Source: Prauserella salsuginis
GTDB taxonomy: Bacteria; Actinomycetota; Actinomycetes; Mycobacteriales; Pseudonocardiaceae
Direction of reading: 5' to 3'
NCBI RefSeq assembly: GCF_024648885.1
Contig: NZ_JANBBF010000013.1
Location: 1-64,000 of the forward strand
Length of the DNA stretch: 64,000 bases
Made by a program: the position numbers and the translations under genes. Below, piece after piece: positions 1 to 64,000 of the stretch (position 1 is its first letter; each line of letters starts with the position of its first letter). A model generated the notes under the pieces. It worked only from the letters and a program-made list of their open reading frames with translations, searched no databases and was not told the DNA's origin.

Positions 1-1
1 G

Positions 2-121
2 TTCTACCGCCGGCTCGCCGAGGCCATTGCCGGCACGGGCGAGGTGCCGGTCGACCCGCATGAGGCGGTCGAGGTCCTCGAACTCGTCGAACGCGCCCAC
101 AGCCACCCGACCCGGCGCTGA
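2..121 (+). CDS. C-terminal end of a Gfo/Idh/MocA-like oxidoreductase (partial)
   Basis: An open frame enters from the left edge and stops with TGA at 119-121, giving 39 residues. The tail has the shape of the end of Gfo/Idh/MocA-family NAD(P) dehydrogenases: FYRRLAEAI, then a PVDPHEAVEVLELVERA stretch and a basic end. It lies 33 bp ahead of the next gene on the same strand, so it is probably the first or an earlier gene of the 1-4.2 kb catabolic operon. The family call rests only on this tail and is tentative; the catalytic part is outside the window. Confidence 0.55.
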   Translation, partial: FYRRLAEAIAGTGEVPVDPHEAVEVLELVERAHSHPTRR

Positions 122-154
122 AGCGATCGCAGAGAGAAGAAGGTGGATATCTCC

Positions 155-1276
155 ATGCCCACAGGCAACGCACCCGCCGAACGGGTCGTCGTGCTCGGTG
201 GCGGCATCATCGGTGTCTCGACGGCCACGCACCTGCGCCGCCGCGGCGTCCCGACGGTGCTGGTGACCGAGGACGAGCTCGCGAGCGGTGCTTCGGGCCG
301 ATCGCTGTCATGGCTGAACTCTGCGGGGAGCCGGTCGGCGCCGTACCACGCGCTGCGCGTCGCCGGGATCGATCGGTACCGCACGCTCTTCGCCGCCGAT
401 CCCACCCGTGACTGGTTGCGGTTCGACGGCGGTCTCTGCTGGAAGCCGTCACCGGACGAGGCCCACGGGCGGCATCAGGCCGAACTGCGCCACGGCTACG
501 AATCGCACCTGCTCACTCCCGACGAGGCCGCGCGCACGGTGCCCGGCGTGGATCCGCAAGCCGTCAGCGGGCCCGCCGTGCACAACCCCGGTGAGGGCTG
601 GGTATCGCTCCCGCACCTGATCGAGAGTCTCGCCACCGAGTTCGTCGACGCGGGCGGTGAGCTCGTCACCGGCGCAGGCCGGTCGAGCGTGCGGACGGCG
701 GGTGGCAGGACCGCCGGCGTCCGCACCGCGGACGGCAGGGACGTCGACGGCGACACGGTCGTCGTGGCGTGCGGCGCGCAGACCCCGGAGGTCGCCGCGG
801 AGCTGGGTGCGACCGTGCCCGGCGCCTCGCCGCCGGCGATGCTCGTGGTGACCGAACCGGCTCCCGTGCCGTTGCCGGCGGTGCTCAACACGCCGCGGGT
901 GGCCGTGCGCCCGAACCCCGGCGGGACGTTCGCGCTCGACCACGACTGGTACACCGACCGCATCGCGATCTCCGCGGCGGGCGAGTACACGGTCGACGAG
1001 GCGGTCGTGAAGGAGCTCGTCGCCGAGGCGGCCAACGTGCTCGCGGGCGACACCGGGTTGACCGCGGCCTCGTGGAAGCTCGGTCCCAAACCGATCCCCG
1101 GCGACGGGGAGCCCGTGTTCGGACGACTCTCCGAGACGCCGGGCTGCTACGTCGCCTTCACTCATTCCGGAGCCACACTCGGCCTCATCGCGGGCGAACT
1201 GATCGCCCACGAGCTCGGCACCGGCTCCGATCACCCGATGCTCGCCCCGTTCCGCCCGGAGCGGTTTCAGCGCTGA
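155..1276 (+). CDS. FAD-dependent oxidoreductase, DAO (D-amino-acid oxidase-like) family
   Basis: The protein of about 373 residues opens with an FAD-binding Rossmann motif (VVVLGGGIIGVSTATHLRRRG) and continues with SGRSLSWLNSAG, as in DadA/DAO-type deaminating oxidoreductases. The C-terminal part, CYVAFTHSGATLGLIAGELIA, closes the FAD site as usual for the family. It would oxidise an amine or imino acid in the cytoplasm; the substrate is unknown. I start at ATG 155 because the purine-rich site at 131-142 sits at a workable distance from it, while the in-frame GTG at 143 abuts that site. It is followed by the importer gene after 57 bp, so a substrate brought in by that carrier is a reasonable guess. 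Confidence 0.85.
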   Translation: MPTGNAPAERVVVLGGGIIGVSTATHLRRRGVPTVLVTEDELASGASGRSLSWLNSAGSRSAPYHALRVAGIDRYRTLFAADPTRDWLRFDGGLCWKPSPDEAHGRHQAELRHGYESHLLTPDEAARTVPGVDPQAVSGPAVHNPGEGWVSLPHLIESLATEFVDAGGELVTGAGRSSVRTAGGRTAGVRTADGRDVDGDTVVVACGAQTPEVAAELGATVPGASPPAMLVVTEPAPVPLPAVLNTPRVAVRPNPGGTFALDHDWYTDRIAISAAGEYTVDEAVVKELVAEAANVLAGDTGLTAASWKLGPKPIPGDGEPVFGRLSETPGCYVAFTHSGATLGLIAGELIAHELGTGSDHPMLAPFRPERFQR

Positions 1277-1333
1277 ACACCGCCGCCCGCACCCGCACTC
1301 ATGGGTGCGGGCCCGAGCCCGGAGGAGACCACC

Positions 1334-2677
1334 GTGACCGTCGACGATCCGCAGCGGACCGCCCCCGCACCGCAGCCGAAAGGGGGTGAACGCGCCCGCA
1401 AGAAGGTGCTGGTGTCGGCCATGCTCGGCAACGTCGTCGAGTACTACGACTTCAGTCTGTACGGAACACTGGCCGTCATCATCTCCAGACAGTTCTTCCC
1501 GGAGAGCGACGCAGCGGTGGGACTGCTGTCGACATATGCGGGTGTCGTGCTCGCCTACGCGCTGCGTCCGCTCGCGGGCATGGTGCTCGGGCCGGTCGGC
1601 GACCTGAAGGGACGCCGGTTCGTCCTGATCCTCACCCTCGCAGTGATGAGCATCGGCACCGCGGGCATCGGCCTCATGCCGACCTACGCGGCGATCGGCA
1701 TCTTCGCGCCGATCCTCATTCTGCTGTGCCGGGTGTTGCAGGCCATCGGTGCGAGCGTGGAGTACACGACGGCGGCCAACTTCATCTTCGAACACGACCG
1801 CGGGGATCGACGCAACTTCCTCGCCGGGCTGAGCGTCGCATCCACCTCCGTCGGACCCTTGCTGTCCACATTGGCCTGTTACCTCGCGATCTCCGCGATG
1901 CCGGAAGAGGCGTTCAACTCGTGGGGCTGGCGGATCCCGTTCCTGCTGTCGATCCCGATGGCCCTGATCGGCATCTACATCCGCAGGCACGTCGAGGAAA
2001 CGCCCGAGTTCAAGGAGGTCGCCGAGGCCGCCAAGCGGAGCAAGGTCAAGCAGACACCGTTCCGCACCGCGGTGCGGTACCACTGGCGGGAGATGCTGAA
2101 GGCGATCGGCCTCGGTGCGGGCCAGCGGGTCGGCTCGTTCGTCATCCAGGCCTACTTCGTCACCGCGATGGTCAGTGCCGGCTTCGCCGCGTCGAACGCC
2201 CTGCTCGCGTCACTGCTCACCTACGCGATCGGGCCGATCCCGGCCATCTGGGGCGGCAAGGTCGCCGACCGCTACGGCGCGAAGCTGCCGCTCGTGGTCG
2301 GATACGGCCTGTTCGTGGTGCTGACCGTGCCGACGTTCGTCGCGATCGGTTCGGGTTCCCTCGGGCTCGCGATCGTCGCCGTCGTGGCGTTCACGTTCAT
2401 CAACAACTTCGTCGGCGCGCCGTTGACGACCGCGTACGTGATGAGCTTCCCGCCGGAAGTGCGTTCGAGTGCCTCGGCACTGAACTACAACATCGGCACG
2501 ACGATGCTCGGGTCGACGGCCGGGCTGGTCGCGGTGTGGCTGTTCGACCTCACCGGAACGAACACCGCCTTCGGCTGGTACATGACGGCGATCTGTGTCG
2601 TGTCGGTGCTCGTGTCGCTGTTCGCCATGCCGGCGGCCGTCGACGAACAACGACGTACCGAGGTGCGGAGCGCGTGA
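1334..2677 (+). CDS. MFS transporter, metabolite:H+ symporter (MHS) type
   Basis: A polytopic membrane protein of 447 residues with about 12 hydrophobic segments. The N-terminal NVVEYYDFSLYGTLAVI block and the loop GPVGDLKGRRF are typical of the MHS branch of the major facilitator superfamily (ProP, KgtP, ShiA relatives), which import small carboxylates or amino-acid-like solutes with protons. Start at GTG 1334, seven bases after GGAGGA at 1321-1326; an upstream in-frame ATG at 1301 has no such site. Its stop overlaps the start of the next gene by one base (TGATG), so the two are translationally coupled. Substrate not determinable; context suggests an amino or gamma-glutamyl compound. Confidence 0.9.
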   Translation: MTVDDPQRTAPAPQPKGGERARKKVLVSAMLGNVVEYYDFSLYGTLAVIISRQFFPESDAAVGLLSTYAGVVLAYALRPLAGMVLGPVGDLKGRRFVLILTLAVMSIGTAGIGLMPTYAAIGIFAPILILLCRVLQAIGASVEYTTAANFIFEHDRGDRRNFLAGLSVASTSVGPLLSTLACYLAISAMPEEAFNSWGWRIPFLLSIPMALIGIYIRRHVEETPEFKEVAEAAKRSKVKQTPFRTAVRYHWREMLKAIGLGAGQRVGSFVIQAYFVTAMVSAGFAASNALLASLLTYAIGPIPAIWGGKVADRYGAKLPLVVGYGLFVVLTVPTFVAIGSGSLGLAIVAVVAFTFINNFVGAPLTTAYVMSFPPEVRSSASALNYNIGTTMLGSTAGLVAVWLFDLTGTNTAFGWYMTAICVVSVLVSLFAMPAAVDEQRRTEVRSA

Positions 2678-4224
2678 TGGATCGCGCCACCGTGGCCGAA
2701 CTGGGCCTGCGCGCCCGGTTCGGCAGGAAGGAACCCGTCGAGGGCCGCCGCGGCATCGTCGTCACCTCGCATCCGCTCGCCGTCCGCGCGGGAACGGACG
2801 TGCTGAAGGAGGGCGGCAACGCATGCGATGCGGCGTTGGCGGCCGCCGCGGCCCAACTGGTCGTCGAACCGCATATGACCGCGGTGACGGGCGGGTTGTC
2901 GATGCTGTATCACGACGCGGCATCGGCCACGTCGTCGTATCTCAACGGCAACGTCGCGGCGCCGCTGACCCGGCTGGCCGGTTTCGGCGGTGCCGACCTG
3001 AGCACCGGCCGCGGCGTCCCCGTGCCCGGCTGGTGGCCCGCGTTCCGCGCCGCTCATGCCCGGTTCGGCACGGGGACCCGGAACCGGCTGCTGGCACCCG
3101 CCGTCCAGCTGGCGCACGACGGCTTCCCCGTTCATCCGTACCTGTTCGGCGAGCTGTACGCGCATCGAGCCGAGCTGGGCGCGCATCCGCAGGCGCGGGA
3201 GGCTTACCTGCCCGGCGGCAGTCTCGTGGCACCAGGGGACACGCTGCGGCAGGAACGCCTCGGCCGCACGCTGCAGCGGCTGCGCGACGAGGACCTCGAC
3301 TACTACCTCGGCGACTTCGCCCGCGCCTTCTCCTCCGAATGCGTCCGTGGCGGGGGCGTCATCACCCCGGACGACTTCCACGCCTACGAACCGGGCTGGT
3401 ACGAACCGGTGCGTGGCAGCTATCGCGGTGTGGAGGTGGTGGCGTCGGCCCCGCCCGACGACGGTGGCGCTCAGCTGGTCGATGCGCTGCACCGGCTGGA
3501 GACCTGTGACGTGCCGTCGATGGGGCCCGCGACGGAATCGGCCGACACGCTGGAACTGCTCGCCCGCGTGCACAACGACGTCTACTACGCGCCGGCGCGG
3601 ACCGGGGAGGAACCAGCCCCGGCGGGAGGGCCGCGGCACGGCCGGATGCCCTCACCGGGAACCATCCACGTGACCGTGGTGGACGAGCGGCGCAACATCG
3701 CGTCGATCACGCATTCGCACATGGCCTCACCGTGGGTGAACGGCCTGTTCGCCGAGGGAACGCAGCTGTCCGGCGGCGGGTCGTTCTTCCAGCGTGGAAT
3801 GCCCGAGCCCGGCCGGCGAGCCCGGGTCTACCTCGCGCCGAACCTGCTGCTCTCCGCCGGGCGGCCGGTGCTCGCGTCCGGTTCGCCGTCCGTCTCGCTC
3901 GTGGCGTGCCTACTGCAGAACCTCGTGCACCTGGTCGATTTCGGCCTGCCCATCGAGGAGGTCGTCGCGATGCCGCGATTCGGTGCCCGCCCGCACGAGC
4001 CCGAGCACGGATGGCTGCCCGGCGTCACGCTCGAACACGGATTCCCCGCCGACGTCGACACCGAGTTCCGCCGCCGATGGGCCGCCAGCGGGGGATGGCT
4101 GTCGGACCTCGGGCCGTGGCATTCGCTCACGGGCAACTTCGAGGGCGTCACGCTCGATGCGGGGTCCGGCCTGTTGCGGTCGTGCGCCGATCCGAGGAGG
4201 AACGGGGCCGCCGAGGCGTACTGA
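2677..4224 (+). CDS. gamma-glutamyltransferase-like Ntn hydrolase
   Basis: The 515-residue product has the N-terminal GGT pattern SHPLAVRAGTDVLKEGGNACDAALAA and, near residue 330, the start of the small subunit (GTIHVTVVDERRNIASITHS). There the Thr before IH aligns with the catalytic, self-cleaving Thr of TTH in classical enzymes. SGSPSVSLVACLLQNLV matches the oxyanion region. No signal peptide is seen, unlike periplasmic GGTs, so the enzyme should work in the cytosol, probably on an imported gamma-glutamyl or related amide compound. It overlaps the MHS transporter gene by one base. The family is clear; the reaction (transfer or hydrolysis, and which substrate) is inferred. Confidence 0.85.
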   Translation: MDRATVAELGLRARFGRKEPVEGRRGIVVTSHPLAVRAGTDVLKEGGNACDAALAAAAAQLVVEPHMTAVTGGLSMLYHDAASATSSYLNGNVAAPLTRLAGFGGADLSTGRGVPVPGWWPAFRAAHARFGTGTRNRLLAPAVQLAHDGFPVHPYLFGELYAHRAELGAHPQAREAYLPGGSLVAPGDTLRQERLGRTLQRLRDEDLDYYLGDFARAFSSECVRGGGVITPDDFHAYEPGWYEPVRGSYRGVEVVASAPPDDGGAQLVDALHRLETCDVPSMGPATESADTLELLARVHNDVYYAPARTGEEPAPAGGPRHGRMPSPGTIHVTVVDERRNIASITHSHMASPWVNGLFAEGTQLSGGGSFFQRGMPEPGRRARVYLAPNLLLSAGRPVLASGSPSVSLVACLLQNLVHLVDFGLPIEEVVAMPRFGARPHEPEHGWLPGVTLEHGFPADVDTEFRRRWAASGGWLSDLGPWHSLTGNFEGVTLDAGSGLLRSCADPRRNGAAEAY

Positions 4225-4313
4225 GCCCGTCGACGGGAGGGTCGGCGCCCGCGGATCAGGGCGGCTCGGCAGGGGCGAGGGGCTCCCGGGGCCGGCACCT
4301 GGACAATGGCCTC

Positions 4314-4931
4314 GTGGTGGAAACGAGCCTCTGGATGCAGAAGGTGGCCGAGAACCCGGGCCACTCCGACTGGTACGTCGAGCGGATGCGCGGCCTCGCG
4401 CGCGCAGGCGAGGACCTCGCGGGTGAGGCGCGGCTCGTGGACACCATGGCCCCGCGCGGCGCGCGCATCCTCGACGCCGGATGCGGCCCAGGACGCGTCG
4501 GCGCTGCGCTCGCAGCGGCGGGTCACGACGTCGTCGGCGTGGACGTCGACTCGACCCTGATCGCCGCAGCCGAGCAGGACCATCCCGGGCCGCAGTGGCT
4601 GGTCGGCGACCTGGCGGAACTCGACCTGCCCGCCAGGGGAATCACGACGCCGTTCGACGTGATCGTGTGCGCGGGGAACGTGATGCCGTTCCTCGCACCC
4701 AGCACCCGTGCCACCGTCCTGCAGCGGTTCCGCGAGCATGTCGCCTCCGAGGGCAGGGTCGCCGTGGGCTTCGGAACCGACCGCGGATACACGGCCGACG
4801 ACTTCTTCACCGACTCCGCCGAAGCGGGATTCGACACCGAGCTTGCGCTGTCCACATGGGATCTGAGGCCGTTCTCCCCGGAGTCAGAGTTCCTCGTCGC
4901 CGTCCTGAGCCCCCGCTCGACCACCACGTGA
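4314..4931 (+). CDS. class I SAM-dependent methyltransferase
   Basis: About 205 residues with motif I (ARILDAGCGPGRVGAAL), the acidic end of strand 2 (VVGVDVD) and a motif-II-like VGDLAELDLP followed by FDVIVCAGNVMPFL. These define a Rossmann-type methyltransferase; the acceptor is unknown. The GTG at 4314 is used because the conserved SLWMQKVAENPGHSDWYVERM N-terminus directly follows. There is no strong ribosome site, and a second GTG at 4317 is equally possible. It follows the GGT-like gene by 89 bp and may be a separate unit. Confidence 0.8.
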   Translation: MVETSLWMQKVAENPGHSDWYVERMRGLARAGEDLAGEARLVDTMAPRGARILDAGCGPGRVGAALAAAGHDVVGVDVDSTLIAAAEQDHPGPQWLVGDLAELDLPARGITTPFDVIVCAGNVMPFLAPSTRATVLQRFREHVASEGRVAVGFGTDRGYTADDFFTDSAEAGFDTELALSTWDLRPFSPESEFLVAVLSPRSTTT

Positions 4932-5113
4932 CCGTTCGCCGCCGTCGGCCGCGAACCGCAGGCCCGCGCCGGCCAGCCGTGGCCGCGTGTCGTTCGACCG
5001 GCGGTCCGCCATCGTTCACCGGCCCCCGGATGGTCTCGGATCCTTCGTAGGTGTCGCCCGACTTGTCCGATTTGTAGCGTGACGAGGGTTACCGGCTACG
5101 GAAGGGCAGCGAC

Positions 5114-6088
5114 ATGTGTGAGCAGTGTGGAGTGCCGGACGACAGACCGGACGGCGAATCCGACGAGCGGCGGGGCGTATCGCGGCGGGCGATGCTGTCC
5201 GGCGCGGCGGTGGGAGCCGGGGCACTGGCCTTCGGGTTGATGAGCGCGACCGGTACGGCGTCGGCGGCATCGCTCAAGAACGGCGCCTGGCGCAACCCCG
5301 CACAGGGTTACTTCCCGACAGGCGGGCATTTCGGGGCCGACCGCGGCGGCGTGCCCCACGCCGGTCAGGACGTCACCAACTCGACGGGTACGGCCGTGTA
5401 CGCCGCCGCGGGCGGCAGTGCCTACCGCGTCGGCTGGGGCGTGCTCTCCGGCCGCACCGGCAACGGGATCATCCTCTTCCACGGCAACAGCACCTACACC
5501 TACTACGGCCACCTGAGCCGGTTCCGCGTCAGTGAGGGCTCCTCGGTGTCGGCCGGCGAATGGATCGGCGACATGGGCACGACCGGCAATGTGACCGGTC
5601 CTCACCTGCACTTCGAAACCCACCGCGGCGGCCTGAACGGCGTCGTCGACCCGGTGTCGTTCATGCGCGCGCGTGGCGTGGACCTCGGCGGCGGCTGGCC
5701 GGCCATCGATCCCGGCGCGTCCGGCGACGTCGTCAAGGTGATCCAGTACCTGATTCGCCACCGCGGCACCTCCCTGGTGATCGACGGCGACTACGGTCCG
5801 GTGTCGGTCTCCGCGGTGAAGTCGTTCCAGTCGTCGAAGGGGCTGTACGTCGACGGGCAGGTCGGCCCGAAGACGTGGGCGAAGCTCGTGGCGACCGCGC
5901 GTTCCGGTTCGGACGGCAACCACGTGAAGGCAGCCCAGACGGCGCTCAACATCCGCAGCGCGGGCCTGCGCATCGACGGTGACTACGGCTCGGTGACGGT
6001 ATCGGCGATCCGTTCGTTCCAGAGCGTCAACCGCCTCTACGTCGACGGCGTGTGCGGGCCGGTGACCTGGCAGGCCCTCGTCGGCTGA
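5114..6088 (+). CDS. Tat-exported M23 peptidase with two peptidoglycan-binding domains
   Basis: 324 residues. A twin-arginine signal (SRRAMLSGAAVGAGALAFG, ending near TASA) is followed by an M23 metallopeptidase domain, with the HAGQD motif (residues around 76-80) and the second zinc motif GPHLHFE. Two PG-binding repeats follow, each carrying IDGDYG...SFQS...LYVDG...GP.TW. The enzyme should cut peptide cross-links of peptidoglycan outside the membrane. Start ATG 5114 has GAAGGG at 5101-5106. It stands alone, with a strong hairpin terminator 43 bp after the stop. Confidence 0.92.
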   Translation: MCEQCGVPDDRPDGESDERRGVSRRAMLSGAAVGAGALAFGLMSATGTASAASLKNGAWRNPAQGYFPTGGHFGADRGGVPHAGQDVTNSTGTAVYAAAGGSAYRVGWGVLSGRTGNGIILFHGNSTYTYYGHLSRFRVSEGSSVSAGEWIGDMGTTGNVTGPHLHFETHRGGLNGVVDPVSFMRARGVDLGGGWPAIDPGASGDVVKVIQYLIRHRGTSLVIDGDYGPVSVSAVKSFQSSKGLYVDGQVGPKTWAKLVATARSGSDGNHVKAAQTALNIRSAGLRIDGDYGSVTVSAIRSFQSVNRLYVDGVCGPVTWQALVG

Positions 6089-6130
6089 ACCGCCGGTACG
6101 TGCCCTTCGCAGTGGCGGACGGCCGCGGCG

Positions 6131-6178
6131 ACGCCCAGGCGGAGTTCCGTGCCTCGGTGTGGAACTCCGCCCGGGCGT
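6131..6178. terminator. long-stem bidirectional terminator
   Basis: An 18-bp stem with one A/C mismatch: 6131-6148 pairs with 6161-6178, with a 12-base loop. It lies between the convergent M23 peptidase and dicarboxylate-transporter genes, so it can end both transcripts. There is no T run, as often seen in actinobacteria. Confidence 0.75.
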
Positions 6179-6345
6179 GACGGCGAGGTCCACATGCGCG
6201 GCGGAGCCTGGGCGGGAAAGGGTGCGGACCCGCTGTTGCCGTCGGCAGCAGCCACCCGGAATGCCTCAGGGTGACGAGCTCGCTGCGCCGTGGGTATTGC
6301 CCGGGGTCAGTTCGTACTGCACAGGGTGGGCCGGTGCGGACGTCG

Positions 6346-7845
6346 TCAGAGGCTCACTCCGAAGACGAGCGGCACGAGCGTCACCATCGTGAGCATGATC
6401 AGGGCCATGCCTGCGAGGTTGATCAAGACGCCGGCCCGGATCATGTGCTTGATCGGCAGCTCTCCCGTGGCGAACGCGACCGCGTTGGACGGCGTGGCGA
6501 CCGGCAACATGAACGCGCAGGACACGGCCATCGCCACCGCGATGGTCATCAGCAGCGGGTCCATGCCGACGCCGACGGCGACCGATCCCATGATCGGGAA
6601 GAAGGCGGCGGCGGTGGCGGTGTTGCTGGTCAGCTCGGTCAACAGGATGACCGTGACGACGGCGATCAGCAGGAGCACCACCGGGGGCACCGGCACGCCG
6701 GCCACCTGCTGGCCGAGCCATTCGCTGAATCCGGTTTCGGAGAACGCCGCCGACAGGCTGAGACCACCGCCGAAGAGCAGCAGTACGCCCCACGGGACCT
6801 CGCTCGTCGCGCTCCACTCCAGCAACGGTCCGTTGTGCCGCCGCCCGGCGGGGATCAGGAAGAGTGCGATCGCCGCCGCCATGGCGACGACGGTGTCGGA
6901 GATGCTGCCCAGCCAGGTCCACGACGCCAGCAGGGGAAGTTCGGCCAAGGTGGGCACCACGACCCAGCAGCAGGCCGCCGCCGCGAACACGAGCAACACA
7001 CTGCGTTCCGGGCCGCTCAGCGGACCCAGCTTGTCCAATTCGGACCGGATCAGCCCACGCCCGCCCGGGATCTCGTCCAGTTCCGAGCGGAAGACCAGCT
7101 TGGTGAGCACCAGCCACGCCACACCGAGCAACACGGCGCCGAACGGCACCCCGACCAGCATCCACTGTCCGAAGCCGAGGTCGAAACCGTGGGTCGCGGC
7201 GAGGTAAGCCTTCATGAGCGCCATCGGAGGCTGGCCGATCGGAGTCGCCATCGAACCGATGGTGACGGCGTAGGCGACGCCGAGCAGCATCGCCGAACCG
7301 AGTTTCCCGGTTGCGGCGCGCTCGTCGAGGCTCGACACCAGCTGCAAAATGGACAGTCCGATCGGCACCATGATCACGGCCGTCGCGGTGTTGCTGACCC
7401 ACATCGAGATGAATGCGCTCGCCACCATCAGCCCGAACACCAGCCGTGACGGTCTGGTTCCCATCAGCAGAACGGTGCGCAGTGCTATCCGCCGGTGCAG
7501 GTTCCAGCGCTGGGTGGCGAGGCCGAGCAGGACGCCGCCCAGCACCAGGAAGATCACGGGGTTGGCGTACGGAGCGGCCGCTGCGTCCGTTTCCAGGACA
7601 CCCAGTGTGGGAAACAGCACCAGCGGCAGGAGAGCGGTGACGGGGATCGGCACCGCCTCGGTCATCCACCACGTGGCCATCAGCACGCCGACTCCGGCGG
7701 CGGCGCGAGCCGGCGCCGCCAGATCGGCGGGCAACAGCAGATAGCAGGCGATACCCAGTATCGGGCCTGCGGCCAGCGCCACCTTCTTGGTGGTCGAGAG
7801 CGTGTGCACCGAACGGTCGTCGGTGCGTTCCTGGCCAACGGTCAT
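6346..7845 (-). CDS. SLC13/DASS-family anion (dicarboxylate) symporter
   Basis: A polytopic membrane protein of 499 residues. It has the two Ser-Asn-Thr motifs diagnostic of the divalent anion:sodium symporter family (WVSNTATAVIMVP in the N-half and LTSNTATAAAFFP in the C-half) and the paired re-entrant regions around GSMATPIGQPP and LPVATPSNA. Likely substrates are C4-dicarboxylates or tricarboxylates. Start ATG 7845 is chosen because GAGGAA sits just upstream on the coding strand; the frame is open further upstream. It is divergent from the GDSL hydrolase gene, and the promoters must lie in 7846-8053. Confidence 0.9.
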   Translation of the reverse strand: MTVGQERTDDRSVHTLSTTKKVALAAGPILGIACYLLLPADLAAPARAAAGVGVLMATWWMTEAVPIPVTALLPLVLFPTLGVLETDAAAAPYANPVIFLVLGGVLLGLATQRWNLHRRIALRTVLLMGTRPSRLVFGLMVASAFISMWVSNTATAVIMVPIGLSILQLVSSLDERAATGKLGSAMLLGVAYAVTIGSMATPIGQPPMALMKAYLAATHGFDLGFGQWMLVGVPFGAVLLGVAWLVLTKLVFRSELDEIPGGRGLIRSELDKLGPLSGPERSVLLVFAAAACCWVVVPTLAELPLLASWTWLGSISDTVVAMAAAIALFLIPAGRRHNGPLLEWSATSEVPWGVLLLFGGGLSLSAAFSETGFSEWLGQQVAGVPVPPVVLLLIAVVTVILLTELTSNTATAAAFFPIMGSVAVGVGMDPLLMTIAVAMAVSCAFMLPVATPSNAVAFATGELPIKHMIRAGVLINLAGMALIMLTMVTLVPLVFGVSL

Positions 7846-8053
7846 GGGCGGTTCCTCGGTCGCGGGCAGGGTCCTCGCCGACCCTGTCGTCCGGGAAACG
7901 CTAAGCGTGGTCAAATATCGACACAAATACTAATTCTGTGCTCATTGAGACATTTCGACGATCAATGCCAGAACCGCCCGGCGCAGGCTCCGCCCCGGGC
8001 GAGGCGGCGATATCCGCATGCGCGGCGGAGTCCGTGCGTGACAAGGTGTGGAC

Positions 8054-9220
8054 ATGACGTCCGGTCCGGTCAGTGTCCCGCTCGCCGACGAGCTCGTCCT
8101 CGGGGCTCTCGAACTCGAACGCACCGAACGCGGCGTGCTGCCGCACCGGTTGCCCTCGTGGGCGCGCGGGCAGTGTTTCGACGGCCAGGGTGAGGGTGCT
8201 CAGTTGGCCCAGGCTGAGGTTCAGCCCGCCGGGGTGCGCCTCGCGTTGCGCACCTCCGCGACCTCGATCGAGCTCGACGTCCTCCGCACTCGCAAGGTCA
8301 TCCGCGGGGTCCCGTCCCGGCCCGACGGGGTCTACGACCTGCTCGTCGACGGGGAGCTCACCGAGCAGGCCACCGCGCCCGGCGGCGACGTCATCCAGGT
8401 CGACATGACGACCGGCCAGTCGCACGTCGAACGAGGCAACGTCGGCACCCTCGCGTTCACCGGCCTGCCCGCGGGCGTGAAGGACGTCGAGCTGTGGCTG
8501 CCGCACAACGAACAGGCCGAGCTCGTCGACCTGCGCACCGACGCGCCCGTCGAACCGGTGCCCCGCGCAGGCCGCCGCGTGTGGTTGCACCACGGCAGCT
8601 CGATCAGCCAGGGATCGAACGCCGCGAGCGCGTCCGCCACCTGGGCGGCGCTGGCCGCCGCGTCCGGCGGAGTCGACCTGATCAACCTCGGCTACAGCGG
8701 CGCCATGATGCTCGACCCGTTCGCCGCCCGCGTCGTCCGCGACACGCCTGCCGACCTGATCAGCCTCGAGATCGGCATCAATCTCGTCAACGCCGACGCC
8801 ATGCGCACACGCGCGTTCACCCCGGCCGTCCACGGTTTCCTCGACACCGTCCGCGACGGTCACCCGGCGAAGCCGCTGGTGGTCGTCTCGCCGCTGTACT
8901 GTCCGATCCACGAGGACACGCCGGGTCCCGGCACGTTCGACGTGGAGGCGTTGCGCGAGGGCCGGATCCGGTTCGCGGCCACCGGCGATCCCAGTGACGT
9001 CAAGGCGGGGCGGCTGACGTTGACGGTCGTCCGCGACGCGCTGCGACGGATCGTCGAGCAACGGGCGGCTCACGACCCGAATCTGTTCTATGTGGACGGT
9101 CTCGACCTGTACGGGCCGGACGACCACGACGAACTGCCGCTTTCCGACGCGCTCCACCCCGACGGCGAGGCACACCACCGCATCGGACAGCGGTTCGCGA
9201 AGCACCTCGCCACGGCGTGA
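8054..9220 (+). CDS. SGNH/GDSL-family hydrolase
   Basis: 388 residues. The N-terminal half looks like a beta-sandwich carbohydrate-binding-type region. The C-terminal half carries SGNH motifs: block I WLHHGSSISQG, a block with LINLGYSG, SLEIGINLVNAD, and the terminal HPDGEAHHRIG providing the catalytic His/Asp. Probably an esterase or deacetylase; no signal peptide, so cytosolic. ATG 8054 lies seven bases after AAGG; a GTG six bases upstream is the alternative. Confidence 0.85.
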   Translation: MTSGPVSVPLADELVLGALELERTERGVLPHRLPSWARGQCFDGQGEGAQLAQAEVQPAGVRLALRTSATSIELDVLRTRKVIRGVPSRPDGVYDLLVDGELTEQATAPGGDVIQVDMTTGQSHVERGNVGTLAFTGLPAGVKDVELWLPHNEQAELVDLRTDAPVEPVPRAGRRVWLHHGSSISQGSNAASASATWAALAAASGGVDLINLGYSGAMMLDPFAARVVRDTPADLISLEIGINLVNADAMRTRAFTPAVHGFLDTVRDGHPAKPLVVVSPLYCPIHEDTPGPGTFDVEALREGRIRFAATGDPSDVKAGRLTLTVVRDALRRIVEQRAAHDPNLFYVDGLDLYGPDDHDELPLSDALHPDGEAHHRIGQRFAKHLATA

Positions 9221-9245
9221 CCGGGACGCGGCTACCCGCCGCCGG

Positions 9246-9725
9246 TCACAGGTCGATGTACATGATGTGCAGGCCCACTCGGCCCTGCACCGGGTGATCG
9301 AACCCGCCGGGCACCGTGCCGATGATGCGGAACCCCAGCCGCTCGTACAGCTTCACCGCCGACGTGTTGGTCTCGACGACCGCGTTGAACTGCATCCCCG
9401 CGTAACCGTCCGCGCGGGCGCGGTCCAGCGCATAACGCACGAGCGCCTCGCCGACACCCTTGCCGCGCGCGGCGCTCGACACCATGAAACTCGCGTTCAC
9501 GATGTGGCTTCCGCGTGCCGGGCGGACCGGGCTCATGTGCGCGGTGCCGAGGATGCCGGTGTCGTCGACCGCCACGACGGTGTGCTGGCCCGCCACCCAG
9601 AACTCGTACGCCTGCTCCGATGTCAGATCGGGCTCGACGGCGTAGGTGTCCTCTGCCTTGATGACCTCCTGGACGATCGGCCACACGGTGTCCCAGTCGG
9701 CATCGGTGAACTCGCGAATCTGCAC
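9246..9725 (-). CDS. GNAT-family N-acetyltransferase
   Basis: 159 residues with the N-terminal IREFTDADWDTVWPIVQEV and the acetyl-CoA loop SSAARGKGVGEALVRYAL. The C-terminal VETNTSAVKLYERLGFRIIGTVPGGF is the usual GNAT motif B. Resembles the phosphinothricin-acetyltransferase-like subgroup. The start GTG 9725 is placed at the conserved QIREF beginning; the frame is open to 9782. The acceptor is unknown. Confidence 0.88.
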   Translation of the reverse strand: MQIREFTDADWDTVWPIVQEVIKAEDTYAVEPDLTSEQAYEFWVAGQHTVVAVDDTGILGTAHMSPVRPARGSHIVNASFMVSSAARGKGVGEALVRYALDRARADGYAGMQFNAVVETNTSAVKLYERLGFRIIGTVPGGFDHPVQGRVGLHIMYIDL

Positions 9726-9871
9726 GTGGGCAACGCTACCCGGGAACGAGCCGGCGCTGCCTCGTGATGTTCGGAGCCCCACGCGTCACCTGCACGCGAG
9801 CCGTGAAACTGCGCCGCGGCGTGACCTGTTCGACACTGAGCGTGCAGGCGGATCTTGGTGGGAGGGCGAGC

Positions 9872-11614
9872 GTGCGCACGATCCGATCGAAGGGCCCGCG
9901 TAGAAGCGCGGCGCTGCTGCTGGCAGTGGCTCTGACGGCGTTGACGATGACAGGTACGGCGCAGGCGGAGACGCTCGGCGGGTTCGAGATCGACGGCAAT
10001 CTCACCGCGGGCGACGACGGAGCGGACGGCGACGACTGGGCGAACGTCGTCAGTGGGCCGGCAGCCGCTGACCCGTTGGCCAGCCCGGACGACATCCACT
10101 TCGGAGGCGGCACCGAGGAGGAGGACCCGCAGACGTGGGTACCGGCCCAGGGAGCGGTCGAACCGGCATCCGACGACATCGGGAACGTCTACCTGCACAG
10201 CCGGCTCGTGGACGGATCGCAATGGGGTTTCTTCGGGTTCGAACGCTCCGCTTCGCAGGGTTCGACGACGTTCCGGATCGAACTGAACCAGCAACCCAAC
10301 ACGACCAACGCTCAGGGCATGTCGGTGCCGCAACGCACGGCGGGTGACTACCTTCTCGTGTTGGAACAGCATTCGAGCACGCAAGGCGTCGAGGTCGACA
10401 CCCTGTATCAATGGGACGGCGCGAGCTGGACGGATCTCGGGCCACCACCCGCAGGCTCGATCGTCGGCAGCAGCAACAACGACGCGCCGGTGCAGGACCC
10501 GTTCGACGGCAGTACCTATGAACGATTCGCGTTCGCCGAGGTCGCCGTCGATCTGAGTGCGCTGTACGGCGCAGCCGGCGCGTGCCCCGGTATTCCGCTC
10601 ACCACGATCAACGTCCGGTCCGCAGCCGGGACGGCGATGACGTCGCACCTGAAGGACTACGTGTCCCCACTCCAGGCCGATGTGCCCGACGGTTGCGGCG
10701 CGTTGCGGATCGACAAGCACGACACCACCGCCGACGGGCCGCTCCTGCCGGGTGCGGAGTTCGTCGTGGAGCCCAATCCCATCGCGGGTGCGGAGGAGCC
10801 GGATCTGCAGGTGACCGATGGCGGGCCACAGGACCCGGACGGGACCGCGGACGGCGTCGTCGAGTTCGACGCGGTCGAACCCGGCGTGTACACGGTCACC
10901 GAGGTGCAGGCTCCGCCGGGCTACGCCCCGGCTCCCGAGCCCACGGAGGCAACGGTCACGGCCGGTGACACGGCGGTCGTCGACGTCGTCGACCAGCGAC
11001 TTCCCGGTGAGATCACCCTGAGCAAGCGGGACGAGTCCACCGGCGAACCGCTCGACGGCGGGACGTTCCAGCTCTGGCTGGACGACGGCGACGGTGAGCT
11101 CGACCCCGCCACCGACACGGCCGTCGGAGCGCCGACGGGAACGACCGACGGCACGTACACGTGGTCGGATCTGGAATGGGGCGACTATCTCATCGAGGAG
11201 ACGGCCGCACCGGACGGCTACACGGCCGCCGACCCCGGATCGGTGGAGGTCTCGGCCGACTCGTTGTCGGTCGAGGTCGTCATGGAGAACTCGCCGACCG
11301 AGCCCGGCCCGACCCCGGATCCCACCCCGGATCCCACCCCGGATCCCACCCCGGATCCGACGCCCGATCCGACCCCGGACCCGACGACGGGGCCGGACAA
11401 CGGGGGCGGCGGCTTCGATCACGGTCCCAGCGGAGGCGCCGGACCGCCGGAGCCGCCCCTCGACCAGGGAGCACAGAACGTATCGAGTGACGAATCCGGT
11501 CCGTCGTCGTTGGCCGAGACGGGTGGCGCCCATCCGCAACTCGCGGGAGTCGGCCTGGTGTTCGTGGCGCTCGGCGGCCTCCTCGTCGCAGCCGCGCGTC
11601 GGCGGCAACCCTGA
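9872..11614 (+). CDS. SpaA/Cna-B-type surface protein with sortase-E-like anchor
   Basis: 580 residues: signal peptide (SAALLLAVALTALTMTGTAQA), an N-terminal domain of about 240 residues of unknown fold, and two SpaA/Cna-B immunoglobulin-like domains (about 277-377 and 378-475). Each of the two has an early Lys (RIDKHD; LSKRD) and a late Glu-containing strand (VYTVTEVQAPPGY; YLIEETAAPDGY) that could form an isopeptide bond. A TPDP repeat linker follows, then a sorting signal LAETG near residue 547, a hydrophobic helix and a basic RRRQP end. LAxTG suits class E sortases of actinobacteria. GTG 9872 is preceded by GGGAGGG. The product should be covalently attached to the wall; its ligand is unknown. 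Confidence 0.85.
   Translation: MRTIRSKGPRRSAALLLAVALTALTMTGTAQAETLGGFEIDGNLTAGDDGADGDDWANVVSGPAAADPLASPDDIHFGGGTEEEDPQTWVPAQGAVEPASDDIGNVYLHSRLVDGSQWGFFGFERSASQGSTTFRIELNQQPNTTNAQGMSVPQRTAGDYLLVLEQHSSTQGVEVDTLYQWDGASWTDLGPPPAGSIVGSSNNDAPVQDPFDGSTYERFAFAEVAVDLSALYGAAGACPGIPLTTINVRSAAGTAMTSHLKDYVSPLQADVPDGCGALRIDKHDTTADGPLLPGAEFVVEPNPIAGAEEPDLQVTDGGPQDPDGTADGVVEFDAVEPGVYTVTEVQAPPGYAPAPEPTEATVTAGDTAVVDVVDQRLPGEITLSKRDESTGEPLDGGTFQLWLDDGDGELDPATDTAVGAPTGTTDGTYTWSDLEWGDYLIEETAAPDGYTAADPGSVEVSADSLSVEVVMENSPTEPGPTPDPTPDPTPDPTPDPTPDPTPDPTTGPDNGGGGFDHGPSGGAGPPEPPLDQGAQNVSSDESGPSSLAETGGAHPQLAGVGLVFVALGGLLVAAARRRQP
11312..11383 (+). repeat. six 12-bp units encoding a TPDP linker
   Basis: Six in-frame 12-bp units (ACCCCGGATCCC and variants) code for (Thr-Pro-Asp-Pro)6. 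This is a stiff wall-spanning linker before the sorting signal. The first units are identical, so copy number may vary between strains. Confidence 0.85.
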
Positions 11615-11713
11615 GGACCTCGGCCGCTGACCCGACGTGGCGACGGCCGCCCTGTAGGAGACACCGCACGTGGCCCCTCGCCCCGGTAGGCCACGGGCGG
11701 CACAATCGTGGAC

Positions 11714-12163
11714 ATGACCACGCCGAGCCCGTACGTCGTCACCGCGCAGCGGACGGTGGCCGCCGACGCCGAGCGGATCTTCGACCTCATCGCCGACCCG
11801 TCGCTCCAGCCTCGCTGGGACGGCAACGACAACCTCGCCGAGGCGCCCGCCGGGCAGCGGGTGCGCGAGGTGGGCGAGGTGTTCATCATGACGCTGACGA
11901 ACGGTGGCATCCGTGAGAACCGGGTGGTCGAGTTCGCGGAGGGGCGGCGGATCGCGTGGCTGCCGTCCGACCCCGGTGACGCGCCGCCGGGGCACCTGTG
12001 GCGGTGGGAACTCGAACCGGTCGACGCCACTTCCACGCTGGTCACCCACACCTACGACTGGTCGCAGCTCACCGACGAGAACCGGCTCGCGCGGGCGAGC
12101 GCCACGACCAGCGCCGAGCTGCAGGCCTCCGTCGACCGCCTCGCCCGGCTCGCCGAGTCGTGA
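11714..12163 (+). CDS. SRPBCC (polyketide-cyclase-like) domain protein
   Basis: 149 residues with the helix-grip pattern: YVVTAQRTVAADAERIFDLIADPSLQPRWDG at the N-terminus and WRWELEPVDATSTLVTHTYDWSQL in the later strands. Such proteins bind small hydrophobic ligands or act as cyclases; no specific role can be given. ATG 11714 used; a GTG six bases upstream is possible. Single gene between the surface protein and the broken PPOX gene. Confidence 0.8.
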   Translation: MTTPSPYVVTAQRTVAADAERIFDLIADPSLQPRWDGNDNLAEAPAGQRVREVGEVFIMTLTNGGIRENRVVEFAEGRRIAWLPSDPGDAPPGHLWRWELEPVDATSTLVTHTYDWSQLTDENRLARASATTSAELQASVDRLARLAES

Positions 12164-12254
12164 TGCGGTGCGTCGGGGCCCGATCACGGCCCTGACGACG
12201 GGTGTCGCGGCAGGACGCGACAGCGGTGTACCGGACTGTCCCGGGCCGCCGGGT

Positions 12255-12678
12255 TCAGGCCACGGATTCGTCGGCGGCCCTGCGGACGTGGAGGCCGGGG
12301 TTCGCCTCGTCGATTCCCCAGCTGCCGATCCACAGTGGAGTGATGCGGATGACCTCGGGGCTCATCACGCCCACCGGCGGTTCCGTGTTCTCGATGGCTT
12401 CGGCCGTGCCGCGGATCTCCACGCCTCGCACCCGCCACGGATCCACCGACGCGAGGTCGTCCACCACCAGGCAGACGTACGGATTGCCGCGGACGTTCCG
12501 GAACTTTGCGGGTCTCGGCCAGGTTGTAGCCGCCGATGTCGATCGTGTTCGCGCTCCGGTCGAGCCAGTAGCCCACCGGGCTGTTCTGCGGCGCGCCGTG
12601 GGAGTCGACGGTCGCCAGCCTCCCGATGCGCTGCGAGCGGAGGTAGTCCACTTCGGTCGTGGTCAAGGTGAGTGTCAT
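12255..12678 (-). pseudogene. PPOX-class (pyridoxamine oxidase-like) F420/flavin oxidoreductase, frameshifted
   Basis: The first 58 codons from ATG 12678 give MTLTLTTTEVDYLRSQRIG...ETRK, the N-terminus of a PPOX-class flavin/F420 oxidoreductase. Coding then continues in another frame as FRNVRGNPYVCLVVDDLAS, then the family's C-terminal GVMSPEVIRITPLWIGSWG, ending at 12255. Removing one base from the AAA run (plus-strand TTT at 12505-12507) restores one frame of about 140 residues. The downstream half keeps normal codon bias, so either a sequencing slip or a recent mutation explains it. Confidence 0.8.
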
Positions 12679-12831
12679 GGACCGAACGTAGAACCTTCAC
12701 CAAGGTAGAGGTCAACCGCTGGATCGTCTCGGCAGGCGCGCGTGCAGCAGATGGCCGACCATGGAGCGCAGCAGTACGAACAGCGGCGGCGCCCGACCCG
12801 GAGGTGTCGTCGCAGGTGGAAGGACGATCCC

Positions 12832-13740
12832 GTGGCCGACACGAAGAATACCGGCGCCACGAACGCCGAGGCCGGCGCCGCGACCGTGGCCTTCCTCGGC
12901 GCAGGTGGACTGATGGGCCTGCCGATGGCGCGCAACCTCGCCCAGGCGGGCTTCGCGGTGCGCGCATGGAACCGCTCGCGGGAGAAGGCGGAGTCGTTGT
13001 CCGCCGACGGTGTGGTCGTGACCGACGACGTGACCACCGCGCTGACCGGTGCCGACGTGGTCGTGACGATGCTCGCCGACACCGGCGCGATCATCGAGTC
13101 GCTGGGCGACGAGTTGGACTCCCTGGCAGCCGACGCGGTGTGGCTGCAGACCAGCACGGTCGGCGTCGACGGCACCCAGCGACTCGCCGAGCTGGCCGCG
13201 GCGCACGACGTGGCGTTCGTCGACGCCCCCGTGCTCGGGACCAAGGCGCCCGCGGAGCGCGGCGACCTCGTCGTGCTCGCCTCGGGCCCCGAGGACGTCC
13301 GCGAACGGGCCGGCGCCGTGTTCGACGCGGTCGGCAAGAAGACGATCTGGGTCGGCGAGGCCGGCGCGGGCAGCAGGCTCAAGCTGGTCGCCAACGCGTG
13401 GGTGATGTCGCTGGTCGAAGCGACCGCCGAGACGGTCGCGCTCGCCGAAGGCCTCGACGTCGACCCGCAGCAGTTCCTCGACGCCGTCGCAGGCGGCCCG
13501 CTCGACCTGCCCTACCTGCAGGCGAAAGGCGCGATGATGATCGCCCGCGACTTCGAGCCGTCGATGAAGCTCGCCCTGGCGGCCAAGGACGCCCGGCTCA
13601 TCGACGCCGCCGCCGACGAGGCCGGACTCGACCTGCCGATGTTGCGCACCATCCGGCACCGCTTCGGCGAGGGCGTCGCCGACCACGGCGACGAGGACAT
13701 GGCCGCCACCTACCTCACCAGTAGCCCGGCCGACGGCTGA
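12832..13740 (+). CDS. NAD(P)-dependent beta-hydroxyacid dehydrogenase (3-hydroxyisobutyrate dehydrogenase family)
   Basis: 302 residues with the N-terminal dinucleotide motif FLGAGGLMGLPMARNLAQAG, the substrate region DAPVLGTKAPAERGDLVVLASG, and GAGSRLKLVANAW with the catalytic Lys. This is the 6-phosphogluconate-dehydrogenase-like fold of HIBADH/GLYR enzymes. Substrate could be 3-hydroxyisobutyrate, tartronate semialdehyde or a succinic-semialdehyde-type compound. GTG 12832 is placed behind GGAAGGA; the frame is open upstream. Confidence 0.88.
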   Translation: MADTKNTGATNAEAGAATVAFLGAGGLMGLPMARNLAQAGFAVRAWNRSREKAESLSADGVVVTDDVTTALTGADVVVTMLADTGAIIESLGDELDSLAADAVWLQTSTVGVDGTQRLAELAAAHDVAFVDAPVLGTKAPAERGDLVVLASGPEDVRERAGAVFDAVGKKTIWVGEAGAGSRLKLVANAWVMSLVEATAETVALAEGLDVDPQQFLDAVAGGPLDLPYLQAKGAMMIARDFEPSMKLALAAKDARLIDAAADEAGLDLPMLRTIRHRFGEGVADHGDEDMAATYLTSSPADG

Positions 13741-13754
13741 CACGGCTGACACGG

Positions 13755-13826
13755 CGGCTCGGTGATCACGGCTCGACGGCTACAACACGACGGCTCGGTG
13801 ATCATGACTCGACGGCCACGACTTGG
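13755..13826 (+). repeat. two-copy 36-bp direct repeat with a degenerate third copy
   Basis: CGGCTCGGTGATCA begins units at 13755 and 13791, and a degenerate third copy runs to about 13862. The repeat fills the whole 130-bp gap between the convergent dehydrogenase and GrpB genes. No gene and no clean hairpin terminator is seen in this gap. Confidence 0.65.
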
Positions 13827-13870
13827 CGGCTACAACGCGACGGCCATGACTCGGCGGTCACGGCTAGGGG

Positions 13871-14434
13871 TCACGGCTCGACCCAGCCCGCACGGCCGAG
13901 GATGTCCCAGATGACCGGGCCTTTCGCCTCGGCGTAGTAATTCATGTCGTCCCACTCGCGGGTGGCCAGTTCCCGCTTGACGGCGGCGTAGCGGTCGCGG
14001 TCGTCCGGGTGGCTGCGCAGGTGGTCGCGCAGCACCAGGTAACGGCGGGTTTCGACGTCGTCGGGCGCATAACAGTGCAGGTTCACCGGCTCGTCCGGGT
14101 CGCCGGCCCGTAGGGCGCGGTGTCCCGGCTCGGTGACCCGCAGCTCGTACCCCGCGGCCTCCAGGTCGGGCAGATAGGCGGGTTCGTCGTCCGGGTCGTC
14201 GATGCCGACCACGATGTCGACCACCGGCTTGGCCGCGAGCCCGGGCACGGATGTCGACCCGATGTGCTCGACCAGCCGCGCCCGCTCACCCAGGATCTCG
14301 CGCACCTCGGCGGCCCTGCGAGCGAACCGCCGCGGCCAGTCCGGGTCGTAGTCGACGATCTCCACGCGGGTCGGCGTCGGCCCGTGGACCAGCATCGCGG
14401 CCAGCCTCTCCGCGTCGAGTGATTCGCGCGCCAT
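13871..14434 (-). CDS. GrpB/UPF0157 family protein
   Basis: 187 residues with the UPF0157 pattern: VEIVDYDPDWPRRFARRAAEVREIL, EHIGSTSVPGLAAKPVVDIVVGI, and later NLHCYAPDDVETRRYLVLRDHLR. The family belongs to the nucleotidyltransferase superfamily and is often fused to or near CoaE; its reaction is not established. ATG 14434 gives a normal N-terminus. Confidence 0.9.
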   Translation of the reverse strand: MARESLDAERLAAMLVHGPTPTRVEIVDYDPDWPRRFARRAAEVREILGERARLVEHIGSTSVPGLAAKPVVDIVVGIDDPDDEPAYLPDLEAAGYELRVTEPGHRALRAGDPDEPVNLHCYAPDDVETRRYLVLRDHLRSHPDDRDRYAAVKRELATREWDDMNYYAEAKGPVIWDILGRAGWVEP

Positions 14435-14573
14435 ACGCTCACGCTAGTTCGGTGCCCGGCCGCGGGCCCAGGGGCAGACGGCTACCTCCGTCGAACCCGC
14501 CCGCGTGGAGCAACCCCGGACGGGAGCATCCGCGGACGGAGCAGCGGTGGGCCGGCACCGCCGCTCCGGACCG

Positions 14574-14978
14574 TCAGGGCAGGGCTGCGACGCCGGCCTC
14601 GGCGACCTCCGTGTCCTGCTCGACACTGCCCGCGCTCACGCCGATCGCGCCGATGACCTCGCCGTCGCGCTTCAGCGGGATGCCGCCGCCGAAGATCACC
14701 AGGCCGCCGTTGGTCACCTCGACGCCGTACAGCGGTGCGCCCGGCTGTGCGGCCTCGCCGAGTTGCGCGGTCGTCATCTTCAGCAGCGCCGACGTGCGCG
14801 CCTTGCGGGTCGCGATGTCGATGCTCGCCAGGATCGCGCCGTCCTGCCTGGCGAACGTCACCAGGTGCGCCCCGGCGTCGACGACGGCGACGTTCATCGG
14901 TTGGCCGATCTCCTCGGCCTTGGCCAGGGCGGCCTCGAGCACGGCCTTGGCGTCCGCGAGTGTCAGTGGTGCGGCCAC
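14574..14978 (-). CDS. HbpS/GlcG-like heme-binding protein (stand-alone PduO C-terminal domain)
   Basis: 134 residues, PF03928-type: LTLADAKAVLEAALAKAEEIGQPMNVAVVDAGAHLV, GVEVTNGGLVIFGGGIPLK, and GEVIGAIGVSAGSVEQDTEVAEAG. In enterobacterial pdu operons this domain is fused to the PduO cobalamin adenosyltransferase, where it binds heme; here it is alone. GTG 14978 follows GGAGGAACC on the coding strand and overlaps the reactivase small-subunit gene by 16 bases, so it is the last gene of the dehydratase operon. A role in cofactor or redox protection of the B12 enzyme is inferred. Confidence 0.85.
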   Translation of the reverse strand: MAAPLTLADAKAVLEAALAKAEEIGQPMNVAVVDAGAHLVTFARQDGAILASIDIATRKARTSALLKMTTAQLGEAAQPGAPLYGVEVTNGGLVIFGGGIPLKRDGEVIGAIGVSAGSVEQDTEVAEAGVAALP

Positions 14979-15361
14979 GGTTCCTCCATCCGTTCGGGGG
15001 CGTCCTTCAACGGCAGCCCGACGACGAGGCGGGCCGCGTTGTGCCCGCACCATCGGGCGCGGGCGGTATCTGTGGTGACGACGGGACGGTCGGCGGGGCG
15101 TTTCGCGTGGTGCACGCACACGCGGCCCTCGGCGTCGATGCCGACGCCCACGTCCAGCGGGGACTCCCGGGCTGCGGCGTGCGCCAGCTCGACCGCCGTG
15201 GCCGCCGACCCTGGGTCGCCGTCGGTGAGGCGCACCGGCACACCCTCCTCCTCGAGCCCGGCCAGCAGCTCACGCACGCCGCGCTCGCAGGCGCAGTGGG
15301 CGACGACGGCCGGTGGTGACCGGCGGTCCCGCTGGCCGCGGCGGTCGACGACGCCGCTCAT
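14963..15361 (-). CDS. pduH: diol/glycerol dehydratase reactivase, small subunit
   Basis: 132 residues resembling DdrB/PduH/GdrB: PAVVAHCACERGVRELLAGLEEEGVPVRL, then VELAHAAARESPLDVGVGID, and the C-terminal RWCGHNAARLVVGLPLK. The reactivase releases damaged cobalamin from inactivated dehydratase so that fresh adenosylcobalamin can bind. The fold resembles the dehydratase medium subunit, which it displaces. Its ATG overlaps the stop of the large reactivase gene (ATGA), so the two are made together. Confidence 0.88.
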   Translation of the reverse strand: MSGVVDRRGQRDRRSPPAVVAHCACERGVRELLAGLEEEGVPVRLTDGDPGSAATAVELAHAAARESPLDVGVGIDAEGRVCVHHAKRPADRPVVTTDTARARWCGHNAARLVVGLPLKDAPERMEEPWPHH

Positions 15362-17184
15362 CGGGCGCGTCCCGCGTGGTCGTCGACCAGGCCGGTCGCG
15401 ACGGCGTTGCGCGGCCCTTCGCGGCCGCGCACGTTGCCCGTGCCGCACACGATCCCGGCGCCCGCCACCGCCTCGGCGATCATGTCCGGGATCTCGAAGT
15501 CCAACGCCGAACCGCCGAGCACCACCACGAACCCGATCTCCCGCAGGTTCCCGCCCGGTGCGACCCGTTCCAGCGCACGCAGAGCGTTGACGACGAACAC
15601 CTTGTGCTTGGCCGACCTGCGCACCTGACGGACCTTCTCCAGTGAGTGCCGCGTCGGCACGGGCCGCATGCCCTCCTCGCCGAGCACGACCACGCGTGCG
15701 AACGCCTCGGAGGGCAGCGGTTCGTCGAAGAAGCGCGCCGTGCCGTCCTCCATGCGCACGTGGAAGAAGCTCTCGGCCTTCGCGAGCGGGTTCTTCTTGA
15801 TGTCCTCGGCGACCTCGCGGTTGTCGAGTCCGAGCTCGGAGTCGATCAGCTTCGTCACCAGGTCGCCGGCGCCCGCCAGATGGACCGAGCGGACCTCGCC
15901 GTCGCCCGTGGCGAGCGCGGCGTCGGTGGAGCCGCCGCCGAGGTCGAGCACCGCCAGCGGCCGCTCGGTGCCAGGGGTGGTCAGCGCACCCAGCACGGCC
16001 ATGTCGGCCTCGACCCCGCCGACCAGCACGGCCACGCCGAGCGCCGAGCGCAGCTGCTCGGCGAGCACCTCCATCGGAGCACGGCTCGTGCGCACCATCG
16101 CCGCCAGCGCGACCGCGTTCTCCAGCGCGAACTCGCCCGCCAGCGCGCCGGTGACGCGCTGCGGGACGAACGTGTCGACCGCCAGCACGTCCTGGATGCG
16201 CACCTCCTGCTCACCGGCCGTGTCCGACAGCGTTTCCGCCATGGCGTCGCGAACCGTGGCCAGCATCCCGCCGACGTGGCTTCCCGCCTCGCCGGTCGCG
16301 TCGGCCAACGGGGCCACCCGGCGCAGGGTCGCCATGATCTCCTCGGCGCCGGCGTCGATGCCCACCGACAGCCGCGCGTGCTCGCCGATGAGCGTCAGCG
16401 TCCCCGCAGGGATCCGGCGGTCGGCGATGTCGCCGGAGGGCGTGCGCACCACGACGGCCGACCGATTGCCCACCAGCGCCCTGGCCACGGGTGCGACGAG
16501 GCGGGTCTGATCGGGGTCGAGGTCGAACAGCGTCGCGATGCCGTACGAGTTGGACAGCGTGCGCACCGTTCTGCCCGGTTCGGCCACCTCCACGGCCGCG
16601 GGCATGCCCAGCGGCACCTTCTCGACCAGCGTCACCTCGTCGACCACCGGGATCGGCGCGGGCAGCCGGTTGACGATCAGGTTCGCGTCGTCGGCGCACG
16701 CGATCGCACCGGTCACCTCGACACCGCGGTCGCGGGCGGCGGCGATCCCGGCGGCGGCGTCCTCGAAGTCAACGCCCGCGCCGACCACGCAGATGACCTG
16801 CTCGCCTGGCGTGCACGCGCCGAGCTCGGCGAACGCGACGGTCGTGCCGGTGCCGAGACCCGCACCCGCAGGGGTGTCCGGGTTGTGCCCGATCATCGTC
16901 GACTCGGTGATCACGGTCTCTGTGATCGTCTCCATCGCCAGCCCGCTGATCACCGGTGTCGCCTCGTTGACCAGCACCGCCGACAGCTCGTGCGGACCGC
17001 GCCCCGCCGCCGACAGCGCCTCCTGCACCACCTTGACCACGCCGGGCACGTTCTCGGCCGTGCCCTTCACCCCGGACGTCGGCGCGAGCGCCCCGCCCAG
17101 GTAGCGCGGGCCGTCGGGGCCGAGCTCGGCCAGACACGCCTCGGTGGTCGAGTTTCCGATGTCGACGCCGGCCAGCAGTGTCAC
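15358..17184 (-). CDS. pduG: diol/glycerol dehydratase reactivase, large (ATPase) subunit
   Basis: 608 residues, the usual length for DdrA/PduG. The actin-like ATPase signature appears at the N-terminus (GVDIGNSTTEACLAEL) and again as AVLDLGGGSTDAALATG, with LNETPVISG-type and IGHNPDTPAGAGLGTG blocks. It works with the small subunit in ATP-driven exchange of inactive cobalamin. GTG 17184 lies four bases after the stop of the medium-subunit gene. Presence of both reactivase parts argues that the dehydratase is functional. Confidence 0.93.
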   Translation of the reverse strand: MTLLAGVDIGNSTTEACLAELGPDGPRYLGGALAPTSGVKGTAENVPGVVKVVQEALSAAGRGPHELSAVLVNEATPVISGLAMETITETVITESTMIGHNPDTPAGAGLGTGTTVAFAELGACTPGEQVICVVGAGVDFEDAAAGIAAARDRGVEVTGAIACADDANLIVNRLPAPIPVVDEVTLVEKVPLGMPAAVEVAEPGRTVRTLSNSYGIATLFDLDPDQTRLVAPVARALVGNRSAVVVRTPSGDIADRRIPAGTLTLIGEHARLSVGIDAGAEEIMATLRRVAPLADATGEAGSHVGGMLATVRDAMAETLSDTAGEQEVRIQDVLAVDTFVPQRVTGALAGEFALENAVALAAMVRTSRAPMEVLAEQLRSALGVAVLVGGVEADMAVLGALTTPGTERPLAVLDLGGGSTDAALATGDGEVRSVHLAGAGDLVTKLIDSELGLDNREVAEDIKKNPLAKAESFFHVRMEDGTARFFDEPLPSEAFARVVVLGEEGMRPVPTRHSLEKVRQVRRSAKHKVFVVNALRALERVAPGGNLREIGFVVVLGGSALDFEIPDMIAEAVAGAGIVCGTGNVRGREGPRNAVATGLVDDHAGRAR

Positions 17185-17188
17185 GGCC

Positions 17189-17779
17189 TCAACCGGCGTC
17201 GGCCAGCCGGATCCGGACGTCCAGCTCGACCGGCGGCGCACCGGGCGTCACGAACTCGGTCTCTTTGATGTGCAGCAACGCCGCCTTGGCCTGCCAGCGG
17301 GGCCGGGCCATGTAGTCGTTGCGCGCGGGCACGGGTTCCGGCGACTCACCCTTGGCGTACCGCGCGGCGTTGCGGCCGACCTTGCGGAAGGTCTCCGGAT
17401 CGAGCAGCGGCGCCTGCGGGAACAACTCCAGATTGGACAGTCGGACGAGGTCCTTCTGGTGGATCATCGTCGTGCCGCGTGACAGCACGCCGACACCGAT
17501 GCCCGAGCCCGACAGCCGCGCCGCAGCGTGGGCGATCACCGCGAGGTCCGAGCCACCGCGGTATCGGACCACCCGCGCGTGCACGCCCTGCTCCTCGACC
17601 CCGGCGAGGAGTTCGCGCAGCACCTCGGCGTGCGGGATCTCCACGATCGTCTTGGTGAAGAAGTCCCCGAACGCGGGGGAGAGGCCGATGACGACCTCGT
17701 CCGGACGGGTACCCACCGCGGCCTCACCACGCTCGACCGCATCGAGCACCCGCTCGGGTCGCGCTTCCATGCTCGTCAT
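17189..17779 (-). CDS. pduD: B12-dependent diol/glycerol dehydratase, medium subunit
   Basis: About 197 residues, closer in length to glycerol dehydratase DhaC than to PduD, lacking a long N-terminal extension. Family blocks: [71 protein letters not shown], and [15 protein letters not shown]. With the large subunit it holds adenosylcobalamin. I use ATG 17779; a second ATG at 17770 is possible, and neither has a strong ribosome site. Confidence 0.92.
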
Positions 17780-17795
17780 GGCAGGAGGTGTCCTT

Positions 17796-19502
17796 TCAGC
17801 CGATTTCCTCTTCGGGATTGCTGGCACTGACGACATGGCGAAGGCGTTTCATCTCGCGCCAGCGTTCGCCCGCGGGGCGGTAACCACTGCCGGGGCCCGC
17901 ATAGTCGTTGGCATCGTTGACCGCGGACAGGGTCTCCAGCTCGGGCGTCAGGATCGCCGAGGTGTGCAGCAGATCGCCGGACACCCGGTGCCGCAGCACC
18001 GACAGCAACGTCCGGGCCATGTCGCTGTAGCCGGACGCCTCGAGCGCCTTGATCACGTCGAGTCCGGTGATCCCCCGGTCCATGACCGACTGGGCGGCCT
18101 TGAGGTCTTCCAGCACGTCCCGCATCGGCAGGTCCTGGCTGCCGTGCGCGTACGTGGCTGCCTCGACCTCCTTGTCGGTGATGGCCGGCAGTCCGAGCTG
18201 GGCGAACACGGCCTGCAACGCGCGGGCGGCCCTGCTACGCGCGGCCAGCAGTTCCTCCTCCGGAACGTGCCGCAGCGCGCCGTCCACCTGCAGATCGCGC
18301 TGGATGGTGTTCCAGTCGTCGTAGTCGGTGGAGTCCAGGTTGGAGCCGGCGAACATGTTGTCGTAGTTGGGCACCGCCGAGTAGCCGGAGCACACGAAGT
18401 CCGTGCCCGACAGCAGCTGCGGCAGCAGCCGCGCGGTGCGGCGCATGTCCGAGTGCGAGAACGACTGGTCGTTGCCGGAGGCGCATTCGAGGTCGGCCGT
18501 GCTGGCGAGCAGGTTCTCCGCCAGCACCGCGCGGATACCCGCCGGTACGGCGCCCGGCACGCCGATACAGCTGATCGAACCGTTCTGCAGCCCCTGCACA
18601 CCTGCGCCCTTCGCGACGAGGATGCAGCGGATCTCCAGGTACAGCATCGAGCGGCCCTCGGCGTTGCCCATCTGCACCTCGGAGCCGGTGCCCGAGGTGA
18701 AGCGCATCTTGATGCCCCGCGAGGCGTACGCCGAAGCCAGGAACGCCTTCGACCACGGCGTGTCGTCGCCGTCGCAGAACACCGGCTCCGTGCCGTAGAC
18801 GGAGATCGTCTCCGCGTAGGCGGTGATGCCGCGCATGCCGAGCTCCAGCTCCGTGGCCTCTTCGAGAGCGCACTGGGTGAGCGCGCCCGGCGTGCCGGCC
18901 AATGCTCCGACCTGCAGCGCGATCGCCACGAGCGGCGCGTAGCGCACCACACCGAGCGTCGTCTCCAACTCCCGGAACCCGCGCAGCGACGCCTCGGCCG
19001 CCTCGGCGGCGACCTGCACCGGGTTGTCGCGCGCGCTCGTGGAATGCGCCTGGTTGGCGGGTGTGCGCCGGGCGCGCATCTTCTGCAGCGCCTGCATCAT
19101 CTCGACGACGTTCATCGTCTTGACGACCTCGAGCAGCGCGGCGGGCGTCAGACCGCCCGCGACCTCGACGACCTCCGACCGCGTCACCGTGGGGTCGACC
19201 AGCATGCGCGCCACCTCGACCGGTTCGAGCGACATGGCGCGTTCGGCCACCGACACGTCGATCGCGTGATCGGCGATGAACTGGTCGAGGAAGTCGAACT
19301 CGGCACGCGGCTTGCCGTCCATCTCCACGATGACGCCGTCGGTCACCCGCACGCTCGGCGCCGGGTCGTACGGGCTGTCCATCGCGACCATGCCGACCTC
19401 GGGCCACTCCTCGACGAACCCGTCGAGGTTGACCGGACGCTCTTCGAGCGCCTCGGTGCGCTTGGATTTCGGACTCGATACCGGAAGCGGTTCCGCAGTC
19501 AT
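17796..19502 (-). CDS. pduC: B12-dependent diol/glycerol dehydratase, large (catalytic) subunit
   Basis: 568 residues against about 555 in characterised enzymes. Diagnostic stretches are [63 protein letters not shown] and [19 protein letters not shown]-like. These form the (beta/alpha)8 barrel that dehydrates 1,2-propanediol, glycerol or ethanediol to an aldehyde by a radical mechanism. ATG 19502 follows AAGGAG. Substrate preference cannot be read from the sequence by eye. No encapsulation-type N-terminal peptides or shell genes are seen near it. Confidence 0.94.
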
Positions 19503-19632
19503 CGTCGGATCTCCTTGCTGCGTGCGGAGGTTGAGTTGTTCCGGGGCTGAGCTGTTCCGGGGCTGGGTTGTTTTGGGGCTGGGCTGCAGTGGGACTGAGC
19601 TGAGCCTTTTCGGGGCTGCGCTCTCCCGGACT

Positions 19633-19704
19633 GTGGAGCTGGGCCGGGTTGTGGAGCTGTGCCGGGTTGTGGAGCTGTGCCGGGTTGTGGAGCTGTGCCG
19701 GAGG
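19633..19704 (+). repeat. four tandem 18-bp repeats inside the dehydratase operon
   Basis: Four head-to-tail copies of GTGGAGCTGTGCCGGGTT begin at 19633, 19651, 19669 and 19687; the first has one change and the last diverges at its end. They fill part of the 297-bp gap between the small- and large-subunit genes. That gap is otherwise G/T-rich on the plus strand and holds no credible gene. Confidence 0.9.
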
Positions 19705-19799
19705 AACACCCTCCCGAAGGAGCCGATTCGCCAGCTGGGCGACGCGTGCCCCTACCCGGTGGCGAGTCGTCCCGACTGCGGCAGCCCTGGCCGGTGGTG

Positions 19800-20234
19800 T
19801 CAGGCCAGGATGTCGCGGCGCTCGTAGACGTCGGCGGCCTCGCGCACCAGTTCGGCGCACAGGGTCGCCGAGTACTCGCGTTCGAGCCGGTCGGCGATGT
19901 CGGTCAGCTGCTGTTTCGTCGACGCGTTCGGTCGCAGCGAGTTGTAGATCGACAGGACGAGGTCGTCCGGCAACGCGGTCAGCTCGGCGGCGCGGCGGAA
20001 GTTGCGTGCCAGCTGGGTACGGCCCACCTGCTCGGCGATCTGTGCCTGCAACCGCAGCGTGTCAGGGGAGATGCGCAGGTCTTCGGCGGCGACGTCGCCG
20101 GAGAGCACAGCCTGCATTGTCAGCTCGTCGATCGGTTTACCCGTCGGAGTGCGGAGCAGCTCCGGCCGATGGGCCGCGAGCGGATAGTCGCGCCCCGGGT
20201 CGAGTTCCACCTGGTCGGGAAGCGTCACCGCCAT
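19800..20234 (-). CDS. pduE: B12-dependent diol/glycerol dehydratase, small subunit
   Basis: 144 residues with the small-subunit core DYPLAAHRPELLRTPTGKPIDELTMQAVLSG, ISPDTLRLQAQIAEQVGRTQLARNFRRAAELTALPD and the basic helix end YNSLRPNASTKQQL. It is first in the operon, whereas E-type subunit genes normally follow C and D; the order here is E-C-D. ATG 20234 has GCAGGTG just upstream. The promoter and a paired operator repeat lie within about 90 bp upstream. Confidence 0.92.
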   Translation of the reverse strand: MAVTLPDQVELDPGRDYPLAAHRPELLRTPTGKPIDELTMQAVLSGDVAAEDLRISPDTLRLQAQIAEQVGRTQLARNFRRAAELTALPDDLVLSIYNSLRPNASTKQQLTDIADRLEREYSATLCAELVREAADVYERRDILA

Positions 20235-20302
20235 CACCTGCCTTCGTCTGTGAAGCCGGTATCGGGTGTCGAATCTATGTGCAGCGAATCTAGGTTCGGG
20301 GA

Positions 20303-20322
20303 CGTTGCACCAACGTTGCACC
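20303..20322 (-). promoter_or_regulatory. paired 9-bp operator repeat upstream of the dehydratase operon
   Basis: On the minus strand GGTGCAACG occurs twice, starting 11 bp apart (plus-strand copies 20303-20311 and 20314-20322). That is about one helical turn, 70-90 bp upstream of the small-subunit start. The same spaced pair is found before the aldehyde dehydrogenase gene at 22108-22127. The expected binder is the GAF/winged-helix regulator encoded between them; this is inference. Confidence 0.65.
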
Positions 20323-20443
20323 CGACGTGGCGGGCGCCCCGCGTCGTACGCGGTGTTCGGTTGTGGATCGCCGACGGCGGCCCGTGGGTGGCCACCGTCG
20401 ACCGTCGGCCTGCGGGGACCGTCAACGGTCACCGCACGCCTCG

Positions 20444-21970
20444 TCAGTCATCGTCGTCGCTGTCGAGCAGCCAGGCCAGCCGGGCGTCCGCGACCGGGCG
20501 ACGCGGGTCGCCCGCCGGAAGGACGCGCGTGAGGTGTTCGAACACCTCGACGTCGTCGCGGCCGGGTTCCCCCTCGGACAGCGACCACAGGGCATCGGGG
20601 TCGCCGCTGTCGAGGACGGCCGTGCGCAGGGCCACGGTGCGCTGTTCGCGTTCCGCCCTGATCGTCGGCGATTCCGACCGGGGCAGCAGCGGTGCGGTCG
20701 CGATCGAGGCCGCGGTCACGACCTCGCCCGCGGCGAGGGCGTCGCGTACTCGCAGGAAGTCGGCGTCGACGTCGGCGGAAAGCCGGTACGGCTTGGCGAG
20801 CAACGCATCGCCGAGCTCGGTACGCAACCGGTGCACCTCGGCGCGCACCGTCGTGGGGTTTCCTGCGTCGCCGTAGAGGTGCAACGCCAGTTGCTCCGCG
20901 GTCAGCCCTCCGGGATGTAGCGCCAGCAGCGCGAGAATCTCCGCCCTGCGCAGCGTCAACGGCACGGTGCGACCGCCCAGCTGCGCCTCGGGCGCCGAGC
21001 CGAGGAACGATAGCCGCAGGGTCGGCGCAGCCGGGCGCGTGGAGATCGTCTTCCCGCCCTTGCGCGGCAGCCGGAGCAGGTACCCGCCCGACAGCGGTTC
21101 GAGCAGCGCCTCGCGGCCGTCCAGGTCGATCCGGTCGCTGTCGGGGTCGACGGCGACGCGGTGGGGGAACGTGCCGAGCGGATTCGCGGCGATGACCCTG
21201 CCGGACGTCGTGAGCAGGGCGCCCGGTTCGCCGCCGAGTCGTTCGAGACGGGGCAGGTTCCGCCTGCGCAGGCGTTCGTCGGCGTCCTCCATACGCAGCC
21301 GCAGGTGGTTCTCCGCGACCTGCGCGGTGGCGTTGACCAGCGACACCATCGCCGGATGCAGCGTGTCCAGCCTGCCGCTGACGTCGATGGCGCCCAGCAC
21401 CCTGCCGGTGTCGGGGTCGTGGATCGGGGCCGCGGCGCACGTCCACGAGTGGTAGGTGCGCACGAGGTGCTCGGCAGAGTAGATCTGCACCGGTGTGTTC
21501 GTGGCGAGGGCGGTCCCCATGGCGTTGGTGCCGATCGCCGACTCGGCCCAGCGCGTGCCCTCGCGCAGCCCGACGGAGTCCGCCAGCCTGCACACTCCGG
21601 AAGGGCCCTCCCGCCACAGGATCGTGCCGTCGGCGTCGGTGACAATCGTGATGTGCTGCGCCTCGTCGGCGATGCTCACCAGCAGTTCCCGCAGCGGTGG
21701 CAGCACCGTGTGCAGGGGGTGGGATTCGCGCACGTCGTCGATCTCGTCGTCGTCGTACACCAGCGGTGGCAGATAGTCGTCGGGATCCACGCCGGTCGCC
21801 AGTGACCGGCGCCAGGACTCCGAGATGACCGTCCGCGGTGCCGCCCGACCGCTCGCGCCGCCGATCTCCTCGTCACTGAGCGCGGCGTCGCGGATCTGCT
21901 GCAGCACTCGCTGCTGAGCGATCGGATCCGACGCGCTGTGCAGTGCGTTCGGGGCGGGTTGGGATCTCAT
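20444..21970 (-). CDS. GAF-domain transcriptional regulator with C-terminal winged helix
   Basis: 508 residues. The N-terminal [18 protein letters not shown] and GAF-like region ([61 protein letters not shown]) match the AcoR-type sensor half. The C-terminal half has no AAA+ or Fis domain. It carries instead a winged-helix-type region ([31 protein letters not shown]...[13 protein letters not shown]) as found in actinobacterial regulators beside aldehyde dehydrogenase genes. It is divergent from that gene and upstream of the dehydratase operon, so it probably senses an aldehyde or alcohol and controls both. Confidence 0.85.
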
Positions 21971-22107
21971 GGACACTCCGCTACGGCGACGGTGACGGGC
22001 GGTGCTGTCGTTCGAGCATGCCCCGCTCGCGCTGCCGAGGGCAAGCAAATGACACGAGGTGCCCCTTGGTGCCACCCGCCCGGTGCGCCGCACGTCGCAG
22101 GCGTGCT

Positions 22108-22127
22108 GGTGCAACGCGCCTGCAACG
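22108..22127 (+). promoter_or_regulatory. paired operator repeat upstream of the aldehyde dehydrogenase gene
   Basis: GGTGCAACG at 22108-22116 is followed by CCTGCAACG at 22119-22127, again with an 11-bp period, 60 bp before the ATG of the aldehyde dehydrogenase gene. The first copy is identical to the repeats before the dehydratase operon; the second differs in two leading bases. Confidence 0.65.
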
Positions 22128-22186
22128 TGGCGCTTCCTACGTTCGGCGTCGAAGGCAGTGAAATCGAGCAGAGAGGCTCTTTTCGG

Positions 22187-23710
<1,524 letters not shown>

Positions 23711-23715
23711 CGGCC

Positions 23716-24090
23716 ATGAGCAGAGTGGATCTCACCGACGCCGCGGCGGACCTGCTGCGACAACTGGCCGGCGAGCACGGGCCGCTGATGTTCCACCAGT
23801 CCGGCGGCTGCTGTGACGGCAGCGCTCCCATGTGCTATCCGGCCGGTGAGTTCCGCACCGGCGAGGCGGACGTCCACCTCGGCGACCTCGACGTCGCCGG
23901 GGTGGCCGATCCCGTTCCGGTGTGGATGTCGCGGGCGCAGTTCGAGTACTGGCAGCACACGCACCTGACCATCGACGTGGTGAGCGGGCGTGGCAGCGGA
24001 TTCTCGCTCGAGGCGCCGGAGGGCGTGCGGTTCCTGATCCGTTCGCGGTTGCTGACCGACGACGAACTCGCCGAGATCGGACGGTCCTGA
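23716..24090 (+). CDS. DUF779 protein, aldehyde dehydrogenase partner
   Basis: 124 residues with the DUF779 core GPLMFHQSGGCCDGSAPMCYP, VWMSRAQFEYWQHTHLTIDVV and GFSLEAPEGVRFLIRSR. The function is not known, but the gene is regularly found directly behind ExaC/AldA-type aldehyde dehydrogenases, here with a 5-bp gap. Three Cys in a SGGCCDGSAPMC cluster suggest metal or redox chemistry. Confidence 0.9.
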   Translation: MSRVDLTDAAADLLRQLAGEHGPLMFHQSGGCCDGSAPMCYPAGEFRTGEADVHLGDLDVAGVADPVPVWMSRAQFEYWQHTHLTIDVVSGRGSGFSLEAPEGVRFLIRSRLLTDDELAEIGRS

Positions 24091-24135
24091 CCCCGGCTGT
24101 CCGGCCGATCCTCGAACCCCGCCCACCCCGACCCG

Positions 24136-24188
24136 CGAGGCCCGTCCGCCGATGAGTCCACTATGGACGTACCGGCGGGCGGGCCTCG
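24136..24188. terminator. hairpin terminator after the aldehyde dehydrogenase operon
   Basis: 24136-24150 pairs with 24174-24188 (15 bp, one G-T pair). The 23-base loop itself contains a GTCC/GGAC mini-stem. It sits in the 305-bp convergent gap 24091-24395 between DUF779 and the AcoR-like regulator; nothing else credible was seen in that gap. Confidence 0.7.
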
Positions 24189-24395
24189 TGCCACGTTTCG
24201 CCTGCGGCGCGGCACCGCGACCCGACACCCTGGCCCGACACCGTGATCCGGTGTCGGGACCCGATGCCGTGGGCTGCGCTCCGGCGAGGGGAGGACTTGT
24301 CGCTCCCGCCCACCGCCACCCGCACGGACGCGCTCCGCGCGGCAGGATCGCTCTCCACCCCCAAGGTGCGCTCGAGGGCGGGCGTCCCGGATCGC

Positions 24396-25847
24396 TCACG
24401 GGGCGCGGTCGGGGACCGTGATGCGGTACTGGCGGATCTTGCGGTAGATCGTGGCCCTGCCGAGGCCCAGTTGCTCGGCCGCCTCGCTGACGGTCGTGCC
24501 CGGTTCGGTCAGGCAGCGAACGATCTCGTCGCGTTCCACCGACTGCAACCTGGTCAGCGGATGGCCCGGTCCGGTGAACACTTCGGTTGCCAGGTGGTGG
24601 AGGTCGATGCGGTCGGTCCTGGCCGCGGCCTCGCGGACGACCCGGCGGAGACTGCGGACGTTGCCAGGCCAGTCGAAGCCGGTCAGCGTCCGGGCGGCAG
24701 CAGGGGTGAAGTCGATCTCGCGACCCCGGGCCTGGTGGGCGAAATGCCTGGCCAGCGGCATGATGTCGGCGGGGCGGAACCGCAGGGCCGGCACTTCGAC
24801 GACCACGTCGACCAGCTCGCGGAGCTCGGTCGGCAGCGTGTCCGCCGAGGCGGCGGTGACCACGTAGGGCTGGACGCCGTCGGTGGCCCGCACCCGGGTG
24901 AACAACTGCGCGAGCTCGGTCGTCGCCCACGCGGGTAGGCTGTCGACCCCGGACACGATCACACAGGTGCTCTCCTTACCGAGTTCGGGAACCCACAGCT
25001 CGAACCACGACTCGACGTCCTCGGGCGTGGGCGGCCGAGCGCTCAGTACCCGTTCGCGGCGCAGTTCGCGGCGCGCCAGGGACGCGAGTGCGGTCTTGCC
25101 GGTACCCGGTTCGCCGACCACGGCGACCGCCAGGCCGCGCCGGAACGCCGTGCGCGCCTCGGCGAACGCGCTGCGCCATCCCGCCGTGGGCAGGCCCTCC
25201 TCGGGTGCGCGCGAGCGGTCGGCGTAGACGCGGAACACCTCGCCGTGCGGGGTGGGAGGAGCGGCCCTGCCGGTTCCCCTGGCCAGCATCAACGCCGACG
25301 TGTTGGCCGCCGCCGACTGCGCCAGCGCCATCAGCAGTTCCGGCGCGGAATCGGACCAGGTCGTGAGGTTGACGCTGCCCGCGACGTCGCCCGTGGGGTC
25401 GACCACCGGTGCTGCCGCGCACGTGTATCCGCGCAGGCCGGTGCAGTAGTGCTCGTCGGCGCGCACCAGCGACGGCGCGCGGTCGGCCAGCGCGAGTCCG
25501 AGGCCGTTCGTGCCGGCGTTGCGCTCGGCGAAGTAGAAACCCGGGGCGAGGTGCACGCGGTCCAGTGAGCGGTTGATCGTGGCGTCCTCCGACAGCCTGC
25601 TCAGTACGAGCCCGTCGGGGTCGGTGATCATCATGCTGACCGGTTCGTTCGCCAGTGTCCGCTGCAGGCCGCGCAGTACCTCGTTGCCGCATTCGTACAG
25701 CAGCGATTCGGTGTCGACCGACCCCGTGAACACGGGCCGGATCTCGTCGGCCGCAAGGCCGTAGCGCTCGCTGCGGCGCCAGGATGCGCGGAGCCGTGGT
25801 GCTCCGCCCTGCGGGCCCGCGGAGAGCGCGAAGTCGTCGCGGTGCAT
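24396..25847 (-). CDS. AcoR/MimR-like regulator with degenerate sigma-54-type AAA+ domain
   Basis: 483 residues: an N-terminal GAF-like sensor (residues about 60-205, with FAERNAGTNGLGLALAD and GYTCAAAPVVDPTGDVAGSVNL). A central ATPase region follows with Walker A GEPGTGKTALASL and a Walker-B-like CVIVSGVDSLP. The C-terminal Fis-type helix-turn-helix is TVSEAAEQLGLGRATIYRKIRQY. The GAFTGA loop that contacts sigma-54 is missing, fitting actinobacteria, which lack that sigma factor. It is divergent from the amidohydrolase/ADH operon and resembles MimR, activator of propane-monooxygenase genes; the likely targets are the divergent genes. Confidence 0.87.
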   Translation of the reverse strand: MHRDDFALSAGPQGGAPRLRASWRRSERYGLAADEIRPVFTGSVDTESLLYECGNEVLRGLQRTLANEPVSMMITDPDGLVLSRLSEDATINRSLDRVHLAPGFYFAERNAGTNGLGLALADRAPSLVRADEHYCTGLRGYTCAAAPVVDPTGDVAGSVNLTTWSDSAPELLMALAQSAAANTSALMLARGTGRAAPPTPHGEVFRVYADRSRAPEEGLPTAGWRSAFAEARTAFRRGLAVAVVGEPGTGKTALASLARRELRRERVLSARPPTPEDVESWFELWVPELGKESTCVIVSGVDSLPAWATTELAQLFTRVRATDGVQPYVVTAASADTLPTELRELVDVVVEVPALRFRPADIMPLARHFAHQARGREIDFTPAAARTLTGFDWPGNVRSLRRVVREAAARTDRIDLHHLATEVFTGPGHPLTRLQSVERDEIVRCLTEPGTTVSEAAEQLGLGRATIYRKIRQYRITVPDRAP

Positions 25848-25922
25848 GTGAGCCTCCCGAGCGCGTCATTGCGCCTTCCCGAGTCAGACAACCACAGCGT
25901 GCCCCGAACCTCAGCGGTCCAG

Positions 25923-25941
25923 GTGTCTCAAAGTGAGACAC
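25923..25941. promoter_or_regulatory. perfect palindrome between regulator and amidohydrolase operon
   Basis: GTGTCTCA-AAG-TGAGACAC: 8-bp arms with a 3-bp centre, 75 bp before the regulator start and 80 bp before the amidohydrolase start. It is placed and shaped like an upstream activator site for the AcoR-like protein. Binding is inferred. Confidence 0.7.
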
Positions 25942-26021
25942 GCATGGGGTCCCGGGGACTCCCGGGCGCTCGTAGCGTTCCCGCACCACGTGCCACCGGC
26001 GCCACGTACGGGAGGAGACCC

Positions 26022-27053
26022 ATGTACACCAAGGACGGCGAGAAGTACTTCATTCTCGACGCGCACGTAGCACTCTGGGACGCCCGTCCCGAGAATCAGC
26101 GCAACATCCACGGGAAGCAGTTCATCGACTGCTTCTACGACTATCACCGCAACCTCAGCCCGGAATCCGAGGTGTGGCCGTACGAGGAGTACCTGTATCA
26201 GGGCGGGGAGCGGCTGATGCGCGACCTGTTCACCGACGGCTACGTGGACCACGCGATCTTCCAGCCCGCGCTGCTGAGCGCGTTCTACAACAACGGGTTC
26301 GGCCAGACGGAGGAGGCGTTCGCGCTCGCGCAGCGGCATCCGGACAAGCTGACCTACAACCACTGCTGGGACCCGCGGTTCGAGCAGGCGGGACTCGACC
26401 AGCTCAAGCGCGACGCCGAGCGGTTCGGGCTGAAGGGCGTCAAGCTCTACACGGCCGAGTGGCAGGGGGATTCGCGCGGCTACAAGCTCGACGACCCGTG
26501 GTCGTACCGGTATCTGGAGGCCTGCCAGGAACTGGGCATCCGCAACATCCACATCCACAAGGGCCCGACGATCCGCCCGCTCGACCGAGACGCCTTCGAC
26601 GTGGCCGACATCGACAAGGTCGCCACGGACTTCACTGATCTGAACATCATCGTCGAGCACTGCGGATTGCCGCGGCTCGAGGACTTCTGCTGGATCGCCA
26701 CGCAGGAACCGAACGTGCACGCGGGCCTGGCGGTGGCCATGCCGTTCATCCACTCGCGGCCGCGCTATTTCGCCCAGATCATCGGCGAGTTGCTGTACTG
26801 GCTGGACGAGGACCGCATCCAGTTCTCCAGTGACTACGCGATCTGGACGCCGAAGTGGCTCGTGGAGCAGTTCGTCGACTTCCAGATCCCGGAGGACATG
26901 GTCGAGTACGCGCCGCTGACCACGGCGCAGAAGAAGAAGATCCTCGGGCTGAACGCGGCGAAGATGTACGACATCGACGTGCCCGCCGAATGCCGGTTGC
27001 CCTCCGGCGAGGACTCCACCGGCAACAAGACCGAAGCCGTGGCGGTGGCCTGA
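26022..27053 (+). CDS. amidohydrolase-family protein of the propane-monooxygenase-cluster type
   Basis: 343 residues with a TIM-barrel amidohydrolase_2 pattern: KYFILDAHVALWDARPENQ, then FIDCFYDYHRNLSPES, NIHIHKGPTIRPLDRDAF, IIVEHCGLPRLEDF and IQFSSDYAIWTPKW. The early metal motif, normally His-x-His, reads H15-V-A17, so one ligand appears missing. The other His and Asp positions are present. Relatives sit directly after mimABCD/prmABCD monooxygenase genes, where their function is unproven. ATG 26022 follows GGAGGAGA. Its stop overlaps the next start (TGATG). Confidence 0.85.
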   Translation: MYTKDGEKYFILDAHVALWDARPENQRNIHGKQFIDCFYDYHRNLSPESEVWPYEEYLYQGGERLMRDLFTDGYVDHAIFQPALLSAFYNNGFGQTEEAFALAQRHPDKLTYNHCWDPRFEQAGLDQLKRDAERFGLKGVKLYTAEWQGDSRGYKLDDPWSYRYLEACQELGIRNIHIHKGPTIRPLDRDAFDVADIDKVATDFTDLNIIVEHCGLPRLEDFCWIATQEPNVHAGLAVAMPFIHSRPRYFAQIIGELLYWLDEDRIQFSSDYAIWTPKWLVEQFVDFQIPEDMVEYAPLTTAQKKKILGLNAAKMYDIDVPAECRLPSGEDSTGNKTEAVAVA

Positions 27054-27832
27054 TGGGTGCCGCGACGAACGAGCCGGCCGGCGCGGATGCCGCTGCCGTG
27101 GTGGGATCCGCGGCTGATGCGCCGCTGCTGGAGCGGGCACGTGCGGCGCTGGGCACCGTCGTCGATCCCGAACTCGACGAGCCGATCACCGACCTCGGAT
27201 TCGTCCGGTCGATGGACGTCGCCGACGGTGAACTGGTGGTGCACCTGCGGCTGCCGACGTCGTTCTGCGCACCCAACTTCGCCTACCTCATGGCGTCGGA
27301 CGCGAAGGACGCGCTGCTCGCACTCGGCGTCGCGGCCACGGTGCGGCTCGACGACCACCACGATTCGGAGATCATCAACCGCGGGCTGGCCGCCGACGCC
27401 GGTTACCGCGGCACGTTCGGCGACGAGGCCGACGAGGACCTCGACGACCTGCGGCTGACGTTCCGCCGCAAAGCGCACACCGCGGCGATGGAACGGGCGC
27501 TCACGCGGTACCTGCGTGCCCATCCCGACCTGCCGGAGGAGGGCCTGCACGCGGTCACTCTCGGCGACCTGCCCGCCGACGACGCCACCCGCGCGCTGCT
27601 GCGGCACCGCCGCACGCTCGGGCTGTCCACCGCGGCCGACCGGCCCGCGCTGATCGGCCCGGACGGTGAGTCCTGCTCACCGGAGGACGTGCCGTGGCGA
27701 TTGCGGGTCGCGCGTTCGCTGCGCGTGTCGATGGACGGCAACGCGCATTTCTGCCGCGGTCTGCTGCGTACCCGTTACCCCGATTCGGCGGCCGACCAGT
27801 CGCCCCGAGCATTCCAGGAGAAGGTGTCATGA
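27053..27832 (+). CDS. DUF59/MIP18-domain protein
   Basis: 259 residues. Residues about 25-105 match the DUF59 iron-sulfur assembly domain (RARAALGTVVDPELDEPITDLGFVRS, LRLPTSFCAPNFAYLMASDA); the rest is a long extension seen in the version from propane-oxidation clusters. It probably helps maturation of a metalloenzyme, but the monooxygenase it usually accompanies is absent. The gene overlaps both neighbours (1 base and 4 bases), so it is tightly coupled. Confidence 0.82.
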   Translation: MGAATNEPAGADAAAVVGSAADAPLLERARAALGTVVDPELDEPITDLGFVRSMDVADGELVVHLRLPTSFCAPNFAYLMASDAKDALLALGVAATVRLDDHHDSEIINRGLAADAGYRGTFGDEADEDLDDLRLTFRRKAHTAAMERALTRYLRAHPDLPEEGLHAVTLGDLPADDATRALLRHRRTLGLSTAADRPALIGPDGESCSPEDVPWRLRVARSLRVSMDGNAHFCRGLLRTRYPDSAADQSPRAFQEKVS

Positions 27833-28854
27833 AAGCGATCCAGGTGGTCGGCTACCACGAGAAGCTGCGGCAGGCCGAGGTGCCGATGCCGGAGCCGACG
27901 GGGCCTTACGACGTCGTGGTGAAGATCGGCGGCGCGGGCGTGTGCCGCACCGACGTCCACATCCTCGAAGGCCAGTGGGCCGAGAAGTCCGGCGTCACGC
28001 TGCCTTACACGATCGGGCACGAGAACGCAGGCTGGGTGCACGCCGTCGGCAGCGCGGTCACCAACGTGGCCGAGGGCGACAAGGTGATCGTGCACCCGCT
28101 GGTGACGTGCGGTCTGTGCCGGGCCTGCCGGTCGGGTGACGACGTGCATTGCGGGCAGAGCCTGTTCCCCGGCATCGACACGCACGGTGGCTACGCCGAG
28201 TACCTCAAGACGTCGGCGCGCAGTGTGGTGCGGCTCGACGACTCGCTGGAGCCCGCCGATGTGGCCGCGCTCGCCGATGCGGGGTTGACGGCCTATCACG
28301 CGGCGGCCAAGGCGGCCGGGAGGTTGCGGCCCGGCGATCGGTGCGTCGTCATCGGTGCGGGCGGGCTCGGGCACATCGGCATCCAGGTGCTCAAGGCACT
28401 CACCGCCGCGGAACTGATCGTCGTCGACCGCAATCCGGACGCCGTGACGTTGGCGGTGTCCATCGGTGCTGATCACGGCGTCGTCGCCGACGGCACGCAC
28501 GTGTCGCGGGTGCTGGAGCTGACCGGCGGCAACGGTGCGGAGGTCGTCGTCGACTTCGTCGGCGAGGGCGGGGCGACGGCCGAGGGGGTGCGCATGCTGC
28601 GTCGCGCCGGTGACTATCACGTGGTGGGATATGGCGAGAACATCGACGTCCCGACGATCGACATCATCTCGACAGAGATCAACTTTATCGGCAACCTGGT
28701 GGGCTCCTACAACGACCTGTGCGAGCTGATGGTGCTTGCTGCACAAGGCAAGGTGCGGCTGCACACCAGTAAGTACCCGTTGGAGCGGTTCCAGGATGCC
28801 ATCGACGACCTGGAGGCGGGCCGGATCCGCGGCCGCGCCGTCCTCACGCCCTGA
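27829..28854 (+). CDS. zinc-dependent medium-chain alcohol dehydrogenase
   Basis: 341 residues. Catalytic zinc ligands lie in GAGVCRTDVH and TIGHENAGWV. The structural zinc site is partly visible as C-GLCRACRSGDDVHC, and the NAD motif is VVIGAGGLGHIGIQVLKAL. In propane-type clusters this enzyme oxidises the secondary or primary alcohol product. Here it could interconvert propanol and propionaldehyde made by the neighbouring diol dehydratase. The ATG overlaps the DUF59 stop (ATGA). Confidence 0.9.
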   Translation: MKAIQVVGYHEKLRQAEVPMPEPTGPYDVVVKIGGAGVCRTDVHILEGQWAEKSGVTLPYTIGHENAGWVHAVGSAVTNVAEGDKVIVHPLVTCGLCRACRSGDDVHCGQSLFPGIDTHGGYAEYLKTSARSVVRLDDSLEPADVAALADAGLTAYHAAAKAAGRLRPGDRCVVIGAGGLGHIGIQVLKALTAAELIVVDRNPDAVTLAVSIGADHGVVADGTHVSRVLELTGGNGAEVVVDFVGEGGATAEGVRMLRRAGDYHVVGYGENIDVPTIDIISTEINFIGNLVGSYNDLCELMVLAAQGKVRLHTSKYPLERFQDAIDDLEAGRIRGRAVLTP

Positions 28855-28878
28855 CACCGACGACGAGGAGACGAAGCG

Positions 28879-29202
28879 ATGATCTTCATTACCGCGAAGT
28901 TCCGGGTCAAACCCGAGCACGCCGATCGCTGGCCCGAGATCTCGAAGGCCTTCACCCACGCCACGCGCAACGAACCGGGCTGCCTGTGGTTCGAGTGGTC
29001 GCGCAGCCTCGACAACCCGAACGAGTACGTGCTCGTGGAGGCGTTCCGCGACGGCGACGCCGGCGCCGCGCACGTCAACTCCCAACACTTCAAGGCCGCA
29101 CAGCAGACGCTGCCGCCGTACCTCGCCGCGACCCCGCGGGTGGTCAACACGACGGTCGACCAGGACGACTGGTCGGAACTGGGCGAGATGGCGGTCAAGT
29201 AG
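28879..29202 (+). CDS. ABM-family (antibiotic biosynthesis monooxygenase-like) protein
   Basis: 107 residues with the ferredoxin-like ABM fold pattern: FITAKFRVKPEHADRWPEISKAFTHATRNEPGCLWFEWSRS and VLVEAFRDGDAGAAHVNSQHFK. Such proteins are putative quinol monooxygenases or detoxifying enzymes. It follows the alcohol dehydrogenase by 24 bp with its own GAGGAG site and is the last gene of the operon. Confidence 0.85.
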   Translation: MIFITAKFRVKPEHADRWPEISKAFTHATRNEPGCLWFEWSRSLDNPNEYVLVEAFRDGDAGAAHVNSQHFKAAQQTLPPYLAATPRVVNTTVDQDDWSELGEMAVK

Positions 29203-29266
29203 CCGCCTGCGGCCCAGCCGGCGGTGCGCCCCGCCAGCCCCGCCGGCCCTTCCGGCCCGGCAGCGC

Positions 29267-29298
29267 GGAACCCGTCGCCCCCGACGGCGACGGGTTCC
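29267..29298 (+). terminator. 13-bp perfect hairpin terminator
   Basis: 29267-29279 pairs perfectly with 29286-29298, with a 6-base loop, 65 bp after the ABM gene and before the convergent LLM gene. No T run. Confidence 0.7.
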
Positions 29299-29442
29299 CC
29301 GCCGGCTTGTGAGAGCCGGCGCATTCTCGCCACTCCCGAGCGGGCGAGTCTTGAGGAATACCCGGATGCCGGACGTCGAAAACCCAGGTCGGGTCGACGT
29401 TCGACGAGGTGCGGGGCGATCGGGTCGCGCTGCCGTCCGGCG

Positions 29443-30285
29443 TCACCGGTCGGCGAGGGTGCCCGCGAGACGGTGCAGGTACTCGGCGACCTCCGGTTCG
29501 GTGCGGTCGGGCAGGCCGAACAGCGTCTCGGTGACGCCTGCGGCGGCCCACTCGTCGAGCTGTTCGAGGTTCGGCTTGCCCGCCAGCGCGACGACCTCGG
29601 GCAGTCCGACGCGGCCGGCCTCCCGCCAGGTGCGGTGGAGAGTGGTGATCTTGTCGCGGATGTCGCCCTCGCCGGGTGTGGTCATCCAGCCGTCGCCGGT
29701 GCGGGCGATCCAGTCGAACGTCTTCGAGGTGCCCGCGGCGCCGACGACGATCGGCACGTCGCCGACGGGTTTCGGCCAGGCCCAGCTCGGCCCGAACGAC
29801 ACGAAGTCGCCGTCGTAGGTGGCCTCGTCGGCGGTCCACAGCGCGCGCATCGCCTCGATGTACTCGCGAAGCACCGTGCGCCGTTTGCCGGGAGGTACGC
29901 CGTGGTCGGCGAGCTCATCGGTGTTCCAGCCGAATCCGACGCCGAGTGTCACGCGCCCGCCCGCGAGGTGGTCGAGCGAGGCGATCGCCTTCGCCAGTGC
30001 GAGGGGATCGTGCTCGGCGGGCAGGGCTACGGCGGTGCCCAGCCGGATGCGGCTCGTGACGGCGGCTGCCGTCGACAGTGCGACCCAGGGGTCGAGCGTG
30101 CGCACGTAGCGGTCGTCGGGCAGTGAGGAGTCGCCGGTGCGCGGGTGTGCGGCGTCGCGGCGCACCGGGATGTGCGTGTGTTCGGGCACGCAGAACGAGG
30201 CGAATCCGGCCTCCTCGGCCAGGCGCGCCGCCGTGGCGGGTGCGATGCTGCGGTCGCTGGTGAACATGACGATCCCGTGGCGCAT
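29443..30285 (-). CDS. LLM-class F420-dependent oxidoreductase
   Basis: 280 residues. Luciferase-like monooxygenase features are IAPATAARLAEEAGFASFCVPEHTHIP at the N-terminus, IRLGTAVALPAEHDPLALAKAIASLDHLAGGR, then GVGFGWNTDEL and PIVVGAAGTSKTFDWIARTGDGWM. The subgroup (TIGR03619-like) is tied to coenzyme F420 in actinobacteria; the substrate is unknown. ATG 30285 is the conserved start MRHGIVMF; a palindrome sits just upstream. Confidence 0.88.
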   Translation of the reverse strand: MRHGIVMFTSDRSIAPATAARLAEEAGFASFCVPEHTHIPVRRDAAHPRTGDSSLPDDRYVRTLDPWVALSTAAAVTSRIRLGTAVALPAEHDPLALAKAIASLDHLAGGRVTLGVGFGWNTDELADHGVPPGKRRTVLREYIEAMRALWTADEATYDGDFVSFGPSWAWPKPVGDVPIVVGAAGTSKTFDWIARTGDGWMTTPGEGDIRDKITTLHRTWREAGRVGLPEVVALAGKPNLEQLDEWAAAGVTETLFGLPDRTEPEVAEYLHRLAGTLADR

Positions 30286-30294
30286 GCCCGTAAG

Positions 30295-30308
30295 TAGAAC
30301 ATGTTCTC
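30295..30308. promoter_or_regulatory. TetR/KstR-like palindrome upstream of the LLM gene
   Basis: AGAACATGTTCT at 30296-30307 is a perfect 12-bp palindrome. In the 14-bp window 30295-30308 it fits the KstR-type pattern TnnAACnnGTTnnA except for the final base. It begins 10 bp from the LLM start, where a TetR-family repressor could block transcription. No TetR gene is in the window. Confidence 0.5.
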
Positions 30309-30442
30309 GATAACTTCGGGAGGGTGTGGACCGGCGAGGCCGTCCGCAGGCAGGCTTCGCGGGCGCACGCGGAGCCGGCGGCCGGCGGGCATGCGACCCG
30401 CACATCGGAGGGTGGCTGTTCGCGCGAGTAGCCTGGTGGACT

Positions 30443-32038
30443 GTGTCCACTCCTCACGACGCCGCTCCCCTCCACGAGGCGCAGCGCAGGCGGTCGTTCG
30501 CCGTCATCAGCCATCCCGACGCCGGTAAGTCGACGCTGACGGAGGCGCTCGCGCTGCACGCGCGCGTGATCTCCGAGGCCGGCTCCGTGCACGGCAAGGG
30601 TGGCCGACAGGGCGTCGTGTCGGACTGGATGTCGATGGAGCAGGCGCGTGGTATCTCGATCACGTCGGCGGCGTTGCAGTTCGAGTATCGCGAGTGTGTG
30701 ATCAACCTGTTGGACACGCCGGGTCACGCGGATTTCTCCGAGGACACCTATCGGGTGCTGTCGGCGGTCGATTCGGCGGTGATGTTGCTGGATGCGGCCA
30801 AGGGGCTCGAGCCGCAGACGTTGAAGTTGTTCGACGTGTGCCGGCATCGGGGGATTCCGGTGCTGACGTTCATCAACAAGTGGGACCGGCCCGGCCGGGA
30901 GGCGCTCGAACTGTGCGACGAGCTCCTCGAGCGCATCGAACTGCAGCCCATGCCGCTGACCTGGCCCGTCGGATCGCCGGGGCACTTCCAGGGAGTGCTG
31001 GACGTGCCGACGGGGCAGTTCGTCCGCTACGCGCGGACCGCGGGCGGCGCGAAGGCCGCCCCCGAGGAGCACCTGTCGCCCGAGCAGGCCGAGGCGGAGG
31101 TCGGTGAGGACTGGACGACCGCGTGTGAAGAGTACGACCTGTTGCTCGAATCCGGCGGCGAGTTCGACGAGGAGCGGTTCCGCGACGCGAGCGCCACGCC
31201 GGTGCTGTTCGGCGCCGCGGTGCTCAACTTCGGCGTGCGCCACCTGCTCGACCTCGTCGTGGACCTCGCGCCCCGGCCGGCTCCGCGGGACGATGCCGAC
31301 GGCGCGCCGCGGCCGCTGGACGGCGAGTTCTCGGCGTTCGTGTTCAAGGTGCAGACCGGGATGGATCGCGCGCACCGCGACCAGGTGGCGTTCGCCCGGG
31401 TGTGCTCCGGCGTGTTCGAACGCGGCATGGTCGTCACGAACGCCACGACGAAACGTCCGTTCGCGACGAAATACGTGCAGCAGGTGTTCGGGCAGAAACG
31501 ATCCACAGTGGACACCGCGTACCCCGGCGATGTCATCGGCCTCGTCAACGCCACGGCGCTGCGGGTCGGCGACACCCTGTACTCCGGCAAACCCGCGGTG
31601 CGCTTCCCCGGACTGCCGCAGTTCGCGCCCGCGCACTTCGCCGTCGCGACACCGTCGGACCTGAGCAAGGCCAAACAGTTCCGAAAGGGCATCGACCAGC
31701 TCGCCGCCGAGGGCGTGGTGCAGCTACTGACCTCGGATCTGCGCGGCGAGGGCGCCCCGGTGCTCGCTGCCGTCGGCCCGATGCAGTTCGAGGTGGCGAC
31801 CCACCGGATGGAGCACGAGTTCAACGCTCCGGTGAAGCTGGACCGGCTGTCCTACAGTGCCGTCCGGAAACTGGGTGACTCGTCGCAGCGCGGCATCGTC
31901 GACGCGGGCAGGCGCAGCGAGGTCCTCGACCGCGCCGACGGCACCGAGCTGGCCGTGTTCGAGGACGAGATGTCGATGCGCATCCTCCTGCGCGCCAACC
32001 CGGAACTCGAACTCGAACCGCTGCTCGCCGAAGGCTGA
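30443..32038 (+). CDS. prfC: peptide chain release factor 3 (RF3)
   Basis: 531 residues, the same size as E. coli RF3 (529). The GTPase motifs are SHPDAGKST (P-loop), the switch-I region with GISITSAALQFEY, DTPGHADFSEDTYR and FINKWDRP. The C-terminal RF3 domain follows (QFRKGIDQLAAEGVVQLL, GPMQFEVATHRMEHEF). It recycles RF1/RF2 from the ribosome after peptide release. GTG 30443 is used because the family N-terminus begins there; the frame stays open upstream. Confidence 0.95.
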   Translation: MSTPHDAAPLHEAQRRRSFAVISHPDAGKSTLTEALALHARVISEAGSVHGKGGRQGVVSDWMSMEQARGISITSAALQFEYRECVINLLDTPGHADFSEDTYRVLSAVDSAVMLLDAAKGLEPQTLKLFDVCRHRGIPVLTFINKWDRPGREALELCDELLERIELQPMPLTWPVGSPGHFQGVLDVPTGQFVRYARTAGGAKAAPEEHLSPEQAEAEVGEDWTTACEEYDLLLESGGEFDEERFRDASATPVLFGAAVLNFGVRHLLDLVVDLAPRPAPRDDADGAPRPLDGEFSAFVFKVQTGMDRAHRDQVAFARVCSGVFERGMVVTNATTKRPFATKYVQQVFGQKRSTVDTAYPGDVIGLVNATALRVGDTLYSGKPAVRFPGLPQFAPAHFAVATPSDLSKAKQFRKGIDQLAAEGVVQLLTSDLRGEGAPVLAAVGPMQFEVATHRMEHEFNAPVKLDRLSYSAVRKLGDSSQRGIVDAGRRSEVLDRADGTELAVFEDEMSMRILLRANPELELEPLLAEG

Positions 32039-32054
32039 CGTCCACCGGGGCGGT

Positions 32055-33212
32055 TCATCGACCGCCCGTCGCGGGGCGCAGGAACAGGCCGTGGCAGACC
32101 TTCGGGTCGAACCAGGTGGACTTCGGCGGCATCACGTGACCGGCATCGGAGACGGCCATGACCTGGTCGAACCGCGGCGGACTCGGCAGGAACCCGACGG
32201 CGCCGTGCTCGTCGCACCAGTTCGCGATGGTCGCGGTGCCGACGTGACCGGGCAGCGGGGTGTGACCGCCCTCCCCGGCCGGCAGTACCGGCGCGATGAT
32301 CGCTTCGTCGAGCAGCACCGTGTCCACTGTGGATAGCGGGTGGACGGTGGTCGGGGGAGGCGTGGCGCTGCTCGGCCGGCGGAGCCACAGGCGGTACCAG
32401 CGGCCGTCCAGGTACATCGACACCGTCCCGTGGTCCGGCCGGATCTCGTCGGAGGGTGCGATCTCCTGGATTCGCGCCACCACGGGTTGCCGAGCCAGCC
32501 GATCGAGCAGGACCGGCGCCGGTGCGTCCGCCGGGAGCCGGACGCACCGGGGATAGCCGAGGATGCGGAGTTGATCGCTCGGGAACAGCGCGGCGAGCGT
32601 GAACGACCCGGTCGGGGCGGCGCTGTGCTCGGCGGCCGCCATCCGGTGATGCCCGTCCGCGATGTAGAGCACCGGGAGCGCGGCCAGCTCGTCGTACACG
32701 GCCCGCACGGTCTCCGCGTCCTGCGCGATCCACACCGCGTGCTCCTCGTGTTCGCGGGTGACGCGCACGTGTGGCTCGCCCGCGGCGACGCGCGTGATCA
32801 GCTCATGCAGGGCTGGACGCTGGGGATAGGCGAGCGTGACGGGCAGCTTCTCGACGCCGCAGCGTTCGGTCAGCTCAGCCAGTTGCCGTTCCCGGTCGTG
32901 GTCGGTGGCCTCGTGCCGGCGGATCCGCCCTGTCCGGTAGTCGTCGACCGCGACCTCGACGACGACGCCGGTCTGCTGATGCGCACCGCTGGTCACCCGA
33001 TAGACCAGCACGGCGGGGTCGGGGACGTGGTGCAGCACGCCGCGTTCCAGGAGGCCGGGCAGGTGCCCGGCGGTCGCCGGTTCCGGCAGGTACGCGGCGC
33101 GCTGCGGGTTCAGCACCAGCACGCGCGGCGGCCGGGTCGTGACACCCGCGTTCCAGTCGTCCCCGTGCAGCGCGGTCAGCTCGTGGGCGGGCAGCGGCTG
33201 CGGCGCGGTCAT
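32055..33212 (-). CDS. DUF1015 family protein
   Basis: 385 residues with the DUF1015 marks LYIADGHHRMAAAEH in the middle and MPPKSTWFDPKVCHGLFLRP at the C-terminus. The biochemical role is unproven. Its start codon overlaps the stop of the 2-hydroxyacid dehydrogenase gene (ATGA), giving a tight two-gene unit. DUF1015 genes often adjoin serA-like genes, so a shared pathway around serine or phosphohydroxy acids is plausible. Confidence 0.88.
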   Translation of the reverse strand: MTAPQPLPAHELTALHGDDWNAGVTTRPPRVLVLNPQRAAYLPEPATAGHLPGLLERGVLHHVPDPAVLVYRVTSGAHQQTGVVVEVAVDDYRTGRIRRHEATDHDRERQLAELTERCGVEKLPVTLAYPQRPALHELITRVAAGEPHVRVTREHEEHAVWIAQDAETVRAVYDELAALPVLYIADGHHRMAAAEHSAAPTGSFTLAALFPSDQLRILGYPRCVRLPADAPAPVLLDRLARQPVVARIQEIAPSDEIRPDHGTVSMYLDGRWYRLWLRRPSSATPPPTTVHPLSTVDTVLLDEAIIAPVLPAGEGGHTPLPGHVGTATIANWCDEHGAVGFLPSPPRFDQVMAVSDAGHVMPPKSTWFDPKVCHGLFLRPATGGR

Positions 33213-34243
33213 GGCCCGCCACCCGAGGTCGTGGAGGTGGGGGAGGACAGGGCGGCCTGTTCGAGCGCGTCGAGGTTGACGCAGTGTGGCGGGGCGTCCG
33301 AGGGCGCTGCGGCGGTGAAGGCGGTGACGATCCGCACCACCTCGGCGGCGACCGCGTGCTGGGCCTGTTCCGTGGAGGCGCCGATGTGGTGCGTGCCGTA
33401 GACGTTCGGGTGCTTGGCGAGCCGGGAAGTCACGGTCCCGGTGCTGGAGGTGGGCTCGTCGGCGTAGACGTCGAGACCCGCTCGCACACCGTTGCTCTCC
33501 ATCGCCTCGATCAGCGCGTCCTCGTCGACGATGTCGCCGCGAGACGTGTTCAGCACGATCGCCCCCGGCGGCAGCTGCGAGAGCAGCTGCCGGTCGACCA
33601 GCATGCGGGTGTCGGCGGTGGCGGGCACATGGAACGACAGCACATCGCAGGTGCGGGCCAGCTCGTCCAGCGAGTCGACGAAGACCGTGTCGATGGCGCG
33701 TGCCCGTTCCAGGGTCCGTTCGTCGCGGTCCGGTTTGGCCACCGCGTGGACGTCGGCGCCGAACGCAGCCGCGCGTTCGGCGAACGCCAGCCCGATACCA
33801 CCGAGTCCGACGACGCCCACCTTGCGGCCGTGGATACCCCGTGCCCGGGAATAGCGCTTCTTGTCCCAGCGGCCGGCACGCAGATCGGCCACGTTGTCGG
33901 GAATGCTGCGGTCCAACGCGAGCAGCAACCCCATGGTCAGCTCGGCGACCGCGATGGCGTTGCGACCCGGCACGTTGCAGACGTAGACGCCTCGACGTGC
34001 CGCGGCGTCGCGGTCGATCGTGTTGGTGCCGGAGCCGGCACGGATCACCAGGCGCAGCGAGTCGGCGGCCTCGACTGCGTCGGCGGTCACCGCGGTGCTG
34101 CGCACGATCAGCGCGTCGTGGCCGGCGAGTGCCCGGGTCAGCTCTTCGGCCGTGGTTTCGGGTTCGTAGGTGCAGTCATGTCCGTATGCGGCGAGTTCGG
34201 CGCGGTATTCGTCCGGGAACGCGTCGGCGACAAGGATCCTCAT
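33209..34243 (-). CDS. D-isomer-specific 2-hydroxyacid dehydrogenase (short SerA-like)
   Basis: 344 residues, without the ACT or intervening domains of full SerA. Catalytic residues are seen: Arg in IRAGSGTNTID, Glu in GLDVYADEP and His in YGTHHIGAST. The NAD motif is VGVVGLGGIGLAFAERAAAFG. Likely reaction: oxidation of 3-phosphoglycerate or a related 2-hydroxyacid. ATG 34243 follows GAGAAGG. It leads the two-gene operon with DUF1015. Confidence 0.87.
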   Translation of the reverse strand: MRILVADAFPDEYRAELAAYGHDCTYEPETTAEELTRALAGHDALIVRSTAVTADAVEAADSLRLVIRAGSGTNTIDRDAAARRGVYVCNVPGRNAIAVAELTMGLLLALDRSIPDNVADLRAGRWDKKRYSRARGIHGRKVGVVGLGGIGLAFAERAAAFGADVHAVAKPDRDERTLERARAIDTVFVDSLDELARTCDVLSFHVPATADTRMLVDRQLLSQLPPGAIVLNTSRGDIVDEDALIEAMESNGVRAGLDVYADEPTSSTGTVTSRLAKHPNVYGTHHIGASTEQAQHAVAAEVVRIVTAFTAAAPSDAPPHCVNLDALEQAALSSPTSTTSGGGP

Positions 34244-34349
34244 CGGCCACCTTCTCTCGGCGCGACGAACCTGTGGGGGTATCGGCGTGGGCGTGGGAGA
34301 CGCGCCCGCGGCGACTCCTTCGACCCGCGGCCACTTCTTCGGAGCGTTG

Positions 34350-34383
34350 TTGCGCATAGCACAATCAGTTGCCTATAACGCAA
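34350..34383 (-). promoter_or_regulatory. promoter with two TTG-N9-CAA boxes upstream of the 2-hydroxyacid dehydrogenase
   Basis: Two imperfect 15-bp palindromes of the form TTG-N9-CAA occur at 34350-34364 and 34369-34383. On the minus strand TTGCGT, 16 bases, TGCTAT could be the -35/-10 pair, so a regulator bound here would control the operon. The 516-bp stretch 34244-34759 holds no convincing gene; besides this site it contains the tandem repeat at 34544-34650. Confidence 0.5.
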
Positions 34384-34543
34384 TGGTGGAGACGCGGCCG
34401 AAGCACGTCAACACCGTGGGCCGACATCAACTGTGCGCGGCCACATGGGGTCGGTGCGGTGAGACTTTCGGTTCCGGTTGGCGGAAACCTCGTAGTCGAC
34501 GGCGGCCGCCCTTCGCAGCGGCGCTGTCGGGCGTGTGGGGTCT

Positions 34544-34650
34544 GTAGGGCCTACGAACTTCCGTGGGCCTGCGAACTTCCGTAGGCCTGCGAACTCCGTA
34601 GGCCTACGAACTTCCGTGGGCCTGCGAACTTCCGTAGGCCTGTGGGTTTC
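34544..34650 (+). repeat. six-copy ~18-bp tandem repeat
   Basis: Units of 17-19 bp with consensus GTRGGCCTRCGAACTTCC start at 34544, 34563, 34581, 34598, 34616 and 34634 (last partial). Each carries the palindrome AGGCCT or GGGCCT. No spacers separate the units, so it is a minisatellite and not a CRISPR array. Confidence 0.9.
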
Positions 34651-34759
34651 AGTCGCCGCACGTGCTCGCATCGGGGAGTTCGCTGCGGCTCGGTGGCGCC
34701 GCCGTGTCGGGGGTGTCACAGCGAGTGACGTGTGGGTCCTGACGACGGTCGGTGCTCGG

Positions 34760-34975
34760 TCAGTCGCCGGTGTCGCGGAACGCGGCGTAGAGGCAGATGA
34801 TCGCTGCGACGGTGAGCGCCGCCGCCAGCACGATCGGCCACCACACCGACATCGCGTCGGCCAGGAAGAACTGCAGTGCCGCTGTGACGGCGAACGCTAC
34901 GGAGAGCAACACGAACAGCACTCGCTCGGCAGACGGTTGCTGGAATCGGAGGTCACTCAAGGGGCGCCGGAGCAT
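34760..34975 (-). CDS. small two-helix membrane protein
   Basis: 71 residues: a basic N-terminus (MLRRPLSDLRF) followed by two hydrophobic helices, RVLFVLLSVAFAVTAALQFFLA and WWPIVLAAALTVAAIICLYAAF, and a short acidic end. A strong AGGAGGTGAGCG site precedes ATG 34975. I do not recognise a family; a membrane microprotein is all that can be said. Confidence 0.75.
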   Translation of the reverse strand: MLRRPLSDLRFQQPSAERVLFVLLSVAFAVTAALQFFLADAMSVWWPIVLAAALTVAAIICLYAAFRDTGD

Positions 34976-35207
34976 CGCTCACCTCCTCAAGGGGACAGCT
35001 GCGGGCCAGGGACGGTGTCCGGTATGCATATCGCTGGGGCGTCCGAGAGGGTTACTGCCGAGTTGAAAAGCGACCTTCGTCGTCCACCGGATGGGTCATG
35101 ACCTTGATCACGTCGAGTTACTACTTCGCCGCGTGTTCGAAGGTTGAAAACGCAGCTCGTTCGCTTCGCGTATGCCGAGAATCCTCGAACTGGTCGAGTC
35201 ACCAGCG

Positions 35208-35236
35208 TTGACTCTCCAGGTCGTGCTGCATAACCT
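35208..35236 (+). promoter_or_regulatory. sigma-70-like promoter of the conservon
   Basis: TTGACT (35208-35213), a 17-base spacer and TAACCT (35231-35236). The predicted transcript starts near 35243-35246, where an in-frame GTG (35246) could even serve as a leaderless start of the kinase. Confidence 0.6.
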
Positions 35237-35335
35237 CCGCGCTGCGTGGTCGGGCCGCCCGCGGCAGTTGGCGACCCGGCCCGACGTGTAATCAGCTCGA
35301 TGGGGGCGGGGGCCCTGGGCAGTCATCCGGCGTCG

Positions 35336-38300
35336 ATGAAAGGGCCTCGAGGCGTGGTCACCAAGCCTTCCAGGCGTTCACTCCGCGGGCGTGTGCTCGC
35401 TGCCGCGCTTATACCCAGCGTGGCATTGTTGGTGGTCGGCGTCGTCGTGTCCGGCTACCTGATCTACGACGCCGTCAAGGGCCGCGACTTCGTCGTCCGG
35501 GTGCACGAGGCGGCCGAGCCCGGTGTCGACTTCTTCGGTGCGATCCGTGCCGAACGGAGACTCACCCTCGAAGCCCTCGCCGGATCGCCCTCGCAACGGG
35601 AACTCGCCGAACAACGCACCGCGACCGACGCGGCGACCAGCAACCTCATGGACGACGTCGACGGCATGGTCGACGGCGCATCCGACGAGATCCGCGGCGT
35701 CATCGAACAGCTGCGAGGTCAGCTCGGCGAACTCCAGCGGTTCCGTGGCCAGGTCGACGGCGCCGGCGGACCCAACGGCCCCTCACTGCAGGACGCCTAT
35801 GACCTCTACAACCGGATCATCGACACGGTCGCGGCCGGGCTCACCGGAGTGGCCAGGCTGACCCCAGACGCCGAGACGGCGTACCTGCGCGTCCAGTCCA
35901 TGCCCCTGTTCACGGCGGCCGACGGCATGGCACGAGCCGATGCGCTTGCCGCCGCCGGGCACGTCGCAGGCGGACTGACCGACGAGGAGTTCCGCACCTA
36001 CGCGGGCCAGGTGGGCGCCTACCGTGCGCAGCTCGCGCGGTCGTCAATGACTCCCGAGGTGCGCGCCGAGTACGAACGGCTCGTGGGCAGCGACGCGTGG
36101 CGGGTCGTGTCCCGGGTCGAGAACGCGTTCCTCGAAGGCGGCACCCAGCAGGTTCCGGTGTCACCCGAGCGGTGGCACGAGGCTGCCAGCGAGGTCGGCG
36201 GGGCGTTGATGTCGCTGTACATCGAACAGAGCACCCACGCCACGAACGAAGGCGTCGAGCGTGCCGATCGCACCCTCGTCGGCGCACTCGTCGCAGGCGG
36301 TGCCTCGCTCGTCGTCGGATCGCTGCTGATTTTCTTCGCGTGGCGGCTCGCGCAATGGCTGGTGCGGCGGCTCGTGCGGCTTCGCGAGGAAACGCTCGAC
36401 CTCGCCGACAACCGGCTGCCGGACCTCGTCGGACGCGTGCGGGCAGGCGAGAACGTCGACGTCGTCGAACTCGAATCGGTCGACCACGGCGAGGACGAGA
36501 TCGGCCAGGTCGCCGATGCGTTCCGGAAAGCGCAGCGCACCGCGGTTGCCGCGGCCATCGAGGAGTCGCGGGTGCGCGAGGGCACCAAGACGGTGTTCCT
36601 CAACATCGCCCACCGCAGCCAGGTGCTCGTGCATCGCCAGCTCAAGGCGATCGACGACGCCGAGGAGCACCTGGACGATCCGCAGCAGCTCGAGATGCTG
36701 TTCCGCGTCGACCACTTCGCCACTCGTGCCCGCCGCAACGCCGAGAACCTGATCATCCTCGGCGGACAGCAGCCGGGCAGGCGGTGGCGCAATCCCGTGT
36801 CGATCGCCGATCTCGTGCGCGGCGCGAACGCCGAGATCGAGCAGTATCGGCGGGTCGACGTGGCGACGCTGCCGGACGTCGCCGTGATCGGTCCGGCCGT
36901 CGGTGACGTCGTGCATCTGCTGGCGGAACTGCTGGACAACGCGACGGCGTTCTCCCCGCCCGATTCGCGCGTCGTGGTGCGCGGCGACGCGGCCGAGGCG
37001 AAGGGCGTGGTTCTCGAGGTGGAGGACCAGGGGCTCGGCATCGAGGAAGAGGACGCCGAACGGCTGAACACGCTGTTGGCCGAGCCGCCGGACTTCAGCT
37101 TCATGGCGCTGTCCGACGAGCCACGGCTGGGCTTGTTCGTGGTCGCGCGGCTGGCCGCGCGGCACGGCATCCAGGTGCGGCTCCGGGAAGCGATTCACGG
37201 GGGTACTCGCGCCGTCGTGCGGCTGGACCCCGAGCTGCTCGGCACGCTGCCCGAACACGACCGCCGCGACGGCGGCCGAGGCCCCGACACCGGCTCCAAT
37301 ACGGCCGTCGGCTGGCCGACCGCGGAGCCGTCCGATGCGGCGGGCTCCGCGCGGACGGGTGCCGCACAGGCCGACCCCCGGACCGGTGGCGCGCGCGACG
37401 GCCGATCCGGGGGCGACGAGGCCGCAGGCGGCGCCGCTCCGGGCCACGGATTCGCGACCGCGGCATCGGTGAGCGCGATCCTGTCCGGCTCCCAGCCGAA
37501 GGTCGAAGCGCCGGGAGCCGGATGGTTCGGTTCGACGAGCACGTCGGCCCAGCAGGAGCCGGCCCGACAGGGCGACGAACGGCAGGCACACCCGCAGCAG
37601 GCCGCACATCAGGAACCGGGTGCGGAGCAGGAACACACCGCACCGCAGGAACACGGCGGTGCTGAGCAGGTACCTGGAGCTGCACGAGAGGGGACGCCGG
37701 AGCTGCCGGCCGCACCGGACGGCCAGGTGAGGGAATGGCCGGATCCCGGGCGGTCGGCCCAGGGGCAGGTCGCGGAGCCGCAGCAACGGCCCGACCCTCG
37801 GTCGCCGCTGGAATCCCGGTCGTCGCAGTCCACCCGGTCGCAGGACTGGTCCGAGTCGAGGCAGTCGGATTCCCAGCAGCCGGATTCCCAGCAGTCGGAG
37901 TCACCGCACGAGGAGCCACGGCACGCGGAGTCACCGCAACCGCACGGGCAGTCTGGCCGGCAGCAACCACAGCCGCGTCGTGCCTCGCGTCAGCGGCCGT
38001 GGGCCGACCAGCGTTCCGAATCGTGGCCGTCCTCGGGTGTGGAACGTCCCGTTGGCCGGCCGGGGCGCGCCCCTTCGGTACAGGACCGCTTCCTTCGCGA
38101 CGAACATGCCGGTGATGAGTCCTCGGCAGGCGACCACAGGGCGGCATCACGTGGGCAGCCCGGGCAGGAGCCTTCGCGCCGGCGGCGGTCCCAATCGCCG
38201 GCCGACCCAGAGCAGCAGGTGCAGTCACCGGCCGGGCAGTCGCCGACTGAACAGTCCGAGGGGCCGTCGACGGCCGCAGGATGGGCGGAAGCACGGCGCC

Positions 38301-38827
38301 CGGCACCCGGTTCGGTAGCACCCGGTTCGGCGGCACTTGGTTCGCAGGCACTTGGGTCTGCGGCACCGGCCGAGCCGTCGACGTCGGGTTCGGCGGCATC
38401 CGGGCAGCCACAGTCGCCGGGGGAGTCGTCAGGTGGCGGTATGCCGCCGCGACCGCGGAACCCACTGCACCATTCCGGCCAGCAGCCCGCAGTGCCGCCG
38501 GCGGGGGCCACGGGGGCCGGTGGACGCGGGGGATCGGCCGGACTTGCGGGAGGTACCGGCGCTGGGGGAGCTGCCGGGGTCGGCGGTGCACGCTCGAAAC
38601 CGCCGTTGCCGCGGAGGCGCAAGCAGGAGAACCTCGCTCCGCAGCTTCGGGAAGCGCCGCAGGACGCGCCGGAGTCGTCGGAGCCGGGGACGGAGGACCG
38701 GGGCGCGAACGCCGACGCGGCGAGGAACAGGTTCGCGGGATTCCAGCGTGGCACGCAACGTGCGCGCCAGGATCAGGGGAAGCGAGAAGGCACCGGCCTT
38801 TTCGCAAGTGGGGAAGGACCAGGATGA
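35336..38827 (+). CDS. cvnA: conservon-type sensor histidine-kinase-like ATPase with giant disordered tail
   Basis: About 1163 residues: TM1 (20-43), an extracytoplasmic NIT-like domain, TM2 (about 312-335), HAMP-like linker, a dimerisation region without a normal phospho-His box (NIAHRSQVLVHRQLKAID), and a HATPase domain. The ATPase motifs are ELLDNATAFSPPDS, VEDQGLGIEEED and LGLFVVARLAARHGI. From about residue 640 to the end it is Gln/Ser/Pro/Ala-rich and predicted disordered. CvnA proteins bind the roadblock and GTPase partners at the membrane. Start uncertain: ATG 35336 chosen, with ATG 35300 and GTG 35246 possible. Its stop overlaps the next ATG. Confidence 0.85.
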   Translation: MKGPRGVVTKPSRRSLRGRVLAAALIPSVALLVVGVVVSGYLIYDAVKGRDFVVRVHEAAEPGVDFFGAIRAERRLTLEALAGSPSQRELAEQRTATDAATSNLMDDVDGMVDGASDEIRGVIEQLRGQLGELQRFRGQVDGAGGPNGPSLQDAYDLYNRIIDTVAAGLTGVARLTPDAETAYLRVQSMPLFTAADGMARADALAAAGHVAGGLTDEEFRTYAGQVGAYRAQLARSSMTPEVRAEYERLVGSDAWRVVSRVENAFLEGGTQQVPVSPERWHEAASEVGGALMSLYIEQSTHATNEGVERADRTLVGALVAGGASLVVGSLLIFFAWRLAQWLVRRLVRLREETLDLADNRLPDLVGRVRAGENVDVVELESVDHGEDEIGQVADAFRKAQRTAVAAAIEESRVREGTKTVFLNIAHRSQVLVHRQLKAIDDAEEHLDDPQQLEMLFRVDHFATRARRNAENLIILGGQQPGRRWRNPVSIADLVRGANAEIEQYRRVDVATLPDVAVIGPAVGDVVHLLAELLDNATAFSPPDSRVVVRGDAAEAKGVVLEVEDQGLGIEEEDAERLNTLLAEPPDFSFMALSDEPRLGLFVVARLAARHGIQVRLREAIHGGTRAVVRLDPELLGTLPEHDRRDGGRGPDTGSNTAVGWPTAEPSDAAGSARTGAAQADPRTGGARDGRSGGDEAAGGAAPGHGFATAASVSAILSGSQPKVEAPGAGWFGSTSTSAQQEPARQGDERQAHPQQAAHQEPGAEQEHTAPQEHGGAEQVPGAAREGTPELPAAPDGQVREWPDPGRSAQGQVAEPQQRPDPRSPLESRSSQSTRSQDWSESRQSDSQQPDSQQSESPHEEPRHAESPQPHGQSGRQQPQPRRASRQRPWADQRSESWPSSGVERPVGRPGRAPSVQDRFLRDEHAGDESSAGDHRAASRGQPGQEPSRRRRSQSPADPEQQVQSPAGQSPTEQSEGPSTAAGWAEARRPAPGSVAPGSAALGSQALGSAAPAEPSTSGSAASGQPQSPGESSGGGMPPRPRNPLHHSGQQPAVPPAGATGAGGRGGSAGLAGGTGAGGAAGVGGARSKPPLPRRRKQENLAPQLREAPQDAPESSEPGTEDRGANADAARNRFAGFQRGTQRARQDQGKREGTGLFASGEGPG

Positions 38828-39213
38828 CAAGCAGGGGTAGTGAGCTCGGCTGGTTGCTCGACGATCTGGTGCAGCAGGTCGCCGGCGCCGACAGGGCGGT
38901 GGTGCTGTCGGCGGATGGCCTGTTGATGGGCAACTCCAGCAACATGGCCGCCGAGGAGGCCGAGCACCTGTCGGCGGTCGCGTCGGCGTTCCAAAGCCTG
39001 GCGAAAGGAACCGGCCGCCAGTTCGGTGGTGGTGGCGTGCGGCAGACCCTCGTGGAGATGGACCACGCGTTCCTGTTCGTCACGGCTGCCGGCAGCGGGG
39101 CGTGTCTCGCCCTTCTGACGTCGGCCGATGCGGATATGGGCATGGTGGCCTACTCCATGAACATGATGGTGAAGCGAGTCGGTGCGGTATTGAGCGCGGC
39201 ACCTCGGACGTGA
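38824..39213 (+). CDS. cvnB: roadblock/LC7-domain protein (CvnB-like)
   Basis: 129 residues with the roadblock fold: LGWLLDDLVQQVAGADRAVVLSADGLLMGNSSNM, then FLFVTAAGSGACLALLTSADADMGMVAYSM. In conservons this protein modulates the small GTPase CvnD. It overlaps the kinase gene by four bases (ATGA). Confidence 0.92.
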   Translation: MTSRGSELGWLLDDLVQQVAGADRAVVLSADGLLMGNSSNMAAEEAEHLSAVASAFQSLAKGTGRQFGGGGVRQTLVEMDHAFLFVTAAGSGACLALLTSADADMGMVAYSMNMMVKRVGAVLSAAPRT

Positions 39214-39330
39214 CGGACCCTCGCGGTCGGCACGTCGCCGCCCGCGTGGTTGGATCGCCTGCGAACATGTGCCACTACCGCGAGGACGCTCCGGCGGATC
39301 CGAACACGAAACGTACGCAGGCGGTTTTCC

Positions 39331-39927
39331 ATGACACCCGGACAGCCCGAACCCGGCAGTGGAGAGACCACGGCCGCGAAACTGCTGATCGCCGGCGGCT
39401 TCGGCGTCGGTAAGACGACCCTGGTCGGTTCCGTCAGTGAGGTACCGCCACTACGAACCGAAGAGGCGATCACCGAGGCGTCCGCGGGCACCGACGATCT
39501 GACCGGCGTCGAGTCGAAGGTCAGTACCACCGTGGCGTTGGACTTCGGCCGCATCACGATCAGCCCTGAGCTGATTCTGTACCTGTTCGGTACGCCGGGG
39601 CAGGACCGGTTCTGGTTCATGTGGAACGAGCTTGCGGAGGGTGCGATCGGTGCCGTCGTACTGGCCGACCCCCGGCGTCTCGAGGCGTGCTTTCCGGCGG
39701 TCGACTTCTTCGAGCGGCGCAGCGTGCCGTTCATCGTGGGTGTCAACTGTTTCGACGGCGCCCACCGCTACACGGTCGACGAGGTTCGGGACGCTCTCGA
39801 CATCGCACCCACCGTGCCGCTCATGCTGTGCGATGCGCGCGACCGCGCGTCGTCGAGGGATGTGCTGATCGCGCTCGTCGAACACGTCATGCACCAGTAC
39901 GACCTGGCCCATTCGGCACCGTCCTGA
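39331..39927 (+). CDS. cvnD: small ATP/GTP-binding protein (CvnD-like)
   Basis: 198 residues: P-loop AGGFGVGKTTLVGSVSEV, switch-type region ESKVSTTVALDFGRI, LYLFGTPGQDRFWFMWNEL, and NCFDGAHRY in place of the NKxD motif, as in the conservon GTPases. It lies 117 bp after the roadblock gene, where a DUF742 (cvnC) gene would be expected; that gap is too short for one. ATG 39331 begins the conserved N-terminus but lacks a clear ribosome site. Confidence 0.9.
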   Translation: MTPGQPEPGSGETTAAKLLIAGGFGVGKTTLVGSVSEVPPLRTEEAITEASAGTDDLTGVESKVSTTVALDFGRITISPELILYLFGTPGQDRFWFMWNELAEGAIGAVVLADPRRLEACFPAVDFFERRSVPFIVGVNCFDGAHRYTVDEVRDALDIAPTVPLMLCDARDRASSRDVLIALVEHVMHQYDLAHSAPS

Positions 39928-39939
39928 GCCGTGTCGTGA

Positions 39940-41232
39940 TCATTCGGTCATCGGCGCCTCCGTCGGCCTGCGGCCCTGGATGGATGCGTCGAGCAGCTGC
40001 ACCGGATGCAACATCGGCACGTCGTCCAGGAAACGCCGCAACTGGAGCAGACAACCCGGGTTGGCCGTGACCAGCAGTTCGGGGGAGACCGCTCGCACGT
40101 TCCGCGCCTTGCGTTCGCCGAGTTCCTCGGCCGGCTCGGGGTTGGTCATGTTGTAGATCCCGGCGGAGCCACAGCACAGTTCGGCCTCGGGCAGGTCGAC
40201 CAGGTCAACGCCTGGGATGGTCCGCAACACCGACCGGGGCTGTTCCCGGATTCCCTGTGCATGGCCGAGATGACACGCGTCGTGGTATGCCACCTTCGCG
40301 TCGATACGGTGCCGTTCTGCCCGTGGCTCGAGCTCGGCGAGCAGCTCCGTGACATCCCGTACCTTCTCGCTGAAAGCCGTTGCCCGCTCCCTCCACTGTG
40401 GATCATCTGCGAGTAGGTGGCCGTACTCCTTCAACGAGGATCCGCATCCGGCCACGTTCACGACGATGTTGTCCACCGGAAGCTTCTCGAACGTCGCGAT
40501 CGTCTGCTTCGCACGTTCGCGGGCATGCGGCTCACGTCCGGCGTGCAGTCCGAGTGCGCCGCAGCATCCCTGCTCGCGTGGAGTGAGGACCTCGCAGCCT
40601 TCCGCCGCGAGCACACGCTGGGTCGCAGTGTTCACTTCGTGGAAGAACACGTCCTGCACGCACCCCGACAGCAACGCCACACGTTTGCGCGGTGCGCCGG
40701 CCGGGCGCACCCGACGCGGCAGGCTCGCGAACGCCGACCGCAGTCGGACCTGCGGCATCAACGCCTGTGCTGCCCGCAGCCGCGGCGGTAGTATCCGTGC
40801 GGCGAGCGCCGGCAGGCGCAGTTTCTGGTAGAGCGCACCGCCGAGGGCCGCTGCACGCAGCCGGCGCCGGTAGGGGAACAGCGCGAAGATTCCGTTCCGG
40901 AACCAACGGTCCGATCGGGCACGCGGTACGTTCCGCTCGACCTGCGGCCGCGTCGCCTCGAGGAGACGGTCGTACTGCACGCCGGACGGGCACGACGTCA
41001 CGCACGCCATACATCCGAGGCAGGCATCGATGTGTTCGGTGAACGCGCCCTCGAGTTCGATCTCACCGCGCTCGGCGAGATCCATCAGGTAGATCCGTCC
41101 GCGCGGCGAGTCCATCTCCTCACCCCACAACTGGTAGGTGGGGCAGGTCGGCAGGCAGAACCCGCAGTGGACGCAGTCGTTCAGCAGTTCGCGCGACGGC
41201 GGGTTGGTCGCGTCGAAACTCGAGTCCGTCAC
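39940..41232 (-). CDS. glcF: glycolate oxidase iron-sulfur subunit
   Basis: 430 residues. Two 4Fe-4S motifs are at the N-terminus (CVHCGFCLPTCPTYQ and CLGCMACVTSCPSGVQY). Two cysteine-rich CCG domains follow (GCCGALGLHAGR...AGCGSSLKEYG and YHDACHLGHAQGI...LCCGSAGIYN). It passes electrons from the GlcD/GlcE flavoproteins to the respiratory chain. GTG 41232 follows a strong AGGAGG and overlaps the glcE stop (GTGA). Confidence 0.95.
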   Translation of the reverse strand: MTDSSFDATNPPSRELLNDCVHCGFCLPTCPTYQLWGEEMDSPRGRIYLMDLAERGEIELEGAFTEHIDACLGCMACVTSCPSGVQYDRLLEATRPQVERNVPRARSDRWFRNGIFALFPYRRRLRAAALGGALYQKLRLPALAARILPPRLRAAQALMPQVRLRSAFASLPRRVRPAGAPRKRVALLSGCVQDVFFHEVNTATQRVLAAEGCEVLTPREQGCCGALGLHAGREPHARERAKQTIATFEKLPVDNIVVNVAGCGSSLKEYGHLLADDPQWRERATAFSEKVRDVTELLAELEPRAERHRIDAKVAYHDACHLGHAQGIREQPRSVLRTIPGVDLVDLPEAELCCGSAGIYNMTNPEPAEELGERKARNVRAVSPELLVTANPGCLLQLRRFLDDVPMLHPVQLLDASIQGRRPTEAPMTE

Positions 41233-42545
41233 GAGTCCTCCTGTTCCGTTCCGGCAGGTTCCGTCCCACCGGAGTCGGTTGGTGCCTGGGTCCTGGCCAC
41301 CGGCCGCAACGCCGCGTCGTCCGGGGTCACCGCTCCGTGCGCCGTCTCGTCGGCGGAATCTCCGGATGCTGTCGGCGACGCGGTCCGAGACGCCGCCCTC
41401 GACGGAGTCGTACCGGTGCTCGTGTCCCTGCCGGCGGGCTCGGCCGATGCGGCTGCGGCCGGTTTGAGCCACGTTCCGAAACGTTCGGCATCCAGCCGGA
41501 AGGCCGGGTCCAGTTCGCGTTTGATCGCCCGCAGCACGTGCAATGCGGACGGCTGCTGCCCCCACGACCGTGCCTGCCCACCGCTCGCGCTCCGCCGCAC
41601 GGAGGTCCCTCCTGCTTCCGTGACGGCGTCATGGACGTGGTCGACCTGCGCTGCAGGTACCGAGAGCGTCGCGACACCGGTGGCCAGCCCGGCCACCGCC
41701 GGCGAGTCGAACCGGCCGAGGACACCGGGTAGGCGACTCGGCCTGCAGCCGACCCGTACCGTCGCGTCGTCGACCAACCGAGCGTGCCGTTGCCATGATT
41801 CCGCTGCCTCGTCATCCGACAGCGCTCGGCCTCCGGTCAGTTCGACGAGCCTTCGCGCCCTGGCTGTGGTGCCGTCGGTCGTGCCCTCGATGCGGACGAG
41901 CAGCGTGCCGTCGGCCCACTCGAGTGACACCGGTTCCTGTGCCTCGGCCAGCAATGACCGCGTGTGGTCGGCGGCTTCGGGCAGTGTGCAGTCCAGCGCC
42001 ACGGTGCGTTGTGCCTCCGGAGCGGGATGCAAGCGCAACACCACCTCGGCCATCAGGCCGTATGCGCCGTACGAGCCGTGCATCAGCTTCGCCAGGTCGT
42101 AGCCCGCGACGTTCTTGATGACGTGCCCGCCCGTCCTGGCGGGGGTGCCGTCCGCCAACACCACGGTCGCTCCGATGACAAGGTCACGCATGGATCCGTA
42201 GCCGAGTGCCAGTGGGCCCGAATCGGCGGTTGCGATCAGGCCGGCGACGGTCGCGCCCCGACGTACTCGCGCGGCGTCGAATGCCACGCGCTGGCCGTGC
42301 TGGGCGACCTCGTCCTGTAGCTGGTCCAGCGGTGTGCCTGCGCCGACGGAGACCGTCATGTCGGCCGGGTTGTAGGACCGGATCCCGGTGAGGCCCGTCG
42401 TGTCGACGACGACGTCGGCCGCGCCGGTGGTGCCGGCCCAGGAGGCGGCTGTGCCGGCACCCTGAATTCGTACCGTGCCCCCGGTCTCGGCGAACGCCTC
42501 GCACGCCGAACGCAGGTCCGTCGGTGTCAGAATCGTGGCGGTCAT
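41229..42545 (-). CDS. glcE: glycolate oxidase FAD-binding subunit
   Basis: 438 residues. The FAD_binding_4 domain shows VRIQGAGTAASWAG, VSVGAGTPLDQLQDEV and GHVIKNVAGYDLAKLMHGSYG. The last 75 residues after TWLKPAAAAS are a Thr/Ala/Ser/Asp-rich tail not typical of GlcE. Works with GlcD and GlcF in glycolate to glyoxylate oxidation. ATG 42545 overlaps the glcD stop and its own stop overlaps glcF. Confidence 0.92.
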   Translation of the reverse strand: MTATILTPTDLRSACEAFAETGGTVRIQGAGTAASWAGTTGAADVVVDTTGLTGIRSYNPADMTVSVGAGTPLDQLQDEVAQHGQRVAFDAARVRRGATVAGLIATADSGPLALGYGSMRDLVIGATVVLADGTPARTGGHVIKNVAGYDLAKLMHGSYGAYGLMAEVVLRLHPAPEAQRTVALDCTLPEAADHTRSLLAEAQEPVSLEWADGTLLVRIEGTTDGTTARARRLVELTGGRALSDDEAAESWQRHARLVDDATVRVGCRPSRLPGVLGRFDSPAVAGLATGVATLSVPAAQVDHVHDAVTEAGGTSVRRSASGGQARSWGQQPSALHVLRAIKRELDPAFRLDAERFGTWLKPAAAASAEPAGRDTSTGTTPSRAASRTASPTASGDSADETAHGAVTPDDAALRPVARTQAPTDSGGTEPAGTEQEDS

Positions 42546-43993
42546 AGACGCTCGATCACCCCGGCCTCTTCCAGCGGGTGCGGCCGGTACCGGCCCGGCT
42601 GTTCTCCGCACAGTCTCGGTGTGGGCAGCAGCTTGCCCGGATTGCACAGGTGCTGCGGATCGAATGCCGTCCTCACCCTGTCCATCGTGGAAAGGTCGGC
42701 CTCGCCGAACATGCGCGGCATGGAGCAGGCTTTGTCCGTGCCGATTCCGTGTTCGCCGGACAGCGAGCCCCCGAGTTCCACGCACAGTTCCGCGATGTCG
42801 GTGGACAGTTCTTCGGCGCGTTCCAGCTCGCCCGCATCCTCGTCGAACAACACCAACGGGTGCAGATTGCCGTCGCCCGCATGGAAGACGTTCGCCACGC
42901 GCAGACCGGCATCACGGCCCATGTTCTCGATCCGGTTCAGCACTTCCGCGAGTCGTGTCCGCGGAACGACCCCGTCCTGCACGATGTAATCGGGGCTGAT
43001 TCGCCCCACCGCGGCGAAAGCAGCCTTGCGGCCCTTCCAGATCCTGGCCCGCTCCGCTGCGGTCTCGGCGATGTGCAGCCGCGTACAGCCGTGCCGGTCA
43101 CAGATCGCGCGGACTTCGGCGAACTGAGCCTCGCACTCGGACTCGGGCCCGTCGAGTTCGACCACGAGCGCCGCAGGCGTCGACAGGGTGTATCCCGCGC
43201 CGACCGCTTTCTCTGCGGCTTGGATCGCCAGATTGTCCATCATCTCGACCGCCGCGGGGATGATGCCGGCGGCGACGAGGTCACTGACGACGTCGCCCGC
43301 CGCCGTCACGGAGGGGAAGTCCGCGAGCAGTGTGCGCACGGTCTCCGGAGTGCGGAGAAGGCGCACCGTGATGTCACACGCGATGCCGAGCGTCCCCTCC
43401 GAACCTATGACCACACCTCGTAGATCGGGGCCGAGTTGTTCGTCGGTGTCACCGCCGAGTGTCACGATCTCCCCGTCGGGAAGCACGACGGTCATGGACA
43501 GCACGTGATTCGTGGTGAAGCCGTACTTGAGGCAGTGCGCACCACCGGAGTTCTCCGCGATGTTGCCGCCGATCGTGCAAACCTGCTGGCTCGACGGGTC
43601 AGGGGCGTAGTACAGCCCGTGGGCGGCAGCAGCTTTCGTGATGTCGAGGTTCGTGACGCCCGGCTGCAACACCGCTCTTCGGTCAACCGGGTCGATGTCC
43701 ACGATCTCGCGCATTCGCTGCAGTGAGATCACGACGCCGTCGGCGACCGGCATTGCACCGCCCGACAGTCCGGTGCCCGCGCCGCGTGCGACGAACGGGA
43801 CGCCGTGCCGATGACAGGCGCGTACGGCGTTTGCGACGTGCTCGGTGGCGCGTGGGAGTACGACGAGTGAAGGTATTTGCCGAAAGCCGGTCAGGCCATC
43901 GCATTCGTAGCTGCGTAGCTGTACCGGATCGGAGATGACGTTCTCCGTGCCGACGGCCGCGACCAGTGCGTCGTGGGCTGCGCGGTCGAGCAT
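42542..43993 (-). CDS. glcD: glycolate oxidase FAD-linked subunit
   Basis: 483 residues. The FAD_binding_4 motif includes VARGAGTGLSGGAMP and DPSSQQVCTIGGNIAENSGG, and the FAD-oxidase C domain contains VFHAGDGNLHPL and SGEHGIGTDK. It is the catalytic subunit for glycolate (or D-lactate-like) oxidation. ATG 43993 follows AAGGAGAG. First gene of a glcDEF operon in which all junctions overlap by four bases. Confidence 0.95.
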   Translation of the reverse strand: MLDRAAHDALVAAVGTENVISDPVQLRSYECDGLTGFRQIPSLVVLPRATEHVANAVRACHRHGVPFVARGAGTGLSGGAMPVADGVVISLQRMREIVDIDPVDRRAVLQPGVTNLDITKAAAAHGLYYAPDPSSQQVCTIGGNIAENSGGAHCLKYGFTTNHVLSMTVVLPDGEIVTLGGDTDEQLGPDLRGVVIGSEGTLGIACDITVRLLRTPETVRTLLADFPSVTAAGDVVSDLVAAGIIPAAVEMMDNLAIQAAEKAVGAGYTLSTPAALVVELDGPESECEAQFAEVRAICDRHGCTRLHIAETAAERARIWKGRKAAFAAVGRISPDYIVQDGVVPRTRLAEVLNRIENMGRDAGLRVANVFHAGDGNLHPLVLFDEDAGELERAEELSTDIAELCVELGGSLSGEHGIGTDKACSMPRMFGEADLSTMDRVRTAFDPQHLCNPGKLLPTPRLCGEQPGRYRPHPLEEAGVIERL

Positions 43994-44368
43994 CGTCGCT
44001 CTCCTTCCGCAATCGTGCGGTGGTGTCCGAACCGTCTGCGTTCGAACGTCGGCCCGAGACTGAGGGGCTCGGGCGGGCGGATCAGGTCCGGTCCGCTCTT
44101 CTCTCCGGTGTCCGTGGGTTCCGATTCCCGGGTACCACGTCGAGGGATGGAAGTCGACGGACTCCGAACTGATATCTCCTTTTTCGGAATATGAAATTTC
44201 AATATCGTCACAAGAAACTTTAGTTCCGGCGAGGCCCCGTGAGTCAACCCCGATCCGGGCGACCTGTCACTGCCGAAGCGTCGCCCACTGTGGCTGCCGG
44301 GGATCTGCGGGCGGTGTGGCCGCAGCCCTGATTGCTTGGACTCCATTGATACCACTGTCGTCGATCCG
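43994..44368. other. non-coding region with AT-rich island upstream of glcD
   Basis: About 375 bp between the divergent glcD and HTH genes. Around 44168-44225 the DNA is strikingly AT-rich for this genome and contains the perfect palindrome TGAAATTTCA (44192-44201) flanked by ATA/ATAT. It is the likely promoter/operator region of glcDEF. No gene is credible here. Confidence 0.6.
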
Positions 44369-44398
44369 TTGACAAGTGCTCGATGTCGTCGTTACGTT
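44369..44398 (+). promoter_or_regulatory. leaderless sigma-70-like promoter
   Basis: TTGACA (44369-44374), 18-base spacer, TACGTT (44393-44398). Transcription would begin at 44405, which is the first base of an in-frame GTG, so the mRNA is predicted to be leaderless. Confidence 0.7.
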
Positions 44399-44404
44399 GA
44401 CGAT

Positions 44405-44998
44405 GTGGATCGCTACGAGGGACTGCGTGAGACGGTCGAACGAGCCGTCGACGACGACGTGGAGAGTGCGGACGACGTGGTGTCCGCACTCGCAGTGTTG
44501 CGCGAGCTGCGTGACGAGCTCACCGATTGGGAGCCGCTTCTGATCGGTGCCGCACGTCGGCTGGGTGTGAGCTGGGCCGACCTCGCACCTGCGTTGGGGG
44601 TCGCGAGCAGGCAGGCCGCGGAACGGCGGTATCTGCGGCTGCACAAACCCGAACACGAACTCGGGTTGACGGCCGACGGGCGGGTGCAGGCCGAGCGTGA
44701 TCGCCGAGCCGGGCACCGGGCGGTTCGAGCGTGGGCTCAGGACAACTCCGAGGTGGTCCGCAAGCTCGCGGCATTGGTCGGGTCACTCGACGATGTGGGT
44801 GACGAAGCGAGGCCGTACGTGGATGTGGTTTCGCGGACGCTCGGCAAGGACGATCCGGTGCTGTTGATCGGTCCGATGGTCTCGGCAGCGGCCCATCTGC
44901 GCGACAGTCATCCGGAACTGGCGGCGCAGGTCGACGGCGTGAATTCGGAGGTCGAGCACGTCCGGAGCGAGGCCATCGACCGAAGGGTCAGGCGGTGA
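44405..44998 (+). CDS. HTH-domain protein of the 'HSP18 transcriptional regulator' type
   Basis: 197 residues. Helix-rich throughout, with a helix-turn-helix at GAARRLGVSWADLAPALGVASRQAAERRYLRL (about residues 50-80). The rest is charged and probably alpha-helical. Similar actinobacterial proteins are annotated as HSP18-type regulators; targets are unknown. GTG 44405 is chosen because a promoter predicts the transcript to start exactly there; the frame extends to TTG 44336. Confidence 0.7.
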   Translation: MDRYEGLRETVERAVDDDVESADDVVSALAVLRELRDELTDWEPLLIGAARRLGVSWADLAPALGVASRQAAERRYLRLHKPEHELGLTADGRVQAERDRRAGHRAVRAWAQDNSEVVRKLAALVGSLDDVGDEARPYVDVVSRTLGKDDPVLLIGPMVSAAAHLRDSHPELAAQVDGVNSEVEHVRSEAIDRRVRR

Positions 44999-45038
44999 TC
45001 GGTGTCGATGAACTGCGAAAACGCGTACCGTTCTCGGT

Positions 45039-46385
45039 ATGCGCGTCATGTGGAAGGGTGCGGTGTCCTTCGGGCTCGTGACGATTCCGATCCACTTGTA
45101 CGCGGCGACGGAAAGCAAGAACGTGTCGCTGCGCCAGGTGCACGAGGCCGACGGTGGACGCATTCAGTACAAACGTGTGTGCACGGTGGACGGCGAGGAA
45201 GTGCCGTACGCCGATATCGCCAAGGGCTACGAACTCTCCGACGGCGGCATGGTCGTGCTGACGGACAAGGAACTGTCCGAGTTACCGATCTCGACCTCGC
45301 GGTCGATCGATGTGCAGGAGTTCGTTCCGCTCGAAGCGATCGATCCGATCTATTTCGACAAGAGCTACTACCTCGAGCCGCAGAAAGCCGCGATCAAGCC
45401 GTACGTGCTGCTGCGCGATGCGCTGCACAAATCCGGACAGGTCGCGATCACGAAGGTGGCCATCCGGCAGCGCGAATCGCTGGCGGTGCTGAGGGTCGTC
45501 TCGGACGTCATGGTGCTGACGACGATGTTGTGGCCCGACGAGGTGCGCGAGGTCGATTTTCCGTTCCTGCGGGAGGACGCGCCGGAGGTTCGATCACAGG
45601 AAATGTCGATGGCGAGTTCACTCATCGATTCGCTCTCCGACAGTGTCTTCGAACCCGACAAGTACCGGGACAGCTACCGCGAGGCGCTGCTGAACCTGAT
45701 CCAGTCGAAGATCGACGGCAAAGAGACCGAACACCCACCCGAGACCGCATCCGAACCCGAGGTCACCGACCTCATGTCGGCACTGCAAGCGAGCGTGACG
45801 GCTGCGAAGGAGGCGCGGGGTGCGGGGTCGGACGGGGATGCGGCCTCGGCCGATGGCGGAGCCGCATCAACAACCTCGTCGGAGCAGTCGGACGACTCGC
45901 GGGCGGACGACGGGGAGGCCGGCGACGCGGGCGAAAGTTCCGACGAGAACGCAGGATCGACAAGCTCAGGCAGGACTGCGCGAGCCCGGTCCGCGGGTTC
46001 CAAAGCGGACGGCGGCAAGGGGCGGGGCTCCAAGTCGGCCGAAACGAAAACGACGAGCGCGAGGTCCTCGGGCAGCGGCTCCACGAGCGCGAAGTCGTCG
46101 AACGAGAAGTCGTCGGGGGCGAAGAAGTCGGGCGCCAAGGGTTCGGCGACCACTTCGGCAAGCAAAACTTCGGGAAGCAAAACCTCGGAGACCAAGTCCT
46201 CAGGAAGCAAAACCTCAGGAAGCAAAACCTCAGGAAGCAAACCCTCGGAGAGCGAGTCCTCGGGTGGCCGGCCCTCGAGTGGATCCGGGGCGGGTCACAA
46301 GGCCACTGCGTCGGATGGCCAAACCTCCGGAACGGAGAAGGCGCCACGTGGCGGTTCGAGCCGGTCCGCCCGCAAGTCCGTCTGA
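45039..46385 (+). CDS. ku: non-homologous end-joining protein Ku
   Basis: 448 residues. The Ku core is complete (MWKGAVSFGLVTIPIHLYAATE, RVCTVDGEEVPYADIAKGYE, FDKSYYLEPQKAAIKPYVLLRDAL, SLIDSLSDSVFEPDKYRDSYREAL), to about residue 250. It is followed by a 190-residue Ser/Gly/Lys/Thr-rich tail with SKTSG repeats. Ku binds DNA ends and recruits LigD; basic tails aid DNA bridging. No ligD gene is in the window. ATG 45039 may be leaderless, with TACCGT at 45027-45032. Confidence 0.95.
   Translation: MRVMWKGAVSFGLVTIPIHLYAATESKNVSLRQVHEADGGRIQYKRVCTVDGEEVPYADIAKGYELSDGGMVVLTDKELSELPISTSRSIDVQEFVPLEAIDPIYFDKSYYLEPQKAAIKPYVLLRDALHKSGQVAITKVAIRQRESLAVLRVVSDVMVLTTMLWPDEVREVDFPFLREDAPEVRSQEMSMASSLIDSLSDSVFEPDKYRDSYREALLNLIQSKIDGKETEHPPETASEPEVTDLMSALQASVTAAKEARGAGSDGDAASADGGAASTTSSEQSDDSRADDGEAGDAGESSDENAGSTSSGRTARARSAGSKADGGKGRGSKSAETKTTSARSSGSGSTSAKSSNEKSSGAKKSGAKGSATTSASKTSGSKTSETKSSGSKTSGSKTSGSKPSESESSGGRPSSGSGAGHKATASDGQTSGTEKAPRGGSSRSARKSV
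46161..46250 (+). repeat. six 15-bp repeats in the Ku tail
   Basis: Six in-frame 15-bp units (AGCAAAACCTCAGGA and variants) from 46161 to 46250 encode repeated Ser-Lys-Thr-Ser-Gly. AAA and TCA codons are unusual for this genome. Confidence 0.85.
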
Positions 46386-46562
46386 GGTGCCGTGGCCCCC
46401 CGAGCGTTCGAGTGATGCGACTGCCGAGTGCGTCGTTCGGCCGTGTCGTTCGGGTTTCGATCGTGCAGTTCGGGCCAACGGCATGGGTGGTTCGGGCGGG
46501 CCGTCGTCACATGCGGGCGTGTCTGTCCCGGAGGTGCGGATAGGCGGTGGTACTAAGGAGCC

Positions 46563-46814
46563 ATGACCTGTTCGAGCTGCGAGGCCGGCATCGACCATTG
46601 CCACGGAACGCTGGTGGAACACGTGTCCGGGTTCGTCGAGTGCACGGACATGGCCTGTCTCAGCTTCGGGGCTGATCGGCACTCTCTGGTCATTGACTGC
46701 GAAGCAGTGGAGGGCGGCTGCGGGTGTGCCGCGCACCTGCACCTGCTCGGGCAGGTGGATCCGTCGGCGATGGGGGCGGACTTTCCACAGGATCAGCTGC
46801 TGCAAGCGTCGTAG
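46563..46814 (+). CDS. small Cys/His-rich conserved protein
   Basis: 83 residues with eight Cys, including CSSCEAGIDHCHGTLVEH near the start and CEAVEGGCGCAAHLH near the end, a layout suggesting metal binding. No family name is recognised. AAGGAG lies directly upstream of ATG 46563. It follows Ku by 177 bp on the same strand. Confidence 0.7.
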   Translation: MTCSSCEAGIDHCHGTLVEHVSGFVECTDMACLSFGADRHSLVIDCEAVEGGCGCAAHLHLLGQVDPSAMGADFPQDQLLQAS

Positions 46815-47193
46815 GGCCTGTGGGGTGACGGCCCCGTTCCGCATCCAGAACTGCCCAGACGCCAGACGCCGACCTCGCTTCAGGTTGCGTGCTCCGGCCT
46901 GCGTGCGCTCCAGTCGAGTGTGCTGTGGTCGAGTGTGTTGTGGTCGAGACTCTTCAGTCCTGACGTCGACGACGTTCGCAACCGAACGCTCGGTTCGATG
47001 CGGCGCACGGCTCACGTGTCAGCGGCAGCTCGTGTTCGGATTGGTGCAGTACGCGGCGGCCCCGACATCCGGGTCAGCTCAGCTGTACCGGGTCGGATGC
47101 AAAGGGGTCGCGGTGCCACGTGGCCGGCTATGCGCGGGTCGGTAGAACGCCCGTCGGCGCGACGTGGTCGGAGCGATGCAGTCGCCGCGACGC

Positions 47194-47253
47194 GATCGAC
47201 CGAGCGTGGATCGACCGAGCGTGAATCGGCTGAGCGTGGATCGACTGAGCGTG
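47194..47253 (+). repeat. four tandem 15-bp repeats in a gene-free stretch
   Basis: GATCGACCGAGCGTG and variants start at 47194, 47209, 47224 and 47239. They lie in the 470-bp stretch 46815-47284, which has no credible gene and otherwise shows only short GTG/GAGTGT-type repetition near 46915-46950. Confidence 0.8.
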
Positions 47254-47284
47254 GTGGGACCGGCGTTCGGTCACTGTCCGCGCG

Positions 47285-47494
47285 TCACTGATCACGTTGC
47301 GACGGCAGGGTGGTCCGTCCCTCCTCGGGATCCAAGCCGAGCGCGTCGAGGAGCAGTGCGCAGTCCTCGGCGTCGCGTGCCGCCGATGCGATAGCGCGCA
47401 CGGCCCGGCGGCGCTGCGCGGCGTCCGGTTCGTCGACGCGGGGTAGCGACGGCTGCGGGTTCTGGGTCGGAGCGGTCGGGCTGTGTGCGTTCAC
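47285..47494 (-). CDS. small conserved actinobacterial protein
   Basis: 69 residues: a Pro-rich N-terminus and a helical core AVRAIASAARDAEDCALLLDALGLDPEEG. A GGGGAG site precedes GTG 47494 by seven bases. I recognise the core as a common small-protein type in this group but know no function. Confidence 0.6.
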   Translation of the reverse strand: MNAHSPTAPTQNPQPSLPRVDEPDAAQRRRAVRAIASAARDAEDCALLLDALGLDPEEGRTTLPSQRDQ

Positions 47495-47667
47495 GGTTTA
47501 CTCCCCGAAATCGTGTGCCGGCTGCGTCCTGCAGCTACCCGTTAAACGTATGAGCCACACGTTGTGTTTCCCGATCGGCCGGAAAATGTGCCGTGGACAA
47601 CTAAGGTCCGATGTGGACGGTGTGTGACGGACGTCGTTTCACGAACAGTGTCGTGGGCCGGGTCTGA

Positions 47668-48762
47668 TCAGGTGATGACGTTGGTCCTGTCGCTGCGCTG
47701 CCGATCGGTGTTACCGAAGCCGCGCTGGGCGTACCGGCTCGCGTCGTCGTCGACGGTCTCGCGGGTGACGGAGTGGCTGGACTCCCCGCTGGCGCTACCG
47801 AAGTCGCCGGCAGGCGAGGACTCGCCGGCCGGGCAGCCTGCGGGCGAGGGTCCCGTGGCCGCAGGCGCTGCCGGCGACACAACGGTGGACGAGGCGACCG
47901 TGGGCGACGCAACCGTTGGTGAATGCTGTGCGGCGGCGGAGCTAGCGGACACATGCCCGACGGTGAGCCCCGCGGCCGAAGATGCTGCCGCCGGCGGCCC
48001 GGCTATCGGGGAGCCGGCAGGCGAGGCGGTCGCGGGTGCAGGGGTCGACACTGGCATCGAGGTCGGCGCCGTGGCGGATCCGCGGGCGCCCTGCATCGCG
48101 CCGACGAGGAGCACCGCGAGCAGGCCGAAGTCCACCATGAAGACGATCCGTTGTGTGAACCCGACGGACACGGTGTCGGCGACCGCGGCGAAGCCGGGTA
48201 CGCCCGAGAGCGCGTCGGCGACGTAGCTGACGCCGAACAGCGCCAGGCTCACCAGTGCGACCCGCAGCAGCAACGTCAACGCCGAGGCGACACGAGCCAG
48301 AACGGGGGTCGCTCGCATGACATCGAGCAGTGACAGGGCGATCGCAGGCAGGCTGGCGAACGCCACGACGCTCGCGTACTGGTGGATGCGGCCGCTCACC
48401 GGGTCGATCTCCGAACTGAAGGTCGCCGGGAACAACGCGGCCGTGACCAAGCCCGTCGATGTCGCGTACACGAGCGTCGAGGTCGTCCTGCTCACCGGCA
48501 GACCTGCGGACAGCACGGCGCCGCGCACCGCCACGACGCCCACGGCCGCGGACAGCAGGCTCGCCTCGAGCATGCCGGCGCCGCGATCAGTGAAGGCGTA
48601 TCGGCTCAGCGGGTCGGTCAACGGGTCGAACGAGCTCACCGAATGAAGGATGACCAGCGTGAACACGGCCCAGCCGAGTCCTGCGGCCGCGGCGATCGTC
48701 CACGCACGGGTGCGCGCGACGTCCGCGGTGTGGACCTTGGCGTGCGACGGTGGGCTGGACAT
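47668..48762 (-). CDS. DUF998-like membrane protein with low-complexity C-terminal tail
   Basis: 364 residues: six or seven hydrophobic segments over the first 210 residues (TIAAAAGLGWAVFTLVILHSV, DPLSRYAFTDRG, SGRIHQYASVVAFASLPAIALS). The rest is an Ala/Ser/Pro/Thr-rich tail of about 140 residues, presumably cytoplasmic or disordered. ATG 48762 chosen; ATG 48780 is six codons upstream and equally possible. No function is assigned to the family. Confidence 0.75.
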   Translation of the reverse strand: MSSPPSHAKVHTADVARTRAWTIAAAAGLGWAVFTLVILHSVSSFDPLTDPLSRYAFTDRGAGMLEASLLSAAVGVVAVRGAVLSAGLPVSRTTSTLVYATSTGLVTAALFPATFSSEIDPVSGRIHQYASVVAFASLPAIALSLLDVMRATPVLARVASALTLLLRVALVSLALFGVSYVADALSGVPGFAAVADTVSVGFTQRIVFMVDFGLLAVLLVGAMQGARGSATAPTSMPVSTPAPATASPAGSPIAGPPAAASSAAGLTVGHVSASSAAAQHSPTVASPTVASSTVVSPAAPAATGPSPAGCPAGESSPAGDFGSASGESSHSVTRETVDDDASRYAQRGFGNTDRQRSDRTNVIT

Positions 48763-48816
48763 ACGTCCATATAAACGCATCGGACATAGCGGTGTGTTCC
48801 GGGTAAACCCCTGAGA

Positions 48817-49617
48817 TCACCCGGATCGGGCGGTGAAGTCGACCACGGCGAGCGCCTGATCGTCGTGGATCTTCGGTCTCGGCCACCGGGTCCGGTCGCG
48901 GTCGGAGCGTTCCGCGTCGCGCACGGTGTCCAGTACGGCTTGCGGCCCCTGCGTGTACGCGAGCCGGTGCAGACCGTGCCAGTCGAACAGCCCGTAGTCG
49001 GTGACGCCCGCGGCGACGCCGTCGGTCGCGAGAATCAACGTCTCCACCTCGGCACGCGGCCACTGCGCCTGGACGGCGTGCGCCGCAGCCGACGGGTCGG
49101 CCTCGGCCACCCAGAATCCGCCGTCGTGGTTGCGCAGTGCGTCCACCGCCGCTCGAGTGCGCAACCGGCCTGCTGTGCGCAGCCGGGGCAGTCGTTCGTC
49201 CGCAACGACCTCGACGTCGTCGGTCCCGAACTTCACCACCGGACTGTCGGCCAGGACCAGCACGTCGACGACGTCCGGCGACCAGCGGGCGAGCGCGACC
49301 GTGCTGGACGGGCTCGCCCCGGCCTGCAGAGCGTGGTCGCGTGCGACGACGTCGATCGCTTCCGCGAGTGCCGCCTCCGGGTCGGATGACCGCAGCAGCG
49401 TCTCACGCAGGCGCTCTGCCAGGCGTTCGGAGTACCAGCCGCCGCTCGGCAGTCCCGGACGCTGTTCGGTCGCCCCGTCGAGCACGGCGATCGCGCCCGT
49501 CTGCGGTTCACCGCCCGAGTCGACCACGACGACGCGGTCCTCGGTCGGACGTGGATCGCCGCGCAGGTCTGTCCCGGCCTGTTCGGCGATCTCGATCCGT
49601 GGCACGCGGACCACCAT
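48817..49617 (-). CDS. PP2C-like phosphatase-fold protein
   Basis: 266 residues with PP2C-type blocks: EDRVVVVDSG and AIAVLDGATE (metal Asp), SSTVALARWSPDVVDVLVLADSPVV, TLILATDGVAAGVTDYG and the final IHDDQALAVVDF. Some canonical metal positions differ, so activity is uncertain. ATG 49617 lies next to two palindromes shared with the divergent HTH/Clp-N pair, suggesting common control. Confidence 0.7.
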   Translation of the reverse strand: MVVRVPRIEIAEQAGTDLRGDPRPTEDRVVVVDSGGEPQTGAIAVLDGATEQRPGLPSGGWYSERLAERLRETLLRSSDPEAALAEAIDVVARDHALQAGASPSSTVALARWSPDVVDVLVLADSPVVKFGTDDVEVVADERLPRLRTAGRLRTRAAVDALRNHDGGFWVAEADPSAAAHAVQAQWPRAEVETLILATDGVAAGVTDYGLFDWHGLHRLAYTQGPQAVLDTVRDAERSDRDRTRWPRPKIHDDQALAVVDFTARSG

Positions 49618-49619
49618 AG

Positions 49620-49665
49620 TTGTCAACTCTTGTTGACAAGCGTGTTATGTCAACTTAAATTGACA
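49620..49665. promoter_or_regulatory. two overlapping palindromic operators on a leaderless promoter
   Basis: Palindrome 1: arms TTGTCAAC (49620-49627) and GTTGACAA (49632-49639), perfect. Palindrome 2: TGTCAA (49648-49653) and TTGACA (49660-49665). The plus-strand promoter TTGACA (49633-49638), 17 bases, TAAATT (49656-49661) is built from the same arms and predicts a start at the ATG 49668. A protein bound here would block it and the divergent PP2C gene. Confidence 0.75.
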
Positions 49666-49667
49666 CC

Positions 49668-49877
49668 ATGACGAACGCGACCGAACTGGCGACCCAGGCG
49701 GGTGACAGCGACCCCCGTACAGGCTTGCGCGCCGTCGCTGCCCTGCGGAGGTTGCTCGAGCGACTCGAAGCGGTGCAGGTGCGCAGCGCGCGCGTGCACG
49801 GCTGGTCCTGGCAGGAGATCGCCGACGAGCTCGGTGTCAGCAGGCAGGCGGTCCACAAGAAGCACGGGAGGCGATGA
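49668..49877 (+). CDS. small HTH DNA-binding protein
   Basis: 69 residues: helix AVAALRRLLERLEAVQVRSARVHG and a helix-turn-helix SWQEIADELGVSRQAVHKKHG at the end. It is essentially a DNA-binding domain alone. Likely autorepressor at the two palindromes upstream. Predicted leaderless, and its stop overlaps the Clp-N gene start (ATGA). Confidence 0.82.
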   Translation: MTNATELATQAGDSDPRTGLRAVAALRRLLERLEAVQVRSARVHGWSWQEIADELGVSRQAVHKKHGRR

Positions 49878-50458
49878 CCGTGTTCGAGCGGTTCACGAAG
49901 GACGCACGCAGTCTCGTCACGACGGCCGTCGGCTGGGCCGAGGCCGACGATTCCGCACGGGTCGATGCGCTGCACCTGCTCACCGCGGTCGTCGACTCCG
50001 GCCGAACCGCCGCCGGGACCGGCGCCCTCGACCTGCTCGCCGCGATCGACGCGCGGCCGGGCGTCATCACCGATCGAGTGAGTGAACTGCGCCGTTACGG
50101 CGGGCTGAGCGAAGCCGATCGGCGAGCCCTGCGTGACCTCGGCATCGACGTCGACACAGTCGTCGCCCGGGTCGAAGACCGCCACGGTGAGGGTGCGCTG
50201 GCGGCGGGAACGGCCGACGCCGGGGACCCTGGCCGGCGTCGCAACCGCTGGCACCTGCCGTTCGGCGACGATGCGAAACGCGTGCTGGAAGCGAGCCTCC
50301 GGGAGGCGCAAGATGTCCGCGACGACGCCATCGGTGGCGAGCACATCCTGTCGGCGCTCGCCACCGTGCCGGGGCCGGCGGCCGACGTCCTCGCAGCCGT
50401 AGGCGCATCCCCTGATCGGCTCCGCCGCGCATTGTTGCAGCGCAGGAACACCGTATGA
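49874..50458 (+). CDS. stand-alone Clp N-terminal-domain protein
   Basis: 194 residues with two Clp-N-like repeats (VFERFTKDARSLVTTAVGWAEADDSARVDALHLLTAVV and LPFGDDAKRVLEASLREAQDVRDDAIGGEHILSALA) and no AAA+ ATPase part. It could act as an adaptor or substrate binder for ClpC/ClpP, or as a stress-responsive chaperone-like protein. Coupled to the HTH gene. Confidence 0.85.
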   Translation: MTVFERFTKDARSLVTTAVGWAEADDSARVDALHLLTAVVDSGRTAAGTGALDLLAAIDARPGVITDRVSELRRYGGLSEADRRALRDLGIDVDTVVARVEDRHGEGALAAGTADAGDPGRRRNRWHLPFGDDAKRVLEASLREAQDVRDDAIGGEHILSALATVPGPAADVLAAVGASPDRLRRALLQRRNTV

Positions 50459-50462
50459 CGGT

Positions 50463-51095
50463 TCACGTGCGCGGACGCCACACGACCCACGGCAGGAACA
50501 GCTGAGTCAGCGGGCCGATCGACAGCGCGAACAACACCGTTCCGGCGCCGGCCGTGCCGCCGAGCAGCCAGCCCGCGCCGAGTACGCACACTTCGAGCGC
50601 CGTCCGCACCAGGCGCACCGACAGACCGGTGCGTGCCGTCAGCCCCGTGAACAGGCCGTCACGCGGACCCGGGCCCAGTCGGGCTCCGACGTACATCGCC
50701 GTCGCCAGACCGTTCAGCACGACCCCGCCGAGCAGCAGCGGAATCTGTACCGCGAGGTGTTCCTGCGGCGGTAGTACCAGCCGCACCAGGTCGACCGATA
50801 CGGCGATGAGCACGACGTTCGCGATCGTGCCGATCCCCGGACGCTGTCGCAGCGGGATCCACAACAGCAGCACGGTCACCGCCGTCACCACGGTCACGGT
50901 GCCGAACGTCAGTCCGGTGCGGTGCATCAGGCCCTCGTGGAGCACGTCCCACGGGTTCAGGCCGAGCAACGATCGCGACATCATCGCCATGCTCGTGCCG
51001 AACAGCACCAGCCCCACGACCAGCTGGATCAACCGCCGCGCCGGGTCATGGCGCACTGTCACCGGATGAAGTTCGAACTGCGCCGTGGCCGCCAC
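50463..51095 (-). CDS. YczE/YitT-like membrane protein
   Basis: About 210 residues with five hydrophobic segments: RLIQLVVGLVLFGTSMAMMSRSLLGLNPWDVLHEGL is the family's hallmark start, and ARLGPGPRDGLFTGLTARTGLSVRLVRTALE the middle loop. Role unknown (a membrane protein, often next to regulators). Start uncertain: GTG 51095 chosen, with GTG 51062 and 51056 possible. No ribosome site is clear. A hairpin/T-run lies in its upstream region. Confidence 0.78.
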   Translation of the reverse strand: MAATAQFELHPVTVRHDPARRLIQLVVGLVLFGTSMAMMSRSLLGLNPWDVLHEGLMHRTGLTFGTVTVVTAVTVLLLWIPLRQRPGIGTIANVVLIAVSVDLVRLVLPPQEHLAVQIPLLLGGVVLNGLATAMYVGARLGPGPRDGLFTGLTARTGLSVRLVRTALEVCVLGAGWLLGGTAGAGTVLFALSIGPLTQLFLPWVVWRPRT

Positions 51096-51183
51096 ACGGA
51101 CCACTATCGGCTGCCTCGGGCGGCGCGGTCCATCGGGTTCAGCCAGTGGGACGCCGGTCACTCCGGGAGGTGTGCGAAAAGGC

Positions 51184-51254
51184 GGAGCCGGTGCGCTGGA
51201 TCCCGGGGGTGCCGTCACTCCAGAAAACGGCGTCAGACCCAGCGCACCGGCTCC
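51184..51254 (-). terminator. 16-bp hairpin with T run upstream of yczE-like gene
   Basis: 51184-51199 pairs perfectly with 51239-51254, with a 39-base loop. On the minus strand it is followed by CGCC and TTTT (plus-strand AAAA at 51177-51180), the layout of an intrinsic terminator. It lies about 80 bp before the YczE-like gene and could be a leader attenuator. The whole gap 51096-51603 has no credible gene. Confidence 0.6.
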
Positions 51255-51285
51255 ATCCGTGTCACGCGGACACGGAGTGCCGCCT

Positions 51286-51321
51286 GCGGAACCGGCATCG
51301 CCCCTCGCTATGCCGGTCCGC
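51286..51321. other. bulged stem-loop in the same non-coding stretch
   Basis: GCGG-ACCGGCAT (51286-51298 with A51290 bulged) pairs with ATGCCGGT-CCGC (51310-51321) around an 11-base loop. It is one of several strong hairpins crowded between 51180 and 51570. Confidence 0.5.
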
Positions 51322-51398
51322 CCGGCGGCTAGGTGCGCAGCGGCGACATCGCCCCACCTGGCGCGGTGAGCGAGGCGATGCGGCGCGCACCCGAACAC

Positions 51399-51435
51399 GG
51401 CTCCGGCGCCGCGGGGGCAGCGCGGCGCCGGAGCC
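51399..51435 (-). terminator. 15-bp GC-rich hairpin
   Basis: 51399-51413 pairs perfectly with 51421-51435 around a 7-base loop, about 170 bp downstream of the secreted-protein gene on the minus strand. No T run. Confidence 0.6.
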
Positions 51436-51550
51436 AGGACCCGTCTCGGCCAGGCGCGGTCGGCCGAGCGGGAAGTCGTCGATACATGCGGATTACCCCG
51501 AAACGGACACGTGTACGCACTGCGGCACACGCGATGGGTCACTACGGAAG

Positions 51551-51567
51551 CGGGCGGAAACCGCCCG
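51551..51567 (-). terminator. short perfect hairpin behind the secreted-protein gene
   Basis: CGGGCGG-AAA-CCGCCCG, 37 bp past the stop of the minus-strand gene ending at 51604. Probable first terminator. Confidence 0.6.
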
Positions 51568-51603
51568 ATGGGCACAGTTGCCCGAGGGAGATGCCGGTCG
51601 GGG

Positions 51604-52731
51604 TCAGTCCGGCGCGGTGGGAGGAAGGCCCAGGTGGACCGCGTCGACGTCGACGTCGCTCGCATTCGCGGCGCCGAGGACGTGCAGCCGCTCGACTGCG
51701 GGCGTGGACGGCAGTACGCCCTGATGGCTGCGGCCGCCGCCGTTGTCGCAGTTCGCGCCGGCGATCGAGCTCGCGGGCGCAGGCTTCGGGACGGTCGGCG
51801 CCGGGACTGTCGGCGACGCGTGTGACGTCGGCTCGCCGTGGGCCTGGGGCGCCGGAGCCGTCTGCCCGGTGATCGTGTTGGCCGTGGTGCCCGTGGCACG
51901 GGGTGGTGCGGGCTGGGCGGGTGTCGCCGGAGCGGCCGGGCGTGCCGGGGCGGGCGAGTCCGCCTGGACGGGTGCCGTTTCGACCGGCGCCGGATCGCGC
52001 GTCGGCTCGGAGTCGGCCGGGTCGGCGGGCGGCTGCGGCTGCGGTGCCGGAACGAGCGGTGCCGCGACGTCGTCGACCGTGCCGGTGACGGTCCGCTCGA
52101 CCTGCGCCACGCTGTCGCGCACGACACGGTCGACCTGGTCGACCGTGTCGGTCACGCGGTGCAGCACGCCGTCCTCGTCGCGGCCCGTCAGCCCGTCGGC
52201 GAGGTCGCCGGTCAGGTCCGCGACCAGACCGCCGCCGGAGTCACCGGATGCCGGTACGGCAGGCTCCGGCTCGGCATCCGGTGCCGGCTCGGCCACGTCC
52301 GCTCCGACCTGCGCGGTGTCCGTATCGGTGGTGGCCGCATCGCTGGTGGTGGCCGTATCGGACTCGGCCGTGCCTTCCGGGACGTCCGCGGTCGTGGGCT
52401 CGCCGGTTGCGGGCTCGGGTGCGGCGGGAGTGGTGGGTTCGCGCTCGTCCGGGGTGCTGAGCGCTGCGTTCTCGGCCCGATGCGGGAGTGTGCTGTCGGT
52501 GTCGCCGGTCGCGATGCCGCCCAGCCCCGCGTCGTCGGCAGGATCCGCCGTGTCGTCGGAGGCGGTGACAGGGCCGGTGTCGACGGCCGATCCCGACGGC
52601 GGAGTGGGCCCCGGGGACGTGGTCGAAGCCGACGCCGATCCGGTGACGAGCAGCCAGGCGATCAGCGCGAACGCGGCGACCACGAAAGCGCGCACGACGA
52701 CGGCGGCGCGTACGCCCACCGTCTTTCCCAT
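51604..52731 (-). CDS. secreted Pro/Thr/Asp-rich low-complexity protein
   Basis: 375 residues. A signal peptide (VRAFVVAAFALIAWLLVTGSASA) leads into a long disordered region rich in Pro, Ala, Thr, Asp and Glu. A short coiled segment DEDGVLHRVTDTVDQVDRVVRDSVAQ follows, then a second Pro-rich part, and finally a C-terminal GANCDNGGGRSHQGVLPSTPAVERL segment that looks ordered. ATG 52731 has GGGAG upstream. No LPxTG signal is seen. Function unknown; a wall-associated or exported linker-type protein. Confidence 0.75.
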   Translation of the reverse strand: MGKTVGVRAAVVVRAFVVAAFALIAWLLVTGSASASTTSPGPTPPSGSAVDTGPVTASDDTADPADDAGLGGIATGDTDSTLPHRAENAALSTPDEREPTTPAAPEPATGEPTTADVPEGTAESDTATTSDAATTDTDTAQVGADVAEPAPDAEPEPAVPASGDSGGGLVADLTGDLADGLTGRDEDGVLHRVTDTVDQVDRVVRDSVAQVERTVTGTVDDVAAPLVPAPQPQPPADPADSEPTRDPAPVETAPVQADSPAPARPAAPATPAQPAPPRATGTTANTITGQTAPAPQAHGEPTSHASPTVPAPTVPKPAPASSIAGANCDNGGGRSHQGVLPSTPAVERLHVLGAANASDVDVDAVHLGLPPTAPD

Positions 52732-52862
52732 CGCACACTCCCGCGGTCTGGCCGTTTCCGGCGGTCGGCCGGTGGCCGGGATCGTCGCAGGTCCGGCCGC
52801 GGTCTTTCTAGCACCGAGGCGGGGGGTTCCACCGATCGCGGGTGCGTGACCGGCCGAACGTC

Positions 52863-54029
52863 TCAGCCCCGATGTAGCTGGTGCAGGCGTTCGACAGCCT
52901 CGTCGAGCACCTCGTCACGCTTGCTGAACGCGAACCGCAGCACGTGATTCCACTCGTCCGGGTGGTCGGTGAACACCTTGACGGGGACCGCCGCGACGCC
53001 CGCGAGCTCGGGGAGACGCCACGCGAGGTCCTCGGCGTCGGTGAAGCCGAGCGGCCGCACGTCGGCGCACACGAAGTACGTGCCGGCACTCGGCCACACC
53101 GCGAAGCCGGCCTCGGTGAGGCCCTTGGACAGTCGGTCGCGCTTGGCCGCCAGCGATGTCCGCAGCTGCTCGACCCAGCCGAGCTCGTGTTCGAGCGCGT
53201 ACGCGACGGCAGGCTGCAGCGGCCCACCGGAGACGAACGTGAGGAACTGCTTCGTGGTCTTCACCGCCGCGACCAGCTCCGCGGGTGCGCACACCCAGCC
53301 GATCTTCCAGCCGGTGCAGTTGAACGTCTTCCCCGCACTCGAGATCGACACGGTGCGTTCGCGCATCCCCGGCAGCGTCGCCAGCGGGGTGTGCTCGATG
53401 TCGTCGAACGTCAGGTGTTCGTACACCTCGTCCTGCACGGCGATCAGGTCGTTGTCGACGCACACCTCGGCGATGGCGGTCAGCTCGTCGTGGGTGAACA
53501 CGGTGCCGGTCGGGTTGTGCGGCGAGTTGACCAGGATCGCGCGGGTGTCTGGGGTGACGGCGGCGCGCAGGGCGTCGACGTCGAGTGCGAATCGCTCGCC
53601 GTCGGAGGCCAGCGGGACCGTGCGGCGCTGCGCGCCCGCCATGGCGATCGCGGCGGCGTACGAGTCGTAGTACGGCTCGATGGCGATCACCTCGTCGCCG
53701 CGGTCGGCCAGCGCGAGCAGGGATGCGGCGATCGCTTCGGTGGCGCCTGCCGTGACCAGGACCTCCGTGTCGGGGTCGTAGTGGAGGCCGTAACGCGTGC
53801 GGTGCTCGGCGACGGCCTTGCGCAGTTCGGGGCGTCCGGGCCCGGGCGGGTACTGGTTCGCACCGCCGTACAGCGCGTCCCTGGCGGCGTCGAGCATTCC
53901 GGTGGGCCCGTCGGTGTCGGGAAAGCCCTGGCCGAGGTTGACCGCGCCGGTGCGCGTGGCCAGTGCCGTCATCTCCGCGAAGACGGTCGACGTGAACGGT
54001 TGGAGGCGGGAAACGAGAGGTGGGCGCAC
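52863..54029 (-). CDS. dapC: PLP-dependent class I/II aminotransferase (DapC-like)
   Basis: 388 residues. AVNLGQGFPDTDGP, ILVNSPHNPTGTVFTHDEL, VQDEVYEHLTFDD and the PLP-lysine motif SSAGKTFNCTGWKIGW place it in the actinobacterial N-succinyldiaminopimelate aminotransferase / kynurenine-aminotransferase-like group (Rv0858c type). Probable role in lysine and peptidoglycan precursor synthesis; a methionine or kynurenine transaminase is the alternative. GTG 54029 starts 29 bp from the divergent DUF445 gene. Confidence 0.88.
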   Translation of the reverse strand: MRPPLVSRLQPFTSTVFAEMTALATRTGAVNLGQGFPDTDGPTGMLDAARDALYGGANQYPPGPGRPELRKAVAEHRTRYGLHYDPDTEVLVTAGATEAIAASLLALADRGDEVIAIEPYYDSYAAAIAMAGAQRRTVPLASDGERFALDVDALRAAVTPDTRAILVNSPHNPTGTVFTHDELTAIAEVCVDNDLIAVQDEVYEHLTFDDIEHTPLATLPGMRERTVSISSAGKTFNCTGWKIGWVCAPAELVAAVKTTKQFLTFVSGGPLQPAVAYALEHELGWVEQLRTSLAAKRDRLSKGLTEAGFAVWPSAGTYFVCADVRPLGFTDAEDLAWRLPELAGVAAVPVKVFTDHPDEWNHVLRFAFSKRDEVLDEAVERLHQLHRG

Positions 54030-54058
54030 GGGAATCGATCCTCACGGACAATGCGGGT

Positions 54059-55402
54059 GTGGAGCAACCGAGTGACGACGTGACTTCCGGCGCCGGGACG
54101 TCCGGGCCCCCGGTGTCGAGTGCCGCCGCCCCGGCACCGGCGCCGTCCGGTGGCCTCGCCGGCGACGAGGCCAAACGGCAGAGCCTGCGCCGGATGAAAC
54201 AGGTGGCGCTCGCGTTCCTGTTCGGCGCGGCGGTGGTGTTCCTGCTGGCCAGGTGGGCCGAGAGCGAGGGTTGGCCCGGATGGGTCGGCTACGTGCGCGC
54301 CGCGGCCGAGGCCGGCATGATCGGCGGCCTCGCCGACTGGTTCGCCGTCACCGCGTTGTTCCGGCATCCGCTGGGGATCCGGATCCCGCACACGGCGATC
54401 ATCCCCAACAAGAAGAACGTGCTGGGGGAGAGCCTCGGCGACTTCGTCGGGGCGAACTTCCTGTCCGAACCCGTCGTGCGGGACAAGCTTCGGCGCCTCG
54501 AGGTGTCGCGGCGTACGGGCGAGTGGCTTGCGGCGCCCGACAACGCCGAGCGGGTGACGGCGGAACTTTCGACCGTCGTGCGCGGCGCCGTGACGGTGCT
54601 GCGGGACGAGGACGTGCAGGTCGTGATGGAACAGGCCGTCGTCCGCCGCGTCGTCGACCGCGAGTGGGGTCCGCCGCTGGGCAAGCTCCTCGAACAGGTG
54701 CTGACCGACGGCGCGCACTACCGGTTCGTCGACCTGATGTGCGACCGCGCGTACGACTGGGTGCGCACCAACCACGCCACGGTGCTGCGGGTCGTGTCGG
54801 AACGGGCGCCGTCGTGGTCGCCGCGGTTCGTCGACGAGATGCTGGCCGACAAGGTGTACGGCGAGGTGCTGACGTTCGCCTGGGCCGTGAAGACCGACGT
54901 CAACCACCCGATGCGGCTGGCGCTCGACCGGTTCGCGAGCGAGTTCGCCCAGGACCTGCAGAAGGACCCGGAGACGATGGCGCGCGCGGACGCCGTGAAA
55001 CGTCAGCTCGTCGAACACCCCGAGGTGAAGAAGCTGATCGGCTCGGCGTGGGCGACCGCGAAGGACATGCTGCTCACCGCAGCCGAGGATCCGTCGAGTG
55101 AACTGCGAACGCGCGTACGGGAAGGGCTGCAGACGCTGGGCGGCCGGTTGCAGGCGGATGCGGAGCTGGCCAGGAAGGTCGACGGCTGGATCGAGGACGC
55201 CGCCGCACACGTCGTGCGGCACTACTCGCGGGAGATCACGACGATCATCACCGACACCGTCGAACGGTGGGACGCCGAGGAGACCTCGCGCAAGGTCGAG
55301 CTCCAGGTGGGCCGCGACCTGCAGTTCATCCGCATCAACGGCACGGTCGTCGGCGCGCTGGCGGGCCTGGTCATCTACACGGTCGGTGAGCTGCTGTTCT
55401 GA
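54059..55402 (+). CDS. DUF445 family membrane protein
   Basis: 447 residues. After a disordered Ala/Pro-rich N-terminus come TM1 (VALAFLFGAAVVFLLARWA), the DUF445 block AAAEAGMIGGLADWFAVTALFRHPLGIRIPHTAIIPNKK, a long helical region, and a C-terminal TM (INGTVVGALAGLVIYTVGELL). Function unknown. GTG 54059 is used since the upstream GTG at 54020 would overlap the divergent aminotransferase. GACAAT at 54047-54052 could be the -10 of a leaderless start. Confidence 0.87.
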   Translation: MEQPSDDVTSGAGTSGPPVSSAAAPAPAPSGGLAGDEAKRQSLRRMKQVALAFLFGAAVVFLLARWAESEGWPGWVGYVRAAAEAGMIGGLADWFAVTALFRHPLGIRIPHTAIIPNKKNVLGESLGDFVGANFLSEPVVRDKLRRLEVSRRTGEWLAAPDNAERVTAELSTVVRGAVTVLRDEDVQVVMEQAVVRRVVDREWGPPLGKLLEQVLTDGAHYRFVDLMCDRAYDWVRTNHATVLRVVSERAPSWSPRFVDEMLADKVYGEVLTFAWAVKTDVNHPMRLALDRFASEFAQDLQKDPETMARADAVKRQLVEHPEVKKLIGSAWATAKDMLLTAAEDPSSELRTRVREGLQTLGGRLQADAELARKVDGWIEDAAAHVVRHYSREITTIITDTVERWDAEETSRKVELQVGRDLQFIRINGTVVGALAGLVIYTVGELLF

Positions 55403-55407
55403 TTCCC

Positions 55408-55500
55408 GTGCTGGTGCTGGTGCTGGTGCTGGTGCTGGTGCTGGTGCTGGTGCTGGTGCTGGTGCTGGTGCTGGTGCTGGTGCTGGTGCTGGTGCTGGTG
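55408..55500 (+). repeat. (GTGCTG)15.5 hexanucleotide microsatellite
   Basis: 93 bp of uninterrupted, perfect GTGCTG units starting six bases after the DUF445 stop. It lies in the 387-bp convergent gap 55403-55789, which otherwise contains only GC-rich sequence and the DnaA boxes. An open frame over it would encode poly(Val-Leu), which I do not regard as a gene. Confidence 0.97.
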
Positions 55501-55732
55501 CGGGGCAGGGCGGGCTACCCCGTCGACCTGGAGCCCCGCGCCGGCCTCGATTCGTCGTGTGGGCGTGGGCGTGGGCGGGCTCCGGTGGACGCTCGGTCGC
55601 TCCATGCCCGGTCGGCCCATGCTCGGTCGCCCCGGGTGCCCTGCCGCCGGTCGCGGTGCGTGACCGTGTGGCTGCAGCCGGGCTTGGTCCGATCCACTCG
55701 TAGTGTGGTCCAGGCCACCCGAGAGGGGGAGG

Positions 55733-55772
55733 TTATCCACAGTGGGTGGGGTTATCCACGTAGTTATCCACA
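55733..55772 (+). other. cluster of three DnaA boxes
   Basis: TTATCCACA (55733-55741), TTATCCACG (55752-55760) and TTATCCACA (55764-55772), all in the same orientation. Two are perfect consensus boxes and one differs at the last base. They sit 18 bp beyond the stop of the CGNR gene. No dnaA, dnaN or gyr gene is near, so this is not the origin; a DnaA titration or reactivation locus is possible. Confidence 0.85.
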
Positions 55773-55789
55773 GGTCCGGTGGGTTGTGG

Positions 55790-56314
55790 TCAACCGGCTG
55801 TGGAGTCCTCGCCGGGTGCTGAGCCGGTGCGCTTGCGGAACGTGCGCGCCTTGACGCGATTGCCGCACACCTGCATCGAACACCACGTGCGCGAACGGTT
55901 GCGGGACTCGTCGTAGAACGCCCACAGGCAGTCGTCGGCAGGGCAGATCTTGATGCGGCGCCAGTCGCCGAGTACGGCCAGCCGCATCGCCGCGGTGAAC
56001 ACGGCCGAGACGGCGTCGTCGGCGATCAGCTGCGGGTCGGCAGTGGGGGAGAGCCGGAACGCGACGTCGACGGGTATTCGCAGCTCGCGCGCGGTGTGCG
56101 AGGTATCGGTCCCGGCGACCGGATCACTTGCCGGCTCGCCCGCGGCCTCGCGGAGGACCCGGCGGGCGCGGAACGCGTCGTCGATCGAGCCCGGCGTCAA
56201 CTCGCGCGCGTGGGTCCACGCGTGCCACTCGGTGACGGAGCGCAGCACGTCGACGTCCTTCTCGACGTCGACGGTGTTGAGGAAGTCCAGCACCAGCCTC
56301 ACGTCCGCGTCCAC
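55790..56314 (-). CDS. CGNR zinc-finger (ABATE-domain) stress protein
   Basis: 174 residues: N-terminal ABATE-like region (LVLDFLNTVDVEKDVDVL) and a C-terminal CGNR zinc finger, KICPADDCLWAFYDESRNRSRTWCSMQVCGNRVKAR with four Cys. These proteins are putative stress-induced transcription regulators. GTG 56314 is favoured because TACACT at 56326-56321 on the coding strand predicts a leaderless start; the frame runs up to 56368. Confidence 0.88.
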   Translation of the reverse strand: MDADVRLVLDFLNTVDVEKDVDVLRSVTEWHAWTHARELTPGSIDDAFRARRVLREAAGEPASDPVAGTDTSHTARELRIPVDVAFRLSPTADPQLIADDAVSAVFTAAMRLAVLGDWRRIKICPADDCLWAFYDESRNRSRTWCSMQVCGNRVKARTFRKRTGSAPGEDSTAG

Positions 56315-56507
56315 GTCACCAGTGTATTGGAAACAGTGGTTGCGTCCGGTTTTCGTAACCGGCATCATGTGTTCATTGGTTATGACGGTGTCGGCCTGGT
56401 GGTGGGGGCGGCGTGTTGTGCTGCTGTGACCAAGCTGTGGAGCTGTGACCGGGCTGTGCCGCTGTGACGCCGTTCCGTCGGGTGAATCGAGCGCAAGGAG
56501 GCGCTGA

Positions 56508-56873
56508 ATGAGTACATCGGTGACGTTGGGCTGTGTCGCCCTGGACTGCCCGGAGCCGTATCGGCTCGCGGACTTCTACGGGAAGCTCCTCGGCTGGGAG
56601 CTCGACCCCGACTCGGACGACGAGTGGGTGACGCTCGTGAACCCTGACGGCGGGGCGGACATCAGTTTCCAGCGCGACCCCGACTATCGGCCGTCGACGT
56701 GGCCGTCGAACGAGCGGCCGCAGATGCTGCACCTCGACTTCACGGTCGGCGATCTCGACGCCGAACACCAGCGGACGCTGGATCTCGGTGCGCGGCTGCT
56801 CGACGACAAGCCCGAGACCTTCCGCGTCTACGCCGACCCGGACGGCCACCCGTTCTGCCTCTGCGCCTGTTGA
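56508..56873 (+). CDS. VOC-family (glyoxalase-like) protein
   Basis: 121 residues: TLGCVALDCPEPYRLADFYGKLLGWELD, FQRDPDYRPSTWP, QMLHLDFTVGDLDAEHQRTLDLGARLLD and VYADPDGHPFCLC. This is the beta-alpha-beta-beta-beta VOC pattern with His/Glu-type metal positions partly kept. Substrate unknown. AAGGAGG precedes ATG 56508. The region just upstream (56401-56470) is rich in CTGTG repeats related to those at 19633. Confidence 0.88.
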   Translation: MSTSVTLGCVALDCPEPYRLADFYGKLLGWELDPDSDDEWVTLVNPDGGADISFQRDPDYRPSTWPSNERPQMLHLDFTVGDLDAEHQRTLDLGARLLDDKPETFRVYADPDGHPFCLCAC

Positions 56874-56904
56874 GGCCCGTCTGCTGAGGCCCGTCTGTGA
56901 GGTT

Positions 56905-57387
56905 TCAGTCCAGCTTGAGCGGGTCGTGGAACGGATCCGTGTCGTCGTCACGCCGGCCGCGGTGCGTGTCCGAACGCGGTTCGGCGGGAGCGGATCCGCT
57001 GCTCGGCGCGAAGGCTGCCTGGGGGCCGAGGATGCGGGCGATGCCGACGTCCTGGCCGACGTGCCGGTGCACGAGGTCGACGTGCTTCTCGGTGGCCTGC
57101 CGGATCGCCTGAGCGATCGTCGCGTTGATCGACGACGCCAGGGATGACGCGTTGGTGTTACTCAGCGCGTTGTCCGACAGTTCCACGGACTGCACGATGC
57201 CGCCGGCCCCGGCTGTCACGGTCACCGTGCCGTCGGGGGAGGTCGCCGTGGCTCGTAGAGAATGGAGCTGTGTTCTCGCCTCGTCCAGAGTCGACAGCAG
57301 CTCGTCGAACTCGGCCTGCTTGTTGCGGGCCTGTCGTACCTGGGCGCGTGCCTGTTCGATGAGCTGTTCACTGGTCGGTTCCGTCAT
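56905..57387 (-). CDS. YbaB/EbfC-family nucleoid-associated protein
   Basis: 160 residues: helix EQLIEQARAQVRQARNKQAEFDELLSTLDEARTQLHSL, beta part TATSPDGTVTVTAGAGGIVQSVELSDNAL, helix SINATIAQAIRQATEKHVDLVHRHV, then a charged tail. The ESX/EspC-linked version of YbaB in actinobacteria looks like this. It shares the strand and order with the membrane protein and the EspC-like remnant upstream. Confidence 0.85.
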   Translation of the reverse strand: MTEPTSEQLIEQARAQVRQARNKQAEFDELLSTLDEARTQLHSLRATATSPDGTVTVTAGAGGIVQSVELSDNALSNTNASSLASSINATIAQAIRQATEKHVDLVHRHVGQDVGIARILGPQAAFAPSSGSAPAEPRSDTHRGRRDDDTDPFHDPLKLD

Positions 57388-57448
57388 CGAACCCCTCGTC
57401 GCTCCTGGTGCGGTGATCAGTGGTGGCGGGTCTTCGGCGGTTGTCGTT

Positions 57449-58135
57449 CTAACCCGCCTGGTACGGAGCAGGTGCCGGTTCCGCGCTGTCGGCACGGTCG
57501 CGGCGTTCGAAGGTCAGCCTGACGAGATTGCGGTCCCCACCCCACAACGCGAAGCTGCGGTAGTAGCTCTTCAGCGTGTAGCCGAGCTCCCAGGCGACCG
57601 CGCAGTAGAGATCTCTGCTGGGCAATCGGTACGACAACGCGTAGATCCGCACCTTCTTCCGCCCGTCGAACTCGCGGATCAGCGCGGAGACCAGGTGATC
57701 GAGGGTCGGCCCGGGGCGGCGGAACTTGAGCACGAACGCGGCCGTCCATGCCGGAAGTAGCAGCGCACCGACTGCAACGAGCCCCAACAGCACACCTGGT
57801 TCGCCGGTCGTAGCCCCTAGGCTCAGGGCCAGCATCCTCAGCAACGGCACCATGGGTATGGCGGCTGCTATGCAGCGCCGTCGATGGGACCGGAACGGCT
57901 TCTGGTACGGCACGCATGTGTCCTGGATGGACCGGATCGGAACGCGGCTGATCAACATGAGAAACGGCCCGGGTGGCAAGCCGAGTGCGCGGACGACCGA
58001 CGCACCGAACTGCCGCGCGACGGTGTCGACGTGCTGCGGACTGGGTGTGACCTCTTCGGTCCGCAGCCACGTGAACGGCTTGTCCCGCAGGGCGAACGCG
58101 ACCGTGTCCTGCAACGAATCGTGTGCCGTGACCAT
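57449..58135 (-). CDS. two-helix membrane protein of unknown function
   Basis: 228 residues. TM segments near AAAIPMVPLLRMLALSLGA and GVLLGLVAVGALLLPAWTAAFVL split an N-terminal domain (about 100 residues) from a C-terminal soluble domain (DHLVSALIREFDGRKKVRIYALSYRLPSRDLYCAVAWELGYTL). ATG 58135 chosen on the conserved-looking MVTAHDSLQDTV start; the frame is open to 58273. Probably in one unit with the YbaB gene and the EspC-like gene. Confidence 0.7.
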   Translation of the reverse strand: MVTAHDSLQDTVAFALRDKPFTWLRTEEVTPSPQHVDTVARQFGASVVRALGLPPGPFLMLISRVPIRSIQDTCVPYQKPFRSHRRRCIAAAIPMVPLLRMLALSLGATTGEPGVLLGLVAVGALLLPAWTAAFVLKFRRPGPTLDHLVSALIREFDGRKKVRIYALSYRLPSRDLYCAVAWELGYTLKSYYRSFALWGGDRNLVRLTFERRDRADSAEPAPAPYQAG

Positions 58136-58184
58136 CAACTCGATCCTGTCGTGGCCTGCTGTGACGTCGTCGTGGCCGGTTGTG

Positions 58185-58362
58185 TCATCGCGACCGCTCG
58201 GCCTGCAGGTCGAAACGGAGACTGTCGGCGATCCGGCGGGTCTGCGCGGCGACCAACGGCCACGCGGCCTCACTGACGGTCGCGGACCTGTTCGGCGCCG
58301 TCCTCGAGTGTCCTGATCAGTGTGCCCAGCTCGGCGATGTTGACGGCGTAACCGTCACTCAT
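58185..58362 (-). pseudogene. truncated/frameshifted EspC-like ESX-associated gene
   Basis: From ATG 58362, behind a strong GAGGAGGGGGAC site, the reading MSDGYAVNIAELGTLIRTLEDG... matches the start of EspC/ESX-associated proteins but stops after 30 residues (TGA 58270-58272). In the next frame, VSEAAWPLVAAQTRRIADSLRFDLQAERSR runs on to a stop at 58185. The usual product is near 100 residues, so an internal deletion plus frameshift is likely. Confidence 0.6.
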
Positions 58363-58503
58363 GTCCCCCTCCTCGTATCCCCGCGCGGTGCGCGCTCCCC
58401 CGGGATGGCGGTCGGGACCGTAACACCTGACCTGCGGAGGAAGGCGCAGATGAGGCGGGGCCACCCGGATCGGTCACGAGTGTTCGGCGTCACACGCGAA
58501 GGG

Positions 58504-58522
58504 TGCAAGCAGGGTGCTTGCA
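58504..58522. promoter_or_regulatory. perfect palindrome upstream of the XRE/hbhA operon
   Basis: TGCAAGCA-GGG-TGCTTGCA (58504-58522), 51 bp before the XRE start. A candidate operator for autoregulation by the XRE protein. Confidence 0.6.
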
Positions 58523-58573
58523 ATAGCTAGCACTCGTGGTTACCGTGGAAAACGTCGTAGGGAGGTGGCAGGC

Positions 58574-59071
58574 GTGACGGGGAAGTCGGACGGTGCCGAG
58601 CATCGTGACGACGATGTCGACGGCGACCGCGACGGCCGACCCGGCGCCGGTACGGATGAGGATGCGACCGGACCGATGGACAAGATGGCCGACCTCGGCC
58701 GGGACATCGGGTCGTACATCCGCCAACAACGCAGCAGCGCCAAGATCTCCCTGCGGCAGCTGTCCAAACTGGCCGGTGTTTCCAACCCGTATCTGAGCCA
58801 GATCGAACGCGGGGTCCGCAAGCCCAGCGCGGAGATCCTGCAGCAGATCGCCAAAGGGTTGCGAATCTCGGCGGAGGCGCTCTACGTGCAGGCCGGAATT
58901 CTCGACGACCTGCCGGAAGGGGGCCCGGTGCTCGACGCGATCCGCGCCGATACCGAGCTGTCCGAGCGCCAGAAGACGGTTCTGCTCGACGTCTACGAGT
59001 CGTTCCGCAGGCAGAACCGCGAAGAGAGCACGCCCGGAACCGAACCCGAACAGCCGCACGCCGAGGAGTGA
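58574..59071 (+). CDS. XRE-family transcriptional regulator (Rv0474-like)
   Basis: 165 residues: an acidic disordered N-terminus, then an HTH_3 domain (about 40-95) with ISLRQLSKLAGVSNPYLSQIERGVRKPS, followed by EILQQIAKGLRISAEALYVQAGIL and a short acidic tail. Gene order with hbhA and DUF2516 equals Rv0474-Rv0475-Rv0476 of M. tuberculosis. GTG 58574 follows GGAGGT; ATG 58676 is an alternative giving a shorter protein. Confidence 0.9.
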   Translation: MTGKSDGAEHRDDDVDGDRDGRPGAGTDEDATGPMDKMADLGRDIGSYIRQQRSSAKISLRQLSKLAGVSNPYLSQIERGVRKPSAEILQQIAKGLRISAEALYVQAGILDDLPEGGPVLDAIRADTELSERQKTVLLDVYESFRRQNREESTPGTEPEQPHAEE

Positions 59072-59077
59072 GCCGAC

Positions 59078-59824
59078 ATGGCTACCGAGACCGCCAAGAC
59101 CGAATCCGCCAAGACCGAGAACGACGGCGCCAAGACCCCCGTCGACCAGCTCAAGACCCCGCTGCTCGCCGCCCTGGGCGCAGGCAACCTCGCGAGCCAC
59201 GCCGTGAACGACGCGCTGGCCAAGGCCAAGGAGCGTTACACCGACGGCGGCGACGTCGTCCGCAAGAGCGTCGAGGACGCCAAGAAGGGCTTCGAGGACG
59301 CGAAGAAGAACCTCGAGGAGCTGCCGTCTGAGCTCGAGGGGCTCCGCGACAAGCTCGACCCGGCCGAGCTGCGCAAGCTGCTCGACGAGTACACCGACGC
59401 CGCGCTGAAGCTGTACCACCGGCTGGCCGAGTCCGGTGAGGAGGCCTGGGACAAGCTGCTCGCGCAGCCGCAGGTCAGGAAGGCCACCGACCAGCTCGGC
59501 GAGACGTTCCAGACCGTGCAGGTGCGTGTCGACGGTGCCACGGCCGACGTGCGCAAGGGCATCGACGGCGTCGTCTCGAAGGTGACGTCCACGGTGCGCG
59601 GCGCGGGCGAGGACGCCGGTGAGGTCGTCGAGGCGACCGCGGAGAAGATCTCCGACGCCGCAGAGAAGGCCGAGGCGAGCGTCGATGAGGCCACCACGCC
59701 CGCCAAGCCGAAGACCACCACCAAGTCGTCGACCACGTCGAGCGCGAAATCGACCACCACGCGCCGCACCACGAGCGCCGCGAAGAAGTCGACGGGCTCC
59801 ACCGGTTCGAAGAGCGACAACTGA
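59078..59824 (+). CDS. hbhA: heparin-binding hemagglutinin-like protein
   Basis: 248 residues. After a short N-terminus comes a predicted long helical/coiled-coil region (about 25-205: NLASHAVNDALAKAKERY, SVEDAKKGFEDAKKNLEELP). The end is a Lys/Thr/Ser/Ala-rich tail with TTTKSSTTSSAKSTTTRR. Mycobacterial HbhA binds heparan sulfate and lipid through such a tail; here a role in membrane or cell-pole organisation is more likely. Starts 6 bp after the XRE gene. Confidence 0.88.
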   Translation: MATETAKTESAKTENDGAKTPVDQLKTPLLAALGAGNLASHAVNDALAKAKERYTDGGDVVRKSVEDAKKGFEDAKKNLEELPSELEGLRDKLDPAELRKLLDEYTDAALKLYHRLAESGEEAWDKLLAQPQVRKATDQLGETFQTVQVRVDGATADVRKGIDGVVSKVTSTVRGAGEDAGEVVEATAEKISDAAEKAEASVDEATTPAKPKTTTKSSTTSSAKSTTTRRTTSAAKKSTGSTGSKSDN

Positions 59825-59834
59825 GCTGACCGTC

Positions 59835-59880
59835 CACACCTCGGGCTCCGGTTGTTACCGCAACCGGAGCCCGAAGTGTG
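59835..59880 (+). terminator. very strong hairpin terminator after hbhA
   Basis: TCGGGCTCCGGTTG (59841-59854) pairs perfectly with 59861-59874 around a 6-base loop. Beyond one C/A mismatch, CACAC (59835-59839) pairs with GTGTG (59876-59880). Confidence 0.85.
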
Positions 59881-59907
59881 TTCGGCGTCTGACGTACGCT
59901 GAGTGGC

Positions 59908-60204
59908 GTGCCGTATCTCGCGTACTGGATCGTGTTCGCCATCGACTGGGCAGGCACTCTCGTCGGCCTGGTCGCCTTCGTACACGCGCTGACCCAGCGC
60001 TCCGACGCCTACACCGCAGCCGACCGGCACACGAAGCCGATGTGGCTGGGCATCACGGGTGGTGCGACGCTCGCGATGCTGCTGTTCAACTTCTACGGCG
60101 CCGGGCTGATCTTCTGGCTGGCCGGCATCGTGGCTGCGCTCGTCTACATCGTCGACGTGCGCCCCAAGCTGATCGAGGTCCAGCGCGGCGGTTCCTCCTG
60201 GTGA
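59908..60204 (+). CDS. DUF2516 membrane protein (Rv0476-like)
   Basis: 98 residues with three hydrophobic stretches: LAYWIVFAIDWAGTLVGLVAFVHAL, MWLGITGGATLAMLLFN and GLIFWLAGIVAALVYIVDVRP, ending KLIEVQRGGSSW. The position after hbhA matches mycobacteria. GTG 59908 is probably leaderless (TACGCT at 59895-59900). Confidence 0.88.
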   Translation: MPYLAYWIVFAIDWAGTLVGLVAFVHALTQRSDAYTAADRHTKPMWLGITGGATLAMLLFNFYGAGLIFWLAGIVAALVYIVDVRPKLIEVQRGGSSW

Positions 60205-60370
60205 CGCGCTGATCCTCGGCCCGGCGACACTCCGGGCACGCGTCCTGTCATCCCGAGCGTCGTCCCGTGACCCGGGCGCCGACCCGGTGATGTCCCGGTG
60301 CCGACCCGGTGGTGCTCGGCGCGTCGATGCGCCGCGACTCGATGCTGACGGGGTGACCTACGGTGGCGAT

Positions 60371-60910
60371 GTGAACGACTGGAACATCGCGGGGACGCTC
60401 ACCGTGCAGTCGGCCGTCGAGCGTCCCGACCTCATGGCCGAACCGGTCGCGGGCGCGCTCGACTCCGTCAAGGCGCCGGTCGGCGTCGCCGAGATCGATC
60501 CGGAGCTGGCCGACACCGCCGCGTTCTGCGAGGCGTATTCGTCGCCGCTCGAAGCGTCGGCCAACTGCGTCGTCGTCGCAGGTAAACGTGCTGGCGAGGT
60601 GCGCTACGCCGCCGCGCTCATACTCGCGACGACCCGCGCCGACGTCAACAACGTCATTCGCAAGCGCATGGACGTGCGCAAGGTGTCGTTCGCCCCGATG
60701 GAAGAGGCTGTCGAGCTGACCAACATGGCCTACGGCGGCATCACGCCGATCGGCCTGCCTTCGGACTGGCCGGTCCTCGTCGACGCCGCGGTCGCCCGTG
60801 CGCCGGAACTCATCGTGGGCAGCGGCATCCGCGGCAGCAAACTGCTCGTCACCGGGTCGGCACTCGCCGCGTTGCCGGGAGCCGAGGTCATCGAGGAGCT
60901 CGCCAAGTAG
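60371..60910 (+). CDS. YbaK/EbsC-family aminoacyl-tRNA deacylase
   Basis: 179 residues: CVVVAGKRAGEVRYAAALILATTRADVNNVIRKRMDVRKVSFAPMEEAVELTNMAYGGITPIGLP carries the YbaK hydrolase core with its conserved Lys and GG loop. It would clear mischarged tRNAs (Cys-tRNA-Pro type). GTG 60371 has TACGGT at 60359-60364, again consistent with a leaderless start; the frame is open to 60287. Confidence 0.88.
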   Translation: MNDWNIAGTLTVQSAVERPDLMAEPVAGALDSVKAPVGVAEIDPELADTAAFCEAYSSPLEASANCVVVAGKRAGEVRYAAALILATTRADVNNVIRKRMDVRKVSFAPMEEAVELTNMAYGGITPIGLPSDWPVLVDAAVARAPELIVGSGIRGSKLLVTGSALAALPGAEVIEELAK

Positions 60911-60966
60911 AACCGGGTCAGCGCCCGGCCGGACGCGACCCGCCACACGATCAACAGGGAGAGCAC

Positions 60967-61407
60967 ATGGGACAGGTCACCGCCATAGCCGAGCGGACGA
61001 TCGACGCGCCCGCCGACACGGTGCGCACGCTCGTCGCCGACTACACCGACACCAGGCCGAAGATCCTCACCGAGGCCTACCGCGACTACGCCGTCAGCGA
61101 CGGTGGCACCGGCGCGGGCACGGTCGCGACCTGGAAGCTGCAGGCCACGTCGAAGCGCGTGCGCGACGTCGCCGCCACGGTCACCGAACCGAAGCCGGGC
61201 ACGATCGTGGAGACCGACGCCAACTCGAGCATGGTCACCACGTGGACCGTCGAGGAGGCCGGCGACAAGTCGACCGTGCGCATCGAAACCACCTGGCAGG
61301 GAGCAGGCGGCATCGGCGGCTTCTTCGAGAAGACGTTCGCGCCGGCCGGCCTCAAGCGCATCTACGACGGTGTGCTCGACAACCTGGAAAAGGTGGCCAC
61401 GGCATGA
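60967..61407 (+). CDS. SRPBCC family protein
   Basis: 146 residues, helix-grip fold: VTAIAERTIDAPADTVRTLVADYTDTRPKIL, AGTVATWKLQATSKRVRDVAATVTEP and FFEKTFAPAGLKRIYDGVLDNLEKV. A lipid or small-molecule carrier or cyclase-like protein. AGGGAGAG precedes ATG 60967. Coupled to the reductase gene by ATGA overlap. Confidence 0.83.
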   Translation: MGQVTAIAERTIDAPADTVRTLVADYTDTRPKILTEAYRDYAVSDGGTGAGTVATWKLQATSKRVRDVAATVTEPKPGTIVETDANSSMVTTWTVEEAGDKSTVRIETTWQGAGGIGGFFEKTFAPAGLKRIYDGVLDNLEKVATA

Positions 61408-62417
61408 CGGAGTCCGGTGACAACGCGGTGGAGATCCGGCTCGCCGAGCGGCCGCACGGCGAGCCCACGATGGCGAACTTCGAGATCGCCGACGTCGACG
61501 CGGGTCGGCCCGGGCCCGGTCAGGCGCTCGTGCGCAACACGTGGCTGTCGGTCGATCCGTACATGCGCGGGCGGATGAGCTCGGCGAAGTCCTACGCCGC
61601 GCCCTACGAGGTCGGCGAGCCGATGACGGGTGGTGCGGTCGGCGAGGTCGTCGCGTCGAACGCCGACGGCCTGGCCGTCGGCGACACGGTGCTGCACCAG
61701 CTCGGCTGGCGCACGCACGCGATCGTCGACACCGACAACGCCGCGAAGATCGACGTCACGTCGGCGCCCGCGCAGGCCTACCTCGGGGTGCTCGGCATGC
61801 CGGGGCTGACGGCCTACGCGGGTCTGTTCGACGTGGCCCGGTTCGCCGAGGGTGACGCCGTGTTCGTGTCGGGCGCGGCCGGTGCGGTCGGGTCGATGGT
61901 CGGCCAGCTGGCGAAACTGCGCGGCGCGTCCCGGGTGATCGGCAGTGCCGGGTCCGCCGAGAAGGTGCGGTGGCTGACCGAGGAGCTCGGGTTCGACGCG
62001 GCGTTCAACTACAAGGACGGGCCCGTCGCCGACCAGCTGAAGGCCGCTGCGCCGGACGGCGTCGACGTCTACTTCGACAACGTCGGCGGCGAGCACCTCG
62101 AAGCGGCCATCGGCTCGATGAACCTCGGTGGGCGGATCGCCATCTGCGGGATGATCTCGCAGTACAACGCGACCGAGCCGCAGCCGGGCCCGCGCAACCT
62201 GGTGCAGTTCATCGCCAAGCGGATCACGATGCGCGGCTTCCTGGTGGGCGACCACCTCGACGCGCGCCCGCGGTTCGTCGATGAGGTCGCGCCGCTGGTC
62301 GGCGACGGATCGATCGTCTACAGCGAGACCGTCGTCGACGGCATTCGCAGTGCGCCACAGGCGTTCCTCGACCTGCTCGCCGGCTCCAACACGGGCAAGA
62401 TGCTCGTCCGCGTGTGA
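61404..62417 (+). CDS. NADP-dependent medium-chain reductase (curcumin/prostaglandin reductase-like)
   Basis: 337 residues without zinc ligands. WLSVDPYMRGRMS at the N-terminus, the NADP motif FVSGAAGAVGSMVGQLAKL, AFNYKDGPVADQLKAAAPDGVDVYFDNVGG and GGRIAICGMISQYN identify the zinc-independent MDR group that reduces alpha,beta-unsaturated ketones. Substrate unknown. Confidence 0.9.
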   Translation: MTESGDNAVEIRLAERPHGEPTMANFEIADVDAGRPGPGQALVRNTWLSVDPYMRGRMSSAKSYAAPYEVGEPMTGGAVGEVVASNADGLAVGDTVLHQLGWRTHAIVDTDNAAKIDVTSAPAQAYLGVLGMPGLTAYAGLFDVARFAEGDAVFVSGAAGAVGSMVGQLAKLRGASRVIGSAGSAEKVRWLTEELGFDAAFNYKDGPVADQLKAAAPDGVDVYFDNVGGEHLEAAIGSMNLGGRIAICGMISQYNATEPQPGPRNLVQFIAKRITMRGFLVGDHLDARPRFVDEVAPLVGDGSIVYSETVVDGIRSAPQAFLDLLAGSNTGKMLVRV

Positions 62418-62427
62418 GACGGTGGTG

Positions 62428-62463
62428 GATCGGCGCCGAAGTGCATGCATTTCGGCGCCGATC
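62428..62463 (+). terminator. 13-bp perfect hairpin between reductase and vapBC
   Basis: 62428-62440 pairs with 62451-62463 around a 10-base loop containing TGCATGCA. It ends the reductase transcript and insulates the toxin-antitoxin promoter, whose -10 begins five bases later. Confidence 0.75.
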
Positions 62464-62467
62464 TCGG

Positions 62468-62485
62468 TATGGTCATGTCATGACC
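62468..62485 (+). promoter_or_regulatory. vapBC leaderless promoter and operator
   Basis: TATGGT (62468-62473) is placed to start transcription at the A of ATG 62480. The palindrome GGTCATG-T-CATGACC (62471-62485) covers both the -10 and the start codon, a typical autorepression site for an RHH antitoxin. Confidence 0.65.
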
Positions 62486-62719
62486 ACCATCCAGGTCAAA
62501 GACGTGCCCGACGAGGTCGCGGACGTGTTCCGCCGTCGAGCGGCCGAGGCGGGGCAGTCGCTGCAGGCGTACATGCGCCAGTACCTCATCGAGGCTGCGC
62601 GTGAACGTGCGAAGGCCGACTACGTACGGGCCGTCGAGGAGAACCTCGCCGCCTGTGCGACGCCGGGGGCGACGGCGGGCTCCATCGACGAGGTGCTTCG
62701 CGAGGCGCGTGGCGAGTGA
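62480..62719 (+). CDS. vapB: VapB/FitA-like ribbon-helix-helix antitoxin
   Basis: 79 residues: an RHH DNA-binding domain (TTIQVKDVPDEVADVFRRRAAEAGQSLQAYMRQYLIEAAR) followed by a C-terminal toxin-binding tail (IDEVLREARGE). Overlaps the toxin gene by four bases. ATG 62480 agrees with the predicted leaderless start. Confidence 0.9.
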   Translation: MTTIQVKDVPDEVADVFRRRAAEAGQSLQAYMRQYLIEAARERAKADYVRAVEENLAACATPGATAGSIDEVLREARGE

Positions 62720-63120
62720 CCGCGAGTGAGTACGTCGTCGACGCGTCGGCTCTCGTCGCGGCGCTGACGCGGAAGGACGGCGTCGGCGCGGCGTTGCGGA
62801 AGTTGCTCGCCGACAGTCGGGTGCATGCGCCGTATCTGATCGACGCCGAGGTCGGTCAGGCACTGCGGGCCCTCGAGCGGCGCGGCGAGATCACCGGGGA
62901 CGAGGCGTTGACCGGCCTGCGGGCGTTGCGCGGACTCGTCGACGATCGGTACGACCAGGTGGTCCTATTGGAACAAACCTGGTCACTGCGGCACACGATC
63001 ACGTTCTACGACGGGCTCTACGTCGTGCTCGCGTCCGCGTTGGACATGCCGCTGCTGACGGGTGACATCAGGTTGAGCAGCGCACCCGGACTGAACTGCA
63101 AGGTCGAACTACTCCGCTGA
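62716..63120 (+). CDS. vapC: VapC PIN-domain ribonuclease toxin
   Basis: 134 residues with the PIN acidic residues: Asp in YVVDASALVAAL, Glu in LIDAEVGQALR, Asp in FYDGLYVVLA and Asp in LLTGDIRLSS. Complete catalytic set, so probably active as an RNase. Starts with GTG overlapping the antitoxin stop (GTGA). Confidence 0.92.
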   Translation: MTASEYVVDASALVAALTRKDGVGAALRKLLADSRVHAPYLIDAEVGQALRALERRGEITGDEALTGLRALRGLVDDRYDQVVLLEQTWSLRHTITFYDGLYVVLASALDMPLLTGDIRLSSAPGLNCKVELLR

Positions 63121-63222
63121 CGGCGACCGGCGCTGCCGGTGACATCCGTCGGCCCGGTCGCCGCGTCCGCCGGGTTCGGTCGCCGAGGAGATCCACCGGT
63201 GCTGCCTCGGCTCGACAGTGGT

Positions 63223-63265
63223 CGCCGCCGGTTCGCGCACTTTTCGGGGGCGCGAACCGGCGGCG
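63223..63265. terminator. 16-bp perfect bidirectional terminator
   Basis: 63223-63238 pairs with 63250-63265 around an 11-base loop containing TTTT. Lies between convergent vapC and the formyltransferase. Confidence 0.8.
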
Positions 63266-63315
63266 CGTCTCGGTGTCCTCGGGGTGTGTTCTCGAGGTGT
63301 CCTTGGGGCGTCACC

Positions 63316-64000
63316 TCACGGGTGCGAGGTCAGGTAGCCGCCCATCTTCGTGAAGAATTCCGTGCCCGCGTATTCCGTGCCGTCCTCGGTGCGCACCCGT
63401 TCGATGCGCAGTCCGTGGTTCCGGCCGAAGCGCGCGTCGGCACCCGCGACGATCGCCACGCCCTTGCCCTCGGGATAGAAGATGCGTCCCGGGGTGCCGC
63501 CGTACTTGCCGTCCGACACGGACGCCTCGATGATGCGGATCCGCTCGCCCTTGTAGTACGTGTAGGCGTTCGGATACGGGTCGGCCAGCGCGCGCACCAG
63601 CCGGTCGAGGTCCGCGGCGGGCCACGTCCAGTCGATGCGGCTGTCCTCGAGTGAACGTTTGTGGAAGAAGCTGGCCTTCGACCGGTCCTGCGGAGTCCAG
63701 TCGGTGCGCCCGCCGGCGATGAACTCCAGCGCCTCGGCCACCAGTGGTTCGATCTTCTCCACCGTGGCGTGGACCAGGTCGATGGCCGTGTCGCGCGGGC
63801 CGACGGTCACGGACTTCTGGCCGACGATCGGGCCAGCGTCGAGCTCCTCGTTCATCATGTGGGCGGTCACGCCGACCTCGGGTTCGCCGTTGATGAGCGC
63901 CCAGATGATGGGGGAGAACCCGGCGTAGGCGGGCAGTAGTGAGTCGTGGATGTTGAGCGTGCCGTGGGTGGGCAGGTTGTAGATCTCCGGCGGCAGCCAG
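63316..64000 (-). CDS. methionyl-tRNA formyltransferase-like protein (partial at right edge)
   Basis: The reading frame stays open to the right edge. Visible are the formyltransferase motifs NIHDSLLPAYAGFSPIIWALINGE and VGVTAHMMNEELDAGPIVGQ, then a C-terminal domain with SFFHKRSLEDSRIDWTWPA and DPYPNAYTYYKGERIRI. The first motif reads N-x-H-D-S-L-L-P instead of the common HGSLLP, hinting at a sugar- or amine-formylating paralogue and not the housekeeping Fmt. N-terminus missing. Confidence 0.85.
   Translation of the reverse strand, partial: WLPPEIYNLPTHGTLNIHDSLLPAYAGFSPIIWALINGEPEVGVTAHMMNEELDAGPIVGQKSVTVGPRDTAIDLVHATVEKIEPLVAEALEFIAGGRTDWTPQDRSKASFFHKRSLEDSRIDWTWPAADLDRLVRALADPYPNAYTYYKGERIRIIEASVSDGKYGGTPGRIFYPEGKGVAIVAGADARFGRNHGLRIERVRTEDGTEYAGTEFFTKMGGYLTSHP

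What the first reader, a model, noticed from the sequence alone, without database searches (positions are those of the whole stretch)
14574..24090. Shell-less B12 diol/glycerol dehydratase operon wired to an aldehyde dehydrogenase
Sequence shows small-large-medium dehydratase subunits, both reactivase subunits and a HbpS-like protein in one minus-strand operon, next to a regulator and an ALDH/DUF779 pair. Known diol-dehydratase pathways are often enclosed in microcompartments to contain the aldehyde; no shell, phosphotransacylase or CoA-dependent aldehyde dehydrogenase gene is visible. Inference: the cell drains the aldehyde directly with a CoA-independent ALDH, giving propionate or 3-hydroxypropionate. 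Unusual gene order (E-C-D).
Basis: partly seen in the sequence, partly recalled or inferred. Interest (0 to 1): 0.72.

Follow-up and report, generated by a model that had tools for sequence, protein, structure and literature searches.

The report
Shell-less B12 diol dehydratase operon
A soil-type actinobacterium carries a vitamin-B12 enzyme set that probably turns small diols into toxic aldehydes without the usual protein shell, and beside it a dehydrogenase that probably removes the aldehyde by oxidising it to an acid; the arrangement recurs in related bacteria but has been little studied.

Summary
Confirmed. A Prauserella-like genome encodes on the minus strand (14574-21970) a regulator, an AdoCbl diol/glycerol dehydratase (small-large-medium), both reactivase subunits and an HbpS-like protein; a divergent NAD aldehyde dehydrogenase (ExaC family) and DUF779 adjoin. 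The 99.95%-complete genome has no BMC-domain protein, no PduL and no PduP above cut-off. The order is not odd: 78 of 80 retrieved relatives read E-C-D-G (two are cut by contig ends), none with a shell gene in the flank held. ExaC at 70% identity or more lies nearby in 36 of 80, in three arrangements. Acyl-CoA synthetase and MIP-channel genes recur; some mycolicibacteria add ethanolamine ammonia-lyase. The regulator's fold resembles DhaR's sensor half joined to an AfsR-type half. Nearest known system: the Klebsiella dha regulon (shell-less, recalled), with oxidation replacing reduction as aldehyde sink. Most likely: diol to aldehyde (B12), to acid (ExaC), to acyl-CoA. Substrate unproven: 1,2-propanediol slightly favoured, then glycerol or ethylene glycol. 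Novel reading not excluded: the HbpS-like protein, nearer in score to the formaldehyde sensor EfgA than to PduO's C-terminal domain, senses the aldehyde. New variant of a known kind.

The parts
20444..21970 (-). regulator: DhaR-like GAF sensor half joined to an AfsR-like C-terminal half (508 aa)
   Evidence: PF01590 GAF 43.1 bits (on the longer ORF); NCBIfam DhaR only 63.9 of 551 bits; AlphaFold model pLDDT 82.8; Foldseek best 4lrx DhaR(N) E 1.7e-11, TMt 0.60, and 8k60 AfsR complex E 8.6e-6, TMt 0.50
19800..20234 (-). dehydratase small (gamma) subunit, PduE/DhaB3-like, 144 aa with the start chosen
   Evidence: PF02287 191.6 bits; PDB 5yrt_C, 1dio_G, 1iwp_G; start chosen; longer in-frame starts exist
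17796..19502 (-). dehydratase large (alpha) subunit, PduC/DhaB1-like, 568 aa
   Evidence: PF02286 980.3 bits; 1iwp 815.8, 1dio 813.1 bits; AAGGAG before the ATG at 19502
17189..17836 (-). dehydratase medium (beta) subunit, PduD-like; longest start given
   Evidence: PF02288 118.5 bits; NF011616 298.1 against 248; 1dio_B 216.9 bits
15358..17184 (-). reactivase alpha (PduG/DhaF-like), 608 aa
   Evidence: TIGR04491 884.7 bits; 2d0o_A 645.8, 1nbw_A 633.7 bits
14963..15361 (-). reactivase beta (PduH/DhaG-like), 132 aa
   Evidence: PF02288 87.8 bits; 1nbw_B 58.4, 2d0o_B 57.3 bits
14574..14978 (-). HbpS-like/DUF336 protein, 134 aa, possible aldehyde sensor
   Evidence: PF03928 140.2 bits; EfgA 6bws 117.6, PduOC 5cx7 92.4, OrfY 2a2l 87.0 bits
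22187..23710 (+). NAD-type aldehyde dehydrogenase, ExaC family, divergent from the regulator
   Evidence: NF050026 953.6 against 900 bits; 9fm9 858.2 and 9koi (ExaC) 770.3 bits; GEVCT motif, start read
23716..24090 (+). DUF779 protein directly after the ALDH, function unknown
   Evidence: PF05610 157.1 bits; found in 21 of 80 loci
21971..22186 (.). intergenic region between the divergent regulator and ALDH genes
   Evidence: read; no promoter scan was run

Best explanation
A shell-less diol-utilisation module built like the enterobacterial dha regulon but with an oxidative sink. The AdoCbl-dependent dehydratase (E-C-D) turns a short 1,2-diol into an aldehyde in the cytosol; the PduG/PduH-like reactivase restores inactivated enzyme; the ExaC-family ALDH oxidises the aldehyde with NAD to the acid; an acyl-CoA synthetase (linked in some relatives, an unlinked 72%-identical gene here) would make the CoA ester. 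A DhaR-like regulator is expected to control the divergent genes. Shown by sequence: the parts, conserved active-site positions, absence of BMC-domain proteins, PduL and PduP-grade ALDH, and the recurrent linkage. Inferred: activity, substrate (1,2-propanediol slightly favoured, then glycerol or ethylene glycol), flux through ExaC, and regulation.
For: Single dehydratase in the genome. The residues I recall as active site in the Klebsiella enzyme (Q141, H143, E170, E221, Q296, D335, S362) are invariant in all 16 rows of A1, and the phmmer table runs 2-545 on 2-545 to 1dio (the 1dio alignment itself was not printed). No PF00936 or PF06130, no PduP above cut-off. By eye the window's PduD and PduE lack the N-terminal helix plus Pro/Ala linker seen on both proteins in the BMC-linked control G188. 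No shell homologue by tblastn in the held flanks of 80 named loci, 64 with full flanks. ExaC at 70% identity or more in 36 of 80 loci (33 of the 64 with full flanks), in three arrangements. In 22 family genomes with dehydratase, ExaC lies within about 5 kb in 14, the only copy in 10 of those 14. Acyl-CoA synthetase 11, MIP 25 and GlpK 13 of 80 loci (samples identified); unlinked synthetase of 72% identity here. In M. smegmatis, ALDH MSMEG_1543 and dehydratase MSMEG_1546 are 2 of only 8 genes changed, all down, in a mnoS/R deletion under carbon limitation (PMC11303327, passages). One separate adenosyltransferase in the genome.
Against: No assay. ExaC is also in 13 of 20 dehydratase-free family genomes tried, out of 128 such genomes, so it is not exclusive to this pathway, and 8 of 22 dehydratase genomes have it unlinked. 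31 of 64 full-flank loci lack it at 70% identity. The four synthetases scanned score highest with the two PrpE models but below their cut-offs (for L070 757.4 of 955 and 724.9 of 827.4), while 3 of the 4 pass the broader acetate--CoA ligase subfamily cut-off (657): propionate is therefore weakly supported. PduL was absent even in BMC-bearing genomes. The second BMC-linked control, G515, did not show the encapsulation-type N-termini, so their absence is not proof of a free enzyme. E is 297 bases from C in the window. In PMC11303327 no MnoR site was found at these two genes.
Confidence: 0.75

Rival explanations
1. Glycerol is the substrate: glycerol to 3-hydroxypropionaldehyde, then to 3-hydroxypropionate, or reduced to 1,3-propanediol as PMC5430705 draws for M. 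smegmatis DhaB (MSMEG_1546-49).
For: GlpK-like gene in 13 of 80 loci and MIP-channel gene in 25 of 80 (1 GlpK over its cut-off, 2 MIP scanned of which 1 over its cut-off); DhaR-like sensor half; K. pneumoniae glycerol dehydratase is the best PDB match by a hair, 815.8 against 813.1 bits.
Against: The GlpK links are in 12 mycobacterial loci and one Geodermatophilus, none in the window's own clade; the two PDB scores do not separate glycerol from diol enzymes.
Confidence: 0.3
2. Dehydratase and ALDH are separate functions that happen to sit together: ExaC/DUF779 handles acetaldehyde from ethanol or ethanolamine.
For: ExaC occurs without dehydratase in 13 of 20 family genomes tried; 11 of 80 loci also hold ethanolamine permease and EutB-like genes (one of each scanned), which would make acetaldehyde.
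Against: Linkage in three arrangements in at least four families; in the 4 of 22 genomes with two ExaC copies the linked one is the more similar; shared response of MSMEG_1543 and 1546 (PMC11303327).
Confidence: 0.15
3. The operon is cargo of a microcompartment encoded elsewhere.
For: G067, same genus, has three PF00936 genes on another contig.
Against: 0 PF00936 in the window's genome; 25 of 31 dehydratase genomes have none; no encapsulation-type N-termini seen.
Confidence: 0.03

Closest known systems
dha regulon of Klebsiella pneumoniae (DhaB, DhaF/DhaG, OrfW, OrfY, DhaR, DhaT; composition recalled)
   Same: Shell-less (recalled) AdoCbl dehydratase, two-subunit reactivase, stand-alone DUF336 protein (OrfY described in PMC4923194, passages) and a DhaR-type sensor half.
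   Different: Beside an NAD-type aldehyde dehydrogenase, not DhaT; order E-C-D-G-H-HbpS; regulator C-terminal half AfsR-like; adenosyltransferase unlinked here.
Pdu microcompartment of Salmonella, Propionibacterium and others
   Same: Same dehydratase, reactivase and DUF336 families.
   Different: No BMC-domain shell protein, PduL or PduP-grade ALDH; DUF336 protein not fused to the adenosyltransferase.
MSMEG_1543-1554 cluster of Mycolicibacterium smegmatis
   Same: By locus numbers in papers (PMC5430705, PMC8866557, PMC11303327, passages: ALDH 1543, dehydratase 1546-1549, EutB/EutC 1553-1554) it matches the layout of L146, L088 and others here; 1547 is expressed (PMC4881515, passages).
   Different: Adds ethanolamine genes. 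Its sequence was not fetched. No paper devoted to the module was listed by the searches made.
EfgA formaldehyde sensor (Methylorubrum)
   Same: Highest-scoring solved match to the HbpS-like protein; counterparts of K57, S114, D121 kept.
   Different: Those residues are also kept in PduOC, OrfY and NahX; EfgA has no conserved gene context (PMC8153426, passages).

Membership tests
AdoCbl diol/glycerol dehydratase | alpha, beta, gamma subunits with conserved active-site residues | tested here: met
   (active-site list recalled)
AdoCbl diol/glycerol dehydratase | catalytic activity on a diol | not testable with these tools
   needs purified enzyme
Pdu microcompartment | BMC-domain shell proteins in the genome | tested here: not met
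   PF00936 0 matches; controls E. coli and Synechococcus ring; PF03319 not searched
Pdu microcompartment | CoA-acylating PduP and PduL | tested here: not met
   PduL also missing in the BMC-bearing genomes sampled
Pdu microcompartment | N-terminal encapsulation peptides on PduD/PduE | tested here: not met
   by eye; present in G188, not seen in the other BMC-linked control G515
dha regulon | dehydratase, two reactivase subunits and stand-alone DUF336 protein, no shell (recalled) | tested here: met
dha regulon | regulator DhaR | tested here: inconclusive
   NCBIfam DhaR 63.9 of 551 bits; fold of the sensor half matches DhaR(N)
dha regulon | linked 1,3-propanediol dehydrogenase DhaT | tested here: not met
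   no iron-type ADH among the 20 proteins at 8048-34357 scanned; the genome was not searched for it
ExaC acetaldehyde dehydrogenase | equivalog score above cut-off | tested here: met
   953.6 against 900 bits
EfgA aldehyde sensor | formaldehyde-contact residues K57, S114, D121 | tested here: met
   K 70 of 70; S and D 69 of 70 with one gap each, but also kept in PduOC, OrfY and NahX, so not discriminating
EfgA aldehyde sensor | falls in the EfgA clade | tested here: inconclusive
   split from PduOC/OrfY supported only 70 SH-aLRT, long branches
PduO C-terminal haem protein | haem-coordinating His18 | tested here: not met
   window has Lys; 68 of 70 operon homologues have another residue, 1 (L116) has His, 1 a gap; residue from PMC4923194

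The most novel reading that the evidence does not exclude
The HbpS-like protein is an aldehyde sensor of the EfgA type dedicated to this operon: in shell-less actinobacteria, containment of the toxic aldehyde is replaced by sensing it (slowing growth or translation) plus a dedicated oxidative sink. It is found in 76 of 80 loci against 36 for ExaC, is the only PF03928 protein in the window's genome, and lacks the PduO haem ligand.
Probability: 0.15. Interest if true: 0.75.

Novelty: new variant of a known kind. Interest (0 to 1): 0.45.

Why it matters
Why diol pathways need a shell is an old question. A lineage that keeps the radical enzyme without shell or PduP is a natural experiment: it predicts that fast oxidation, and perhaps an aldehyde sensor, can stand in for containment. 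The layout also resembles the engineered glycerol-to-3-hydroxypropionate route (dehydratase plus ALDH, as in papers listed), so its enzymes could be of use there.

Tried and rejected
Cargo of a distant microcompartment: rejected. Odd gene order as a sign of rearrangement: rejected, conserved. Haem role by analogy with PduOC: weakened, since His18 is replaced in 68 of 70; not excluded, because PMC4923194 reports Thr or Gln there in its bacterial structural homologues, including the haem-binder HbpS, and Gln is the commonest residue here. B12 riboswitch: no Rfam match at 8000-36000. DUF779: no PDB relative and a poor model (pLDDT 47.9), so no fold search. HbpS tree: unresolved. Nine literature searches listed no paper devoted to this shell-less actinobacterial module; I saw listings, and passages of the papers cited; supplements were not available and the library lacks most subscription journals. 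The ORF caller behind the neighbour counts misses genes (PduE in 53, PduD in 52 of 80 loci against 78 and 80 by tblastn), so counts of MIP, GlpK, synthetase and EutB are lower bounds. The PduE length figure (median 10 residues before the YPL motif, 77 loci) takes the nearest start codon and so leans short.

It also left out that 3 of 4 synthetases pass the acetate-ligase subfamily cut-off and that the G515 control lacked encapsulation-type N-termini.
Full report
What is there. The window lies in a 5.64 Mb, 99.95%-complete genome; its dehydratase large subunit is 98% identical to those of Prauserella halophila and P. alba. On the minus strand run a GAF regulator (21970-20444), dehydratase small (20234-19800), large (19502-17796) and medium (17836-17189) subunits, reactivase alpha (17184-15358) and beta (15361-14963), and an HbpS-like protein (14978-14574). 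Divergently lie an ExaC-family aldehyde dehydrogenase (22187-23710) and DUF779 (23716-24090). Assignments. Large subunit through HbpS overlap or abut. The small-to-large gap is 297 bases here and holds tandem repeats; it is short in most relatives.

No shell. PF00936 finds nothing in the genome while ringing in E. coli and Synechococcus; PF03319 was not searched. PF06130 (PduL) finds nothing in 31 genomes, BMC-bearing ones included, so it discriminates little. The PduP/EutE profile gives 20 matches, none above cut-off; the window's own ALDH scores 23.8 of 403 bits. The 31 dehydratase-bearing actinobacterial genomes are 22 of 150 from the family (own included) and 9 more from the phylum sample, where 10 of 396 had it, own included. 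Of these 31, 6 have PF00936 genes, and only in G188 and G515 are they beside the dehydratase. In G188, PduD and PduE carry N-terminal extensions of the encapsulation type; the window's do not, by eye. G515, the other BMC-linked genome, showed no such extension either: its PduE is short and its PduD frame is continuous with PduC. So this test is supportive, not decisive. None of the 80 named loci has a shell homologue in the flank held; 64 of 80 have full flanks.

Conservation. The 78 loci in which all subunits were found read E-C-D-G; two are cut by contig ends. In a 42-row tree 31 actinobacterial E-C-D sequences and one from Corallococcus form a group with 99% SH-aLRT support, next to K. pneumoniae DhaB1 and the G188 enzyme with 85%. 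One sequence outside that group, from G324, also has the order E-C-D (L060). Found within the flanks of 80 loci: HbpS-like 76, reactivase beta 75, GAF regulator 40 (38% identity or more), ExaC 36 (70% or more), DUF779 21. ExaC stands in three arrangements: upstream and divergent (19), upstream on the same strand (16, mycobacterial) and downstream on the same strand (1, Parafrankia).

Is the ALDH link more than chance? In the 22 family genomes with dehydratase, ExaC is present in 22 and single-copy in 18 at the threshold used. It lies within about 5 kb of the dehydratase in 14, including 7 of 7 of the genus (positions compared by eye). In the 4 genomes with two copies the linked one is the more similar. 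Against this, 13 of 20 dehydratase-free family genomes tried, of 128, also have ExaC (Fisher p 0.003, not corrected for relatedness), and 31 of 64 full-flank loci lack it. So ExaC is a general enzyme that has repeatedly been tied to this operon.

Pathway. By ORF clustering, 11 of 80 loci carry an acyl-CoA synthetase. Four were scanned: each scores highest with the PrpE models but under their cut-offs, and 3 of 4 pass the broader acetate-ligase subfamily cut-off. Acid activation is thus supported; the acid is not identified. In eight loci (L070, L072-L077, L083) the gene stands next to or near the ALDH or the regulator; L083 has no ExaC in its flank. MIP channels are in 25 loci (2 scanned, 1 over cut-off), glycerol kinase in 13 (1 scanned), ethanolamine permease and EutB in 11 mycobacterial loci (1 of each scanned). 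The window's genome has an unlinked synthetase of 72% identity and one unlinked adenosyltransferase. The chain diol, aldehyde, acid, acyl-CoA is therefore genetically complete in sister lineages. I slightly favour 1,2-propanediol in the window's clade; ethylene glycol (to acetate) and glycerol remain open. Activity and substrate are inference.

Regulator. The AlphaFold model (pLDDT 82.8) matches the E. coli DhaR N-terminal half (E 1.7e-11, TM by target 0.60, 17% identity) and, in second place, AfsR in Streptomyces initiation complexes (E 8.6e-6, 0.50, 21%). By sequence the DhaR model gives only 63.9 of 551 bits. I read it as a DhaR-type sensor half on a SARP-type DNA-binding half; that each match covers the half I assign is inferred from the order of domains, since the table gives no ranges.

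HbpS-like protein. Its best solved match is EfgA (117.6 bits), then PduOC (92.4) and OrfY (87.0). The EfgA formaldehyde-contact residues (PMC8153426, passages) are kept in 69-70 of 70 homologues, but also in PduOC, OrfY and NahX. The PduOC haem ligand His18 (PMC4923194, passages) is Lys in the window and another residue in 68 of 70; one homologue has His and one a gap. It is the only PF03928 protein in the window's genome, and 7 of 7 genus genomes have it in the operon. The tree does not resolve its place. PMC8153426 itself suggests functional overlap of EfgA and PduO through the aldehyde.

Literature (passages only). M. smegmatis appears to hold the same cluster by locus numbers: MSMEG_1546-49 named glycerol dehydratase (PMC5430705), 1547 listed with two other large subunits (PMC8088520), 1547 expressed on three carbon sources (PMC4881515), 1546-1548 in a zinc-limitation study (PMC8866557). 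MSMEG_1543 (ALDH) and 1546 are two of eight genes changed, all down, in a mnoS/R deletion under carbon limitation, without a recognised MnoR site (PMC11303327). PMC4207490 describes Mycobacterium/Rhodococcus BMC loci with diol dehydratase genes on the opposite strand and argues that the shell does not use them, with a bifunctional shell as alternative.

Verdict. Real, conserved and shell-less as far as tested. The coupling to a CoA-independent-type ALDH has good genetic support. The oddity is overstated, because the dha regulon is a shell-less precedent (recalled) and the order is typical here. Interest is moderate, higher if the DUF336 protein proves to be an aldehyde sensor.

Noticed in passing
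window 25842-28854: Amidohydrolase, FeS_assembly_P (DUF59) and zinc ADH run in a row, a set that I recall as the tail of propane-monooxygenase operons; no monooxygenase gene was seen among the neighbours scanned. The amidohydrolase and ADH stand beside the operon in 3 of 80 named loci, all Prauserella.
   Followed up: partly
window 24396-25847: Second GAF regulator (AcoR-like by my reading) with AAA lid and Fis-type HTH, between DUF779 and the amidohydrolase.
   Followed up: partly
window 19532-19701: Tandem repeats (16- and 18-base units) between the small and large subunit genes; the spacer is long and unlike in the nearest relatives.
   Followed up: partly
L088, L089, L090, L091, L095, L096, L099, L104, L110, L113, L146: In these mycobacterial loci the dehydratase cluster is joined to ethanolamine permease and EutB-like genes; 9 of the 11 also have ExaC in the flank. 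Two B12 enzymes may share one ALDH, with no shell gene in the held flanks.
   Followed up: partly
L134: The myxobacterium Corallococcus terminator carries an E-C-D dehydratase (large subunit 76% identical to the window's) with an HbpS-like gene: possible horizontal transfer.
   Followed up: partly
L059, L061, L062, L064 (G279, G327, G333, G386): A second group of actinobacterial dehydratases in genomes without PF00936; C-D-E order in L059, L061 and L064 (only PduC found in L062), no HbpS-like gene in the stretches held, some of which are short.
   Followed up: partly
L066 (G515): In this BMC-linked locus the PduD reading frame is continuous with PduC, a possible fusion of large and medium subunits.
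   Followed up: no
window 23716-24090: DUF779 has a conserved stretch HQSGGCCDG..PMC in most of 17 aligned homologues; no solved relative; role beside ExaC unknown.
   Followed up: partly
window 12742-13740: 3-hydroxyisobutyrate-dehydrogenase-like gene next to the operon in 4 of 80 loci (three Prauserella and Saccharomonospora sp. CUA-673); could act on 3-hydroxypropionate if glycerol is the substrate.
   Followed up: no
window 9764-11614: SpaA-type prealbumin-fold repeat protein, possibly cell-surface.
   Followed up: no
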